From Crambe crambe (lineage: Eukaryota > Porifera > Demospongiae > Poecilosclerida > Crambeidae), in contig OZ004585.1 of assembly GCA_963924555.1 (NCBI GenBank), positions 6,399,488 through 6,463,487 of the forward strand: a stretch of 64,000 nucleotides of DNA, in the 5' to 3' direction. The notes beneath the pieces are model-generated. The model had not been told where the DNA came from, did not search any database, and saw nothing but the letters and a program-made list of their open reading frames with translations. Position numbers and translations under genes: made by a program. Below, one piece after another: positions 1 through 64,000 of the stretch (within the stretch, counting starts at the first letter, position 1; each line of letters begins with the position of its first letter).

Positions 1-1876
1 AATGTGACTCATACACATTTGTACATACACACAAAGCATTACTTATTGGCTGTAATACGTATAGATTCATCATGCACAGCCCAGTGTATTCTGAAATGAG
101 AATTGTGGGCAAGAAGATTTCCCCCATGGCTATAGCTACAATGAATTATCAAAGCCATATACACTATACTATGGCAATTATTGATTAGCATGCCTTATGT
201 GCACTATAGTCATGAATATTATTAAAACATGGATCACACACAGAGTGTAGCTATTTCTGGGCAGGCCATGAAGATTTGTCTAATTCATTACACAGCAATG
301 TATGATCTATGAATAAAAGTACTGACTAACTTAATAGAGGCAGTGATATCATTTATTATGAGGTGAAAAGGCAACTGTTTTGGTTATACAATCATGCAGT
401 CTAATGGTACATAATGGTAGTGAGGAAATTCCTATGATGGAAATTGAAATTCATTCCCGTATAACAATCACACTATTATTATTAACAGTTAGCTAGCTAC
501 TAACCTGTTATGAATATTGGTATCATGAAAATAATGGATAGATTGGTACTCCTAGAGCAACTCATCTTTCCTGTCAGTTTCTGATTTTCATTAGTTTTGA
601 GTCCTATTACAATGATTATTTATACAATAACTATAATCATCTGGTCTGGGCTGACAGCTACGTACTATTGTTAATGCAGTTGAGGAATCAAGGGAGGGTT
701 CCCCATAGTCTGGCATAGCCACACTATGGCGGAAACATTCAATAGACCGAGTTGTCAGAAGTAGCAGAAAATCTGCTACTGTATGAAATCATTACCTAAC
801 CACACTGACGTCACTGCATGTGAACCACAGTGTACACCACAGACATGCAGAACCAACACTACTGCTGCTATGGAGAAACTTTGCCCTGTGTCAATAGCTT
901 GTCTCTATTTTCTCCTTAAAGAGAAGCACCCTCTAGCTACACATAAACCCTTCAGGGACCACACTCATCCAAATCACAGACTAAAGATCTCAACAGTAGG
1001 AACACATGCATGCTTGGATTTTGGAGCCTTCTGACAGTCCTGTCATACTTCTTTTCCACAACTATAACAGATATTGTTGATTATGATTATTACACATAAC
1101 TATGTGTTGTTTTATTACTTACTGCCATGACCACAAGCTGACCATAATGGAAATTCCAATCTGATGACTCAAAGTATTGTATGTTACCCTTGCGCTTCGC
1201 GCTCGGGGTGTGGCTGCATGCAATTTTGTCCATGCTACATCATCAATAATCTCACCATGTAGCTATCTCAAGAGATATTATAGCTAAAAGGCGGGAGGGT
1301 GGGGCAATTACGAGGGTGGGACAATTCGATAATCTTTGTTCACCTTACTGAGTCAGTGGCCACCACACTGAGCTACCATTTCATTCTGATTTTGATCATG
1401 CTAGCTATATCATCATGCACATGATGCATCGTATATACCTACAATTAAGTAAACTATTTGCTATACCTTTATCCATACTGGACATCATCTTCATCTTCTT
1501 GCTTGCTATACAAACTATAGCTAGCTATAACCCTTTTAGAATTTTATCTACATAGCTATGGTCTCGTGGGTACCGGGTCTGTGGCTCACCTTATATAGCA
1601 TTTACAGAGGATTTCACGATCTTTGCAACGGGAAAGCCAAAAGCGGAAGTAATTCAAACCTACTGATTGGTCAGATTCCTCATGTTGATCACACAAATGA
1701 TGTCAGTCGCGTAGCCATCCGACCGGAAGTGATAATACATTTCCTTTTAAAGTAATTTCTTCCGCTCGATCGAATTTATGACCTATGCATTCCCAAAGTC
1801 AAAGGTTAATGAATGAGATAGTAATCTAGAACTATACAGAAAAGAAGGGATTTTCAAAAAGAGTAAAATTTCAATA
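1..1876. other. Intergenic region, no supported gene
   Basis: AT-rich non-coding DNA with scattered TAGC repeats. The short open frames here (for example 783-1034 and 1558-1755) have no recognisable domain, no coding-like composition and no plausible splice context. The only structure I can name is half of a small inverted-repeat element at about 1615-1700, described separately. Confidence 0.6.
1615..1700 (+). mobile_element. Partial MITE, same family as 28728-28857
   Basis: From position 1615 the sequence begins CAGAGGATTTCACGATCTTT, preceded by TA. It continues for roughly 85 bases with close similarity to the reverse complement of the right part of the complete element at 28728-28857. The opposite inverted repeat is missing, so this is a half copy. 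Confidence 0.65.
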
Positions 1877-2811
1877 CTAGCTAACATATTTTCTTAGAAA
1901 AACTACTAGAATTACTGAAGAAATACAGTAAGTAATTATGGCAACAATATATCCAATCAATTTAGGTATATTATTACTATTCAACCAGTAATATCCAAGA
2001 TCAATTTCATATCTGAGCATTTGAGGAGAATTAGAGTCGAAATTTCGAAATATGAATAAGCACTTTCCATCATATTCATTCAAATTATGACGAAATATTT
2101 TGCAAACTTGATCGGTAATGGAACACATTGGATTATTCCTCGAACTCTCTGGAAATACGTAGTAAGAGCTGGTTATATTGTAGGACCACTGTGTTTCAAT
2201 TACTTCTGATGGATATTGTGACAGGACTCTCATGCTATAATAACCAGGAGTCAATGTTCCACTTTCAAGTAATGTCCTTTCTGATATATTATAATATATA
2301 GTACCTTCAGAAGTAAACTCTCTGTAACACCCACATTTTTTGATTGATAATCCTGAATCAAGACACTTTATATTTTCAGAAGTCAGCAAGTACACACTGA
2401 TGCATGATTTTTTGCACTTTGGCATAATATCAATCGAGATAGATAAGTTGGCATCCTTTTGAAGCCATAAATTATCAAAAATTGGTACTAAAGTGTTTCT
2501 AAGTCCAATATCCACATCAGTTGAAAAGGACTTTGTATAGGTTTCAGTTGGCCCACAAGATCCGTCAAAAACTGTGAAAGGATAACTTCTAGAACCAACT
2601 TGTTTGATGCAGATCGAATTTGTATGGTCACTATTGACTCTTAGTAGGTCATTATTGGTTATGATAGGGGTAGAGTTTCCTTGTGAACTGTAGATGAAAA
2701 TTGGATGTCTAAACACTTCAGGAGTGGATGTTTGTGATTCAATTATAGGTGGTAATGTAACACCAAAGAACAACAGTACTACATGAAGAAATACACAATC
2801 AGCAGCATAAT
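1877..2811 (-). CDS. Putative membrane glycoprotein (last exon), family unknown
   Basis: One long exon encodes about 310 residues. It opens after an acceptor-like ctactatag at about 2812. A hydrophobic segment follows (FLHVVLLFFGVTL), then an ectodomain with about 14 cysteines and several N-X-S/T sites (NST, NLS, NIS, NIT), then a C-terminal transmembrane helix (LIGYIVAIITYCISSVILVV) and a short basic tail (LRKYVS). There is no ATG in frame before the hydrophobic segment, so the start must lie in an upstream exon; a candidate is at 4016-4168. The topology suggests a surface receptor or adhesion protein with one or two membrane passes. I do not recognise the family. A palindromic element lies just upstream at 2820-3272, inside the presumed intron. 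Confidence 0.6.
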
Positions 2812-2819
2812 CATACTAT

Positions 2820-3272
2820 AGTAGTCTTGTGAGCCAGCCCACTTATTTTTTTCACATGCTAGGCAGTTGAAAAATAAGGGTCTGGTCAAACTCGCATGGT
2901 CAAGTTGTTCTACACAGTCAGCAGTACTGGCCGTCAGCATATAGCTGTAACGTCATTATGAATAATCATGCATGCAATGTTAATAAGTAGATCTGCAGAA
3001 GATCATGGCTTTGAATAGGGCTAGCTATCTCTTGGAGAGTGCTGAGGTGTTGGGCTACAGCAGTTAAATAGAAGCTGTGACTGCTTTTGTGGAGGGCCTT
3101 TTGTACAGGATATATTGAAGCCACACCCCATTATGAAATATGACATGCTACATAGATCCATCCTGGACACACTCCGGCAGAACAACTTGACTATGTGGGT
3201 TTGACCAGACCCTTATTTTTCAACTGTATTCCCTGCGAAAAATATAAGTGGGCTGGCTCACATGACTATCTA
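2820..3272. mobile_element. MITE or foldback element with about 90-bp inverted repeats
   Basis: The left arm at about 2822-2913 (gtgagccagcccacttat) is repeated inverted at about 3179-3270 (ataagtgggctggctcac). The arms also share a block around aataagggtctggtcaaac. The core of about 265 bases has no open frame. This is the structure expected of a non-autonomous DNA transposon. I could not fix the target duplication with confidence. Confidence 0.7.
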
Positions 3273-4015
3273 CTAGCAATTAGCTATATACATATATGTA
3301 CTCATACACACACAGTACTCAGCCTCTCACACCAATCCTCTCCATAATAGTTATCATTTCTAACCTCCTATTATGGTACAGATAATTCCAAATAAACATG
3401 TACACCTTTGACTGCATTTATCTTTAGCATTATATAAATTTCGTGTTATCCAAGTCGTTTGCTGCAGGAAAACAAAGGGAGTTTGATTGAGTGGTTCTGT
3501 TCCAGTTTCTAGTGTTGGAGCTGAAGTAGAAGTGGCTATAATTATATGAAGTTATATTATGATTGTTACTATGAATAAAGTAGTATTTTATTATGCCATG
3601 TATAGCTACACTGCTCTACTGATAAGCTGTAGCTAACCTTAAAAGCTAAATTTCATAACTAAATATATTCATTATACCAATTCCATTGAGAATTACCCTA
3701 CAGCTAGCTGCACATGAGTATGACACTCTTGCTGAGTCATGATTACCAAAACATAATTATAACACTTTGCTAGCTAGTAAGGTGACGAGTAGCTAAAAAC
3801 TATAGCTAGCTATCTATTAGCTACAGCTTAACACATATCCATAGCTACAGCATTGCTAAGTGGCGACTAGCTATATAGCTAGGTAGCTATACATGGTCTC
3901 TTTTCTCTAAAAATAGCAAAACTATAGCGAAGCTTAATTACTAGCTATGCATCCTTTAATATGAAAACTAAGTACCCAGATAACTAGTTTAGCAACGTAA
4001 CTATAGCTAGCTAGC
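3273..4015. other. Non-coding stretch, probable intron
   Basis: AT-rich, TAGC-rich sequence with no open frame of note. If 4016-4168 is the first exon of the membrane protein gene at 1877-2811, this is part of its intron. Confidence 0.4.
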
Positions 4016-4168
4016 TTATTTTTTACGTGTTTCCTCCGGTCTTTGATAGACTGGCTGAGAACTACTAGGATTCGCTTCGGATTCTGATACTTGACGAGGT
4101 TCTGTCTCACCCATCAATAATTCTATATCTCCTTCATCACATTCATTCGGCAGATTGAAGTTCGACAT
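4016..4168 (-). CDS. Small ORF (50 aa), possible first exon of the 1877 gene
   Basis: ATG at 4168 opens a 50-residue frame starting MSNFNLPNECDEGDIELLMG. It is acidic, Ser/Pro-rich towards the end, and closes with TAA at 4016. Composition looks coding and the ATG lies after a TAGC repeat tract. A donor-like CAA|GTATCA at about 4091/4090 would give a phase-0 junction to the exon that begins near 2811, producing an acidic cytoplasmic tail before the hydrophobic segment. The other possible donor (CAC|GTAAAA at 4027) would not keep the frame. It could equally be an independent micro-ORF; the link is an inference. Confidence 0.35.
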   Translation of the reverse strand: MSNFNLPNECDEGDIELLMGETEPRQVSESEANPSSSQPVYQRPEETRKK

Positions 4169-4267
4169 CGCTGCTAGCTAGCTAGCTAGCTAGCTATGCT
4201 CGCTCAGCGCAAATCTTACTTGCGCACGTGCGCGTGACATCGCACGTGACTGTGAGAAACACTTCAT

Positions 4268-4545
4268 TACTAGAGAAAGCTAAATGAGTTAGTTGTGAGG
4301 TTTAGGTCCAAGAATCATGTGTACGGGGCTGGGCATATTTCTATATAAAAAAAGTATGCCACATTGCTATTTTTGAACATGTCGAGTTAAAGTAAAGCAT
4401 AATAGCACAGTCAATTTTGAGCAGTGTTGTATAAGAATTATACGTAGCATTTGAATGAACCATTACTGAAATAAGTTCTTTGATGATGATGATGAACGAC
4501 CGGGCAATCCATGCCATCCCAGTTCTATCGTACTCTCTGATTCCA
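4268..4545. repeat. Dispersed repeat, second copy at 54128-54400
   Basis: A stretch including aagaatcatgtgtac, tatttttgaacatgt and gcatttgaatgaaccat recurs in the same order at 54128-54400, with about 85 percent identity by eye. It has no coding potential. The 4341-4565 open frame on the minus strand lies inside this repeat and is not credible as a gene. Confidence 0.6.
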
Positions 4546-4719
4546 CTCTGGAGTCCCTTGTTCACTTATCAGCATGGTTTGCATTTTTAGGATGTACAAT
4601 ATCTCAAACTCGTTGCATAAGATGTGGTGCATGTGCGAGTATATGAACTATGCAAAGTTTGTGTGTTAAATTAAAGTCAAACACTATTTAGCTATACGTA
4701 GCTAATTCCATTCAATATT

Positions 4720-5640
4720 AAGTCCCTTATTTTTCTGATCAGTATGAATTAATTTTGGCTTGCTACTACCACTGACTGCATCATTATCACGATCTTGAGT
4801 ACTGAAGGGTCTTCAAGCCATAGTGCTTCCTACACCATGCATGAGCCTGTCCGATGGTTAGCCTGTAGCTATAGTTGGTTTCAGCTCCACCAACTCGGAA
4901 TAGTTGGTATGTCCACGTGTCCCATTCCCAATTTCAAATATCGCTTTTTCTGGTGGTAAGGCAGTGAATTCTTTCCAGTCCATACCAGAATTCTCCTTCC
5001 AAATCTCCAAAGCCATGCACATACGTACGTATAGTCAGTCCAATTGCGATAAAAGTCAATGGAACCATTAATCCTTTGTAAAATGGACGATGCAGTATAC
5101 CAGCCAACTTCGTAATCAGGGTGCAGTCTCGGAGGGTTTTGTGATAGCACAGCTACCACTTCTGTCTGCATCATTGTCACGATCTGGAGTACTGAAGGGC
5201 CTTCCATTTTGATAAGCCATATAGCATCAAATGTGCTTCCTACACCATAAGCCTGTCCGATGGTTAGCCTGTAGTTGGTTTCAGCTCCACCAACTCAGAA
5301 TAGTTGATGGTTCTGTCCCATTCCCAATTTCAAATCTCACTTCTACATCTTCTCTGGTGGTAAGGCAGTGAATTCTTTCCAGTCTGTACCAGAATTCTCT
5401 TTCCAGATCTCCAAAGCCATGTACATAGTCAGTCCAATTATGATAGAAGTCAACAGAACCATGAACTCCCTTGCACTTCTGCCACCATTGATGTCACCGA
5501 AGCGACTATAGCTAATTATGGTGATGACTCCCATAGTGATGAAGATCACAATAAGGATGATGATGATAATGTAGAATAAGGTCTTTCTTTTTTGAATCTT
5601 ATTCTGCATGCTCTTTTATACGTAGCTATGCTTTCAGACA
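4720..5640 (-). pseudogene. FReD pseudogene, type A, two rearranged fragments
   Basis: Two nested fragments of fibrinogen-related genes. At 5343-5609 the exon-1 membrane anchor (QKRKTLFYIIIIILIVIF ITMGV) runs without an intron into the out-of-frame middle of a FReD, so the intron and the start of the FReD are deleted. Around 5050-5210 another join brings NGSIDFYRN directly to the C-terminal GWY segment. At 4770-5050 a third piece carries the Ca-binding and WTYQL regions in broken frames. No intact product is possible. This is the left end of the tandem array. Confidence 0.75.
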
Positions 5641-6600
5641 TCTCTCATTGCACGCTATACACGTTATTAGCTAGCACTGAAACATTATAATGCCTTTATT
5701 ACAACAATCAACACATAAATAGGCTGAATGCTAAAGCTAATCATGCATTATTGATTCAGCTAATGGTTATTGTTTCAGAAATAAGTGCAAATAATACGTA
5801 ACTGAATAGTCATTGTTACTGTAAAGCCATATTCTTCATACCTGAATTCACAGTGTGAGTGAAGTCTTATGACTTATCACTTTGCATGCAGTTTTCCATG
5901 ATGCCTGCATGTGTGTTTTTTTGTTGTTGTTTTTTTGCTGTTTTGGTTAGTGTAGGAAGTTATTGTTTACTTTGTTTGATATGATTCCACATAGTTATTT
6001 GAATCCATGATCGTGTTTTTGAACCGAATAAAGGACACTTAGGGGAAAAGACCTTGTAGTCCTATAAATCCCCTTATCTTGGAGGTTATTTGAGAATTAT
6101 AGCTAATAGCTTAGAAAAGTAAGTGAGGGTGGTGATTTGCTTCTCACCTGCAAGGAGTAAATTAATAGCTAAGCATAAATGATGTATGCCATATAGCAGA
6201 AAATTTTATTCTTTTGTCAGGTAAGATTTTTGTGGCTTTTAAATATCTTGTATTGTATTACATGTACAGCAAGAATTTATTTGGTAAGGAGTCATCATGT
6301 TAAGTTAACCCTCAGCGCAGCAGCACGCATGCGCACTGTGTGTCTTTTTGATCATCGGTATCTGCAGCCAGTAGCGACAAGATCAGTCATCCTAACCTAG
6401 CAGCACCTTCAATGAAATCAATGATTTGTTGTTTTCTTCCGCATTAATACTTTTTTGGCTAGTAATGCATGCAGAGAGTACCGGGTATGACTATGATGTG
6501 GCTTATCACAGATGCTAGCTACACTGTACCTATAACACTAAAGTTAATGAGTTAAACTAAAGTCATAGCTACATAAATTCCATTCTGAAGTCACTTAGCA
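5641..6600. repeat. Flank of duplication unit, no gene
   Basis: Non-coding block repeated with the FReD genes at about 9230-10180, 13330-14200 and 35306-36640. Shared landmarks are aggaagttattgttt, aaggacacttaggggaaaag, cacctgcaaggagtaa and catgcgcactgtgtg. This shows that the array grew by segmental duplication of gene plus flank. No open frame of interest. Confidence 0.7.
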
Positions 6601-7721
6601 TGAAATACATTGTTTACATCTTTTAGGACATATCTTCATTTGAATCTTAGTATAATGGATAGGAGTTCTTGATGCAGTATACCAGCCAACTTCGTAATCA
6701 GAGTGCAGTCTCGGAGGGTTGGCATTGTACCACCAACCACCACCATGTAGCTACTATGGCACAGTTTTTACCTCCAACTGCATCATTATCATGATCTGGA
6801 GTACTGAAGGGCCTTCCATTTTGATAAACCATAGCATCAAACGTGCTTCCTACACCATGAGCCTGTCCGATGGTTAGCCTGTAGTTGGTTTCAGCTCCGC
6901 CAACTCGGAATAGTTGGTACATAGGTCCACACCAGCGATGGCTCTGTGCCATTCCCAATCTCAAATTTCACTTCTACTTTTTCTCTGGTTGTAAGACAGT
7001 GAATTCTTTCCAGTCCGTACCAGAATTCTCCTTCCAGATCTCCAAAGCCATGCACACAGTCTAATTGCAATAAAAGTCAACAGAACCATTAATCCTGCGC
7101 TGGATAACCAACCATTTCCCTCCATCTGTGTCCATGTCACAGTGGGCATGGACTTTACTTGAACTGAAGTTTCAGGAGCTCTACATACATCAGCCATCTC
7201 ATATCTACAGCAAGAGGCATTAAGTTCTTTATCTGTAGCAGTGAAATAATACATAATTATTATGACATAATTAGCAACCTGTTATAATTGGAACCTGTTA
7301 TAAAGGTCACTGTATAAGCAGGTCACCTCTCTATATAAAACAGCCAGGGATCAAAAAGGGCTTTTATAATGTAGCTACATTTCAACCTGAGTCAGCAGGC
7401 CACCCCTTTATAAAAGCCAATTCTTGCCAGCCTGAGGGTGATCACGATTCCATTGCTAGACTCACTAGCAAAGTTGTGATTATTATTATTTTTAATATGC
7501 ATGAGAGTTAAGAGCTAGCTAGCCAGCTAATAGGGTAATTATTTTGTGCTCACCTGGCAGCAGTCATGGTAACCAGCTGTGAGACAACTATCCCCAGATG
7601 CTATCAAATCCTGCAATAAGTGTTGGTGTCTCTCTCCACAGTCCAAGGAGTAACTTCCACATGTGTTTGCCAGGAAAATGGATACAAACATGATAATAAT
7701 GCTGACAACTCCCATGATCAT
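6600..7721 (-). pseudogene. FReD pseudogene, type B
   Basis: Exon 1 (about 7539-7721) is open and encodes MIMGVVSIIIMFVSIFLA followed by a short Cys-containing ectodomain ending DCCQ at a splice donor. Exon 2 (about 6655-7220) is a FReD in pieces: the frame changes at about 6961, and a deletion at about 6720 removes the SNINGKYPSQN segment, so that PPRL is joined to the residues around the last conserved Cys. The gene cannot produce a complete domain. The open copy at 36644-37835 shows what is missing. Confidence 0.8.
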
Positions 7722-8044
7722 TATATGAATATGACTGTGATTAGCTAGCTATAAAAATGTGCCTTCTTTTCCTTTTGCTAGCTAGCTCTTTTTATAATCT
7801 TCATTGCCACAGCTAAGCTATATCTCCTGTCATCACATTCATTTTATCACATCAAGTTAATAAGTCAGTAGGAAAAATTTTTTTCAGACATACTGGTAAC
7901 AAAATTAATTTACATTAGCTAGTTCAAGCATACTATATTAGCTACATATATACGTAGCTAATGATACAGTAATTTGAAACCAAATCTTAAAATTTAATGT
8001 TAACATGTATTATAGCTAGAGTCATTCACTTGTTGTCTTGCTGA

Positions 8045-9157
8045 TTATTCACAAGTGTTTTGTTTGCATCTTTTAGGACGTATCTTCATTTGAATTTTCG
8101 TAAAATGGACGGGAGTTGTTGATGTAGTGTACCAGCCAACAAGAAAATCGGGATTAAGACTTGGGGGGTTTTGAGATGGGTACTTGCCATTGATATTGGA
8201 ACGAACACAGCCATAATACCACCAAGCACCACCATGTCTGATAGCACAGCTACCACTTGTGTCTGCATCATTGTCACGATCTGGAGTACTGAAAGGCCTT
8301 CCATTTTGATGAGCCATTCCATCAAACGTGCTTCCTACACCATGAGCTTGTCCGATGGTTAGTCTGTAGTTGGTTTCAGCCCCACCAACTTGAAATAGTT
8401 GGTAGGTCCACACCAGAGATGGCTCTGTCCCATTCCCAATCTCAAATCTCACTTCTACATCTTCTCTGGTGGTAAGGCAGTGAATTCTTTCCAGTCCATA
8501 CCAGAATTCTCCTTCCAGATCTCCAAAGCCATGCACATAGTCAGTCCAGTTACGATAAAAGTCAACGGTACCGTTAATCCTGCGCTGGATAACCAGCCAT
8601 TTCCCTCCGTCTGTGTCCATGTCACAGTGAGCACGCACTTTGCTACTTGCACCAAAGCTTACTGGAGCATTACACATATCAGCCATTTCATAGCCACCAG
8701 AAGAGGCAAGAGGCATCAAATCTTTTATCTGCAATAATGTAGACACTTAACGTACGAAGTGTAAGTCTAATAAAGTGAAAACTATCTATAGCAATAGCAC
8801 CAAAATTAATGGTTGTCCCTTAATGGAGGTGGTCTCTTTATAGATGTCCAAATCAATTGTACAAGCACTTTGGGACATAACTAAGTGGTCCTTAAAGAGA
8901 GGTGCATGGGATTGTCTCTTAATTCAGGTTTCACTGTAAATAGAGAGAGAGTACCCAAGTTTGTAACTAACTTAACTCTTAACTCTCTAGCTTACCTGGC
9001 AGCAGTCATGATAGCCAGCTGTGTTACAGTTTTCCTTTGACGCAATCAGGTCCTGCAACAACTTCTGGTGTCTCTGTCCACAATCGAAGGAACTCCCTTG
9101 CACTTCTACCATCAATGTCATCAAAAAAGTAGTAACTATTATGGTGATGACTCCCAT
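8045..9157 (-). CDS. Fibrinogen-related domain (FReD) protein, type A, copy 1
   Basis: Two exons: 8996-9157 and 8045-8728, phase 0, GT-AG, predicted 281 residues. Exon 1 gives a hydrophobic N-terminus (MGVITIIVTTFLMTLMVEVQG) and a short stalk with DCGQRHQKLLQDL and DCCQ. Exon 2 is a complete fibrinogen C-terminal globular domain: [24 protein letters not shown], the calcium-site motif FSTPDRDNDA, and CAIRHGGAWWYYGC with the paired cysteines. Such domains bind acetylated sugars or microbial glycans in ficolins and related lectins; here that role is inferred. Compared with the copy at 38707-39793 the cytosolic KADKIRKRK tail is cut off by a stop (AAG ACA TAA), so translation must start at the internal ATG. 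The product is then secreted or anchored by its own N-terminus. Confidence 0.8.
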
Positions 9158-9229
9158 AGTGATTAAGATCACAATAAAGATGATGATGATGAATTATGTC
9201 TTTCTCTTTCGAATTTTATCAGCTCTTTT

Positions 9230-10185
9230 TATAGCCGCATAGTAGCTAACTATATATGCTTTCAGATATCTATGCATGCATGTACGTATATTATACTAGC
9301 TAAGTACGTACATGCCATGGTCATCTCTTTCATTGCTTAAACCAATAAACACATAGCTAAATACGCTGCATGTTCAACGTTACTAACCATCCATGGTTGC
9401 ATTATTGACACAGCTAATGGTTTATTGTTTCAGAAGTAGTTATGTAGCTAATAAAGCCGTGGATATTCTTCAGCATGCATTATAAACCCAACCAAAGCAT
9501 GCATGTCTATTCTTGAATAGCTACACAGAGTAAGTGCATGCATGAAGTCTTCTGGCTTGTCAAATTGCATGATCCATGGACATGCCTTCATGATACCTGT
9601 GTTGTTGTTTATGCTAGTGTAGGAAGTTATGATTCCATTTTGAATGCATTGATCTTGTTTATGCTCCTCTTCTTGTTAGTGTAAGAAGTTATTGTTTCTA
9701 TGTTTCATGCTTACTTTGGATGTTCATTGCTGAGTTTCAGTTACATAAACAATAACTCGGCTTGCATGCCTTCAGATACTCTTTTCTATGTTTCATATTA
9801 TACTTAGCTAGTTGGTGTAGCTATATCATAAAAATATATCAAGTCATGTAACACCAATAAAAGGAGTACAGTGGAACCTAGGATACTTAGGTGAAAAGAC
9901 CTTACTCTTTAATCTCAGAGGTTGTTGCTGAATTATAGCTAATAGCTTAGAAAAGTCAGTGAAGGTGGTCTCCCCTGCAAGGAGTAGCATGTATGTATGC
10001 TACGTATATAGCAGTTTTGATCTAGCTTGTAATATCGTACATGTACTATAATTTATTTGGTAAGGTATCGTCACGTTAATTAAAGGAACCTTCAGCGCTA
10101 CAAATTATGCAAGTTAGTGAGTTAAAGTCATAGCTACATAAATTCCACTCTGAAGTTCCTTGTTTTCTGAAGTCACTTATCAGCA
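9230..10185. repeat. Flank of duplication unit, no gene
   Basis: Second copy of the flank seen at 5641-6600, with small insertions and deletions. It includes aggaagttattgtttctatg and ggatacttaggtgaaaagacc. No supported gene. Confidence 0.65.
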
Positions 10186-11040
10186 TGAAATATTTGGCTT
10201 GCATCTTTTTAGCTATTAGGACCAGCTTGCTAGCTAGCTACCTCTCTTCATTTAAAATGTGATACTGAAGGGCCTTCCATTTTAATAAACCATTCTATCA
10301 AACATGCTTCAGGCAGGCTCATGGTGTAGGAGCCTGTCTGATGGTTAGCCTGTAGCTAGTGTGGTTTCAGCTCCATCAACTCGGAATAGTTGGTAGGTCC
10401 ACACCACAGATGGTTCTGTCCTGTTCCCAGTTACAAATCTCACTTCCACATCATCTCTGGTAATAAGGCAGTGAATTCTTTCCGGTCCGTAGCTACCAGA
10501 ATTCTCCTTCCAGATCTCCAAAGCCATGCACATATTCAGTCCCATTGTGATAAAAGTTAACGAAACCATTATTTAATCCTGCATTTGGATAACCAGCTCA
10601 TGTCACAGTGGGCATGCACTTGAAGTAATCAACGCTTTCAGGAGCTCTACATACATAGCTATCTCATATCTCCCAAGAGGCATTAATTTTTTTATCTGTG
10701 TAACAGTGATAATAATAATTATGATTAATTAACTAACTACCTCAGACTCATAATTAGCTATTAGCTACAAGTTGTGATTAAAAATATATATTATTATAAT
10801 GAAGAAAAAAATAAACAATGTCATGCATGAAAGTTATTGAGCCAGCTGTATACCAGCTATTAGCTATAAGGCAATTATTAAGTTTTTGTACTCAGTATGT
10901 TTGATAACCAACTGTGAGGCAGCTATCCCTATAGATGTTATCAAATCTCCTGCAAATAAGTGTTGGTGTCTATCTTCACAGTCCAAGGAGGAACTTCCAC
11001 ATGTGTTTGGACACAACCATGATAATGAAGCTGACAACTA
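10186..11040 (-). pseudogene. FReD pseudogene, type B
   Basis: Recognisable pieces in order: the C-terminal exon end at about 10190-10270; the FSTPD region at 10262-10300, reached through a large deletion; and the WTYQLFRVDGAET to NWT section at 10345-10600. Exon 1 remnants with the DCGE..QLLA stalk lie at about 10900-11010. A short duplicated or inverted piece around the TIGQAH motif (10310-10350) and several frameshifts prevent any complete product. Confidence 0.75.
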
Positions 11041-12225
11041 GGGACCAGCGGAATAATTTTAGGTATGATAGGTACTCCCAAGCATCAGGCATAGTGCTAG
11101 CATAAGAGCAGGGGAGTAGCTAGAATTTATGATTTGGTGACCATTAATTTTTAGCTGACCACACCCATTTTTGAATCATACTAAACAGTTTTATTTCCAT
11201 GAAATTTTACAGGGGCAAGTGCCCCAGTTCCCTATAGCTACGTACATTACTGCACTATAATCTGAAGCTACCCGAAGTATATGTAGGGATTGTTGGCTGG
11301 ATATACAGAACAAAGATTGATCCCATTTCCATCCTTCTTGTTTCCTTACTTTTTTGAGTAGTGGTCATCCCTACATCTTTTTTCATTTCATGAAATGCTT
11401 TTCCCCTTATACTCAAGTTAGCTGTTCATATTATTATTCGGGCCTCCATCTATAGTATTGGCCCCCCCCCCCTGCCCCCCTATTCCTACTCCACTGAATA
11501 ATGACATCTTATCAGTGTATTATATGTAGCTAGCTACAACATTGCTGAACAATCTTTAGGCTGAGTAAATGTGTAAAGAACAAATTCAGTAAGATTACGT
11601 ATGGGCACAATCTAGGGGCATAACTTTTGGGCTCAAAAGCATGAAAGGCCAAAATCAGCTGACAACTCCCATGGTTATGATGAGTATAGCTATGATTGTA
11701 TTGATACATAGCTACATATTTAGCTATGATGTGCCTTCTTATTAGCTACAGTGCTAGCTAACTCCTAGCATTTCTTAAAGTTGAAAAGAACATTTCTAGG
11801 AATTAGCTAATTGCCTAATAAATGTGGTTTTAACCTTACTATACAGTGGTTAGCTATCTTATATGTTTTAATGACAATAATTAAAACATGTATCATCAAT
11901 GCAGCTGGTTTTATCCAGGAAATCCAGCATTATTAATTTATCTTTTTAGAGCTCTTAATTTTTGATCACATGGCTTTAGGGATAATAATTAGCTACAGCA
12001 ATAATGTGGAAAGCATAATTGTCATTGATACTGTAGCTAATGATAGTTGCATTGATCATAATTATCATCATTATAGTAAATTAATCAGTAGGAAATTTTT
12101 TTCAGAAATAGCTACTGGTAGCTAATAGAACAATACTAGCTACTGTCTAAAATTTCAAATCCTGTTTCTAATAATTATTTGCAGCTACGTGACATCTACG
12201 TAGCTAGCTAATTCTAATGGAGTCA
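11041..12225. other. Non-coding, with dispersed repeat inserted
   Basis: Spacer between a type B pseudogene and the next type A gene. About 11259-11410 (tgttggctggatatacagaa and following) recurs inverted at about 55670-55870, so this is a dispersed repeat. A poly-C run lies at 11462-11473. No supported gene. Confidence 0.55.
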
Positions 12226-13269
12226 TTATTTACAACTACTCTGTTTGCATCTTTTAGGACGCATCTTCATTTGAATCTTGGTAAAATGGACAGGAGTTCT
12301 TGATGCAGTGTACCAGCCGACTTCGTAATCAGGGTGCAGTCTCGAAGGGTTTTGTGATGGGTACTTGCCATTGATATTGGAACGAACACAGGCATTGTAC
12401 CACCATGCACCGCCATGTACTATGGCACAGTTTTTACCTCCAACTGCATCATTATCACGATCTGGAGTACTGAAGGGCCTTCCATTTTGATAAGCCATAG
12501 CATCAAACGTGCTTCCTACACCATGAGCCTGTCCGATGGTTAGTCTGTAGTTGGTTTCAGCTCTGCCAACTCGGAATAGTTGGTAGGTCCACACCAGAGA
12601 TGGTTCTGTCTCATTCCCAATTTCAAATCTCACTTCTACATCTTCTCTGGTGGTAAGGCAGTGAATTCTTTCCAGTCCATACCAGAATTCTCCGTCAAGA
12701 TCTCCAAAGCCATGCACATAGTCAGTCCAGTTACGATAAAAGTCAACGGTACCATTAATCCTTCGCTGGATAACCAACCATTTCCCTCCATCTGTGTCCA
12801 TGTCACAGCGGGCACGGACTTTGCTACTTGCACCAAAGCTTGCTGGAGCATTACACATATCAGCCATTTCATAGCCACCAGAAGAGGCAAGAGGCATCAA
12901 ATCTTTTATCTGCAATAATGTAGACACTTAACGTACAAAGTGTAGGTCTAATATATAGCACCAAAATTAAATGGAGGTGGTCTCTTTACAGATGTCCAAA
13001 TCAATTATACAAGCACTTTGGGACATAACCAAGTAGTCAAAGAGAGATGGTCTCTGAATAGGGTTGTCTCTTAATTCAGGTTTCACCTAAGTTTGTCTCT
13101 AGCTTACCTGGCAGCAGTCATGATAGCCAGCTGTGTTACAGTTTTCCTTTGACGCAATCAGGTCCTGCAACAACTTCTGATGTCTCTGTCCACAATCGGA
13201 GGAACTCCCTTGCACTTCTACCATCAATGTCATCAAAAAAGTAGTAACTATTATGGTGATGACTCCCAT
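12226..13269 (-). CDS. Fibrinogen-related domain (FReD) protein, type A, copy 2
   Basis: Two exons: 13108-13269 and 12226-12909, phase 0, predicted 281 residues. The layout matches the copy at 8045-9157: hydrophobic MGVITIIVTTFLM start, stalk with SSDCGQRHQKLLQ and DCCQ, then a full FReD with [25 protein letters not shown] and HGGAWWYNAC. All residues usually needed for calcium binding and the two intradomain disulphides are present. In frame, the longer N-terminus seen at 39793 opens after a TAA with no ATG, so the start is the ATG at 13269. The protein is probably an extracellular lectin-like recognition molecule; ligand unknown. Confidence 0.82.
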
Positions 13270-13329
13270 AGTGATAAAGAATGATGATGAATTATGTCTT
13301 TCTCTTTCGAGCTCTTTTTATAGCTGCAT

Positions 13330-14209
13330 AGTAGCTAGCTAAGTATGTAGCTATGTATACATGCCATGGTCATCTCCTTCATTGCTTAAACCAATAAATA
13401 CATAGCTAAATACACTGCATGATCCATGGACATGCCTTCATGATACCTGTGTTGTTGTTTATGCTAGTGTAGGAAGTTATTGTTTACTTGTTTTGATATG
13501 ATTCCATTTTGAATGCATTGATCTTGTTTATGCTCCTCTTCTTGTTAGTGTAAGAATTAGCTAAGTTATAGTTTCTATGTTTCATGCTTTTGGATGTTCA
13601 TTGCTGAGTTTCAGTTACATAGACAATAACTCAGCTTGCATGCCTTCAGATACTCTTTTCTCTGTTTCATATTATACTTAGCTAGTTGGTGTATCATAAA
13701 AATATATCAAGTCATGTAACACCAATAAAAGGAGTACAGTGGAACCTCTGAAAAGGATACTTAGGTGAAAAGACCTTACTCTTTAATCTCAGAGGTTGTT
13801 GATGAATTATAGCTAATAGCTTGGAAAAGTCAGTGAAGGTGGTCTCCCCTGCAAGGAGTAGCATACATGTATGCTACGTATATAGCAGTTTTCGTCAGGT
13901 TAGATTTTTGTGTTTGGTAAGTAGTCGTCACATTAACATGCATGCTATGCGCACTAAGACAGATTTTTGATCATCGAGCAGCCAGTAGCGACTAGATCAG
14001 TATCCCTAACCCACAGCACTTTTTCAATGTTTTTTTCTTCCCTGGGATCCCGCATTAATTTTCTGGCTACATAAACACACAGCTAATATCATACATTAAA
14101 ATTATGCAAGTTAGTGAGTTAAATTATTATTATTAATATTAAAGTCATAGCTACATAAATTCCACTCTGAAGTTCCTTGCTTTTCTGAATCCACTTATCA
14201 GCATGAAAT
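13330..14209. repeat. Flank of duplication unit, no gene
   Basis: Third copy of the flank, close to 9230-10180. Shared strings include ttgcatgccttcagatactc and aatctcagaggttgttg. No supported gene. Confidence 0.65.
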
Positions 14210-15060
14210 ATTTGGTTTGCATCTTTTAATTAGGACGTAGCTACCTATCTTCATTTAAAATGTGATAGCTACAGTGTATACCAGCTGACTTCGAAATCAG
14301 GGTCCAGTCTCAGAGAGTTTTGTGATGGGTACTTGCCATTAATATTGGAATGAACACAGGCATTGTACCACTATGTCTGATAGCACAGCTATAGTACCAC
14401 TTTTGTCTGCATCATTTTCATGATCTGGAGTACTGAAGGGCCTTCCATTTTGATTAACCATTCTCTCAAACGTGCTTCAGGCCATATGTTCAGGCTAACC
14501 CAGACAGGCTCATGGTGTAGGAATTCCTACACCATGAGCCTGTCTAATGGTTAGCCTGTAGCTAGTTGTGGTTTCAGCTCCATCAACTCAGAATAGTTGG
14601 TAGGTCCATAACCAGCTCCATCTGTGTCCATGTCAGCCATGTCAGGTGTCCATATCAGGATGGGCATGCACTTGATCGAACTTTCAGGAGCTCTACATAT
14701 GTACATAGCTATCTCCAAGAGGCATTAAGTTTTTTATCTGCATCTAGGGATAGCTGCTTCACAGTTGGTTATCATGACTGAGTACAAAAACTTAATAATA
14801 ATTGCTAATAACTGCTAGCTAGCTAGCTGACTCAATAACTCTCATGCATGACATTGTTTATTTTTTTCTTCATTAGCTATATATATATATATTTTGAATC
14901 ACAACTTATAGCTAATAATTATGAGTCTGAGGTAGTTAGCTAGTTAATTATTATTATCACTGTTACACTATCGAATCCAGCAATAAGCATTGGTGTCTAT
15001 CTCCACAGTCCAAGGAGGAACTTCCACATATATACATGTGTTTGGAAACAACCATGATAC
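14210..15060 (-). pseudogene. FReD pseudogene, type B, with internal inversion
   Basis: FReD pieces at 14270-14620 include the SNINGK, HGG and FSTPD regions and the VGGAET segment in broken frames. A 40-base palindromic duplication around tacaccatgagcctgtct sits at about 14500-14545. Between about 14735 and 14967 the sequence is the reverse complement of the intron and exon-1 end of the 10.2-11.0 kb paralogue, so RDSCFTVGYHD reads on the plus strand. The rest of exon 1 (about 14970-15060) is back in the minus orientation. Confidence 0.75.
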
Positions 15061-15965
15061 GTAGTTAAAGAAGCAGACAACTAGGGACCAGCCTACAGTA
15101 TTATGCTTAAAATTTTACTGGGGCAAGTGCCTCAGTTGCCCTACTCCTCTGAATAGGTGAATTTCAGGAATATTAGCTATGTGAAGTGTTAGCTACCAAA
15201 TTTAAGTTTAAGGAAGCAAGCAATGGCATGAATCACATGTATCATTGGAATGCATGCAATAATGACATCTTATCAGTGTATTATAGCTAGCTACTATACA
15301 ACATGACTGAATAATCTTTAGGCTGAGTAAGTGTGTAAAGAAGAAAACTAGTAAGATTATGGAGCATATGCAGTCAAACAGGCATAATTAAAAGCAAAAT
15401 GGGTAACTTTTAGGCTCAAAGGCAAACAATTAGCATAATATATAGACTGATGCCTATACTGATAACTCCCATGGTCATGATGATGAGTATGACTGTATTG
15501 ATACATAGCTATGTATAATGTGTCTTCTTATTACCTACAGTGCTGGCTAACTCCTAGCATTATCTTAATTTAAAAAGAACATTTCTAGCTATATAGAATC
15601 GACGAATGAATGCATGTGTATGGTTTTAACCTTACTACGGTGGTTATCTAACCTGTTTTAATGACAATAAACATGTATCAATGCAGCAGGAAATCCAGCA
15701 TTATTAAATTATCCTTTATAGCTCTTAATTTTTGTCACATGGTTTAGGGATAATAATTATAGCAATAGTGTGGAAAGCATAATTGTCACATTGATACTGT
15801 AATGATGGTTGCATTAATCATGTCATGCATCATTATAATAAATTAATCAGTGGGAAAAAAATTTCAGAAATAGCTACTGGTAATAAAATCATTACTAGCT
15901 ACTATCCAAAATTTCAAAATAAATAAATCCTGTTTTTAATACATTTGCAGCTACGTAACATCTAG
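15061..15965. other. Non-coding spacer, no gene
   Basis: Spacer related to 11041-12225 and 18720-19330, e.g. cttatcagtgtattatagct and gtggaaagcataattgtca. No open frame with support. Confidence 0.55.
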
Positions 15966-17095
15966 CTAGCTAATTCTAATGGAGTCATTATTACAACTAC
16001 TTTGTTTGCATCTTTTAGGACGTATCTTCATTTGAATCTTTGTAAAATGGACGGGAGTTCTTGATGCAGTATACCAGCCAACAAGATAATCAGGATTAAG
16101 ACTTGGGGGGTCTTGAGATGGGTACTTGCCATTGATATTGGAAAAAACACAGGCATTGTACCACCAAGCACCACCATGCACTATGGCACAGTTTTTACCT
16201 CCAGCTGCATCATTATCACGATCTGGAGTACTGAAGGACATTCCATTTTGATAAGACATAGCATCGAATGTGCTTCCTACACCATGAGCCTGTCCGATGG
16301 TTAGCCTGTAGTTGGTTTCAGCTCTGCCAACTCGGAATAGTTGGTAGGTCCACACCAGAGATGGTTCTGTCCCATTCCCAATTTCAAATCTCACTTCTAC
16401 ATCTTCTCTGGTGGTAAGGCAGTGAATTCTTTCCAGTCCATACCAGAATTCTCCTTCAAGATCTCCAAAGCCATGCACATAGTCAGTCCAATTGCGATAA
16501 AAGTCAATGGAACCGTTAATCCTGCGCTGAATAACCAGCCATTTTCCTCCGTCTGTGTCCATGTCACAGCGGGCATGCACTTTGCTGCTTGCACCAAAGC
16601 TTGCTGGAGCATTACACATTATCAGCCATTTCATAGCCACCAGAAGAGGCAAGAGGCATCAAATCTTTTATCTGAAAATGTAGACAGTTAATAATATTAT
16701 ACTTTTTTATGCATAAGCCCAAGGCTGTGTAATACAAATTAAGTACCAAAGTTGCTAACCAACTGAACTCTTCACTCTTACAATTATATATAGCTAACCT
16801 GGCAGTAGTCATGATAGCCAGCTGTGTTACAGTTCTTACCTGGCAGCAGTCACGATAGCCAGCTGTGTTATAGTTCTCCTTCGATGCTATCAGATCCTGC
16901 AACAACTTCTGGTGTCTCTGTCCACAATCGGAGGAACTCCCTTGCACTTCTGCCACCATCGATGTCACAGAAGCAACTATAATCATGATGATGACTCCTA
17001 TAGTGATGAAGATAACAATAAGGATGATGATGAAAATGAAGAGTGATGCCTTTCTTTTTCGAATCTTATCAGCTCTTTTATATGCTTTCAGTCAT
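15966..17095 (-). pseudogene. FReD pseudogene, type A, nearly complete
   Basis: Exon 2 (15966-16677) is close to the open type A copies, but one extra T at about 16619-16620 shifts the frame at EMAD, just before the first FReD cysteine. Downstream, [10 protein letters not shown] to the C-terminus is intact in the shifted frame. In exon 1 a cysteine of the stalk is changed (ENYNTAG instead of ENCNTAG), and the end of the exon is tandemly duplicated (about 16793-16876), giving two splice donors. The start region has lost a few bases after ATGACTGAAAGC, which puts a stop before the membrane anchor. Several independent lesions make a full-length product unlikely. Confidence 0.8.
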
Positions 17096-17570
17096 ATCTC
17101 ACTCACTACATCTAATTATGTAATTATTAGCTAACTGTTGTAGCACTGATACACATGTCACAGTCATCTCTTAATTAACCTTCTAACATACGTACAATCA
17201 ACACATAGGCTACATGCTAAGCTAAGCATTCACGGTTGCATTATTGACACATCTAAATGGTTATGTCAGAAGTAATAGCAAAAGTAACTGAGTAATGAAG
17301 CCATACATGATATATATTCTTCAGTATGCATGAAGTAAACACACCTACGTATACACACAATGTTGTGACTTGTCACTTTGCATCCACGGGCATGCAGCTT
17401 TTCATGATGCCTGTGTTGTTGTTTATGCTATTTTAGAAGTTATTATTCACTCCTTTTGATGTGATTCCATTAATTATGGTTTTTGAATCTTGACTTCATG
17501 ATGCATCTTGTTTACACTCCTCTTATTAGTGTAAGACATTCATTTCTATGTTTCATGTTTACAACTACTT
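17096..17570. repeat. Flank of duplication unit, shortened
   Basis: Short version of the flank, most similar to 39800-40300 (cttttcatgatgcctgtgtt, ttttgatgtgattccatt). No gene. Confidence 0.6.
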
Positions 17571-18717
17571 TGTTTGCATCTTTTAGGATGTGTCTTCATT
17601 TGTAAAATGGACGGGAGTTCTTGATGCAGTATACCAGCCAACAAGATGATCAGGATTAAGACTCGTGGGGTTTGAGATGGGTACTTGCCATTAATATTGG
17701 AACGAACACATGCATTGTACCACCAAGCACCACCATGTACTATATAGCACAGCTACCACTTTTGTGTGCATCATTATCACGATCTGGAGTGCTGAAGGGC
17801 CTTCCATTTTGATAAGCCATAGCATCAAATGTGCATGAGCCTGTCCGATGGTTAGCTTGTAGTTAGCTAATTTCAGCTCCGCCAACTCGGAATAGTTGGT
17901 AGGTCCACACTAGAAATGGTTCTGTCCCATTCCCAATTTAGAATCTCACTTCTACATCTTTTCTGGTTATAAGACAGTGAATTCTTTCCAGTCCGTACCA
18001 GAATTCTCCTTCCAGATCTCCAAAGCCATGCACATAGTCAGTCCAATTGCGAAAGAAGTTAACAGAACCATTAATCCTGCGCTGGATAACCAGCCATTTT
18101 CCTCCATCTGTGTCCATGTCACAGCGGGCATGCACTTTACTTGAACTGAAGCTTTCAGGAGCTCTAAATACATCAGCCATTTCATATCTCTCAGTAACAG
18201 CAAGAGGCATTAAGTTCTTTATCTGTAACAGTGATAAATATTATGACATAATTAGCTAACTACATTGGAACCTGTTATAAAGGTCACTGTATAAGCAGGT
18301 CACCTTTCTATTATAACAGACAGAGATCAAAAGGGTTTTTATAGTGTACATTTCCACCTGAGTCAGCAGGCCAGCCCTTTATAACTTGCCGGACCGAGGG
18401 TGACCACTATAAGCCAGGTTCCACTGTACGTCACACTCATACTACGTAGCTAACTAAGTTGTGATCAATTTTTTTAATATGCACGAGAGTTATCTAGAAA
18501 TGCAGAGCTAGCTAGCCAGCTAATAGGGTAGCTAATTATTATTTCGTGTCACCTGGCAACAGTCATGGTAACCAGCTGTGAGGCAACTATCCCTAGATGC
18601 AATCAAATTCTGCAATAAGCGTTGGCGTCTCTCTCCACAGTCCAAGGAGGAACTTCCATCTGTGTTTGCTAGGAAAATGGACACCAGGATAATGAAGCTG
18701 ACAACTCCCGTGATCAT
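17571..18717 (-). pseudogene. FReD pseudogene, type B
   Basis: Exon 1 (18553-18717) is open: MITGVVSFIILVSIFLANTD, then the stalk with DCGERRQRLLQNL and DCCQ. Exon 2 (about 17571-18230) starts well (IKNLMPLAVTERYEMADV) but has Phe in place of the first FReD cysteine. It then ends at a nonsense codon where RFEIGNG should read (RF followed by TAA at about 17938). Beyond it, about a dozen bases are missing in the TIGQAHGVGSTF region near 17832. It is the last copy before the array is interrupted. Confidence 0.8.
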
Positions 18718-19548
18718 TCTCTTATTAGCTAGCTGAAGCATTTCTAGGAATTGCCTAATAAATGTGGTTTTAACCTTTATAGCTACAGTGGTTATCTTAC
18801 CTGTTTTAATAACAATAAACATGTAGCAATGCATGCCAGACAGCGTAGCTCTTATTATGATCAATGTGATTTGTATGCATGTATGTTTACATTACAGTAT
18901 CAATGACAATAATAATACTATGCTTTCCATAATGATTATTACTATAGCTACTTAAAAACCTGTGATCAAAATTAAGGGTTATAAGCATAATTATATATAG
19001 CTATTGTACATATTATTAATAATGGCTGAATTTCCTTCAAATTATAAACCAGCTCCATTTTAATGATAATACTTTTCTGTTCGAATTAGCTAATAAATAT
19101 TAAGCATTGAGATGACAATGCATGGGTCCACAATGCTCTATAGCTAGCTATAACAGATGCTGATCTTGCTAAACTTTCTACCACAGATAAGTTATTCTCA
19201 ATCATTTTCACGATGTCATCATGATACTAAATTAATCAATAGGAAATTTTTTACTGGTAACATTCAAATTTCGCTAATGAATAAGTTTCTAAATATATAA
19301 ATTTGCAGTTAATATCTAGCTAGCTAATTCTAATGGAGTCATTCACTTATTATTTACAACTACTTTGTTTGCATCTTGTACAGACAGACACACTGAGTAC
19401 TATTATATAACCCGGCTAATTATCTCGCACGTGCGGCTCCCCTGGCGCGCGCTAGCCCTGTGCACATGACTGTCCCGGACGTTGGGAACATGAGAACGTA
19501 TTATAATAACTAATCAACGACAAATACATTAACTGTTATGGAGATCAT

Positions 19549-19624
<76 letters not shown>

Positions 19625-20058
19625 ATAGTTACTATTATGGTACCAAACATGCACTTATCTTTAAATTTGTATTATATGTACATCTGTCGTATTCTTCAAA
19701 TCCTTTTGTGGATAAATAAAGGGAGTTTAATCAAGTGATTAACTCTTCTGTTCCAGTTTCTAGTGTTGGAGCTGGAGTATAGAAGTGGCTATAATAATGA
19801 AATGCATGTAGTTATTATGAAGTTGTAGCTATCTATAAATTATTTTATTAGGTAGCTATATGCCATGTACACTGCTCTACTGACAGCTGTATACAGCTTA
19901 CTAATTATTCATTATCAATTCCATTGAGAGATGCTCTATCGTGCTAGCTGCATATAGCACATGTTTTGAATAATGGTATAATTATTGCAGAGTGCTCATG
20001 CAAACTCAATGCTGAACACACATAGTTACAAATTCAGCCAAAAAAAAGTAATGATCAG
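18718..20058. other. Non-coding spacer with CT microsatellite
   Basis: 18720-19380 is FReD-array spacer DNA (also found near 38100-38700). At 19551-19620 lies a pure CT tract of 35 units. The open frame over it encodes only an artefactual Ser-Leu run. About 19690-19800 resembles 3440-3540 (agggagttt and ccagtttctagtgttggagc). No gene. Confidence 0.6.
19551..19620. repeat. (CT)35 microsatellite
   Basis: Uninterrupted CT dinucleotide repeat of 70 bases, likely polymorphic in length. Confidence 0.97.
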
Positions 20059-21804
20059 TTAAACTATAATAAGTTTCTGATCTTTTAGAATTATGTGCAA
20101 TAATTCAATCAGTTGGTGAATAAAAGCAGCTTCCATTGATCTATCGGATCTTAAATGTTTAGAAAAAATATTGAGCAGAAGTTGTACAAGTGCTGGCTGA
20201 TATCTTGTCTTGGCCTCAGATACCATCTCCATCCAGAGATTGACAACCCAATATTTTTTCTTTGGATCACCAGAGACAAATTTATTCTTGTGATAACCAG
20301 CAGGGACAATTTTAAACCTTCTGCTACTCTCATTGTCTTGATCTGTAACACTTCTCAGCTGTTTTTCGATGAAATCCGTCCATGACTCAACCATGCTGAT
20401 GTAATTCTGATCGGTTATGTTGGCAAATGTAAGCACAATGACAGCATGCTGCCATACCTCCTTCCCGAGAATGCTTGTGATATTTTCTAGATTTTTTTGA
20501 ATCACCATTCGGTCCTCTAAAATTGAAATACAGAAGAGAAAGAGACCCAATTTATCATGGTTGTAATTCTGACGAATGTCTTCAAGATACTGTAAACCTG
20601 GAGTATCCCATACACAACAGGTCACTTCTTCGTGTTTAAACTCTTTGAAGTAGGCTTTAGTAGTGCCAGGGTGTATGTCATTTCCTTCATCAATTTTTTT
20701 TCTTCCAAAAAATAGGGAATTGATGAGGGAAGTTTTTCCAGATCCCAATCCACCAGCAACCATGATGTCAACTGAGGAGCTCACTTTTTTCCAGTAATTG
20801 AGCAAAGTGTGATCGCCAGATTCATTAAATTTTATAACATGCTGAAGTGCATCGATATTTTTCAGCATTATTTCTTGAAGATTCAAAAAATTGCAAATGA
20901 AACCAATAATCTTCTTTCTTTCATTGGAGCATTGTATGCCTGAATCTAGAATTCGCTGCTGGTAAATGTGCTGATGGGATGTGATGAAGTGAACTAGCTT
21001 TACTCCATTGATAAGCTCTTCTTCGAAAATCTTGTGCAGGAGTACTCTCAGGACAACAGGTTTTGCAGCAGATTTAGCTGCATGAAGAATAGAAAACCAC
21101 ATGTCATGGATCCATGATGTTTCTCTTGGCTCTGTCTCCAAGTGGCTCTGGTTATGGTACCCTGCTGTGGTAATCTGGATATTTTGGACTAATTCCTTTG
21201 GTAAAATCTTGCTTTCAAGGTAGTCACGAATTTTTTTTTCCCACTCCTGCTGCCTCGCAGTATAGCGCTTTTTTATGCAATCTGAAGATTCTGGATCGAA
21301 TGAATCTTTGATGGTACCAATGCATAAATTAGCCTTCGTTAACACGATCACAGCATTCATCCAGAAAGCTTGGTTAAAAGTTTCTGTGAGCCTCCCCATG
21401 ACTGTGATATTTATGTCCTCACCTGTAAATCGACTCTTATCCATGTCTATAGCATAGAGCAGCACATCACACTCCCCTTTGCCGATCACCTTCAATTTGA
21501 TGTCATTTAGAGTTCTCTCATTTTCACTCTTTCCAAAAGTGAAACCAGGTGTATCCCATACAACTATTTCATCACCACCCATCCCAAAGGCAACTCTCTT
21601 GCTGGTAGTTGTACAAGAAGCTGTATCATCTCCTTCCAGGAACTGCCGCGGCTTCGAACTAGTCAATGAATTTGCTAAGGCTGACTTACCAGCCCCAGTC
21701 ATTCCAGTTATGACGATTTTCACCTTCGCGGAGCCTTTACACTGCTCCCATTCCTTAGCTTCTTTGAGAAGAGCTACTTCGGTATTAGCGTCCGAGCTAG
21801 ACAT
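20059..21804 (-). CDS. Tandem AIG1/GIMAP-like GTPase (two G domains)
   Basis: Single-exon gene of 581 residues. The first GTPase domain has the P-loop GMTGAGKS at residues 34-41, a switch threonine region (CTTTSKR) and DTPG at 84-87, followed by ANAVIVLTKANL-type strand and TKA-like base recognition. A second, more diverged domain starts near residue 345 with GGLGSGKT, then HPGTTKAY, WDTPGLQY and AVIVLTFANI. This order and the long C-terminal helices fit the AIG1/GIMAP group of septin-related GTPases, which in vertebrates and plants act in immune cells or defence. Two domains in one chain resemble GIMAP8-type duplications. It starts at the ATG at 21804, 39 bases from a 19-bp motif shared with the paralogue at 28965. 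Confidence 0.88.
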   Translation of the reverse strand: MSSSDANTEVALLKEAKEWEQCKGSAKVKIVITGMTGAGKSALANSLTSSKPRQFLEGDDTASCTTTSKRVAFGMGGDEIVVWDTPGFTFGKSENERTLNDIKLKVIGKGECDVLLYAIDMDKSRFTGEDINITVMGRLTETFNQAFWMNAVIVLTKANLCIGTIKDSFDPESSDCIKKRYTARQQEWEKKIRDYLESKILPKELVQNIQITTAGYHNQSHLETEPRETSWIHDMWFSILHAAKSAAKPVVLRVLLHKIFEEELINGVKLVHFITSHQHIYQQRILDSGIQCSNERKKIIGFICNFLNLQEIMLKNIDALQHVIKFNESGDHTLLNYWKKVSSSVDIMVAGGLGSGKTSLINSLFFGRKKIDEGNDIHPGTTKAYFKEFKHEEVTCCVWDTPGLQYLEDIRQNYNHDKLGLFLFCISILEDRMVIQKNLENITSILGKEVWQHAVIVLTFANITDQNYISMVESWTDFIEKQLRSVTDQDNESSRRFKIVPAGYHKNKFVSGDPKKKYWVVNLWMEMVSEAKTRYQPALVQLLLNIFSKHLRSDRSMEAAFIHQLIELLHIILKDQKLIIV

Positions 21805-21842
21805 AGTTGGATAAGGTCGGATAGGAAACGCCCATCATATGC

Positions 21843-21861
21843 GCCCATTGAGTTAATTGTC
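21843..21861 (-). promoter_or_regulatory. Shared promoter-proximal motif of the GTPase pair
   Basis: On the minus strand this reads GACAATTAACTCAATGGGC, followed a little later by GTTTCCT. An identical 19-mer followed by ATTTCCT occurs at 28593-28611, in the same orientation relative to the other GTPase gene. This suggests a core promoter or first-exon element kept from a common ancestor or shared by gene conversion. Confidence 0.55.
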
Positions 21862-21869
21862 GACGTCAC

Positions 21870-22510
21870 ACGTACACACAGGCGTACGTGCATCGATCAC
21901 TTCCTGAGCTGTATTCTATTTGCAGCGCGCCAATTACGCGCCTCTTAAAGAAGGCTGTTCAAGTGTCTTGAAACTTTCGTTTGTCTGACCCAGATACGGC
22001 GTGTACCTACCGGTTTTTTTCGTGGATCTAAGAGGTAAGCGTGTAAGCGTTCATGTTCATTGCTACTTCTACTGCAGAGGCGGAGGAACCACTGGGCACA
22101 AGGGGCATGTCCCCCCCCCCCCCCCTAAAAAAAAAAAAAAAATTAATAATTTGCTGCTAATAATAACTAGCTGCATGTTGCATGCTACCTTGTAATTGTT
22201 GTGATAAGAATGTTTTCTTCACACTTATACACATCGGTCCCCCCCAATTGAAATGATCTTCCTCCATCTCTGTACTGTATGTGGAAAAATGAGTCTATCT
22301 ATGAAAAAATAGCATTTACCTAGCAACTTGATTAAGGGTTACCCTTAAGTTGTTTTTTTTTGTTTGTTTTTTTGCGTCATATGTTAGTAACACGATAATG
22401 TTGAGGATAGTTTGCTAGATTGGCATTGGTAGAATGGTTCTGCTGAGTTTCAGGCACTAAACTTTCTTTACAGTGAATGGCCCAGTAGTTTATCGTGTTC
22501 ATTATGGTAG
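21870..22510. other. Non-coding, homopolymer runs
   Basis: Contains a poly-C run followed by poly-A at about 22110-22141. No open frame with support. It is the transition from the GTPase promoter into the transposon-like block. Confidence 0.5.
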
Positions 22511-22519
22511 AATGATTTT

Positions 22520-25500
22520 CCAAGGTGCTATACAATATATTGGACAGTAAAATAATCAGTTCAAATACTCATTTTTACGATGTATCTTCTTCACTATCAT
22601 CATCATCACCAAATACATATGTCATAATGCCTCCAATGTCTCTTTCATTCAGATTGTGGTCACTCCGAAATAGATCAGTGTCGTCATCCTCTCTGACATC
22701 AGTGTATAGCCTTCATCACTGGATTCATCTTCAACTTCTTCTCAGTGCAGCTCATAATCTGGTTGTCTTCCACATTGGTGGATGCAACACTTTCACAGCC
22801 AATACATCTGCAACCATGCAGGTCCACAACTCTTGCTGTTTACATCCACAATGCCTTGAATGACAGCCAGTCTTACATTTATATCCATGCAACATGTAAT
22901 CAACTTTCTGCTTTGCCAAGGCTACATTCTCAGGAGTATCCCATTGGACTTCCAACTTGTCTCCATTCTTTAGCCAGCCATAATCTGTAAGTGCTGTTGT
23001 ATATTATGATATATTCATATAAACATAAAATGGTACCAAATGATTAACACAATGCTTACCTGGTAGTTCTACTTCATTAATTGTAGAGGAATTCCATAGC
23101 CCTAGGACCCATAAACATCTGAGCCAGTGTAGCCTCAATGCTTCTGCTGTAGGCACATTCTGTGACTCATTGTCTGCTCTGAGCCAAACACCATTTCTGA
23201 TTAATTCCAGCCACTTTTTATGGGTTTCCTAAAGATCTTGTGTAGTACCCAAGGAGTTGTACAAAGAAAGTGGTGAAGTGTGCTCAAAGGCTGACACATG
23301 AAGTCTAAATAGGCACACCCTACTAGACGTAGAAATGAGTACAGGGAATGGTCACTGTGGTTGAGTGAAATGCACCCAATAGAGCCCGACGGTTGTCCAG
23401 ATGCAATAAATGAGGTGTACTGGAAAAAGGTGGACAGAAAGCTGCACTTTCCAATCCCAACAAAAACGAAATATAATATAATCACAGCCAGTACACACAT
23501 AGATACTCTGTAAAAACTTGTGGTCTAAAGCTCAAAGGGATCTTGCTAAGATCTGGATCTCTTTCAAGAGCTTGAACCACGGCATTCAAATCAAAAAGTT
23601 TGGTTAGGCTTTTACTAAGCTGCACTATTACTTGTTTCCCTGGTACTGAATGAAGCTGTGTTAAGCCTATCTGACATAATCAGTATCTGGACAAAAGATA
23701 AGAACTCTGCTGCCAGCTGTACACAGTGCAGCCATATGCGCATGTCAGCTTCATCTATATTAGATGATAATGTTGGTCTTGTGATAATTTCTTTGTCTAT
23801 GCTGGTGCCTTTTGCAGTGCCTTTAATGTTGGTAACAAACTCTTGATCTGGTATTAGGACATTCATAAAACTGCATGGGAATTCTAGCATGGTGCTCCAT
23901 TGTCCTGGAACACTGGTAATGCTGGTGAATGGTACACATTTATGACTTGCTAATTCTTTGGCTTTGGCTGAGTCTCGCCTGCTCTGCTCCAAAATCTTTG
24001 GTGACTCGGGTAAGCTTCTGGGATTGTCAAATATGACATGCACCACCAACGCACCAGCTTGGTAATGAGGCTGGACATACCTGATAAGTAGCATTTCTGC
24101 ATACTCTCTCATATTTTCAGTTGATGACAGGGGTATGGTTTGTATCATAAACATTCCCTCTAGAATTACAGAAGTGGGGACCCAAGGAAGGCTTGTGATA
24201 ATGATACTAGTTTGTTTGTATCGTCTCTCTTGATATTATTCTGCTACAGAACTTTTGGATGATTTGTATGGTAAATCCATTAAAGCTTTAGGATAACCAT
24301 AGATGGGGCCCAGCATAGTATAGGTTATTGCAAGAAGTAGAGGAGTTTCACTATTTTAGAACCTGAGAGCTGTTGCTATTATGGTGACTGAGGGAAGCCC
24401 GAGGTCATTATAGGCAACAGCTTGAAGGTCCTAAAATAGTGGAACTCCCAGACTTAGACTGGCTAAGCGCCATAGTACTGTCAAACATTCAGCAGTCTTG
24501 TTGGGTTTCTACAGGATGTAATTAGTGATCATGAATATGATTAATCTTTATTTTCACTCTACACTTTTCTAGCAATTCAAGTAGCTATGTAGTTTTTGAT
24601 ACCACTATTTATTAGTAAAGTTTAAAGAATTGCAAAATATAATCATATTCAACAAACTGAGGTGCTTATGGAGCTTACTTTATTTGTCATTAATTAGTTT
24701 AATGCCCTGATGGCTGGTAGTTTCACTGTTTTAAAAACCTCATTGTGGTCAAAACTTCAAAGCATTATGGATGCCATAGTCTAATATTTTCTGCTGCCCA
24801 TGCCAGTTGCCACTTCAGAAAACACTGTGAAAGCTTCCTCTCCTTTTGTTTATGTACATTTGTGGTGGTAAATGTAGATAGTATCTTCATTCTTACTTCT
24901 TTGAGCAGCCTGTCCTTAACATAAAGCTCATATGATTCTTGGCCGATGGATCTGAAGTTAAGCAAATCATGTGCTTGTTCATTTGTAGCTTCTTTCTTTT
25001 CCAAGATATTCCACAAACCTCTGTTACTTTGTTCATTTTCATACATGCCTGTGGAATTGATTACCGCTAGCATGGTTTTCACATGTTCTGTTGTGGCTCT
25101 ATCCCTAGTAGTTACTGTGTAGCAGGTGATGTTTCTCTCATTTTGAGGGAGTATCTGGGATTTTAAATTGTTGACACACTTGGCTCTGAATGGCAGGTAA
25201 TTAGCAATAGATGTCATTCTTTCTGATGTAGGCCTAATAACAGCTAATTTTGCATCCTTATTGATTTTCATTTCATGACACTTGTCAAGAGCTATGCCAC
25301 ACCAGTCTCTTTTAGAAAGCAGTATTGAGAAGATTCCTTTTTTGAAGTGTTCCGTTAAGTAGCCTGGGAAAAGGGCAAGGTCATGTAAATGACAAGGAAT
25401 CAAGGATTCATAAAATTGCATATCAAATGCAGCATAAACTGCTACTAGTTCCTTTAAACTACCTGTACGTACATAAGTCCCAATTTCTGTACCTCAAACT

Positions 25501-27210
25501 CATAATAATTATTATAAAGGGATATATATTATTATGGAAAGCAATCATTGAATAGAAAATCATTCCAAAATTTTATGGTGTCTTGCTTGAGAGCTAGGTC
25601 ATCAAGATATGTTCTAAACTTGTTCAGATTGTCATCAATTTGGGATAGAATTGTGGCAGTAACTGCTTTCCTGAGTTCGTCCAGTGTTGAATCATTGTTA
25701 ACTGATTTAAATTTGTCCAGGAGGTTATTGACTATCCTTGCACTAGCTTGTTCACTCTTTAAGAATGAAGAAAGAAAATACTGGTAAAATGTCTCAAAAC
25801 ATAAACAAGTGAGTCCTTCGAAAGTTTTTGGCATTCCTAAGTATTTCTGTACAGTATCCACTTGCCTTGGCAAGATCCATTAATCCTGCATCAGCATAGG
25901 GCTTCATGAAGACTTTTGATAATTATCATGTGCCAATCTCCTGGGAATGGAATTAGCCACTTTAAATTGTTTCCATAGTCTATGCAGATAGCTTGGAGAA
26001 GGTCATATCGTCAACCACTATCACCCATTTTTGATGCAAGTCTTTATAATAAAGATTTTATGAATATTACCAATTACTTTAAGTAGGGTGGGCTTGCAAT
26101 CTGCCTTATCACTGAGAATGTCTACGTAGACAATATTATTAGAGCACTCAGATTCATGAGCCTGCTTTCTTAGACAGTGAATGAGGGTTGTAATGGAAGG
26201 TAAATAGGAAAGCTATCACCCTGAGATTGATTTAGGTGTTTCAAGAGCACTGCTAAATGCAGATCAACTAGCAACTTTTCCTTGGCCACCTTTTCTGAAG
26301 GTGTTAGAATAAAATTCTCAATTCTGGGCTTGTTTTGATTACACTCATATGTAATATCACTGTGATTAGTTGGGGACCCAGTTTGCCCTATTTGTGATGG
26401 CCTCACCATTATTTTGTGTGTGTGGAGAGCACTGTTCATTTATCGTTCGTCTTCTTTGTTTCAAGCGTTGCAGTGGCACTGGAGAATTATCCTGTATTGA
26501 TTGTAATAAGTGAGTACTTGCAACTTCTTGCTGCCCACATATGCCTGTCTCAGGCATTGGCTACATGAATTGAACTGATGTTCCATGCCAGCTTCTGGTG
26601 GCATCCAAACTTGACACAACAGCATGAGATTGTATTATCTATACTGATGCTATTGTCAGCATGTTGGGCACTGAGGAATGAGGTGGGTTTGTACTACATG
26701 TGTTGCAAGCCTGTTGCATGTATCAAGAGATGAAACAGCACCTGTTATATTCTATTCATGATTTGGATGAGCACCTTGTCCCCTCCATGGCACAAAATAG
26801 CTTCTGTCAGCATAACATGAAGGGGAGTACTGCAAACATGATTGGCATTAAATAGAAGAACACATAAAATGTAGAAATGTTGTATCAAACAGCCTACATC
26901 TGCTGTCACGTACTGTGGAGGTTAACTGTTTAATGAACTGAAGAAGTGTAGGGTTACAAGTGCAGGTATGTTAAGGCATGGGTAATTGTTTGTATTTTTA
27001 GATTCAGAGATAAACTTTTTGGCCTGCTCATGTAACTTGACGTTCAAGTGCCTAGCTACCATTTGAACATTCTCATCAAGAGATGGAGCTGACTTATTTG
27101 TATTGGGGTCTGTTGATGGTTCCTCCATGTTCTGTTTTTCATGGTGCTTAAGTAAGCCCAGGGTAGCCGATAAGGCTTTCAAAAGGTCACAGTTTCTGTG
27201 GAATACCATG
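22520..27210 (-). pseudogene. Multi-exon transposon-like gene, decayed
   Basis: Exons read from right to left: about 26922-27209; 26170-26557; 25532-25873 (LNKFRTYLDDLALKQDTIKF); 24765-25486 (acceptor ttgaggtacag, then ATSERMTS-like and DWCGIALDKCHEMK); 23615-24154 (VVHVIFDNPRSLP and SNIDEADMRIWLHC, which resembles nuclease-like motifs); 23060-23450 (SLYSFLRLVGCAYL and PTAEALRLHWLRC, donor CCAG|GTAAGC); and 22690-22990 (DYGWLKNGD and YKCKTGCHSRHCGCK). I recall this domain order as a multi-copy uncharacterised family in sponges, cnidarians and molluscs, probably mobile. In the last exon the Cys-rich motif is broken by frameshifts (GCRCIGC reads in another frame), so this copy is likely dead. 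The 5' limit is unclear. Confidence 0.6.
24342..24448. repeat. Hairpin-forming inverted repeat
   Basis: ggagtttcactattttagaa at the left is matched by ttctaaaatagtg-like sequence (cctaaaatagtggaactcc) at the right, with arms of about 36 bases that also pair around gctgttgc/gcaacagc. It is a small foldback element inside an intron of the transposon-like gene. Confidence 0.7.
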
Positions 27211-27249
27211 GTACCAGCATAGCGGTGTTGGCATTTATGTCACCAAAGT

Positions 27250-27503
27250 AGGAGTTAAGTTTGGAAATGAGCCATCGAGAAGATGGAATTTCCTCATCAA
27301 ATAATCCCATTAGCAATGTAATCCCATGTAGTTCTTACAATAACATCATTTCATTTTTTACCATAAACTGTAAAAACGGAGTTAAGTTTGGAAATGAGCC
27401 ATCGAGAAGATGGAATTTCCTCATTAGTGATATTCAAATAATCCCATTAGCAATGTAATCCTTACAATAACATCATTTCATTTTTACCATAAACTGTAAA
27501 AAC
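27250..27503. repeat. Tandem duplication, period about 128 bp
   Basis: gttaagtttggaaatgagcc through cataaactgtaaaaac occurs at 27250-27376 and again at 27378-27503, with two small indels. No coding function. Confidence 0.85.
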
Positions 27504-27610
27504 AATAGTGTGTACTGCACACTAAATTGTCCTAATACACACACCAAAAACAAAAACAGTGTGTGTATTGGGACAAAATGGTGTGCAGTAAACACTTTTG
27601 TTTTTACAGT
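27493..27610. mobile_element. Palindromic MITE, 118 bp
   Basis: Arms of about 50 bases: actgtaaaaacaatagtgtg at the left, and at the right cacttttgtttttacagt with matching tgcacac/gtgtgca segments. Nearly the whole element is a hairpin. The short open frame 27522-27767 that crosses it is not a gene. Confidence 0.75.
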
Positions 27611-27769
27611 GTATACTCTGAGCTAGGGTCTGGGCTGTAAAGCATAAATTCAGCTCACAAAGTAGTCGGATAGCAATTAATAACCTCTGGTAAAGAGCAG
27701 TGTCTAAAATGATCTTTCTCACCCCACTTAGGTTTGGAGCCACAGGAAGCACATGGCAGTCTGGCATGA

Positions 27770-28592
27770 AGGCTGAAGTATAGTGTGACTGACAGAGAGG
27801 AGTACCTGTACTACTACTAGTGAGTGGAATAAGTGTTTGCCCAACTAAATGTTCAATTTGCTCTCAGGAAGCAATCTGTAGACGTTTCCATCACACCTTT
27901 CTATGCTACAGATAGCTTTAGCCCCTGCCTGGAGATGCAGTGAAGAATTTGTTGCAAGTGGTCCTGTTAGTCACACATGGTACTGATTTATGATAAATGG
28001 ATTAAAAACACGCCAAAAAAGTAGAGCTAGAATAGAATTTTAATAGTGAGGAATGGTAGTTCATGCTTGGTGTTAGCTTTAGCTGTAGTAGCAAGCTCAA
28101 TGCATGCAAAATAATTCTTAGTCAATTAACTTCTACATGGCACTATGGTGCTTTTTGACCATTTTCAGTCTGCAAATTGGCACAGTTTGTGTTTGAATAT
28201 TTGTGTTAAGCTTCAAACATACTTTGTTTAATGACACTACTATTGGTAAAGTCATGTGTGTATGTGTAACTAATTTACAATTATCATTGTAATTATTTCA
28301 GATATACCCAAAATCAAGAAAGGGTGTCATCATAATCATTCTGCAAATAGAGTGCACTACAAATAGCACCTACCAGTGTCTTTGCTGTCCTCTGAGAGAT
28401 GTTGGCAATTGTATTGTACGATTTATTTTTATGTGATTATAATAATAATAACCATAATAATTATTAAAAAGTATAATAACAAAATCCACCATTTTCTGTA
28501 CCTCTCGCTAGAAGCAGCTGCTAGATGAGAAGAAGACGGGAGCATATTGTAAGGAAGCGTCACCCTACGCCCACGCTCGCAACGCGGATTGT
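27770..28592. other. Non-coding, no gene seen
   Basis: AT-rich sequence with no open frame of support and no repeat that I can place. Confidence 0.5.
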
Positions 28593-28611
28593 GACAATTA
28601 ACTCAATGGGC
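28593..28611 (+). promoter_or_regulatory. Shared promoter-proximal motif of the GTPase pair
   Basis: GACAATTAACTCAATGGGC, identical to the minus-strand motif at 21843-21861. It lies 354 bases before the ATG of the downstream GTPase. The MITE at 28728-28857 lies in between and may have lengthened the 5' leader. Confidence 0.55.
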
Positions 28612-28727
28612 ATTTCCTGTGCAAAAACCAAACAAACTCAAAACACATGCGCAAAGGACACCGCATGCATGTCGTTCATGTGACGGTTATCGCACGATAA
28701 AGAATAACAGTATTCACTGCCACAGTA

Positions 28728-28857
28728 CAGAGGATTTCACGATCTTTGCAACTGCAAAAAGCCAGTCACATGATCAATATGAGGAATTTGACCGATCAGT
28801 AGGTTTGAATTACTTCCGCTTTTGGCTTTCCCGTTGCAAAGATCGTGAAATCCTCTG
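28728..28857. mobile_element. Complete 130-bp MITE with 25-bp terminal inverted repeats, TA target site
   Basis: Perfect 25-bp inverted ends (beginning CAGAGGATTTCACGATCTTT) flanked by TA on both sides. Size, ends and TA duplication are those of Tc1/mariner-type non-autonomous elements. A half copy lies at 1615-1700. Confidence 0.85.
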
Positions 28858-28964
28858 TATATAGACCATGAATGCCATCATGCAATATCGCGTGATCATA
28901 GCATCTCAGCCGATGTGTTAGCTACTATGATTTGAAGTGGAACAGATAATTATTTCCAGGAGTC

Positions 28965-30191
28965 ATGGAGTCAAAACCAGACATTGCCCCTTCAGAAAAT
29001 GCGTATGAACGAGAAAGGAATAGCTTACTCACGTCTTTCACAACTGGGTCTCAAGATACTGAGAGTGAGTCCCTGGTAGCTGGCGCTGATGTACCTGAAT
29101 TGACCAGTGAAGAGTCAGAGCCTAATGTGAGAAAGTGCATCGAATTTATTAAGAAATTCAGTAAAGACATTCTGACAGATGAACAGAAAAAAAACATCAT
29201 TAAAGATTTGGATAAGGAGAAAGTCATTCGTATAATGGTATGTGGATCAACGGGCACTGGCAAGAGCACGATTTTGAATGGCCTGGTCGGTACAAAGGTC
29301 TTTACAGAAGGAGATACATTGAATCCCGAGACAACCAAGATCGAAACCCAAAAAATAAAAAGACCGAATTGTAAAGCTCAAGTGATTGTATATGATACTC
29401 CTGGTTTCAATGATGCCTCTGGAAATGATGATGAATATATAAGAAGAGTAGGGGAATGTGGCAACATTGATGTTCTAATTTATTGTGTATCAATACGTCC
29501 AACAAGAGCTGAGATGGAGCACGATACAGCTACATTGAAACAATTAAGGCTTGCTTTGGGACCTGACATATGGAAGCGCTCTGTCGTAATTCTGACTTTC
29601 GCTAATGTCAGAGTTAGAGAACTCAAAGAAAAAAAAGAATCAAATGTGGAAGAGAAGTTTCAGGAAAAGATTGAACAGTGGAAGAACGAAGTGCACAAAT
29701 CATTCAAAGAAGCAGGTATTGATTTCACCGATGTCCCCATCGTCCCGGCTGGATGCTGTAGTAAGCCCTCCCTTATTGAAGGATCTGAAGAATACTGGTT
29801 GAGTCAGGTATGGTATACTATCTTTGACAGAGCTTCAACTGATGGAAAAATAGTTCTCCTACTGATAAATTCACACCGTTTCAAATCACACAAGGACATA
29901 GATTCTAGTGCCGAGATCTTTGATCAACCAATAGTATTTGAACATGATCCAAACTGGCTCCAGAAGCATTTCCCGAAGCTCATTGCTGGAGCTGGTGGAG
30001 CAGGAAGTGTTACAGGAGCAAGCATAGGAGCTGCTATTGGTGCTTTGGCTATTGGCATACCAAAATTTGGTGTGGCAGCAGGAGTTGGTCTAGCTCTGGG
30101 TGCAGCTGTTGGGGGAGGGATTGGTGTTGGGATGGGTACAGCTACTATACTGCTAATCGCTAAATTCAAGGCCAAACGAGATAAATCATAA
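28965..30191 (+). CDS. AIG1/GIMAP-like GTPase with hydrophobic glycine-rich tail
   Basis: Single-exon gene of 408 residues. A Ser/Glu-rich N-terminus and an amphipathic helix precede the G domain: P-loop GSTGTGKS at 94-101, NPETTKIE, DTPGFND at 144-150, and RSVVILTFANV near residue 208. The tail (about residues 333-400) is a run of small residues with GXXXG spacing (GAGGAGSVTGASIGAAIGAL, then a second similar block), ending in KFKAKRDKS. Such a tail can insert into or deform membranes; the GTPase is thus probably membrane-associated, like tail-anchored GIMAPs. It lies head to head with the gene at 20059-21804. The ATG at 28965 is preceded by agtc and is the first in frame. Nucleotide-dependent oligomerisation is known in the family, not shown here. 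Confidence 0.88.
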   Translation: MESKPDIAPSENAYERERNSLLTSFTTGSQDTESESLVAGADVPELTSEESEPNVRKCIEFIKKFSKDILTDEQKKNIIKDLDKEKVIRIMVCGSTGTGKSTILNGLVGTKVFTEGDTLNPETTKIETQKIKRPNCKAQVIVYDTPGFNDASGNDDEYIRRVGECGNIDVLIYCVSIRPTRAEMEHDTATLKQLRLALGPDIWKRSVVILTFANVRVRELKEKKESNVEEKFQEKIEQWKNEVHKSFKEAGIDFTDVPIVPAGCCSKPSLIEGSEEYWLSQVWYTIFDRASTDGKIVLLLINSHRFKSHKDIDSSAEIFDQPIVFEHDPNWLQKHFPKLIAGAGGAGSVTGASIGAAIGALAIGIPKFGVAAGVGLALGAAVGGGIGVGMGTATILLIAKFKAKRDKS

Positions 30192-31390
30192 CTATTTGCC
30201 AATGGAACTGGAAGTAGCTACTTGAATGAGCTTGCACATGAAGTCATTATTACTGAGTTTTCTTGTTATTTCTTAAATTTCAACATGTAGCTATAATGTT
30301 ATCACTTGATTTACATAATAATTTGTTCTGCATTGCCAGGCAGGATTTCACGTGCTGGTTTAATTGCTCTTAGCTGCCCATCAGTGCCCAATTATGGTAT
30401 ATAATATGCCTTCTCCCGCATGGCATATATAGGTGGTGGTAGAACAGGTCAGGCTAGTCGGGCCAAATATTTAGGGGTTAAAGGTTGACTTTATTAAGTG
30501 ACTGCTCAATTATAACAAACACGATGTCCCGGCTATGATGCTCGAATAATAGTGAATTTAGAGCTTCTGTGGTCTGGGGATATACTTTCAAATACCAATT
30601 GAACATTAATTGCTTCCAACACATCTGCATGGGTATAAAAGCACACATTATGCAATTCCATGCAGGCTTGTATCAACATCGCTATCAAAATTAGCTGTTA
30701 GCTACATAAAATGCATTGCCATCCAATTGAGCTGTTTCCCCATTCTTTTGAAAGAGGAATAACTAGATGCCTATAGAAGTATCATCTGATTTATTTTCTT
30801 TAATCTATCCTTCACCTGTTAGCTATGGTAATTTTTTTTATTCAAAAAAAGTCTAAAACCTACAGTAGCTATAGTGCTAATAATAGTTCAAACACTATTA
30901 TTGCACATATTCCTGTATTGTAGCTATGGTCTTGTACAAGTACACTGTATATAAAGTACCCATGCAAGTTTGTAGCTAACTAACTTAAGTTTGTAGCTAA
31001 CTAACTTAACTCTTAACTCTCTTGCTCGGGGTATAGGAAGATTATTTGAGGTGGGGGTGTTACAATGCTGTGTACTTGAGGGGGAGTGGGGGGGGGGGGG
31101 GGAGGAGGAAGGAGGGAGGGAGGCTTTATAACATGAACATGAGATATAAAAATCAATACCTTAGGAATGATATTGTATAGCTAGCTAAATAAGGAGAGAA
31201 GTGAATAAATTTTGGTTTCTGCACGGGACCATAGTCATTATAATAAACTGAGGTCACCTCTCGTCGTTGGTTAGAGACTGTTCGACACACCTATGATAGC
31301 TATACACAATGATTGAGTTATAGTAAGAAATTAAATTTGTAAGGGCAGTTTAAAAGTTTCCTCAGACTGGTATATTCATATTAGCTACTG
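30192..31390. other. Non-coding, G-rich run
   Basis: 3' flank of the GTPase gene and spacer. A G-rich tract lies at about 31080-31125. A short tandem duplication (agtttgtagctaactaactt) is at about 30967-31006. No gene. Confidence 0.55.
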
Positions 31391-31580
31391 TAATACACAA
31401 TCAACTTCTGGTTCTCTGTCCACAATCAGAGGAGCTCCCTTGCACTTCTGCCACCATCTATGTCTCCGACAAAGTAGCAAATGTTGGTGATGACTCCCAT
31501 AGTGATGAAGATCACAATAAAGATGATGATGAAAATGAAGAATGAGATCTTCCTTTTCGAGCTCTCAGACATCTCTCATT
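31391..31580 (-). pseudogene. FReD exon-1 remnant, type A
   Basis: Read on the minus strand, the sequence gives the SESS..RKR..SFFIFIIIFIVIFITMGVITN membrane anchor and VAEVQGSSSDCGQR, then breaks off within the stalk. No FReD exon follows downstream. It shows that the array continued on this side of the GTPase pair. Confidence 0.7.
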
Positions 31581-31793
31581 GCACCATATAGCCATAGCTA
31601 CATGTTGTTGTTAGCACTGATACACATGGCACCTTTATTGCTTAACATACAATCAACAATCAACACATAAAGAGGCTGCATGCTAAAGCTAATCATGCAT
31701 GGTTGCATTATTGATTCAGCTAATGGTTATTGTTTCAGAAGTATAGCTAAGTGCAAATAATAACAATAATTATCGTTCTACAATTCATAGTTA

Positions 31794-31824
31794 GGCCCCA
31801 ATTCTTTGATCATTAGTTTCTGGT
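31794..31824 (+). repeat. Left terminal inverted repeat of transposon
   Basis: 31 bp, perfect inverted match to 35272-35302; TTA precedes it. Confidence 0.95.
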
Positions 31825-31949
31825 CAACCGCCCGCATTGTTTTATTGAAATGAATTTTATTGCCATTATTATGACGTCATCCATTGCGCATGCGCGTGCA
31901 TGCTTGATCAGTGCAAAGCAGCTGCTTATTTGCACCAGCAAGAGTGGGG

Positions 31950-34900
31950 ATGTCTGTCCTAGCAAATGTCTTGGTCTACTGCGTTGAAACTAAGAAGACT
32001 CTCGTGCAGTGGCGGATAACAAGTGTAAGTCCTCCTGATGTTACTTTCGTGAACTTTCTTCAGGACAGCATCTTAAACCAACCCTGTGAGTTGAAGAATG
32101 TATATGTTGGTAGACAGAAGGAGAGTCTTGATGAAGCAGACATGAATATGTGTGTCTCTCAAGTTGTTTCTATGTTTGGCCCCTTTATTAAGTTCCATGT
32201 CAAATCAGAGAGCTCTAGCACACTTTCCCAGCCAGCTACTGCTAGAAATGCTTTTGATGTCCTACAGGAAGGACAACGAAGATTAGAGGCTAAAAAGTTA
32301 CCCTCCCATATTGAGCCGAAGAATAAAAAGCACAAGCTAAGAAATGATATCATAGATATGCTTGATCAAAATGGCCTACTTTTCAAACATGGTGAAGTAT
32401 CTTCGCATGGAGAGCAATTAGTCCATTCTCTTACTGACACTTTATGGTATATAGATGGACACCATGAGGTGTTTAAAGGACAAAATTTAGCCATTCCCAA
32501 TTGTTTTGACACTTTTTGTGGCTACAACAAGCCAGAAGCATCTAAACACAGGAAACGGGAAATAGGGAACATGTCGTTTGAAGTACTAAAGCATAGTTCT
32601 CGTCAGCTCTTTTCATGTTTGCAAGCCTCTTATTGGGACAGACAAAGCTGGAGTACTTTCCGTGACAGCGTGGAGCAGTTGGCTCGTATTTTAGCTGAAT
32701 ATAGTGAGTATTTGGGGCAAAAGAATAAACAAATGAGGCTGCTTCATTCTCGGTTAGTGCCTGCTCGAGAAGTAGGAGATAATCTGCATTTCATGTTCTT
32801 ACCAGTTAGCTCCTCTTCATTTTCTTCCTTTAAGTCTTTAGAAGACAAGCTAAAGTCTTCAGAGTTTTTTCAGTCACTGTTAATAAATGATTTTTCTCCT
32901 GCAGATTCATTCAAAAGATATGAATATATGCAGAAGCTGAAGAAATTTGGCTTGCCATTTGCATCAGCTTTACTAACTTACTCGCATGGAAACAATGTTG
33001 GTAACCTTAGTTTTATCTGGCGAGTTCATAACAATGATTCGGATAATTATAGCAGATGTGTGCACGTGATTGAACAAGTTAAGCTACAGTTACCATCTTA
33101 TAAAACTCGTGCTATGCGTGCTGCTGCCTTTGATAAGTTTGGAAGAATTACTCCTGGAATGAGCCCCACTGCTTTCCAGTACATTTACAAGGAGCTGACT
33201 GGTGATTACTCAGCGTGTTCCAACTTGGATTCGAGTGAGATTGAAAAAAGAGTGAAACTTGCGGTTGATATGGAAGATAGTGATGTCATTATTGATTTAC
33301 GGCACTTGAACAGTGGACGCAAGTCAATATATGATACATTTTGGCTTGAATGTTCAAAATTCATTCAGGAATGTATAGGCCAAGCTGTGGATGATCGTCG
33401 TCATCAGCAAGTCACTCACTTTGCTACTGCGATGTCTGTTCCTGATCTGATTTCTCAGGTAGCAAAAAAGTTACCTGAAGGTGCTGCAATACCTTGCGAG
33501 TCATGGGTGCGCCTTCAATTTTGGCCGAAGAATAAGCACTTGTGATCTAGTTGTCACTATACTGGTAAGCTGGATATAAAGTGTATGGTTCAATCTAGGC
33601 AGTTGAGGAAATCCCATGAAGATGCTCATTATGCTGCAGCACTTTTTCGCTATGAGCGGCAGATGGCTGTGACATTTAGAAACCACAGCATATTCGCATG
33701 TCTAGATGACAAGCATAGAGTTCCTGTTGGGGAGCCGTCATATCCAGTAGCGGCAGTGGAGCGAGGAAAAAGGGTGATAGTTGCTCGTAATCAGTCTTTT
33801 ATGGTTGCTGATCACGACTTCACAAGATTCAGTTTGGTGCCTTCTGTGGACTTCTTTGTTGATATTCCTGAAGAAATATCTGCGTCTTGGTACACTGGTC
33901 AAGTAATAGTGAATCTTAAGGAAGGATCCATGGAACCATCTTCTCCACTCCGCCATGCTACTGAATTACTACAGTGCATTAAACAGGAATATGCATCTGT
34001 GCCACCTGTTCTTTTTACTTACACTGACGGTGGCCCTGATCACCGCCTCACCTATCTCTCTGTTCAGTTAACCTTGATCATACTATTTCTGAAATTAGAT
34101 CTGGATTTTCTCTGTGCTGTACGTACAGCACCTGCTCAATCATGGAAAAACCCAGTTGAACGAGTGATGTCAGTGTTAAACTTGGGTTTACAAAGTGTGG
34201 GGCTCATGAGAAAAGAACGTGAACATGATGTGGAGCAAGTTTTGAAGAACTGTAATTCACTGAAGCAAATTAGAGCAGCTGTGCAACAACAACCCAGCCT
34301 GGCCTCTGATATTCGTGATTCGATTGAACCAGTGAAGTTGTTACTATCCGAGTTGTTTGTCAGACTATCATTAAAAGGGAAATTTATCAAGATGAGCACA
34401 CCTGCCACTGGAGAAGAAATGGAAGAATTGAATGAACAACTTTGAAACATAGACTTTGTTGATCTATCCAATTCAGTGAAGAAGTCCATGTTAAAGAATA
34501 TGCAAAAATTAAAGGAGTTTATGGATCACTGCTGTCAAATTAGGCACTACAGCTTTTGTATCAAAAAGTGTGGTCAAAGTGATTGCCACATTTGCAAAGA
34601 ACCCCGACTCCCCCCAGAAGTCTTCTGTGATTTGCACATGCTTCCTGACCCAACACCAGGAGATGAAGGCCATTATCGACCTTTTGATTCTGTGTATGGT
34701 AAGACCACATCAGAAGTTCACCGACCTTCTCTTTCAAAGTCTAGCAAGAGAAGAAAGACACTCCCATTCATTGCCAGTATTCAACATGCCAAGAATACCA
34801 ATGTACTGGTTGAATGCGTCGAATGTGGAATGTGGCGTTTGACGTATTCAAGAAAGAAATTGTCGGCACAGGCTCGAAAAGAACTGGATAAGAAATTGAG

Positions 34901-35144
34901 CGAATTCGATTTCAGCTGTGGCTTTAACTTGTCGGACTTAGATCTACCCGACTGCCTCGTGGATGTTCACTGCAGGGATCTCAGATGTGGAGATCCAGTG
35001 GAAAAGTTATATTACTCTATGGGATATGAAAACATTTGTATATACTGCTCAAGTGAAGATGACATTATTAGACCAGATAAGTGTTACCCTATTTGTATGA
35101 CTTGTGCTGATACAAAGCAGCCAGTTACAAAAGCAAATGTTTAA
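31950..35144 (+). pseudogene. Transposase of the 31794-35302 element, one frame with two TGA codons
   Basis: Three open stretches (to 33545; 33546-34445; 34446-35144) are all in the same frame, separated by single TGA codons at 33543-33545 and 34443-34445, so the ancestral protein was about 1,064 residues. The first ATG in frame is at 31950. The N-terminal half has no motif known to me. The middle holds a likely RNase H-fold DDE triad: Asp in CLDDKHRVPVG, Asp in TYTDGGPDHR and Glu in NPVERVMS. The C-terminus is Cys/His-rich (CGQSDCHICKEPRLPPEVFC, then VECVECGMW and CIYCSSEDD...CYPICMTC), probably zinc-binding. Both TGA codons can be explained by CGA to TGA decay. The superfamily is not clear. 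Confidence 0.75.
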
Positions 35145-35271
35145 TAATAATTTTTGTGTGCTTCAAACATTTTTTTGTTTGCTTCTTTTCTGCATAAAAT
35201 AAAATGTCGGTTTTTTAATGGCATAATGGTAAATACCCTCTCTCCCTCATGGTCCATTAATGAACCTACTA

Positions 35272-35302
35272 ACCAGAAACTAATGATCAAAGAATTGGGG
35301 CC
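35272..35302 (-). repeat. Right terminal inverted repeat of transposon
   Basis: 31 bp, perfect inverted match to 31794-31824; TTA follows it. Confidence 0.95.
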
Positions 35303-35465
35303 TTACTGTAAAGCCATGCATATATTCTTCATACATGTCTATACCTGAATACACAGTGTGAGTGAAGTCTTGTGACTTATCACTTTGTATGCAGCTTTTC
35401 AAGATGCCTGTGTTTTGGTTTTTGCTATTTTGGTTAGTTTAGGAAGTTATTTTTTAAACTTCATT

Positions 35466-35500
35466 CATAGGTGTAGGAAGGAGTTTGGAAGTGTGTGTGT

Positions 35501-35539
<39 letters not shown>

Positions 35540-35821
35540 AGTGTAATACTGTGAGACTGTAACAAGTGTGCATGCACCTGAAGCAAACTAGCTTGCCTCT
35601 GATGCTTTCTAGAAGCCATGCTTTAATAGTACATGGGACTGCATGGACTGTCAACAAGTACTATAAATTATAGTCCTTGCTGACAGTGCATGCAGTCCCA
35701 TGTATACAAATGCATTAGTACAGTAGCAGCTGGAAAAGTGAATGTGGAATGTGAGGGGGTAATGCCCCCCATCTATAAAAATGGGGGGCAAATGCCCCCC
35801 CCCCCCTTTCCTACACCTATG
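35466..35821. mobile_element. Small non-autonomous element with G/C homopolymers
   Basis: Ends CATAGGTGTAGGAAGG and CCTTTCCTACACCTATG are inverted repeats, with an apparent TCATT duplication outside both. Inside are a poly-G run (35501-35537), a palindrome at about 35633-35703 (catgggactgcatg / catgcagtcccatg), and a poly-C run near 35796-35806. The other copies of this flank lack the segment. Confidence 0.7.
35501..35537. repeat. Poly-G run, 37 bases
   Basis: Uninterrupted G homopolymer. Its length is uncertain in any assembly. Confidence 0.9.
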
Positions 35822-36643
35822 TCATTTGATATGATTCCATATAGTTATTTGTTTACATTGAATCCATGCATCTTGTTTATGCTTCTCTTGTTAGCATACG
35901 TATATAGCTATCGTTTACTCGTTTCTATAATATTTCAGATGGTGAGTTTGAGTCACGTACTGTATATAACTCCAGCCAAATGGAGTAAACACTGAATAAC
36001 TCAGCTTGCATGCCTTTAGATGCTCTTTTAATTGGTGCATATCAAGTCATGTAACAGGCCATACAGTGGAACCAAATAAAGGACACTTAGGGGAAAAGAC
36101 CTTGTAGTCCTAATCTCAGAGGTTGGCTTATCTTGGAGGTTATTGATGAATTATAGCTAATAGCTTATGTGAGGATGGTGATTTGCTTCTCACCTGCAAG
36201 GAGTAAAACTAATAGCTTGATGTATGCCACATAGCAGAAAATTTTATTCTTTTGTCAGGTAAGCTTTTATTACATGGAATAGTAATCTATTTGGTAAGGA
36301 GTCATCACGTTCAGTTAACCCTCAGCACGCATGCGCACTGTGTGTCTTTTTTGATCATCGGTATCTGCAGCCAGTAGCGACGAGATCAGTCATCCTAACT
36401 TAGAGCACCTTCAATAAAATCAATGATTTGTTGTTTTTCTTCCTGGCCCCATGCATTAATAATTTTTTGGCTACGAATGCAGAGGGTACCGGGTATGACT
36501 ATGATGTACGTGGCTTATCACAGATGCTACAACACTGGACCTAGCTAGCTATAACACTAAAGTTATGCAGGTTAGTGAGTTAAACTAAAGTCATAGCTAC
36601 ATAAATTTCACTCTGAAGTTCCTTGCTTTTCTGAAGTCACTTA

Positions 36644-37835
36644 TCAGCATGAAATATTTGGTTTGCATCTTTTAGGACGTATCTTCATTTGAATCTTTGT
36701 AAAATGGACAGGAGTTCTTGATGCAATATACCAGCCAACTTCGTAATCAGGGTGCAGTCTTGGAGGGTTTTGTGATGGGTACTTGCCATTGATATTGGAA
36801 CGAACACAGGCATTGTACCACCATGCACCGCCATGTACTATAGCACAGCTAGCACTATGTGCATCATTATCACGATCTGGAGTACTGAAGGGCCTTCCAT
36901 TTTGATAAGCCATAGCATCAAACGTGCTTCCTACACCATGAGCCTGTCCGATGGTTAGCCTGTAGTTGGTTTCAGCTCCACCAACTCGGAATAGTTGGTA
37001 GGTCCACACCAGAGATGGCTCTGTGCCATTCCCAATCTCAAATCTCACTTCTACGTCTTCTCTGGTTGTAAGACAGTGAATTCTTTCCAGTCCATACCAG
37101 AATTCTCCTTCCAGATCTCCAAAGCCATGCACATAGTCAGTCCAATTACGATAGAAGTTAACAGAACCATTAATCCTGCGCTGGATAACCAGCCACTTTC
37201 CTCCATCTGTGTCCATATCACAGCGGGCATGCACTTTACTTGAACCGAAGCTTTCAGGAGCTCTACATACATCAGCCATCTCATATCTCCCAGTAACAGC
37301 AAGAGGCATCAAATTCTTTATCTTAATTGTAACAGTGAAAATACATAATTATGACATGATTAGGTAACTACATTGGAACCTGTTATAAAGGTCACTGTAT
37401 AAGCAGGTCACCTCTCTATATTATATAACAGCCAGGGATCAAAAGGGCTTTTAAGTTATAGTGTACATTTCAACCTGAGTCAGCATGCAGGTCAGCCCTT
37501 TTATAACTTGCCGGACTGAGGGTGACCACTATATAAACAAGGTTCCACTGTACGTCAGGCTCATACTAGCAAAGTTGTGATTAATTTAATATGCATGAGA
37601 GTTATCTAGAAATACAGAGCTAGCTAGCCAGCTAATAGGGTAGCTAATTATTATTTCGTGTCACCTGGCAGCAGTCATGGTAACCAGCTGTGAGGCAACT
37701 ATCCTTAGATGCTATCAAATCCTGCAATAAGCGTTGGTGTCTCTCTCCACAGTCCAAGGAGGAACTTCCATCTGTGTTTGCTAGGAAAATGGACACCATG
37801 ATAATGAAGCTGACAACTCCCATGGTCATGATCAT
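36644..37835 (-). CDS. Fibrinogen-related domain (FReD) protein, type B
   Basis: Two exons: 37665-37835 and 36644-37321, phase 0, predicted 282 residues. Exon 1: MIMTMGVVSFIIMVSIFLAN, a signal peptide or signal anchor, then the stalk with LDCGERHQRLLQDL and DCCQ and donor CAG|GTGACA. Exon 2: complete FReD with [24 protein letters not shown], the calcium motif FSTPDRDNDAHSASCA and HGGAWWYNAC, ending RPKRCKPNISC. It is the only open type B copy in the window. Its splice acceptor differs from the paralogues: they have ttacag, this gene has ttacaattaag, still AG but with few pyrimidines. Likely role: extracellular glycan or pattern recognition, by family. Confidence 0.8.
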
Positions 37836-37841
37836 GAGTAT

Positions 37842-38706
37842 GACAGTATGATAGCTAGCTATAATGATGTGTCTTCTTACTCTCTTATTAACTAGCTAAC
37901 TCTTTTTATAGCAAATCATGATTATCTTAAAGTTAAAAAAGAAGCATTTCTAGGAATTGACTAATAATGTGGTTTTAACCTCTCTTATTAACTAGCTAAC
38001 TCTTTTTATAGCAAATCATGGTCATCTTAAAGTTAAAAAAGAAGCATTTCTAGGAATTGACTAATAATGTGGTTTTAACCTTTAACAGGGTAGCTTACCT
38101 GTTTTAATAACAATAATCATGTAGCAATACATGCCAGACAGTGTAGCTCTTACTTTGTATGCATGCATGTTTGCATAACAGTATCAATATTATTATTATG
38201 CTTTCCACAATAATTATTGCTATAGCTAATTACGTATTAGCTATACCTAAAACCATAGTGTGATATGATCAAAATTAAGAGATACAGGCTATAAGCATAT
38301 TTATAGCTATTGTACATATTATTAATAATGGCTGGAATTCCTTCAAATTATTGGATAGCTAAAACCAGCTCCATTTTAATGATAATACTTTTCTGTTTGA
38401 ATTAGCTAATAAATATTAAGCATTGAGATGACAATGCATGGGTCCACAATGCTCTATAGCTAGCTATATAGATGCTGATCTTGCTAAAATTTCTGCCACA
38501 ACTAGTAAGTTATCATCATCCATTCTCGATCATTCTCACAATATCATCATGATACTAAACTAATCAGTAGGAAAAATTTTTACTGGTAACAAAATAACAT
38601 TACTACTATCTCAAATTTCGCTAATGAATAAAGTCCTGCAAGTTTCTAAATATATAAATTTGCAGTTAACATCTAGCTAGCTAATTCTAATGGAGTCATT
38701 CACTTG
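37842..38706. other. Non-coding spacer with 100-bp tandem duplication
   Basis: Array spacer, similar to 18720-19380. An almost exact tandem duplication of period 100 occupies 37881-38080. No gene. Confidence 0.7.
37881..38080. repeat. Tandem duplication, period 100 bp
   Basis: tctcttattaactagctaac to gtggttttaacc occurs at 37881-37980 and again at 37981-38080 with very few differences, so it is recent. Confidence 0.9.
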
Positions 38707-39793
38707 TTATTTACAACTACTTTGTTTGCATCTTTTAGGACGTATCTTCATTTGAATCTTTGTAAAATGGACGGGAGTTGTTGATGTAGTATACCAGCCA
38801 ACAAGATAATCAGGATTAAGACTTGGGGGGTTTTGAGATGGGTACTTGCCATTGATATTGGAACGAACACACCTATTATACCACCAAGCACCGCCATGTA
38901 TTATGGCACAGTTATTACTGATTGCATCATTGTCATGATCTGGAGTACTGAAAGGCCTTCCATTTTGATGAGCCATTCCATCAAACGTGCTTCCTACACC
39001 ATGAGCTTGTCCAATGGTTAGCCTGTAGTTGGTTTCAGCTCCGCCAACTTGGAATAGTTGGTAGGTCCACACCAGAGATGGTTCTGTCCCATTCCCAATT
39101 TCAAATCTCACTTCTACATCTTCTCTGGTGGTGAGGCAGTGAATTCTTTCAAGTCCATACCAGAATTCTCCTTCAAGATCTCCAAAACCATGCACATAGT
39201 CAGTCCAATTGCGATAAAAGTCAATGGAACCGTTAATCCTGCGCTGAATAACCAGCCATTTTCCTCCATCTGTGTCCATGTCACAGCGGGCACGCACTTT
39301 GCTGCTTGCACCAAAGCTTGCTGGAGCATTACACATATCAGCCATTTCATAGCCACCAGAAGAAGCAAGAGGCATCAAATCTTTTATCTGAGAATGTAGA
39401 CACTTAATACTTTAAAACTTATACAAGATGTAGCTATAGGTATATGTATCTATGCTATTTTATGCATGCATAGGCCCAAGGCTGTCTTATGGAAAGTACC
39501 AACTGAACTCTCCACTCTTAGACAATAATTATGTAGCTCACCTGGCAGCAGTCATGATAGCCAGCTGTGTTACAGTTCTCCTTCGATGCTATTAGGTCCT
39601 GCAACAACTTCTGATGTCTCTGTCCACAATTGGAGGAACTCCCTTGCACTTCTGCCACCATCGATGTCACCGAAGCAACTATAATTATGGTGATGACTCC
39701 CATAGTGATAATAAGGATGATGATGAAAATGAAGAATGATGTCTTTCTTTTTCGAATCTTATCAGCTTTTTTATAGCATATGCTTTCAGACAT
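38707..39793 (-). CDS. Fibrinogen-related domain (FReD) protein, type A, full-length
   Basis: Two exons: 39542-39793 and 38707-39387, phase 0, predicted 310 residues. This is the only copy with the complete N-terminus: MSESICYKKADKIRKRK (basic, cytosolic), a hydrophobic helix of about 25 residues (FFIFIIILIITMGVITIIIV), then stalk and DCCQ. The layout is that of a type II membrane protein with the FReD outside. Exon 2 has [31 protein letters not shown] and AWWYNRC, so the calcium site (D, D, D kept) and disulphide cysteines are complete. The donor is CAG|GTGAGC and the acceptor is ttctcag. A fragment of a close copy lies inverted at 46575-46820. Confidence 0.85.
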
Positions 39794-39799
39794 CTGTAG

Positions 39800-41510
39800 C
39801 ACTGATACACATCTCTTAACCTTCTAACATATAATCAACACATAGGCTACATGCTAAGCTAAACATTCATGGTTGCATTATTGATACAGCTATAATGGTT
39901 GCTTCAGAAGTAATAGCAAAAGTAACTGAGTAATGAAGCCATGCATGCATGATATATAGCTATTCTTCAGTATGCATGAAGTAAACACAACAATGTAGTG
40001 ACTTGTCACTTTGCATCCACGGGCAATACTGCAGCTTTTCATGATGCCTGTGTTGTTGTTTATTTTACTCCTTTTGATGTGATTCCATTGATTATGGTTT
40101 TTGTTTACATTGAATCTTAACTTCATGATGCATCTTGTTTACACTCCTCTTGTTAGTGTAAGAAGTTATTGTTTACTCCTTTTGATGTGATTCCATTGAT
40201 TATGGTTTTTGTTTACATTGAATCTTAACTTCATGATGCATCTTGTTTACACTCCTCTTGTTAGTGTAAGAAGTTATTGTTTACTCATTTCTATGTTTAC
40301 TCTCAGTCCTGTAACCCCAGCCAAATGGAGTAAACAGTAACTTGGCTTGTATGCCTTCATATTAACGGAGCACAAGACAAGACAATTCAGCATGTGAAAT
40401 AAAGTTACAGAATTCCAGTGAATAGAATGTGTTCATAGGGTGATGTACGTAAATATAAATAAATATTTGTTGACAATATCTGTATAGAAGCTGTGCCTTT
40501 TACGCTGGCTACTCTCTGAAAAGCTCGTTGGGTTTGAAATGTGGAATGTGGTCACTGAATCATGCACATGGTCAATCAATAACATCTCCTGTTTCAAACC
40601 CGACAAGTTTTTCTGAGATTAGCTAGCTAGATTCACCATGCTTTCAATAATAATTCATTATGCCTTCAATTATTGCTCTGGAATAATTTATGATAATGAT
40701 AATAACTCTGGGATAGCAGGGTTACATACAACGTGGAGATCATTAAGAAATCCCTCATGAGCTAATAGTATTTTATCATTAAATTTTTTTTAATAGCTAG
40801 CTAGCTATATGAATTCACCCTATAGCTAATTTATTGATCATAAAGGATCATCATGTAATAATAATACGTAAGATCTGAATTAAGCAAACTATCTACGCAA
40901 CTACCCCACTATGATGACCTTGGGTAGACTGGTGTGCACACTGGTTTTGTGTCTAGCAAGATCAGCATCTGTTCTAGCTAGCTATAGAGCATTGTGGACC
41001 CATGCATTGTCATCTCAATGCTTAATACGTATTTATTAGCTAATTCGAACAGAAAAGTATTATCATTAAAATGGAGCTGGTTTTAGCTATCCAATAATTT
41101 GAAGGAATTCCAACCATTATTAATAATATGTACAATAGCTATAATTATGCTTATAGCCTTAATTTTGATCACATGGTTTTAAGTATAGCAACAATGTGGA
41201 AAGCATAATAATATTATAGTCATTGCTACTGTAATGCAAACATGCATGCATACAAATCACACATTGATCATAATAAGAGCTACACTGTCTGGTATACATT
41301 CGCGAAAATTGGAAAAAAAATCTGCAGAATGAGGTAAGGTGTGGCCAGCTAGCTAGTCTCATCATGAGTCTTGCACATGTGTTGAGAAGATAATACATAA
41401 ATCTTGTCTTTAACACTATATACATATTAAATGTTTGTCCATTAATTCTTAATAATCTTAATTAGTGTCAAAATATTATAGCTAATTCCAGTTATCACAG
41501 TCCATTGCTT
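39800..41510. other. Non-coding, array flank and inverted spacer
   Basis: 39800-40340 is array flank with a tandem duplication of period 108 (about 40064-40279). About 40513-40618 is a hairpin (gctcgttgggtttgaaa / tttcaaacccgacaag). 40960-41290 is the reverse complement of the spacer at about 38160-38480. No gene. Confidence 0.6.
40064..40279. repeat. Tandem duplication, period 108 bp
   Basis: tttactccttttgatgtgat to agtgtaagaagttattg is present twice in a row, nearly identical. Confidence 0.85.
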
Positions 41511-42225
41511 TTAATTTATGATCTCCACATAGAAATAGTAGAAGTCATACGTTTCTCCTGCAGTGTTTCTAGCTACAGTAAGTTTGAGATCCTTGTAGAT
41601 GTCCAGCTGCGATTCAAAGGTCCCGACATTCACATACCCTCCATTCTGTGCAGTGTGACAGGTTCCATACTTCCGATAAGGCTGGAAGGTCACAGTCACT
41701 TGTGAAAATGGAGGAGTATTAGTAGGTACTAAGGTGTTTTTCTGGACTGCATGTTTGAGATAGCAAGGGCCAGATCTTCCGTAGTCAAATTTATCAGCCA
41801 AGATAAATTCATTGTATGTAGTGCCATCAGTAAGACCAATTTGGGGGTCACTATTCACGTTTTTTGGTATTAACCCAATTTTGACTCTTATTGTAGTGTC
41901 AATCGTCACTTTAGATAGTCCAGTTAGAGGGACAGCCATGACTACTGTATAGGCTTTCCCAGCAGGAACATGAATGACATCATTGCTGATTGAAATCTTA
42001 GAATCCAGAAAGGAAGTGTGATGTTTAAGATTTTGTGGAGTTAAGAAAAGATCCCTTGAGCATGAGCATGGCTGAAAATTAAAAAAAAGAGCTTATAGCT
42101 TAACAGATCCCTTTCCTACGTAGCTCTAATTGGATAGCTATTATGATTACACTTACTTTATATTTCGGGTCTGCAATTGAAATGGAGGCCAGAACAAGAA
42201 GAATCAAACACACACAAAGTGCCAT
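41511..42225 (-). CDS. Small secreted protein, family unknown
   Basis: Two exons: 42157-42225 and 41511-42071, phase 0, predicted 209 residues. Exon 1 is a textbook signal peptide (MALCVCLILLVLASISIADP) ending at donor AAA|GTAAGT. Exon 2 follows acceptor attttcag and encodes PCSCSRDLFLTP, then a beta-rich region (ISNDVIHVPAGKAYTVV, VTVTFQPYRKYGTC) ending YFYVEIIN. The mature protein has few cysteines (two near the start, then two or three later) and no membrane segment, so it is secreted. I do not recognise the fold; a small lectin or beta-sandwich effector is one possibility but is not shown. An inverted, damaged copy lies at 45228-45764. Confidence 0.75.
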
Positions 42226-42229
42226 GCCA

Positions 42230-45227
42230 GATTATTATTGAGATGCAAGAGAGCAGGTTGTAGAATTAAGTCTTGATTTTTTTGCACGTACACAATTATG
42301 TAGTTGCTTCTTTTGGCTAGCTGCAAATTATAAGTTGCAGTGTAGCTATAACAGTGTCCTTTTTATATGAAGGGTCAGAGCAGAAATGTAACCAAGGCCA
42401 CATCCCTTCAAAATCTTTAAATTTGTAGATGAAAAAATTAATAATTAAGTTATTAAGTTAACTATTGAGGTAAGTGCATGATATACTAATGAAGGTATAG
42501 CTAGTTAAGTACTGTAGGTAGCTATATGAAATACAACGCAGGGAAGTTTTCAGTATATACATACCATGGTTCACATGGACAATATTGACGAACCAGTAGT
42601 TACTGTTACATACCGATTATAATGATGGCATGTTATTAATATTATAATACTTGATCAGTGTAATAATAATACAGTCTCGTGAAGTATTCTCACCTCAAGT
42701 AGCTAGTAAGATATTCAACTGAGAGTGTGCAATGTATCGATCTCATTACATGTACTCACATACGTACTTGTAGCTATTGTATTCATCTTCTACAGTAATC
42801 ATTTAGCTAGCTGACCTCCCAAGACCCCATGCTTATAATTATGTAAATAATACATATTTTTGTCAATCAAAACAACACCTATAGATAGATATAGCTATTA
42901 TTAGCTTGGCAGCAATCTTTGGTAAGAAATGGAGTTAGCTAGCTGATACTATAACATATGCCATCACTCTAGGTATGTATGCTGAAAGGACTTAATTACT
43001 TGAGATCTATAGCCACTATGACCAATGCTTTTAGCAAAATGATGATAAAAAATGAAAGAAGAATTTCAATAACTACAAAATTATTTGCCTCTCTGCATAA
43101 ACTGCATATTATTATGTCAACAAAGTGCTGGAGCTCATTATGCATCTATGGGCTAATACACCTTTCATAGATCTTAGAGCCAACAAAGAGAGAGACGGAG
43201 AAGGCAGAGCTCTTTGCAACACATATGTCAAGATAGAGATATGCAATAGTTATTTGTTATTGTAGCTATACAATGTTGTTGTTATGAAGTATTGACACTT
43301 TACCAAGTCAATAATAAGTATAATAAAACTTCATCTCGAATATTAACAGACCATTAGCTGATGTCTGGCTCTGCGGCCTCAAACTTGAATACCAATTACT
43401 TTTCAAATGAATTGCCAACTAGGCTAGCTCTGGCCTGATCGAGTAGTTACTTCTTGTCCCAAATTCCCAATCATTCAAAAAGGCAAACAATTAGACAATA
43501 ACATGTATCCTTTGATGTAATGAGGTATATTATCATGTAGTGACCACTTGCTAGTGCTAGGCCTGCAAGTGGTCAGGTATCTAAATATCACTGTGGTTCC
43601 AACTTAGAACCTGTGCATGGTTGTCATAAGACTATAGCTATGTACATAATAATCGTTACTATTGTCTTGTAGTCACTCACTGCATGTGTCGTGATCTAAC
43701 CTATACATAGAGTGATTCCAGTGAAGACAGTGATTCCAGTGAAAGCAGTGATGAAAGCAAGTGATTAGTGGAAGCAATGATTCCAGTGAAATCAGTGTTT
43801 ACATTCAGTGATTCCAGTGAAGCAGTGATTCCAGAAGTGAAAACAGTGATTCTTAACTAATATTAGCTACTCATCCATGGTGGTACAAGTGAACTCCACT
43901 ACCTCTTAATGGCATGTGCATGAAACTACGTAGGTTGAATCCTTCACTGAAACTCCAATGTATATACGCTTACCAGGTCCACTACCTACGTATACTCTTT
44001 CTGGGAAGTCCTGTGATCCTGCTGTGTATGCAAAGATGTAAGAACAGATCTAGTTACTTCTTTATGACATCTACGTAATACAAAAGTACAATCTCAGAGA
44101 TTTTACTAAGAGTTCTTCTCAATGGACTGAAAACAGTTACATTGATTTCAAAAATCAAGGTTTAAAATGACAAAAATACCAGTGGTGATGGTTCCCGTTC
44201 ATGCATTGTATGAAAAAACCTCTCTGGAAGCAAGTCATTGCAGTTTCTGTGATGTTTGGGCTATGATGCTGGCCGGGCTACCTAGGGAAAAGAATGCAAA
44301 ATTAAGCATCCATTTCATTAAGTTAAGGCAGTAGAAGTGTCAGAACATCAAAGCACATTGAGGATCACCTGTTACAGCTGGAAGGTGCGAGTAATGGCTA
44401 TGATGCCATGACGAAGTTCCAGCTGGTGGCACCAGTGCTGTAGACTGAATTGACAAATTACAAACTGAGCTAGCTCTACTGCAGATACGTATGTACATTG
44501 ATAGTGATGGCATGTTAGTATTTAGTACATACAATGGTTCATACAATGTTGAGACATACCAGTAGTAACATGTTACCGATTATAGTGATGGCATGTTAAT
44601 AATAATTATGCCATCCTGTATATTGTCTACTGCTCACAGACATAATTATGCCAACCACCATGGACTGACATACATGAACTCAACAGCAAAATTTTAGCTA
44701 GTAAGAAGTTGAAGCATAAATGAGTTTCAGAAGAAGTGCATGAAGGATCCAGTGCTATATACCTGTGTGTATTATATCATAGCTATTGACTATTACATAG
44801 TTACGTTATAACTATATACATGTTTATAAACTATAGAGCATTATTCTCAATAGTGACAAGTCACATATACACTAGGCACTGAACACAAATGCATAATTCA
44901 TATAGCTATTACACTTAATAAACCATACCTTCATTAGTATATCATGAACTTACCTCAATAGTTAATTTTTTTATCTTAGTTTAAGCTTTAATTTTGAAGG
45001 GGTGTGGCTGTGGTTACATTTCTGCTCTGACCCTTCATATAGCTAAAAGGACACTGTTAGCCAAAATATAGCTATAGCTACACTGGAACTTATAATTTGC
45101 AGCTAAAAGAAGCAACTACACAGCAACGTGCAAAAAAGAAATCAAGAATTCTACAACTAGGAAAGGGACCTAATTTTGTTAAGCTATTAGCTACATTATA
45201 TTAGCTACATATTTTTTTAACTTTCAG
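42230..45227. other. Non-coding centre of inverted duplication
   Basis: Contains a degenerate minisatellite (43712-43860) and two related segments at about 42560-42650 and 44525-44605 (accgattataatgatggcatgttaataat type). At the edges, arms of the inverted duplication lie at about 42340-42490 and 44890-45060. No supported gene; the open frames at 42979 and 44340 look random. Confidence 0.55.
43712..43860. repeat. Minisatellite, unit near agtgattccagtgaa
   Basis: About eight imperfect copies of a 15-20 base unit (agtgattccagtgaaagc), with variable spacing. Confidence 0.75.
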
Positions 45228-45764
45228 CCATGCTCAAGGGATCTTTTCTTAACTCCACAAAATCTTGCTTTCAAGCTGGATCCTAAGATTTCAATCAGCA
45301 GTGATGTCATTCACGTTCCTGCTGGGTCAGCCAATGCATTACTCATGGTTGTCCCTCTAACTGGACTATCTAAAGTGACGATTGACACTGCAATAAGAGT
45401 CACAATTGGGTTAATACCAAAAAATGCGGATAGTGACCCCCTTATTGGTCTTACTGATGGTGCTACATACAACGAAATTTACTTGGATGATAAATTAGAC
45501 TATCCAAGATATGGCCCCTTGCTATCTCAAGAATGCAGTCCAGAAAAATACCTTAATACTCCTCCATTTTCAGAAGTGACTCTGACCTTTCAGTCTTACC
45601 GGAAGTATGGAACCTGTCACACTGCACGGAATGGAGGGTACGTGAATGTCGGGACCTTCAAATCACAGCTGGACATCAATAAGGATCTCAGTTTCACACT
45701 AAGGAGGCACAACGTAGCAGAGATTTATGACTTCTACTATTTCTATGTGGAGATCATAAACTAA
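45228..45764 (+). pseudogene. Inverted paralogue of the 41511 secreted gene, no signal exon
   Basis: Acceptor ctttcag then an open 178-residue frame matching exon 2 of the gene at 41511-42225 from CSRDLFLTPQNL to YFYVEIIN. No signal-peptide exon is present upstream: the expected position (about 45160-45180) lacks the segment found in the other copy. In the middle, GPLLSQECSPEKYLNTPP replaces GPCYLKHAVQ...NTPP, because one extra C shifts the frame and a later deletion restores it. Without a signal peptide the product would not be secreted; I treat it as a pseudogene, though the open frame allows a cytosolic protein. Confidence 0.65.
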
Positions 45765-46574
45765 GAGCAATGGACTGTGATAACTGAAATTCAATGACAC
45801 TAATTGAACTCAAATTAATTAATGACCTACAGAATTGATTGTATAATGTTCATGTGTAGAGCAACTAGCTATCATATAATTTTCTCATACGAAAAATGTT
45901 TTATAACGGGAAAAAAAAAAAGCGAATAATGGTAGCTTCTACAGCATTTGTTTATAGTGGATATAGTTGTGGGCATGTTACTTAGCTTTTCAGCCACTAA
46001 CTGCTAAATGTGTTTATAGAGTGCATCTGTACAGCTTATAGCCTGCTATATCTCTTAATTTTGATCACATATTTTTACGTCCTAAAAGATACAAACGAAG
46101 TAGTTATAAACATGAAACAGAAATGAGTAAACAATATGTAACTTCTTACACTAACAAGAGGAGTGTAAACAAGATGCATAGATTCAATGTAAACAAAAAC
46201 CATAATCAATGGAATCACATCAAAAGGAGTAAACAATAACTTCCTACACTAACTTAAATAGCATAAACAACAACACAGGCATCATGAAAAGCTGCATGCC
46301 CGTAGATGCAAAGTGACAAATCACTACATTGTGTGTATTAAGGTCTATAGGTTGTTTACTTCATGCATACTGAAGAATAGCTATCATGCATGTCTTCATT
46401 ACTCAGTTACTTTTGCTAATACTTCTGAAGCAACCATTATAGTTGTATCGATAATGTTTAGCTTGTAGCCTATGTGTTGATTGTATGTTAGAAGGTTAAG
46501 AGATGACTGTGATATGTGTATCATTACGCATGCTACAACAGTTACGTACCTAATAATATATGTATGAATGACAG
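45765..46574. other. Non-coding, inverted array flank
   Basis: 46080-46560 is the reverse complement of the array flank at about 39800-40290 (ggaatcacatcaaaaggagt, tgcatgcccgtagatgcaaa). No gene. Confidence 0.65.
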
Positions 46575-46820
46575 ATGTCTGAAAGCACATGCTATAAAAG
46601 AGCTGATAAGATTCGAAAAAGAAACACCTCATTCTTCATTTTCATCATCATCTTTATTGTTATCTTCATCACTATGGGAGTCATCACCATGATTATAGTT
46701 GCTTCGGTGACAGCAGAAGTGCAAGGGGCTCATCAAAATGGAAGGCCTTTCAGTACTCCAGATTGTGACATTGATGCAATCAGTAATAACTGTGCCATAA
46801 TACATGGCGGTGCTTGGTGA
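46575..46820 (+). pseudogene. FReD fragment, type A, inverted
   Basis: MSESTCYKRADKIRKRNTSF with the full membrane anchor runs directly into AHQNGRPFSTPDCDIDAISN and NCAIIHGGAW, then a stop. The intron and two thirds of the FReD are deleted. ISNNCAIIHGG is specific to the gene at 38707-39793, which marks that gene or a close copy as the source. Calcium-site residues are altered (DCDID). Confidence 0.8.
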
Positions 46821-46829
46821 TATATTTTA

Positions 46830-47727
46830 TTACCAGTAGCTAGCTAAAAGGATACTAATTCTGCTTACTAACAAGTTTCTCTTTCTTTAGGTGATTTTTT
46901 AAAAAATGGCACCGGTTTTCCACTAATCCTCATCTTTTTATAAGGTAGACCAATTACAGTTTTTTCAGCTCATTTTGGGAGGCATTATGATTCTGCCTAA
47001 CATTGAAGAGCATCAGTCTAATTAGCTGATTACTCCCAAAAGAGTTTACATAAGCCCATACCATACAAACATGTGGCCTTAAATTGCAATTTCAAACATC
47101 TTATCAGTGCATTATAGCTAGCTACAACATGATTGGCTGAACAATCTTTAGGCTGAGTAAGTGTGTATAAAAAAGAAAAACCTTGTAGCTAGAGCATAAT
47201 GGCATAATTAAAAGCAAAATCAGTAACTTTTGGGGGAATTGCTCAAAAACATAAAAAGCATAAAAATTATCCTGATGCCTATTTGCAGATAAAGATCACT
47301 GGAAAAATTGAGTACAGTAGTCTACATTTTCATCTATTTGTATTGGCACGTATATTATCATTGACTGACATTGAGCGAGCAGTGTCTGTCAGCTAATTGA
47401 CAAGAAGCATACACTCCACATTCTCATTTTGAATCTCCCCAGTCGTTAGTGCCTGCATGTGCATGTAAAAAATTAACACTGCTTTGAGATGGCCTAATGA
47501 TTAATAATTTACTTTTCTGTTCAAATTAGCTAGCATTGAGATAACAATGCTCTATAGCTAGCTACAACGGATGCTGATCTTGCTAAAATTGGATCTGCCA
47601 CAGCTAGCTACGTAAGTTATCATCATCCATTCTTGATCATCTCACAATATCATCATGATACACTAAACAGAAAAAGTAATACGTCACCATCAGCATTGCT
47701 ACTAGTACTTTTCTTGCCCTATGTGCA
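46830..47727. other. Non-coding, array-spacer remnants
   Basis: Contains pieces related to the FReD array spacers (cttatcagtgcattatagct at 47099; tctgccacagctagct near 47590). No gene. Confidence 0.55.
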
Positions 47728-48238
47728 ATGGCAGCAACCACAACATGTGTAAGTCATGTGATCTGCCAAGTGTATGGAGTGAGGAATTTTTTTTCAGTTT
47801 CCAAAAATTATCATGCACACTATCTTTATTTTACAGTGATACTTTCCTGGTTTGTCGATTCAAGTGTAGCTGCAGGTGCCATTGATGGAAAGATTATCGA
47901 GGAGGATGAAGTAGAAGTTAGGCCAGAGAAAATCACTGTATCATGTTTAGATGAAAACGTATGCTTGGATAGCACCAGAAAGTATTACAGTCAAGATGCC
48001 TGGTTGGCTGTTGAAGATGTTGTAGAGGCTCTCAGGGGTAATCCTGTGAACTACTGTGGAAGGTGCACATGCCCAATCAAAGATGAAACACAATCTTTTA
48101 TTGTTTGTGATGGCTATTTATGTTGGTTTCATTTTTAGTGTTTTAATCTCAAATAACCCCCCAAGTCTAAAGTGTGGTTTTGTCATAATTGTTATGCTGA
48201 TTGTCATGACGATGATACAATATTTTAAAATTATGATC
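47728..48238 (+). pseudogene. PHD-type zinc finger fragment with two stops
   Basis: The open frame 47728-48138 ends in NYCGRCTCPIKDETQSFIVC and DGYLCWFHF. After its TAG the same frame continues with CFNLK, another stop (TAA), then PPKSKVWFCHNCYADCHDDD. The combined pattern of Cys pairs, a His-x2-(stop)-Cys and a closing C-x2-C is that of a PHD finger. Two nonsense codons inside it show decay. In sponges such fingers often belong to mobile-element proteins; which element this is cannot be told. Confidence 0.6.
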
Positions 48239-48599
48239 ACTTTGTTAGAGAGGTGAAAACTTAATCATAATGATCAGTGCTGAAAGCTGCTATGCCCAAG
48301 CATCTGAAATGACAGCATATGTACAGATATAAGGGGCATTAAAACAATTATAGCTACTGAGTGAATTTGTATGGTTAGAAATAGGACTGTACTGTAGGGT
48401 TGAGTAGGTCCAGTATGTTCTGCAATGAAGTAGTCAAAAGTTGAATCTGGTCTTGCCAATTCCCGACTGCATAGCACATGGATATAAAACACCTTTGTCT
48501 TCTAATAGCCACAGGGGCACAAACAGGTAGGAGTGAAATAAAAATGAGAAAACTGCCCCCGTCAGGTGGGCATAGTGGAAAACAGTGCGATGATAGGTG

Positions 48600-48960
48600 C
48601 AAGGTCCAGGGAAGGTGATGTAAGGGTCTTTTCGATATCTTCCTTGGTCATCTCTTGTCCTTGGATGTGTTCATTCACATAGATTCTGGAATTGACTGAT
48701 CGCATAGGCTGCATGGGATGCTGCCAAACACAGATCTGGTCATTTCTTTGAATAGTGACTGTACTGCCTTGGTACCTCTTTGGCCAAAGTCCATGGCTGT
48801 GTCCCAGATCTTTAGCCAGTTGGTAGAGGTAGTAATCTTGGCAGCAAGGTTAGAGCTAACATGGGTGTTGCAGTCGTTAAGAAGGGTAGTCTGGTCGGAA
48901 AGTAGCAGCAGCTCATCCTTGATCCCCCTGGGCGAGAAAGAGCCATCCTTTACTCTCGCA
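48600..48960 (-). pseudogene. Degraded coding remnant, probably mobile element
   Basis: The minus strand holds an open stretch reading VKDGSFSPRGIKDELLLLSD, TNWLKIWDTAMDFGQRGTKA and IPCSLCDQSIP, then a frame change into NEHIQGQEMTKEDIEKTL. The CxxC...H pattern and the coding-like composition suggest a zinc-finger-bearing mobile-element protein. No start, no complete domain and no family assignment. Confidence 0.45.
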
Positions 48961-49004
48961 ACCCAGGTGTGCTTCTAAGAAGGAGCATCCTTCGATGCTG
49001 TGTT

Positions 49005-49016
49005 TGCGCATGCGCA
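49005..49016 (+). promoter_or_regulatory. NRF-1-like palindrome upstream of the NLR gene
   Basis: TGCGCATGCGCA, the consensus NRF-1 palindrome, about 62 bases before the ATG at 49078. A comparable site (gcgcatgcgcg) precedes the transposase at about 31884. Binding is not shown. Confidence 0.4.
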
Positions 49017-49077
49017 TTTGGATTACCGGGTCCGGTTGCCGGAACAATAGCCACTGCGTTTTTATTTAAGTGGGAAG

Positions 49078-49687
49078 ATGATCAGAACTGAGCTAGTGGA
49101 TTTGTGGAAATCTCGGGTCCAGTTTCTGAGACAGTATTACTGCTTCCAAGGCCACAAGCCAAAGCAGAGAAGCTACTCGGCCATTTCCAGCCATGTCTGG
49201 TTCATTCCTCTCATATTGACCTTATGGTGGTTGTTGATAGCAGTCATCTTTTTGTATGGTCTCAAGATGGATCATTTATTGAATGCAGGTATGAATTTGA
49301 AAGCTGTAGAGCTAGCTAGCTTGCTGTATTGAGTCCTCATGATCATTTTCAACGCTGTATCCATAGGTGAACTTCTGAGATATGTGCTTTATTCGAACTA
49401 CTTGCTGACAGTATTGTGGTGGAAGCTTGCAGTGACTGAATCTGAAGAGACGACCAAGACTCGCTTTCGTAATGGCCCACATTGCTCATGTTCCATGTGT
49501 ATTAATCACCAAAATGGCTGCACTATCACAAATGGAAATGTTTCCACTGTGATATTACCTCTTAGGGATAACTGGAAGTGTTACCAAAGAAGAAGAGTTC
49601 TTCACACTGTCCATTATTATGATCATCAGGTGGTGACTCCCTTACTATTGATATTGGCTGGTGATGTTGAAACAAACCCTGGTCCTG
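49078..49687 (+). CDS. NLR exons 1-2: transmembrane leader ending in 2A
   Basis: Exon 1 (49078-49288) encodes MIRTELVDLWKSRVQFLRQY and, at residues 41-62, a strong transmembrane helix (WFIPLILTLWWLLIAVIFLY). Exon 2 (49367-49687) adds a moderately hydrophobic YLLTVLWW, a Cys cluster (CSCSMCINHQNGC) and the 2A region. The ATG at 49078 is chosen because exon 1 then joins exon 2 in phase 1 (GCAG|GTATGA, then CCATAG|GTGAAC). An alternative start within exon 2 (49339) would lie in the intron, and splicing would remove it. The released leader would be a 176-residue membrane protein. Confidence 0.7.
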
Positions 49688-52600
49688 GTGAGTAACTGCT
49701 ATACATACGTAGTTAACTTAATGGAATGTGGAGTCCTTACAGTTTACACTAAGATGTGTTAAGTACCTGATGTGGAATGTCAGAATGTACATTATGAAAC
49801 CACACTACAACCGGGACATGTTATTTTAATGACCACCTGTTCTACTGTGCAGTGCCAGCAAATTACACCCAGTGCACTGTGACCTTTTGATGACATCACA
49901 ACAGTGGGTCAGGAGCTGTAAACCATAATATTTCATTTCTGACAAGGTTTTGTGCACATCTTATCATATCATATTAAAGCTAGCGAGATGTCCGGTGTAC
50001 TAAAGTTGACCAGTTTGGAGAAAGTTGGAAAAGTAGTGCCAATAAAACTTGTATTGGTTCAACATACAAGCAATCTGATTGCTCCACACTATAAAGAAAG
50101 GACTAGTTAAGGCACCATTCAAGTCTCAGAAACCTTTTATGAGTAGAAAGTTTGCTGTGTCACTCCAAAAGAAGTGATTTTTTGTGACATTTCATTGTCC
50201 TGCAGTTCAGAGTGTGTTCAAGCTAGACTTAAGTTTTTTGCATGACTATAGCTATAGCTCATACTGTTGCAAAATATTAAAGGCCTAATCCATTTTGCAT
50301 CAAGATGTCCGATGTACTGAGGATAGGTACCCATGCCGAAATCTCATTAGTTAGCCCTGCCACATCAGAGAGGGCACGAGTTATTAAAGGTAAAGAGAAT
50401 GATCACCAAAAAATGAAAGCACTGGCTGAAAGCATTTCTGAGATATCATAAGTAAAGTACAGTTCCACTCCATTGACATAATACTGACAAGCCACCAGAC
50501 AGGAAGTGATCACATAATTAATGTGTCTTAGTGTAATTTCATTTTAATTTCTCTGTATGCAGGCCCATAGCTAAAGTCTATTCGCGTTCACCTTGCCTCC
50601 GAAAGTAGCTGTGGTATAGTAAGCTTACGTAAGAACGCGTGTTAATCCAATTAGCCACATAGTTATGGCTGGAGGTATGCGTAGGTAGTTGGAGCCAAGC
50701 CAAGTTTAGATCAAGTTCTTTTCTCGTTTCTTTTCTCGTTTTTGCGTGACTTTCTCTCATGTTTGCCATGACTCTCCCTGGACTTCTGCCCTGTTCTTCT
50801 ACTGGACAAGCCCCAGAGAGGTAGGGTGGTTCAGCTGACATCTCAAGTCCTTTCCTGATCCCAGCAACTCCTGGAGGGTTTAGCAATGATTATTCTGTAT
50901 GTTCTGTATAAGCTAAACTGCCGGGAAGTTTAGCAGTGATTCGAATATTGTAGTTAAACTTGAAAATGTGACTTCTCATTGATTCTATCGATCTAGTTAG
51001 CTAAAAGATTCTGTGATTCAGTTTTCTAGTTAGCTGAACTATTCTATAATTCATATTTCTTAGTTTTAACCAGCAGTTACTTGCGTAAGCTAGCTAACTT
51101 ATTCGAGAATCAGTAGCACCTGGCAGCCATTGTTGTTGCTCTATCGCGCGCAATGCGCGTGCACTACATTTCTTGTGGTGAATGGCAGCTCCATACTTTG
51201 CTTATGGGACATACAGCTAACTTCCTACTGGTAAGGAATTGGTTCTTATAAAAAGCATCATCATAAATCCCGGATAATTAGCTAGCTGCTGGTGTTTGAA
51301 ATTTTGAAATTGGTCAAGAATTGAGCAAGTTATCGCGGATATAAGAATGGCAAGGTGAAGAACCCCCTCTTCAAAAACTCTGGCTAGCTATGGGCCTGCA
51401 TACAGAGAAGTTAAACTAAGACACATTAATTACGTGATCACTTCCTGTCTGGTGGCTTGTCAGTATTAGGTCAATGGATAACTTTAGAACCCCCTCTTCA
51501 AAAACTCTGGCTAAAGTCTATTCGCGTAAAGTTATCCATGCATTAGCATGGAAAATTTTTTTGCCTGACTGCACCCACTTTTCTCTAACCACACACCCTC
51601 TTTTGATAACTGCCCACTTGATTGTTATTGCTAAAAAAATGACTTAGCTAGCAGCTGCAATTGTTTATATGAGGTAGTCAGAAGATGAGTAGATGATGAA
51701 GATGGTAACAATCTACTACAGGCTCAGGCTCGCAGTCACTAGACTACACAGTAATGCTACACTGTGAAAAGAGTGCTGATGCTTCTTGGCCGTCTTTGCC
51801 AACAAATCAAGCCCATGCAGAGAACTGACTAAAAGACAGCAATTAAAAAAACAACAGAGATTGCAATGTACACGAACTAGGTGATTGTTTGACGTGCCAA
51901 AGAGAGAGCCATGTTGAAGGAGAATCTAATGAAAGAATCCAGTACACATACTTCAATCAAGCCATGTGTGAGAATCATTCAAAATGGCAGTTTGAAAGCA
52001 TTAAGCAGCAAGAATACTAGCTGTGACAACCTTACGACTCTTTCGAGGATCAACGAGAATGGATTTATCCAGAAGTCGTAGCCATAGCTTGAGTCATTTA
52101 ATGGGGGAACTAGAATTTCACTTTTGTATTAGTCTATAGGCGGCACGCGCGGCCGTCCGAGTCATCCTTACATAGAGAGTGCTACCGCACTCTCTGATAA
52201 GATCACTTACCATAAATCAGGAAATTTTCGTTTCAATAATAATTTGGATTTATAATTTTCATATGAAGTCGAGATTCTGTACAAAATTAATTATTGATGT
52301 GCACATTCAGTATTGAATAGGGCGCTTGAACAATAAAGGTTCTGGCTGTGGTCTGTTTTTCTGGTGCTACTTACTGTACAATGGAGTACAAGAGGCCTTG
52401 TCGTATATAAAGATATTCTCCACTTTCATGGAATTTTCAATTTCATTGTTAGCAGAAGCAATAGCAAGAAGATATACTCCTAGACAAGGAACCCTTGTGA
52501 TCAGGTAGTCCTTCTCTGGGCTTGAAAAATCGTCGAAGATTGAGAGACATCATTAAACTTAAACAGCAACTGGGAAAAACGGAGTGATCTGGCAGCTGAC

Positions 52601-55100
52601 AAATGTAGCCAGTACACATGGAAAATTTTCATACCATGAAATAAAAAATATTTTTGTATACTTTATGTGGAGTATAAAAATATTTTTTAAATTTCCCAAT
52701 TTACTCCCCCTAACTTATGAAATATTTCCCCTTATTTGTCTCACCCATTAATTGACTCTGTGTAATTATTCCTTTCAGGTATTGATGCAGATGATACCAC
52801 CATTTTGGGTATGTGGAATGCATAACTCGATCTATTATAGCCCACTATAGCAGACCTGTGTCACTTGTGTGGGCTTAAACTCTTTTAGATTGTTCATTAT
52901 ATAGAGCTAGAATTTTTTTCTCTGAGCATGCCCAGTTGTGAATACAGTTATAGTGAGTCTTGGTACTAAATTGAATTCAAGGATGAGAATTGCTGTAGCC
53001 TTTTTCATCTCAGTCTCCTCAATGCAGATTTGGATGATATCAGTGACGTAATGGATGAGCTGAAGAATGTCTTGTCATGCTATCATGGAATAGGTGGAAG
53101 GCTCCACCTGCCGAATGACAAACTAGAAGAAATTTGTGGACAAAAGTTGAATGCAGCTGATGCCATGCATAAGATTATAACAGAGTGGCTAAAACAGAAT
53201 TATAGTGAGAGTAGATTTGAGCTCCCAACTTGGAAGGCTCTGGCTGATGCTGTTGAACACCATGCTGGAGGGGATAACAGGGCTGAAGCTGAAAAGATAG
53301 CACACAGACATAAAAAAAGTGAGTAGGTACTACTGGATTCATATCTTATTCTTGTGTGCATTTGATTTTCATGCATGCACGCTCTCTTCTTGCTGAACTT
53401 TTTTGAATCGCACACAGCCATCCCTATTTTTCTCTCTTTTTAAAATATTTTTTTTAATTTATGGACACATAAACTGGAGATGACTTTGTGATGCAATTAC
53501 TTGCCTCGCTTCCTGCTTGGCAAATTATACATACATATACATTAATTTACACATAATTATGCATATTATGAGGGTGAAAGGTGATCATCACTAGTGAACT
53601 TCAGTCAAGTAACCCTTTCCCATCACCAATATTACCAATCTACGAGCTAACTATTCCTACTTCACTCCCATGACAGGCCAAGATGAGATATAGCTTGGTA
53701 ATATTGGTGACGGGTAAGGGGTTACTTGACTGAACTTAACTCTCTTGTTGCAGCAATACTGAACCACACAGCCATCCCTACTTTCCTTTTTTAAATATTT
53801 GTTAATCACCTTTTTTGATGTAATGCTCTATTATTTTATTATAGGCAACTGGATGCTGTGATCCTGCTATCCAAGTTAAAGTTCATGTATTGTAGCTATG
53901 TAGTTCATTGGAGATTTCATCATAAAATTGTATGAGCCGAAATGAATCTGATCTGGAAGGACTAATGCTCGTATCTATACAGTTTATAATAAAAATTGAC
54001 CTAATTTTGTATATAATTTTCTAAAGCCTTTACCGGTGTTATGCATGTAGCTACCTTGATTACTGCTGCATCAAGGCTTGATTCATAACCAGACTAGTGC
54101 CTAGGTTTTACGCTCTGAGCAAGAGACCAAGAGAAAGCTAATGACAGATTCACTAGTTAATTGTGAAGTCAAGGTTCAAGAATCATGTGTACAGGGGTGG
54201 GGCATGAAAGTGTCTGCCATGTTGTAGGTTGAAAGCTAGCAAGTTGGAAAATGACATGCTATTTTTGAACATGTTGAGTTAAAGATAAAGGATTATAACA
54301 CAGTCGATTTTGAGTAGTGTGGTATAAAAATTATAGCATTTGAATGAACCATTTCTGAAATAAGTTGTTTGATGATGATGATGAATGACCAGATGAAAAC
54401 AGAAATCGCTGTAAAATGATACTGCTCTGTCCTCTGCTCTTCATACTTGAGTCCTAGCACATTGAAGGTGTTCTGTCTTCAAGTTGAGTTGCTGACTATA
54501 GGAGGGAAGTATTCTGGAGTTATGAAGGAAAAATTAATAGTCCAATGGGGCAATTCATGCCATGCATCCCGTACTATCGTACTCTCTGATATGTCTGTCC
54601 GTACATATGTCTGTAATGTATGCATTATTCATGAGTTTACATAGTGTATCAAGAGTGCGTTAGCACTCTCTGAGTAGGGATGGCAGGTCAAAGGTCATAA
54701 GACTGTATAAACTAAAACTCTTCTTTCTCTTCTGCCCTTACTCTACAGGTTCTCAGAAGGCTAGAGTGAATTATTACATCTACAAAGAAGAGAGGAGAAT
54801 GTTCAAAAACCAAAAATTCATTCACTAACATAAGAAAAAAACGAGTTCTAAAATTGACTTTTGTCTTTATCAGAGAGTACGGTAGCACTCTCTATGTAGG
54901 GATGACTCGGATGGCCGCACGCGCCGCCTAGTATAGACTAATACAAAAGTGAAATTCTAGTTCCCCCACTTAGACCTAACAAAAGCAACTGTGAATGATT
55001 ATCCAGCCTACTAGAGCCTACTACAATGTGCAGACCAAGTTTCAGGACCAGGGAGCTTACCATTTCAGAAATACGGCAAGCAGGTAAATCGGTTCTTCTC

Positions 55101-55151
<51 letters not shown>

Positions 55152-58100
55152 CATCATCATTATTCTTAGACAACCATATCTCTCGAACCACTCAAGCTAC
55201 AGCTATGATTTCTGGATAAATCCACTCCAAATTCTACCAACCTTTTCTACTCGTTGATCCTCGAAAGAGTCGATGAAAAAGGAGACACTACGGAGCACAG
55301 CATGCACTCGACTAATTCAATTAGGAAGCCATCTTTTTGATAATATGCACGCGCAGCGCATGTATTTGATATCCAATTATTCGAAATTCTAATATTACTC
55401 AGCTGTCTCTAGCATGCTAGCTAGCTAACTAGCTAACTAGCTAGCTTAGACATAGATAATTTAGTATAGATTATCTATGCTCTAGATAATGATGATAGAC
55501 TACTGTATTGACTCGGGGATTTAGATTCACCACGGTAGACTATTTCAGCATCTTTGACCTCCAAGTATAGCTCAACAATAACACAACACCTTGACTCGTT
55601 GATTAGGCTGGTATGCTATTGGAGAACTATTCTTCTTTCATCTGTCCCTGCATACACATAGAAGAATGAATTCTATACATAGCTAAAACCATAAAAGAGA
55701 GGGAAAAAAGACCAGGAACAAGTAAGGGAAAAAGCATTTCGTGAAAAAAGATGTAGGGATGACCACTTCTCAAGAAAGTAAGGAAACAAGAAGGATGGAA
55801 TCTTTATTCTGTATATCCAGCCAACAATCCCTACATATACGTCGGGTAGCTTCAGATTACAGTGCAGTAATGTACGCATGTCCTATAAGCCACACCCACT
55901 AATGCATTTCCCCCATAGTTGAATAACTCCCCATATTTCACTCTGAACCTTATTTGTTTATTTGTTTGTTTGTTTTAGGAAGTATGAATGTTAATTGTTA
56001 AAAGTTATTGCTGCATAGTTTGTATAATTTCAAGGTGTAATAATGTAATTTCTCAGAAAACAGATGAAGCACAATTAAGAAAATATTCACAGAAGAATTC
56101 AGCTGAAAGTTTATTTTTCTTTCCCCTCTATAGAACTGGAGATGAGTACTGGCACAAGTGGTATGAAACAATCAAGAGAAAGAGTCCACAAAACAGATGA
56201 TGAATCAGATAATGGTGAGCTTTTTCAATAGCTAGTGCTTTAATTTAATAGGGATTTGATTTGGATGTTTTGCTCCAAACCGTCAAAAATAATTCCAATC
56301 ATACATGTGTAGCCTTTTGCACTCCCAGTTACTACAGACATCCTGTGAGCATTCTTCAAAAAAGATTGAGCAAGTAGTTACTTATGTCATACAACTTATA
56401 TCTGAGTTAAAATCGATTCATCAATTAATCCACCCCAAACATGCTAAATGACCAGACCACTTCGCCAGATAAACCTTTCAAGGGACTAAAATGAAATAGC
56501 TTTCCTTAGATTAGAGTGATCGAAATGTACATACATATGTAGGGACCATGTTTAAGGGATCAGTTCTTGATTTCTAAACAGGATCCCACTGTGTATATCA
56601 CAGTGATAAAACGTAGGGATAACAAGTTAAACATCCAGGATTAGTATAACGTGAACATGAAAACAAAAGGTAGGATTTTATCACAAAGGCAGGAGAGTGG
56701 GTGATAGAAAGAAAAGAGAACTTTTTTTGGATACTTCATACTTCATGTTCTACATTGGTTGAGTACAGCTATAAACAATATTATATTGTAGGATAGATAG
56801 CTAGGTATGTAAGGTGAAGTTCGACTATGTATGCTATGGTGGTTGTAGCTATCTGCCTTTTTTATTAATTTTTTTTTTTTTTGGGGGGGGGGGGGTCATC
56901 CCTATGTAGTATGTGTGTGCCTGTGTGTTTTGTACGAAGAGCTAAGCTATAATGAGATGCAGCACTGACCATCTCCTGCAAAAGTTTAAGTGATGTAGGG
57001 ATAAATGCTCATGAGCTGAATTAATGGATGAGATTATGCAAGGATGAATTTGACTAGGTGACGTGCCCACCATTCAGCATAGCTATGTATGTCATGATGC
57101 AATAATTAGATACCTTATTCTCTACCCACTTCTATATGATGGATAAAGGTCCCCCGAGTTTCTTCAGGCAGCATCAGGGAATTTTCATCCGACTTATTGA
57201 CATCAGCACTGGCAATAGTATCATACCCAAACTCTTAAGTAAGAGACTTCTGACTGACGATGAATATCAGACTGTCACACTGAAAACAGAAATTGAAAAT
57301 AAAAGAAAGCAAGATCTCAGTGATATTCTCTATGATAAACCTCCGTGGGTTCCTTGGATTGTGTTGGACTGCCTGCAAGATTTGGAGGAACCAACACCTC
57401 ACCATAATCACATTTTACTGGCAGATAAATTGAAGCGTTACCTTGATCAACAGTGGCCCGAAATCTCCAAACTATTATGCTCTTGTCAAATTCAACACAT
57501 ACACTCCGTTCTCGATCAGAGAAATATTATGTTGGATCGCATCATAAAAACCCTCAAGGATATCTTCGTTGAGGGTAAGATGCAGATTCAAATTCCAGTG
57601 TCAATTGGGGACTTTCCATCACTTATTCTCTTCCTTCATAAGATTGGTCTTTGTAATGATTTGGATAATGACATTCTATGCAAGTTACTTGTAGAAGTTA
57701 GTGCTGATGATCTTAAGGAGCATTTGAAGGCCTTCTCTGATGCTCGCAGTGATCATTATATTGATACTCTTGATCCTATTGAACCTCCTTCAGAGTTCTT
57801 CTTAGCACACACGTTTCATAGCTCACCAAGAGTGACTTATATGCAGCTGTTCTACATCAAAGATATTTTTGCACACTTTCTTAAGATCCCACGATATTCT
57901 TTTTCATGCACTGCATGTAAAATGGAAGATGAGTCAACCATCCTGGTCTGGCAGTTTCCAGTTCATGTGTGCAATTATCTTCAAACAACATATGACAGTA
58001 ACTGTGTTTTCAAAGAAACTCTCTCTAAAGTTTGTATACAAGATATTAAAATTATTAAAGATGATGCAGCTGTCAGGCAGCGAAAGAGGCGGAGGAATAT

Positions 58101-61100
58101 GGAAGGGTCGTCAACCAGTAATGAATGTGAGACAGGTAGTGCCATCAAGGTGTCAAAGCTGTGTGATAGTGGCTCAAGTCACCAAGGTAAGGGTGTGTAT
58201 AGTACACATTTGCCTTGTATCCTGGCCCTGAATTTCCCACCACTGAAAAGTATATTCGAATTAGAAAACAAAAGGCTTAGATTTCAGCACTCAGTGAGCT
58301 GCACCCCCCCCCCCCTCCCAAAAAACTATCCACTATCTTCCGGCATTTTTAGCGAGTTCTCATTTTAGCCAATTTAGTGACTAAGGCCTAAATCGCTAAA
58401 TATGCTGCACACTATAATCATAGCCACAACATGCATGATTTGTTAATTTTAAGGGAAAAAATTAGTACCCCCCAAATCCATAGTCCCATGTAGCTGACCC
58501 TATACCAACCACAAGGGAAGGAAAGGGTCTGGTGACATGTAATACTTGGACTTGTGCACTAGCAGAAGTCTAATTATGACATTAAACAGTAGCGTGCATG
58601 AACCATGCATATGGCATGCATCTTCGCAGTCACAGAGCTACTTCGATGATGTCATCAAGTAACATGTCATCACAATTCATTCATTTAGTAGATTTCTTGC
58701 TAAAAGTACAAGTCTCAGTATTACATCCTTTCCTTCCCTTGTGGTTGGGCTGTGCCAGACAAACAAATCCTTTGGTTTTGAAACTGCTAAGATTAGTACC
58801 CGCTAAAAATACCAAAAGGACCACAGGCTCTAAAAATTTTTCTTCAAGGCAGAGTATGGAGCCTGGTGCCCACAGTTTGTGCATGCACCCAAAAAACCCC
58901 ATCATTTGGTGGGTCTCAATAATTGTCCGTGACACATGATGCAATATTGTTGAATCAGCATTGCAGCTCTAGTTTATGTACGTATCTTCGCAGATGGTAT
59001 GTTTTACGCCCTATCTCAGCTGCCACCTTACTGATCAAGGAGCAGCAGCAACCAGTTCTCTCCATTTATCAGGGAACCAACTTGCTTTGGTAAAAGTAGC
59101 TAATTGGGTTTCCTTCCTGTTCAACTTGTATCTTCACTCATTGCTCTGATGGTGGACCAGGCTAGAAGTCCGAGGGGGAATGGTGTAGAGGTTATGATCA
59201 TCTCCTCTGGCTTTAGAAGCGCCAGTCTTGTCTTCTCTTCTCCAGAAGCTCATTGCAATAGCTTTTCATGTCAGTATCTTGTAGCACATGCTTGTATGTC
59301 TGTGACGTTATGCACCGTCATGAAGTGTAATATGCGAGAATTTCATGTGAAAATTTTGGTGCTTGCATGAACAGTCAGGTTCCAGGTTCTTTTTCCTGCC
59401 CCCACATAATTTGCCTGGGTATGAGGCTGATCCATATTATAGCTCTCTTGATGCTTGGCATACATTACTAGCCTTGATTATTATGTTCTAAGTGTTCTTA
59501 ACTAGAACAAGCCCTTCCACTGAAGTCAGTAAAGGGTTGACGTGCCACAGTTCAGTTTGTACTACCTGGCTGCTACAATTTGGCTTCTTTCGCTGTTCAT
59601 ATGTACCTTACTCTCTGGTTTCTTAGACAAAAGACAGGCTAGCCTAGCTAGCCAAGTAGTTGCTTGGCAATGTTTTAGTCGTTCACATACTTTTTAGTGT
59701 CTTCTGACTTTCACTATAATGATAGTTCTGCACATTTTGATGTGTAATTGAAGTTAGGCTGTCAACCACATATACAGTTAACAATCCATGTTGAGTAATT
59801 ACTCAGACTGCACATTTCTATGTGTAGAGCTACTTATCGCTTCCGCCTGATAATAATGTTAGGCAAGTGTAATTAAAAAATCATTATCTTGATTCAGAAT
59901 CTTCACCTTCAACTACTGCAAATTTATCATCAATTACTGTCACAGAAAGTGACAACTTTATTAAAAATCTAAAAGCCACTTATATGGATACCAATTTCTT
60001 TAAAAGAAGTGCTGGTCCACTCTTTGGAAGAAGCATACATTTTATTAACCTTGCTCTTATCAAGAAGCAAGGAGCAAGTGATGATGACAAACTGAGAGAT
60101 AAATTCTTACGAGATTCTCTCCATGGCTTAGTGGAAGATATTATGAAAAAGAAGGTACAAATTGCTAAGCATGAAATATTCAGTTATGGCAGTGATTCAA
60201 GGAAGTTAGTTCTGGTTGAAGGATCACCAGGAGTTGGTAAAACTATGCTTGCAATGAAACTCTGTCAAGATTGGGCTAAAGGTGAGATTCTTTCAGAATA
60301 CAATATGGTCATTCTGGTAACTCTTCGTCGATTCCGAAACAGAAATTCACTGCAACTGAAAGATTTAATCAGTATATATAGTGAAGGTGAATTTGCAGAG
60401 AATATGGCACAAAAATTACTGAAATCCGGAGGTGCCAAAACTCTAATTATTCTTGAAGGGTGGGATGAGTTGCCCCCTGTGCTTCGAGAAGAAATGTCTT
60501 TCTTTTCTGATCTAATCCTTGCCAACAAGCTCCCCAAAGCTTCGATAATGGTAACATCACGACCAACAGTTAGTGGTACACTGTATGATTACATGGACGA
60601 GAGGCACATTGAAGTGCTGGGATTCAAACCTAAACAGATTACTGAATATATTCAGTGCCATTGCTCCCAAGAAAAAGCCGATTTGATATGTACACATTTG
60701 CAGAGATTTCCAAACCTTAAAGCTCTAGCTCACATTCCTCTCACCCTCTCCATCATATGCAAAGTTATAAGAGATGAAGACGTTTTACCTTCTACTCTCA
60801 CAGAATTATACAACAAATATATTTGCCAAAAGGTTTACCAGGCTGTGAAGAAAAAAGAAAGCGAGTTAACAGGGCTGAATTCTATCGAAGAATTAAAGGA
60901 CGAAGAGATGAAAATAATAATCAAAAAGCTTTGTGAAGTAGCTCTTGATGGTTTGGTGGACAAGTGCTATGTATTCAATTCAGAAGATTTGAGATGTACT
61001 GTGCATGGCTCATTCGATGGATATGGCCTATTAAATGTCATACAAAGTCCAGCAAATGCTGGTTGTAAACTTTTATACCAATTCATTCATTTATCAATCC

Positions 61101-63512
61101 AGGAATTCCTTGCTGCCTATCATATCCAGGAGTTACCCAACCAAGAGCGACTTGAGCTTTTGAAAAACCACAGAGAAGACAAGCAATTTCAAAATGTGTG
61201 GAAATTTTTGGCTGGAATTACCAAACTTAAAAATAGAGAATTTCAAGATACCATAATTTATAACACTAACCAGTCTAACAAGTCTCAACTTTTCTTGATA
61301 CATTGTCTCTATGAAGCACACAACAGTGAGATATGTAGCATTGCTGCAAGGAAGTTGCAATGGACACTGAATCTGAACAATATGAGTCTGAACACAACAG
61401 ACTGTCTGTGTGCAGCATACACTGTAACTAGTGCCGGTGGAACATGGACAATTGACCTTCGAGCCTGCAACATAGGTGAAGATGGACTGGAAATTTTTAA
61501 GCAGCATTTGGTAAAAAGTGATGATCATGAAAGTACAGATTTCAGTATCAAGAAGTTCAAGTAAGTATTGAATTAAGTGGTAGGTATGTAGATAAAGAAT
61601 ATGATTTAACTCTCTTTCAGTTTGATCCACAATCATATCACAGTTGATGCATGTCGTCATCTTGCAGATATTTTGAGGCACAATGTACATATTGCTGAAT
61701 TACAGTGAGTATAATAATAATTATGCTATACACATACAAAACATTTCATACAGCTATAAGTCTTCACTGGGCCAAGCTAAGCTCCATTAATTAGCCCTCA
61801 GCACAAGGGTTATAGTACTCAGTCATCTATGTATCTGTTACATCTGCTACTGGGCCAGCACCATTGGAATGCAGTGTTTAATTTGCTTCTGATAAAGGCT
61901 TTATCCCTTCTGCAGCCAGTAGCAATTAGAATGCTTCAACTTCAGCCTCAATGATACTCTCCAGTATTTAAATTTTAAGTTAAAGGCTTTATTCCAGAAA
62001 GAAGGCAATATTAATTTTGTAGCTTCTACGCAACCATGTACTCATCATGGAATGCATGTGGCTCAATAATTAGTTCTAGCTCTAGCTCATCAGTGATCTC
62101 CAGTATTTAGCTAGTAATGCAGACCTGTGCCTCATGTGTCACCTCGGTTGGTTTGCTGTTGTTGTTTTGTTGTTATTTTTCAAGGGAAAACTGCATAGCT
62201 ACTAAGTAGATTATGCTGCACAACTGCCCTTATTGCAAGCAGAAGAGAAGAACCTTGCTCAGCAGACAGAAAAGAAAAATAATATAGCTAATTTGTGCAG
62301 ATATAGAACTGCATAATTGATTTTGACGTGATAGGCACGTCAACGTTGAATATCACTATATAATGAAATAAAATAGTGTCCCACCAGCCTCACTATTACA
62401 TGCTTCTTTGATTTCATGATAAAGGGTCATAATGCATGCAGCTATTGAGATTATAGCCATTCATAATGATGTGCAGTGAACCAATGCGATCACAGGAAAG
62501 ATTGTGCTTTAACAATACTCCCCCCTCTCCTTTTCAGCCTGGCTTCCAATAAATTTGGTGATGAAGGTGTTAAGGAATTATGTGATGTTCTTTCTAAGAA
62601 TAAAACTATCAGTGTTCTTCAGTAAGTTGAATTACATATTCTTAAGATCAAGAAAATTGTGTTCCTTAAACTTTTCGATAGTAAGTTAGAGGAGCAGATC
62701 AATTTAGTAGCCACACACCTACAAATTCTGAGTCCTGTCCCTCAGTATGGTGACCTGAAACTATGGTTTAACAATGAAATATTTTATGATGATTCAATAG
62801 ATTTTCACGATGTGGACTAACCAGTTTGTCAGGAAGATCTTTGGCTGGAATGCTAAGAGAAAATACTGCTATGAAGGAATTATTGTGAGTTCCTGAATAT
62901 TATTTTTTGGCATTTGGTTTGTGTGAGTGGTGTGATTGAAATCGTAATCATCAAGTCTATATATATCACTAACTGATCACTGGTTCTTCCTCTTGGTGGT
63001 ATTCAGAAGTATGATTGCATTCCAAGCACACTTAAGCTACGCAGGTGTGAAAACCCATTCTTACCTCCCAAGTCTTAACACACCAATGCAATATATGCAA
63101 CTCATGAAAGATGTTGGGACATGAAATATCTTTCTTATATATCTTGGTACACACAGCAACCAAATAATGAGATCTTAAAAGATTAAGGGGGTGAAGTAGG
63201 GATAGTTTGGTGGTTTGGGTATGATTATAAAAATTAGGAGGATCGAGTAAGGAGGTAACTTCTTGTTCATGAACTTACATGCAGTGTCAGTTTTGAGAAA
63301 CTTGGTGATGATGGGGTAATTCCTCTGGCTGAAGTCGTTGCTGAGAACAAGACATTGAGTGAAATTACGTGAGATACCTTCACAGTGTCCATACTTTACT
63401 TATGTACGTACGTACATGCCCACATTAGATTATCAGATACTCAAATCACTATAAAAAGTCTGAAGGAGTTCCAGAAATCACTAAACGTGAACAATACATT
63501 CAAAGTTATTAG
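49078..63512 (+). CDS. NLR receptor: membrane leader - 2A - DEATH - CARD-like - NACHT - LRR
   Basis: At least 12 exons joined in matching phases: 49078-49288, 49367-49687, 52779-52808, 53028-53318, 56134-56214, 57110-58186, 59898-61560, 61621-61704, 62538-62621, 62801-62884, 63285-63368, 63429-63512. Junctions are phase 1 until the NACHT exon and phase 2 after it. About 1,364 residues lie in the window; a stop was not reached, so the gene may go on beyond the right edge. Order: membrane-type leader (1-176), 2A motif, short linker, DEATH (about 188-284), CARD-like (about 320-385), a region of unknown fold to about 670 with a basic patch (RQRKRRR), NACHT (about 671-1100), then LRRs. NLRs of this type are cytosolic sensors that oligomerise through NACHT and recruit death-fold partners. 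The gene model is by eye, without transcripts. Confidence 0.8.
49636..49686 (+). other. 2A-like ribosome-skipping sequence (GDVETNPG|P)
   Basis: The peptide is VVTPLLLILAGDVETNPGP. It has the complete D-V/I-E-x-N-P-G-P consensus at 49663-49686, preceded by a hydrophobic helix as in active 2A sequences. In known cases the ribosome omits the Gly-Pro bond and continues, so two proteins come from one frame. Here the break would fall between residues 176 and 177, one codon before the exon end. Activity is inferred from the motif. Confidence 0.8.
49688..52778 (+). other. NLR intron 2, with inverted-repeat elements
   Basis: A 3.1-kb intron. Inverted repeats of about 95 bp at 50471-50568 and 51388-51478 (gatcacttcctgtctggtgg) flank about 0.8 kb and look like the ends of a non-autonomous element. 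The left arm of a further inverted pair lies at 52028-52200. Open frames in the intron (50578-50886 minus, 52326-52508 plus) show no domain. Confidence 0.6.
52028..52200 (+). repeat. Left arm of inverted repeat enclosing the DEATH exons
   Basis: gaggatcaacgag, ggatttatccaga, gggggaactagaatttcact and agagagtgctaccg occur here and, inverted in the same order, at 54869-55268. Identity is about 90 percent over the best 98 bases. Confidence 0.8.
52779..53318 (+). CDS. NLR exons 3-4: linker and DEATH domain
   Basis: Exon 3 (52779-52808) is only 30 bases (GIDADDTTIL), between cctttcag and GG|GTATGT. Exon 4 (53028-53318) encodes DLDDISDVMDELKNVLSCYH, then LHLPNDKLEEI, IITEWLKQNY and PTWKALADAVEHH, the helix pattern of a DEATH domain including the typical W-L and T-W-x-x-L-A motifs. 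It mediates homotypic assembly in NLR and receptor pathways. After 2A cleavage, exon 3 would give the new N-terminus, starting with Pro. Both exons lie between inverted repeat arms. Confidence 0.8.
53319..57109 (+). CDS. NLR exon 5 (56134-56214) and surrounding introns
   Basis: Exon 5, 56134-56214, lies between acceptor ctctatag and donor AATG|GTGAGC and encodes LEMSTGTSGMKQSRERVHKT and DDESDN, a low-complexity linker of 27 residues; both junctions are phase 1. The introns hold dispersed repeats: 54128-54400 (copy of 4268-4545) and 55670-55870 (inverted relative to 11259-11410). A T/G homopolymer run lies at 56868-56895. No other gene is supported. Confidence 0.65.
53594..53742. repeat. Hairpin element in NLR intron 4
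   Basis: gtcaagtaacccttt...accaatattacca on the left is matched by tggtaatattggtga...ggggttacttgac on the right. It is a MITE-like foldback of about 150 bp, with a unique loop. Confidence 0.8.
54869..55268 (-). repeat. Right arm of inverted repeat enclosing the DEATH exons
   Basis: Inverted counterpart of 52028-52200, lengthened by an insertion that includes an ATT microsatellite (55101-55152). Confidence 0.8.
55101..55163. repeat. (ATT)n microsatellite
   Basis: About 17 units of ATT followed by a few ATC units, inside the right arm of the inverted repeat at 54869-55268. Confidence 0.9.
57110..58186 (+). CDS. NLR exon 6: CARD-like domain and uncharacterised region
   Basis: 359 codons, phase 1 on both sides (aataattag acceptor, which is weak; CAAG|GTAAGG donor). 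Residues about 9-75 of the exon read as a CARD: FFRQHQGIFIRL, IIPKLLSKRLLTDDEYQTV, KRKQDLSDILYDKP. The following 250 residues (LKRYLDQQWPEISKLL, MQIQIPVSIGDFPSLILFLH, VTYMQLFYIKDIFAHFL) are helical and not assigned. Near the end is a basic stretch (RQRKRRR) that could be a nuclear localisation signal, then a Ser-rich linker. The open frame goes on into the intron, where it loses coding character. Confidence 0.72.
58187..59897 (+). other. NLR intron 6
   Basis: 1.7 kb, GT-AG. A poly-C run lies at about 58304-58315. Open frames on both strands (58598-58939, 58681-58944, 59104-59370) show no domain. Confidence 0.55.
59898..61560 (+). CDS. NLR exon 7: NACHT NTPase domain
   Basis: Acceptor ttgattcag; donor CAA|GTAAGT (phase 2). 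The exon encodes about 554 residues with a complete NACHT: P-loop GSPGVGKT (60221-60244), LVTLRRFRN strand, Walker B LIILEGWDELPP (about 60442-60477), sensor-type SIMVTSRPT, then the winged-helix part (PLTLSIICKVI, LTELYNKYI) and a region reading FIHLSIQEFLAAYHI, typical of animal NLRs (FLAA motif). In Walker B the first acidic residue is Glu, not the usual Asp. The C-terminal ~100 residues lead into the LRRs. Confidence 0.9.
61621..63512 (+). CDS. NLR exons 8-12: leucine-rich repeats
   Basis: Five exons of exactly 84 bases (61621-61704, 62538-62621, 62801-62884, 63285-63368, 63429-63512), each one 28-residue ribonuclease-inhibitor type repeat with phase-2 boundaries. Examples: LASNKFGDEGVKELCDVLSK, FEKLGDDGVIPLAEVVAEN. 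Consensus-like N-x-h-x-D-x-G-h-x-x-L positions are visible, weaker in the third and fifth. The repeats would form the ligand-sensing arc. The last donor (AG|GTAAGA) shows that at least one more exon follows. Confidence 0.85.
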
Positions 63513-64000
63513 GTAAGAAATTCCCAAGAGGCACTGTATATAATCAGAGAGCACAATAGCGCTGATGACCTATGACCTTCATAGGACTAATACAAAATGG
63601 AGTTGGATTTTCTCAGAAAAAAGTAAGTTGTAGCTGCTATGACTGCTTACCCTGTCTTTTATGCACATTCTTGAACTCAACATGGAGGAACAATAATAGT
63701 GCACTTTTTCATGATTATTATTCTTCAGATTCTTAATCATCTTCATAATGGCACGATCTGGAGAAAAATTGGGCCGTGCTTGGGCCATGTTCTATATAAT
63801 ATGAATCTGCTCCATTTTACTCAGACCAGGTCCATGTCCTATCGGTTTAGCCTCTAGTTCACTCAGAAAAAAGCAGCTATCTTAGTACAGTAGACCATAG
63901 ATTGTATAGACTACATAACCGGGATTGGAAACGCTGCCCGGCCACTCCTTATTGCGCATGCCTGCATTAAAAGACAATAATTATTAAATTTGGGTATTAA
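63513..64000. other. Right edge, intron or 3' region of the NLR gene
   Basis: The first 60 bases after the donor include a fragment of the repeat family found at 52103-52200 (tcagagagcacaatag). A possible acceptor (attcttcag at 63721-63729) could open a short last exon in phase, ending with TGA near 63800, but I cannot support it further. Confidence 0.35.

Follow-up and report, generated by a model that had tools for sequence, protein, structure and literature searches.

Does this locus of the sponge Crambe crambe encode one receptor, or a membrane protein and a receptor that part company during translation? The question comes from a StopGo/2A motif at the end of a two-exon membrane leader, ahead of exons typical of an NLR (Table 1). 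In the window, i.e., the whole stretch of 64,000 nucleotides analyzed here, the only DNA pattern coding for DxExNPGP was found at 49663-49685 of the forward strand. The junction of exons 1 and 2 is in phase 1; together they encode 177 residues counting the last Pro, 176 of them being the predicted released part. The leader has a single strong hydrophobic helix (residues 40-58, Kyte-Doolittle 2.52), and its C-terminal end, LLILAG-DVETNPGP, is a canonical StopGo/2A site: the core agrees with D(V/I)ExNPGP, and the hexapeptide before it belongs to the leucine-rich (A/S/C)G class, a favourable upstream context. The 176-residue chain with one strong transmembrane helix and a 2A end, described in the initial annotation, was thus borne out. 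We consider that the exon 1-2 unit is probably (about 0.72) a self-separating N-terminal cassette ahead of a DEATH-like receptor.

Table 1. Features of the leader, DEATH-like and NACHT-LRR region, in window coordinates.
Feature	Position	Strand	Description
Leader exon 1	49078..49288	+	start codon, basic N-terminus, strong transmembrane helix (residues 40-58)
Leader exon 2	49367..49687	+	second hydrophobic helix, basic cysteine-containing stretch, 3'-terminal 2A motif, phase-1 donor
StopGo/2A core DVETNPGP	49663..49686	+	LLILAG directly before; putative skip between Gly and last Pro
Exon 3	52779..52808	+	ten-residue linker (G)IDADDTTIL; predicted start of downstream product P-G-I-D
Exon 4	53028..53318	+	DEATH-like helical exon
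Exon 5	56134..56214	+	short linker exon, donor GTGAGC; similar stretch in L070
Two in-frame ATG codons (57136 and 57139)	57136..57141	+	possible start site if CARD-NACHT-LRR is a gene of its own
Exon 6	57149..58186	+	CARD-like and further helical stretch; acceptor AAAG|GT at 57148 or TTAG|AT at 57109 (latter by eye)
Exon 7	59898..61559	+	NACHT, winged-helix and helical regions
LRR exons	61621-61704, 62538-62621, 62801-62884, 63285-63368, 63429-63512	+	ends by eye; may extend beyond the window

Across the genome we found 210 coding patterns for DxExNPGP, versus one for the reversed control pattern, and the 2A motif of the window is real, beyond chance. Within the Crambe crambe genome there are about 65 relatives that cover nearly the full length of the leader exon; relatives of exon 1 were located on C21 (L097) and C8 (C8:6512k, which is L043, and C8:805k), and the linker exon 3 (IDADDTTIL) is also present at L071. 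The leader is long and keeps cysteines and a basic stretch. Of the public proteins matching the leader, the best 61 were examined, and 59 of them keep the motif (it is absent from P0007 and P0056); among 36 chosen diverse rows the invariant columns were G-D-x-E-x-N-P-G-P only, although this apparent conservation is inflated because both the search profile and the selection rule contained the motif. One leader elsewhere matches that of the window at just 27 of 93 residues, yet at 14 of the last 14 (the motif again being part of the selection rule). Exon 2 evolves under constraint, with a dN/dS of about 0.33 (680/703 pairs). A leucine-rich hexapeptide ending in (A/S/C)G precedes the motif at 74 of the 75 distinct sites with sequence read, corresponding to the class named motifs 2 and 6 in PMC12846837. 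Several 2A sites in the genome have leaders that, by eye, are similar to one another in nothing but the motif.

That the motif is a functionless chance match or the remnant of a non-LTR retrotransposon appears highly improbable: such elements do carry 2A sites in other organisms (PMC4981915, PMC11512398), but the 210 sites against a single reversed control, the exon structure, the common splice phase and the constraint all argue otherwise, and at 24 loci (the window and 23 related ones) the next large exon is DEATH-like, so that the 2A does not lie inside the frame of an element. We rejected this explanation on the counts, the splice phase, the constraint and the neighbouring exon context. Judging by its title, Odon 2013 reportedly deals with 2A sites of non-LTR retrotransposons in the genomes of multicellular organisms; the core is the same as here, whereas at the loci read in Crambe crambe it belongs to a spliced cassette and not to an element's frame.

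The position of the motif relative to neighbouring exons was followed using the listed sites, with 12 of the 210 lying outside the list. Among the 32 closest relatives of the DEATH-like exon (the window included), 24 have a 2A site within 5 kb upstream on the same strand, and none has one within 5 kb in any other orientation. The same-strand upstream arrangement within 5 kb was seen at 22 of 134 NACHT loci (other arrangements within 5 kb: none), and a second type of helical exon has a 2A site within 1 kb upstream in 41 of 150 cases (other arrangements within 1 kb: none). These supporting loci are not independent, because most sit in tandem arrays: 13 of the 24 DEATH-like exons belong to one array on C8, 14 of the 22 NACHT loci to one on C10, and 22 exons of the second helical type to one on C9. 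With wider limits, 2A sites did occur downstream of NACHT (3/134 loci at 8 kb, 11/134 at 12 kb) and of the second helical exon type (2/150 at 5 kb). The leader is optional, since a listed 2A site in that arrangement (same strand, at most 5 kb upstream) is missing from 8 of the 32 DEATH-like exons and from 112 of the 134 NACHT loci. A 2A-type site behind a membrane leader, with the DEATH-like exon next in matching phase, is an order that recurs at 23 further loci, which supports this part of the initial annotation.

The domains downstream are of unequal firmness. NACHT (Pfam, E 3e-23) and LRR (LRR_6, E 2e-8, on manually joined exons) are firm. The CARD stays below the Pfam cut-off (19.6 vs 23.9 bits), and the DEATH-like exon 4 of the window had no Pfam recognition. 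Among 16 aligned members of the DEATH-like exon, matches below cut-off were obtained to Death in four (best E 0.003) and to WGG, an unrelated family, in ten (best E 0.004). The AlphaFold model of the DEATH-like exon has five helices and low confidence (pLDDT 54). For the second helical type as well as for the exon in the window, the name DEATH comes from pattern rather than Pfam, and of the series DEATH, CARD-like, NACHT and LRR originally proposed, the last two stand while the first two are weaker than had been stated.

Does the leader belong to the same gene as the NACHT exon? Up to and including NACHT, the seven exons form a chain of 1,211 residues free of stops, the donor of exon 5 is good, two in-frame phase-1 acceptors lie near exon 6, the gap between exons 5 and 6 (56214 to 57140) contains neither AATAAA nor ATTAAA, and at the C21 locus the same leader and DEATH-like exon are followed by a NACHT after 4 kb. 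With these features in view, we lean slightly towards a transcript that continues into CARD-NACHT-LRR. Somewhat less probable, though still a serious contender, is the presence of two adjacent genes, one with leader, 2A and DEATH-like exon (49078 to about 56.2 kb), the other a leaderless CARD-NACHT-LRR gene beginning at ATG 57136/57139; the 2A would then still act, on a DEATH-like protein rather than on the window NLR. The acceptor of exon 6 is weak and the in-frame ATGs lie just before the exon body, and the homology to a C20 paralogue, 88% across exon 6, starts at position 57137 of the window, at the ATG. The two NACHT paralogues on C20 showed no leader within the stretches read: about 5 kb upstream of the first copy are without a 2A-like motif and hold an ankyrin-like frame on the opposite strand (by eye), and for the second copy, the 2.1 kb of upstream sequence that was read had no match to the window and shares 136 bp with the upstream region of the first. 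Furthermore, the 10.2 kb between 2A and NACHT at the window are an outlier among the NACHT loci of the genome, and another leader locus of the same family, on C8, runs to a GTPase-like frame instead of NACHT. A scan for bacterial promoters and terminators (56200-57200) was uninformative for an animal gene.

The general claim of 2A leaders on NLRs is better founded elsewhere in the genome than at the window locus. The compact 2A-NACHT loci L090 and L091, and also L096, have 2A, DEATH-like exon and NACHT in order, as does the C21 locus with its leader of the window type; at L018 and L020 the 2A is followed by an exon above the Pfam Death cut-off. Other 2A sites stand ahead of DEATH-like/ankyrin frames or, in one case, of a GTPase-like locus, that of the C8 leader mentioned above; its "GTPase" label comes from P-loop-like and DTGGQ stretches recognized by eye, since the frame had no sequence match in Pfam or PDB.

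Direct observations are the motif and its conservation throughout the family, the phase-1 structure, the constrained leader, and the fixed succession of leader, 2A and DEATH-like exon, with 2A located upstream of NACHT elsewhere; from them we infer skipping at the window 2A. The cassette would be translated first, as a small membrane protein; the nascent chain would stall the ribosome at NPG|P and the leader would be freed; translation would then resume on a DEATH-like receptor with an N-terminal Pro. Most chains would separate, one mRNA yielding leader and receptor, and an unskipped minority may be membrane-targeted. This may amount to a "switch" of receptor location, as put forward in the initial annotation. 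With a slightly lower than even likelihood, skipping is near-complete and serves co-expression instead of dual targeting, leader and receptor coming from one mRNA and perhaps being partners. The leader of the window family is long and constrained, with conserved cysteines and a basic stretch, as against 26 residues in sea urchins (PMC4981915), and unseparated product was reported to be very low for two viral sites when enough of their native upstream sequence was present (PMC12846837); however, one sea-urchin leader was only about half separated in vitro, and its unseparated form was reported in the exocytic pathway (PMC4981915).

Under the self-separating cassette reading, the fate of a fused NLR after a failed skip depends on the topology of the leader. 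With a single transmembrane helix (type II) it would go into the ER lumen; if the second, weaker helix is also inserted, it would be tethered on the cytosolic side. The charges of the leader and its second helix are compatible with a two-pass hairpin. A luminal C-terminus, on the other hand, would be in keeping with an N-glycosylation sequon that is present in 41 of 45 leaders from the genome itself but in 30 of 59 from databases. In AlphaFold models of leader exon 2, the first helix alone was confident (residues 1-20, means 87 and 92).

The closest precedent is in Strongylocentrotus purpuratus, whose NLRs carry N-terminal 2A-like signal sequences (PMC4981915), as the initial annotation had correctly stated. 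There the 2A core is N-terminal to DEATH-NACHT-LRR behind a hydrophobic leader, and two products of a single mRNA were proposed, a layout that the window would share if its leader and NACHT exons form one gene. Unlike that 26-residue leader, the one in Crambe crambe has 177 residues, two exons, a separate transmembrane helix and a conserved part with cysteines, and it is not a short self-signal leader of the sea-urchin type. With the leucine-rich class of RNA-virus StopGo/2A (PMC12846837) it shares the canonical octapeptide and the hexapeptide ending in (A/S/C)G, whereas the Crambe crambe sites lie in multi-exon host loci and tandem arrays; the same paper describes cellular use of StopGo as rare. 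Sponge NLR models likewise include membrane segments, taken as putative membrane-bound NLRs in PMC12909245, a paper whose main text gave no match to the term "2A-like"; an intervening 2A would instead make such NLRs mostly soluble. Relative to the literature searched, the long conserved leader and its spread to other kinds of receptor are new, with the sea-urchin NLRs as precedent.

If skipping holds, the sponge NLRs annotated with transmembrane segments in PMC12909245 may partly be two proteins. The family offers many natural variants of the leader for studying what determines skipping efficiency. A freed membrane leader could be the partner or sensor of its own receptor. The N-terminal Pro-Gly that would be expected on receptors of the window's leader family may set their lifetime by way of a proline N-degron. 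With about 200 sites, often ordered with immune-receptor-like domains, StopGo would be a principal way of expressing one class of genes, in a lineage that appears distant from sea urchins. We give an even chance to the broader view that, across the whole animal lineage, a large share of the receptors with DEATH folds (NLRs, DEATH-ankyrin proteins, DEATH-GTPases) is expressed behind StopGo leaders. The approximately 200 sites would then represent an exchangeable cassette, from which a membrane protein is translated together with a receptor that starts with Pro. Overall, the pattern suggests that in Crambe crambe one message may often give two proteins.

Searching the 143-Mb genome for GAYNNNGARNNNAAYCCNGGNCC, we found 210 occurrences, against a single one for the same pattern read backwards, so the motif recurs beyond chance. 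The form D(V/I)ETNPGP accounts for 97 sites, and a further 106 (100 of the 106 listed) carry a different residue, from a codon starting with C, G or T. In 74 of the 75 distinct sites with sequence, the core is preceded by a leucine-rich hexapeptide ending in (A/S/C)G, which the available text of PMC12846837 describes as one upstream class of viral StopGo sites. The StopGo-type leader family is real and unusually widespread in this genome.

The window has only one match to the DxExNPGP DNA pattern, at 49663 on the forward strand. There, exons 1 and 2 encode an N-terminal membrane chain (the leader) of 177 residues, whose C-terminal end reads LLILAG-DVETNPGP. A 19-residue stretch (leader residues 40–58) reaches a hydropathy of 2.52 and has a basic N-terminal flank, confirming the strong transmembrane helix and GDVETNPGP end reported in the initial annotation, which was also correct in placing the start codon at 49078 and the end of exon 4 at 53318.

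Coordinates of the leader gene exons and of other frames in the window
Feature	Position	Strand	Remark
Leader exon 1	49078-49288	+	joins exon 2 in phase 1
Leader exon 2	49367-49687	+	3' end encodes 2A
Exon 3	52779-52808	+	phase 1 continued
Exon 4, DEATH-like	53028-53318	+	phase 1 continued
Exon 5	56134-56214	+	phase 1 continued
Fibrinogen-C-domain frames, five tandem copies	8048-8746, 12229-12927, 15969-16658, 36647-37348, 38710-39411	-	Pfam at 36647, others by likeness
AIG1-like GTPase frame	20062-21834	-	two matched GTPase stretches
AIG1-like GTPase frame	28950-30188	+	
Three consecutive long frames	31908-35141	+	single stops between

A search with exon 2 returned about 65 near-full-length relatives in the genome (counted by eye): 42 at 81% identity or more, window included, 17 at 52–61% and six at 41–48%. 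All alignments but one (64/65) extend to the 2A end, one of these with an internal stop. That copy (C8:730553), with its 2A kept, is a possible pseudogene; another (C11:2665928) has its nearest 2A site about 0.5 kb beyond it, possibly through an insertion. Fifteen 2A sites lie on one strand from C8:604279 to C8:1089206, some 21–51 kb apart, and the leader exon of the window matches every one of them. The motif recurs in 38 leader rows from 34 loci; a G/GT donor immediately follows the Pro codon in 37 of them and comes one codon later in locus L040, and the donor sequence varies among the rows. Pairwise dN/dS over exon 2 was 0.33, summed over 680 of 703 pairs that are non-independent, with four loci counted twice. 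Conservation averaged 0.994 in the octapeptide columns versus 0.78 elsewhere among 45 distinct leaders, themselves selected by requiring the motif. The leader of locus L087 is identical to that of the window in all of its last 14 residues, versus 27 of 93 outside them. Among public proteins we examined the 61 best matches (334 reported, 120 listed), and 59 keep [DG]xExNPGP; the exceptions are P0007, which stops before the 2A, and P0056, which has NLGP. Among 36 selected rows, these two excluded, the motif and its preceding Gly were the sole invariant columns. Since many public matches are only 30–46% identical, the family is, judging from these sequences, probably older than Crambe crambe.

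Of the 32 closest relatives of the DEATH-like exon in the genome (window included; E up to about 4e-23, out of 150 scored), 24 lie at most 5 kb downstream of a same-strand 2A, 13 of them in one C8 array; in no case is a 2A found inside that distance upstream on the opposite strand or on the downstream side. Another helical exon type, taken from locus L095, has no Pfam match and was called DEATH-like by eye. Its best 150 of 350 candidates were scored: 41 have a same-strand 2A within 1 kb upstream (a count by eye puts 22 of these in a single C9 array) and none has one in other orientations at that distance; at 5 kb the figures are 44 upstream and two downstream, both same strand. For NACHT, we scored the best candidates of two merged searches (134 loci), with distances to the 198 of 210 sites listed. 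A same-strand 2A lies within 5 kb upstream in 22 (14 from one C10 array), and in no other orientation within that distance; same-strand sites downstream of NACHT number three at 8 kb and 11 at 12 kb.

Individual loci vary in architecture. In L018 and L020 the exon after the 2A scores above the Pfam Death cut-off. L090 and L091 are compact, with 2A, DEATH-like exon and NACHT inside about 2–3.3 kb; Pfam Death falls below cut-off at L091 and gives no match at L090. L096 has a 2A, then a DEATH-like frame, then a NACHT start, at cut-off. L094 has a 2A, a DEATH-like frame (below cut-off) and then ankyrin repeats, an order shared by L095, where ankyrin was identified by eye. On C21, a leader and DEATH-like exon as in the window are followed by a frame with Ig and NACHT parts. 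At one locus on C8, a leader of the window's family is followed by a P-loop frame and then a Death-like frame below cut-off; the P-loop frame may be read as GTPase-like, and this part of the one C8-array gene read had no database match.

We give a probability of roughly 0.55 to the leader and NACHT sharing one transcript at the window locus. The seven-exon chain up to and including the NACHT exon (1,211 residues) is stop-free and, as the initial annotation had described, in matching phase, and common poly-A signals are absent between exons 5 and 6. Against a single gene, the 10.2 kb between 2A and NACHT is an outlier, the acceptor of the CARD-like exon 6 is weak, and this exon contains in-frame ATGs at 57136 and 57139. 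Two close paralogues on C20, with 92–93% NACHT identity, also point to two genes: the one compared at exon 6 resembles the window only from 57137 onward, and no leader was found upstream of either copy in the stretches read. The proposed 2A-NLR gene is partly supported at this locus. At L069 (C20:3897500-3905999), a frame on the opposite strand, which by eye resembles ankyrin repeats, is located upstream of the CARD-NACHT paralogue that has no leader.

Beside the leader gene, the fibrinogen-C-domain copies possibly form a lectin-like immune cluster. The three consecutive frames resemble either a mobile element in decay or a readthrough gene; two of the three were tested and had no Pfam match.

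If StopGo works here as it is known to, the leader would be let go at NPG and the downstream chain would start with Pro, here as P-G-I-D. Topology would set the fate of the unskipped minority, a cytosolic tether versus entry into the ER lumen. A luminal C-terminus is favoured by the one firm helix and by a sequon in 41 of our 45 leaders and 30 of 59 database leaders. A hairpin with cytosolic C-terminus is favoured by the basic middle part of the leader and by a second helix, predicted with high confidence, whose hydropathy is at least 1.6 in 16 of our 45 leaders and in 29 of the 59 from the database; a few of the database sequences may contain translated intron. Because the leader is long and under constraint, we suggest that it has an additional role of its own.

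N-terminal 2A sequences on sea-urchin NLRs, mentioned in the initial annotation, are indeed reported: in the available text of PMC4981915, 85 of 241 such NLRs carry one by one count, a 26-residue leader occurs in 14 of 87 entries, one such leader, tested in vitro, gave about half separation, and chains that fail to skip reportedly enter the exocytic pathway. The principle is common to both animals, but the leader here differs. Sponge NLR models with transmembrane segments have been described (PMC12909245), the available text of which does not contain "2A-like", and no sponge report of 2A leaders was among the papers listed by our literature searches. Whereas the sea-urchin 2A sits on NLRs, here it is also found on non-NLR receptors. 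Nine sites reading DVELNPGP lie in tandem from C1:3553873 to C1:3988060 (L009–L017), and at L009, the sole locus of these checked, an Ig domain is predicted about 1.1–1.5 kb downstream of the 2A. This would mean an extracellular-type protein, not a DEATH receptor, behind that 2A.
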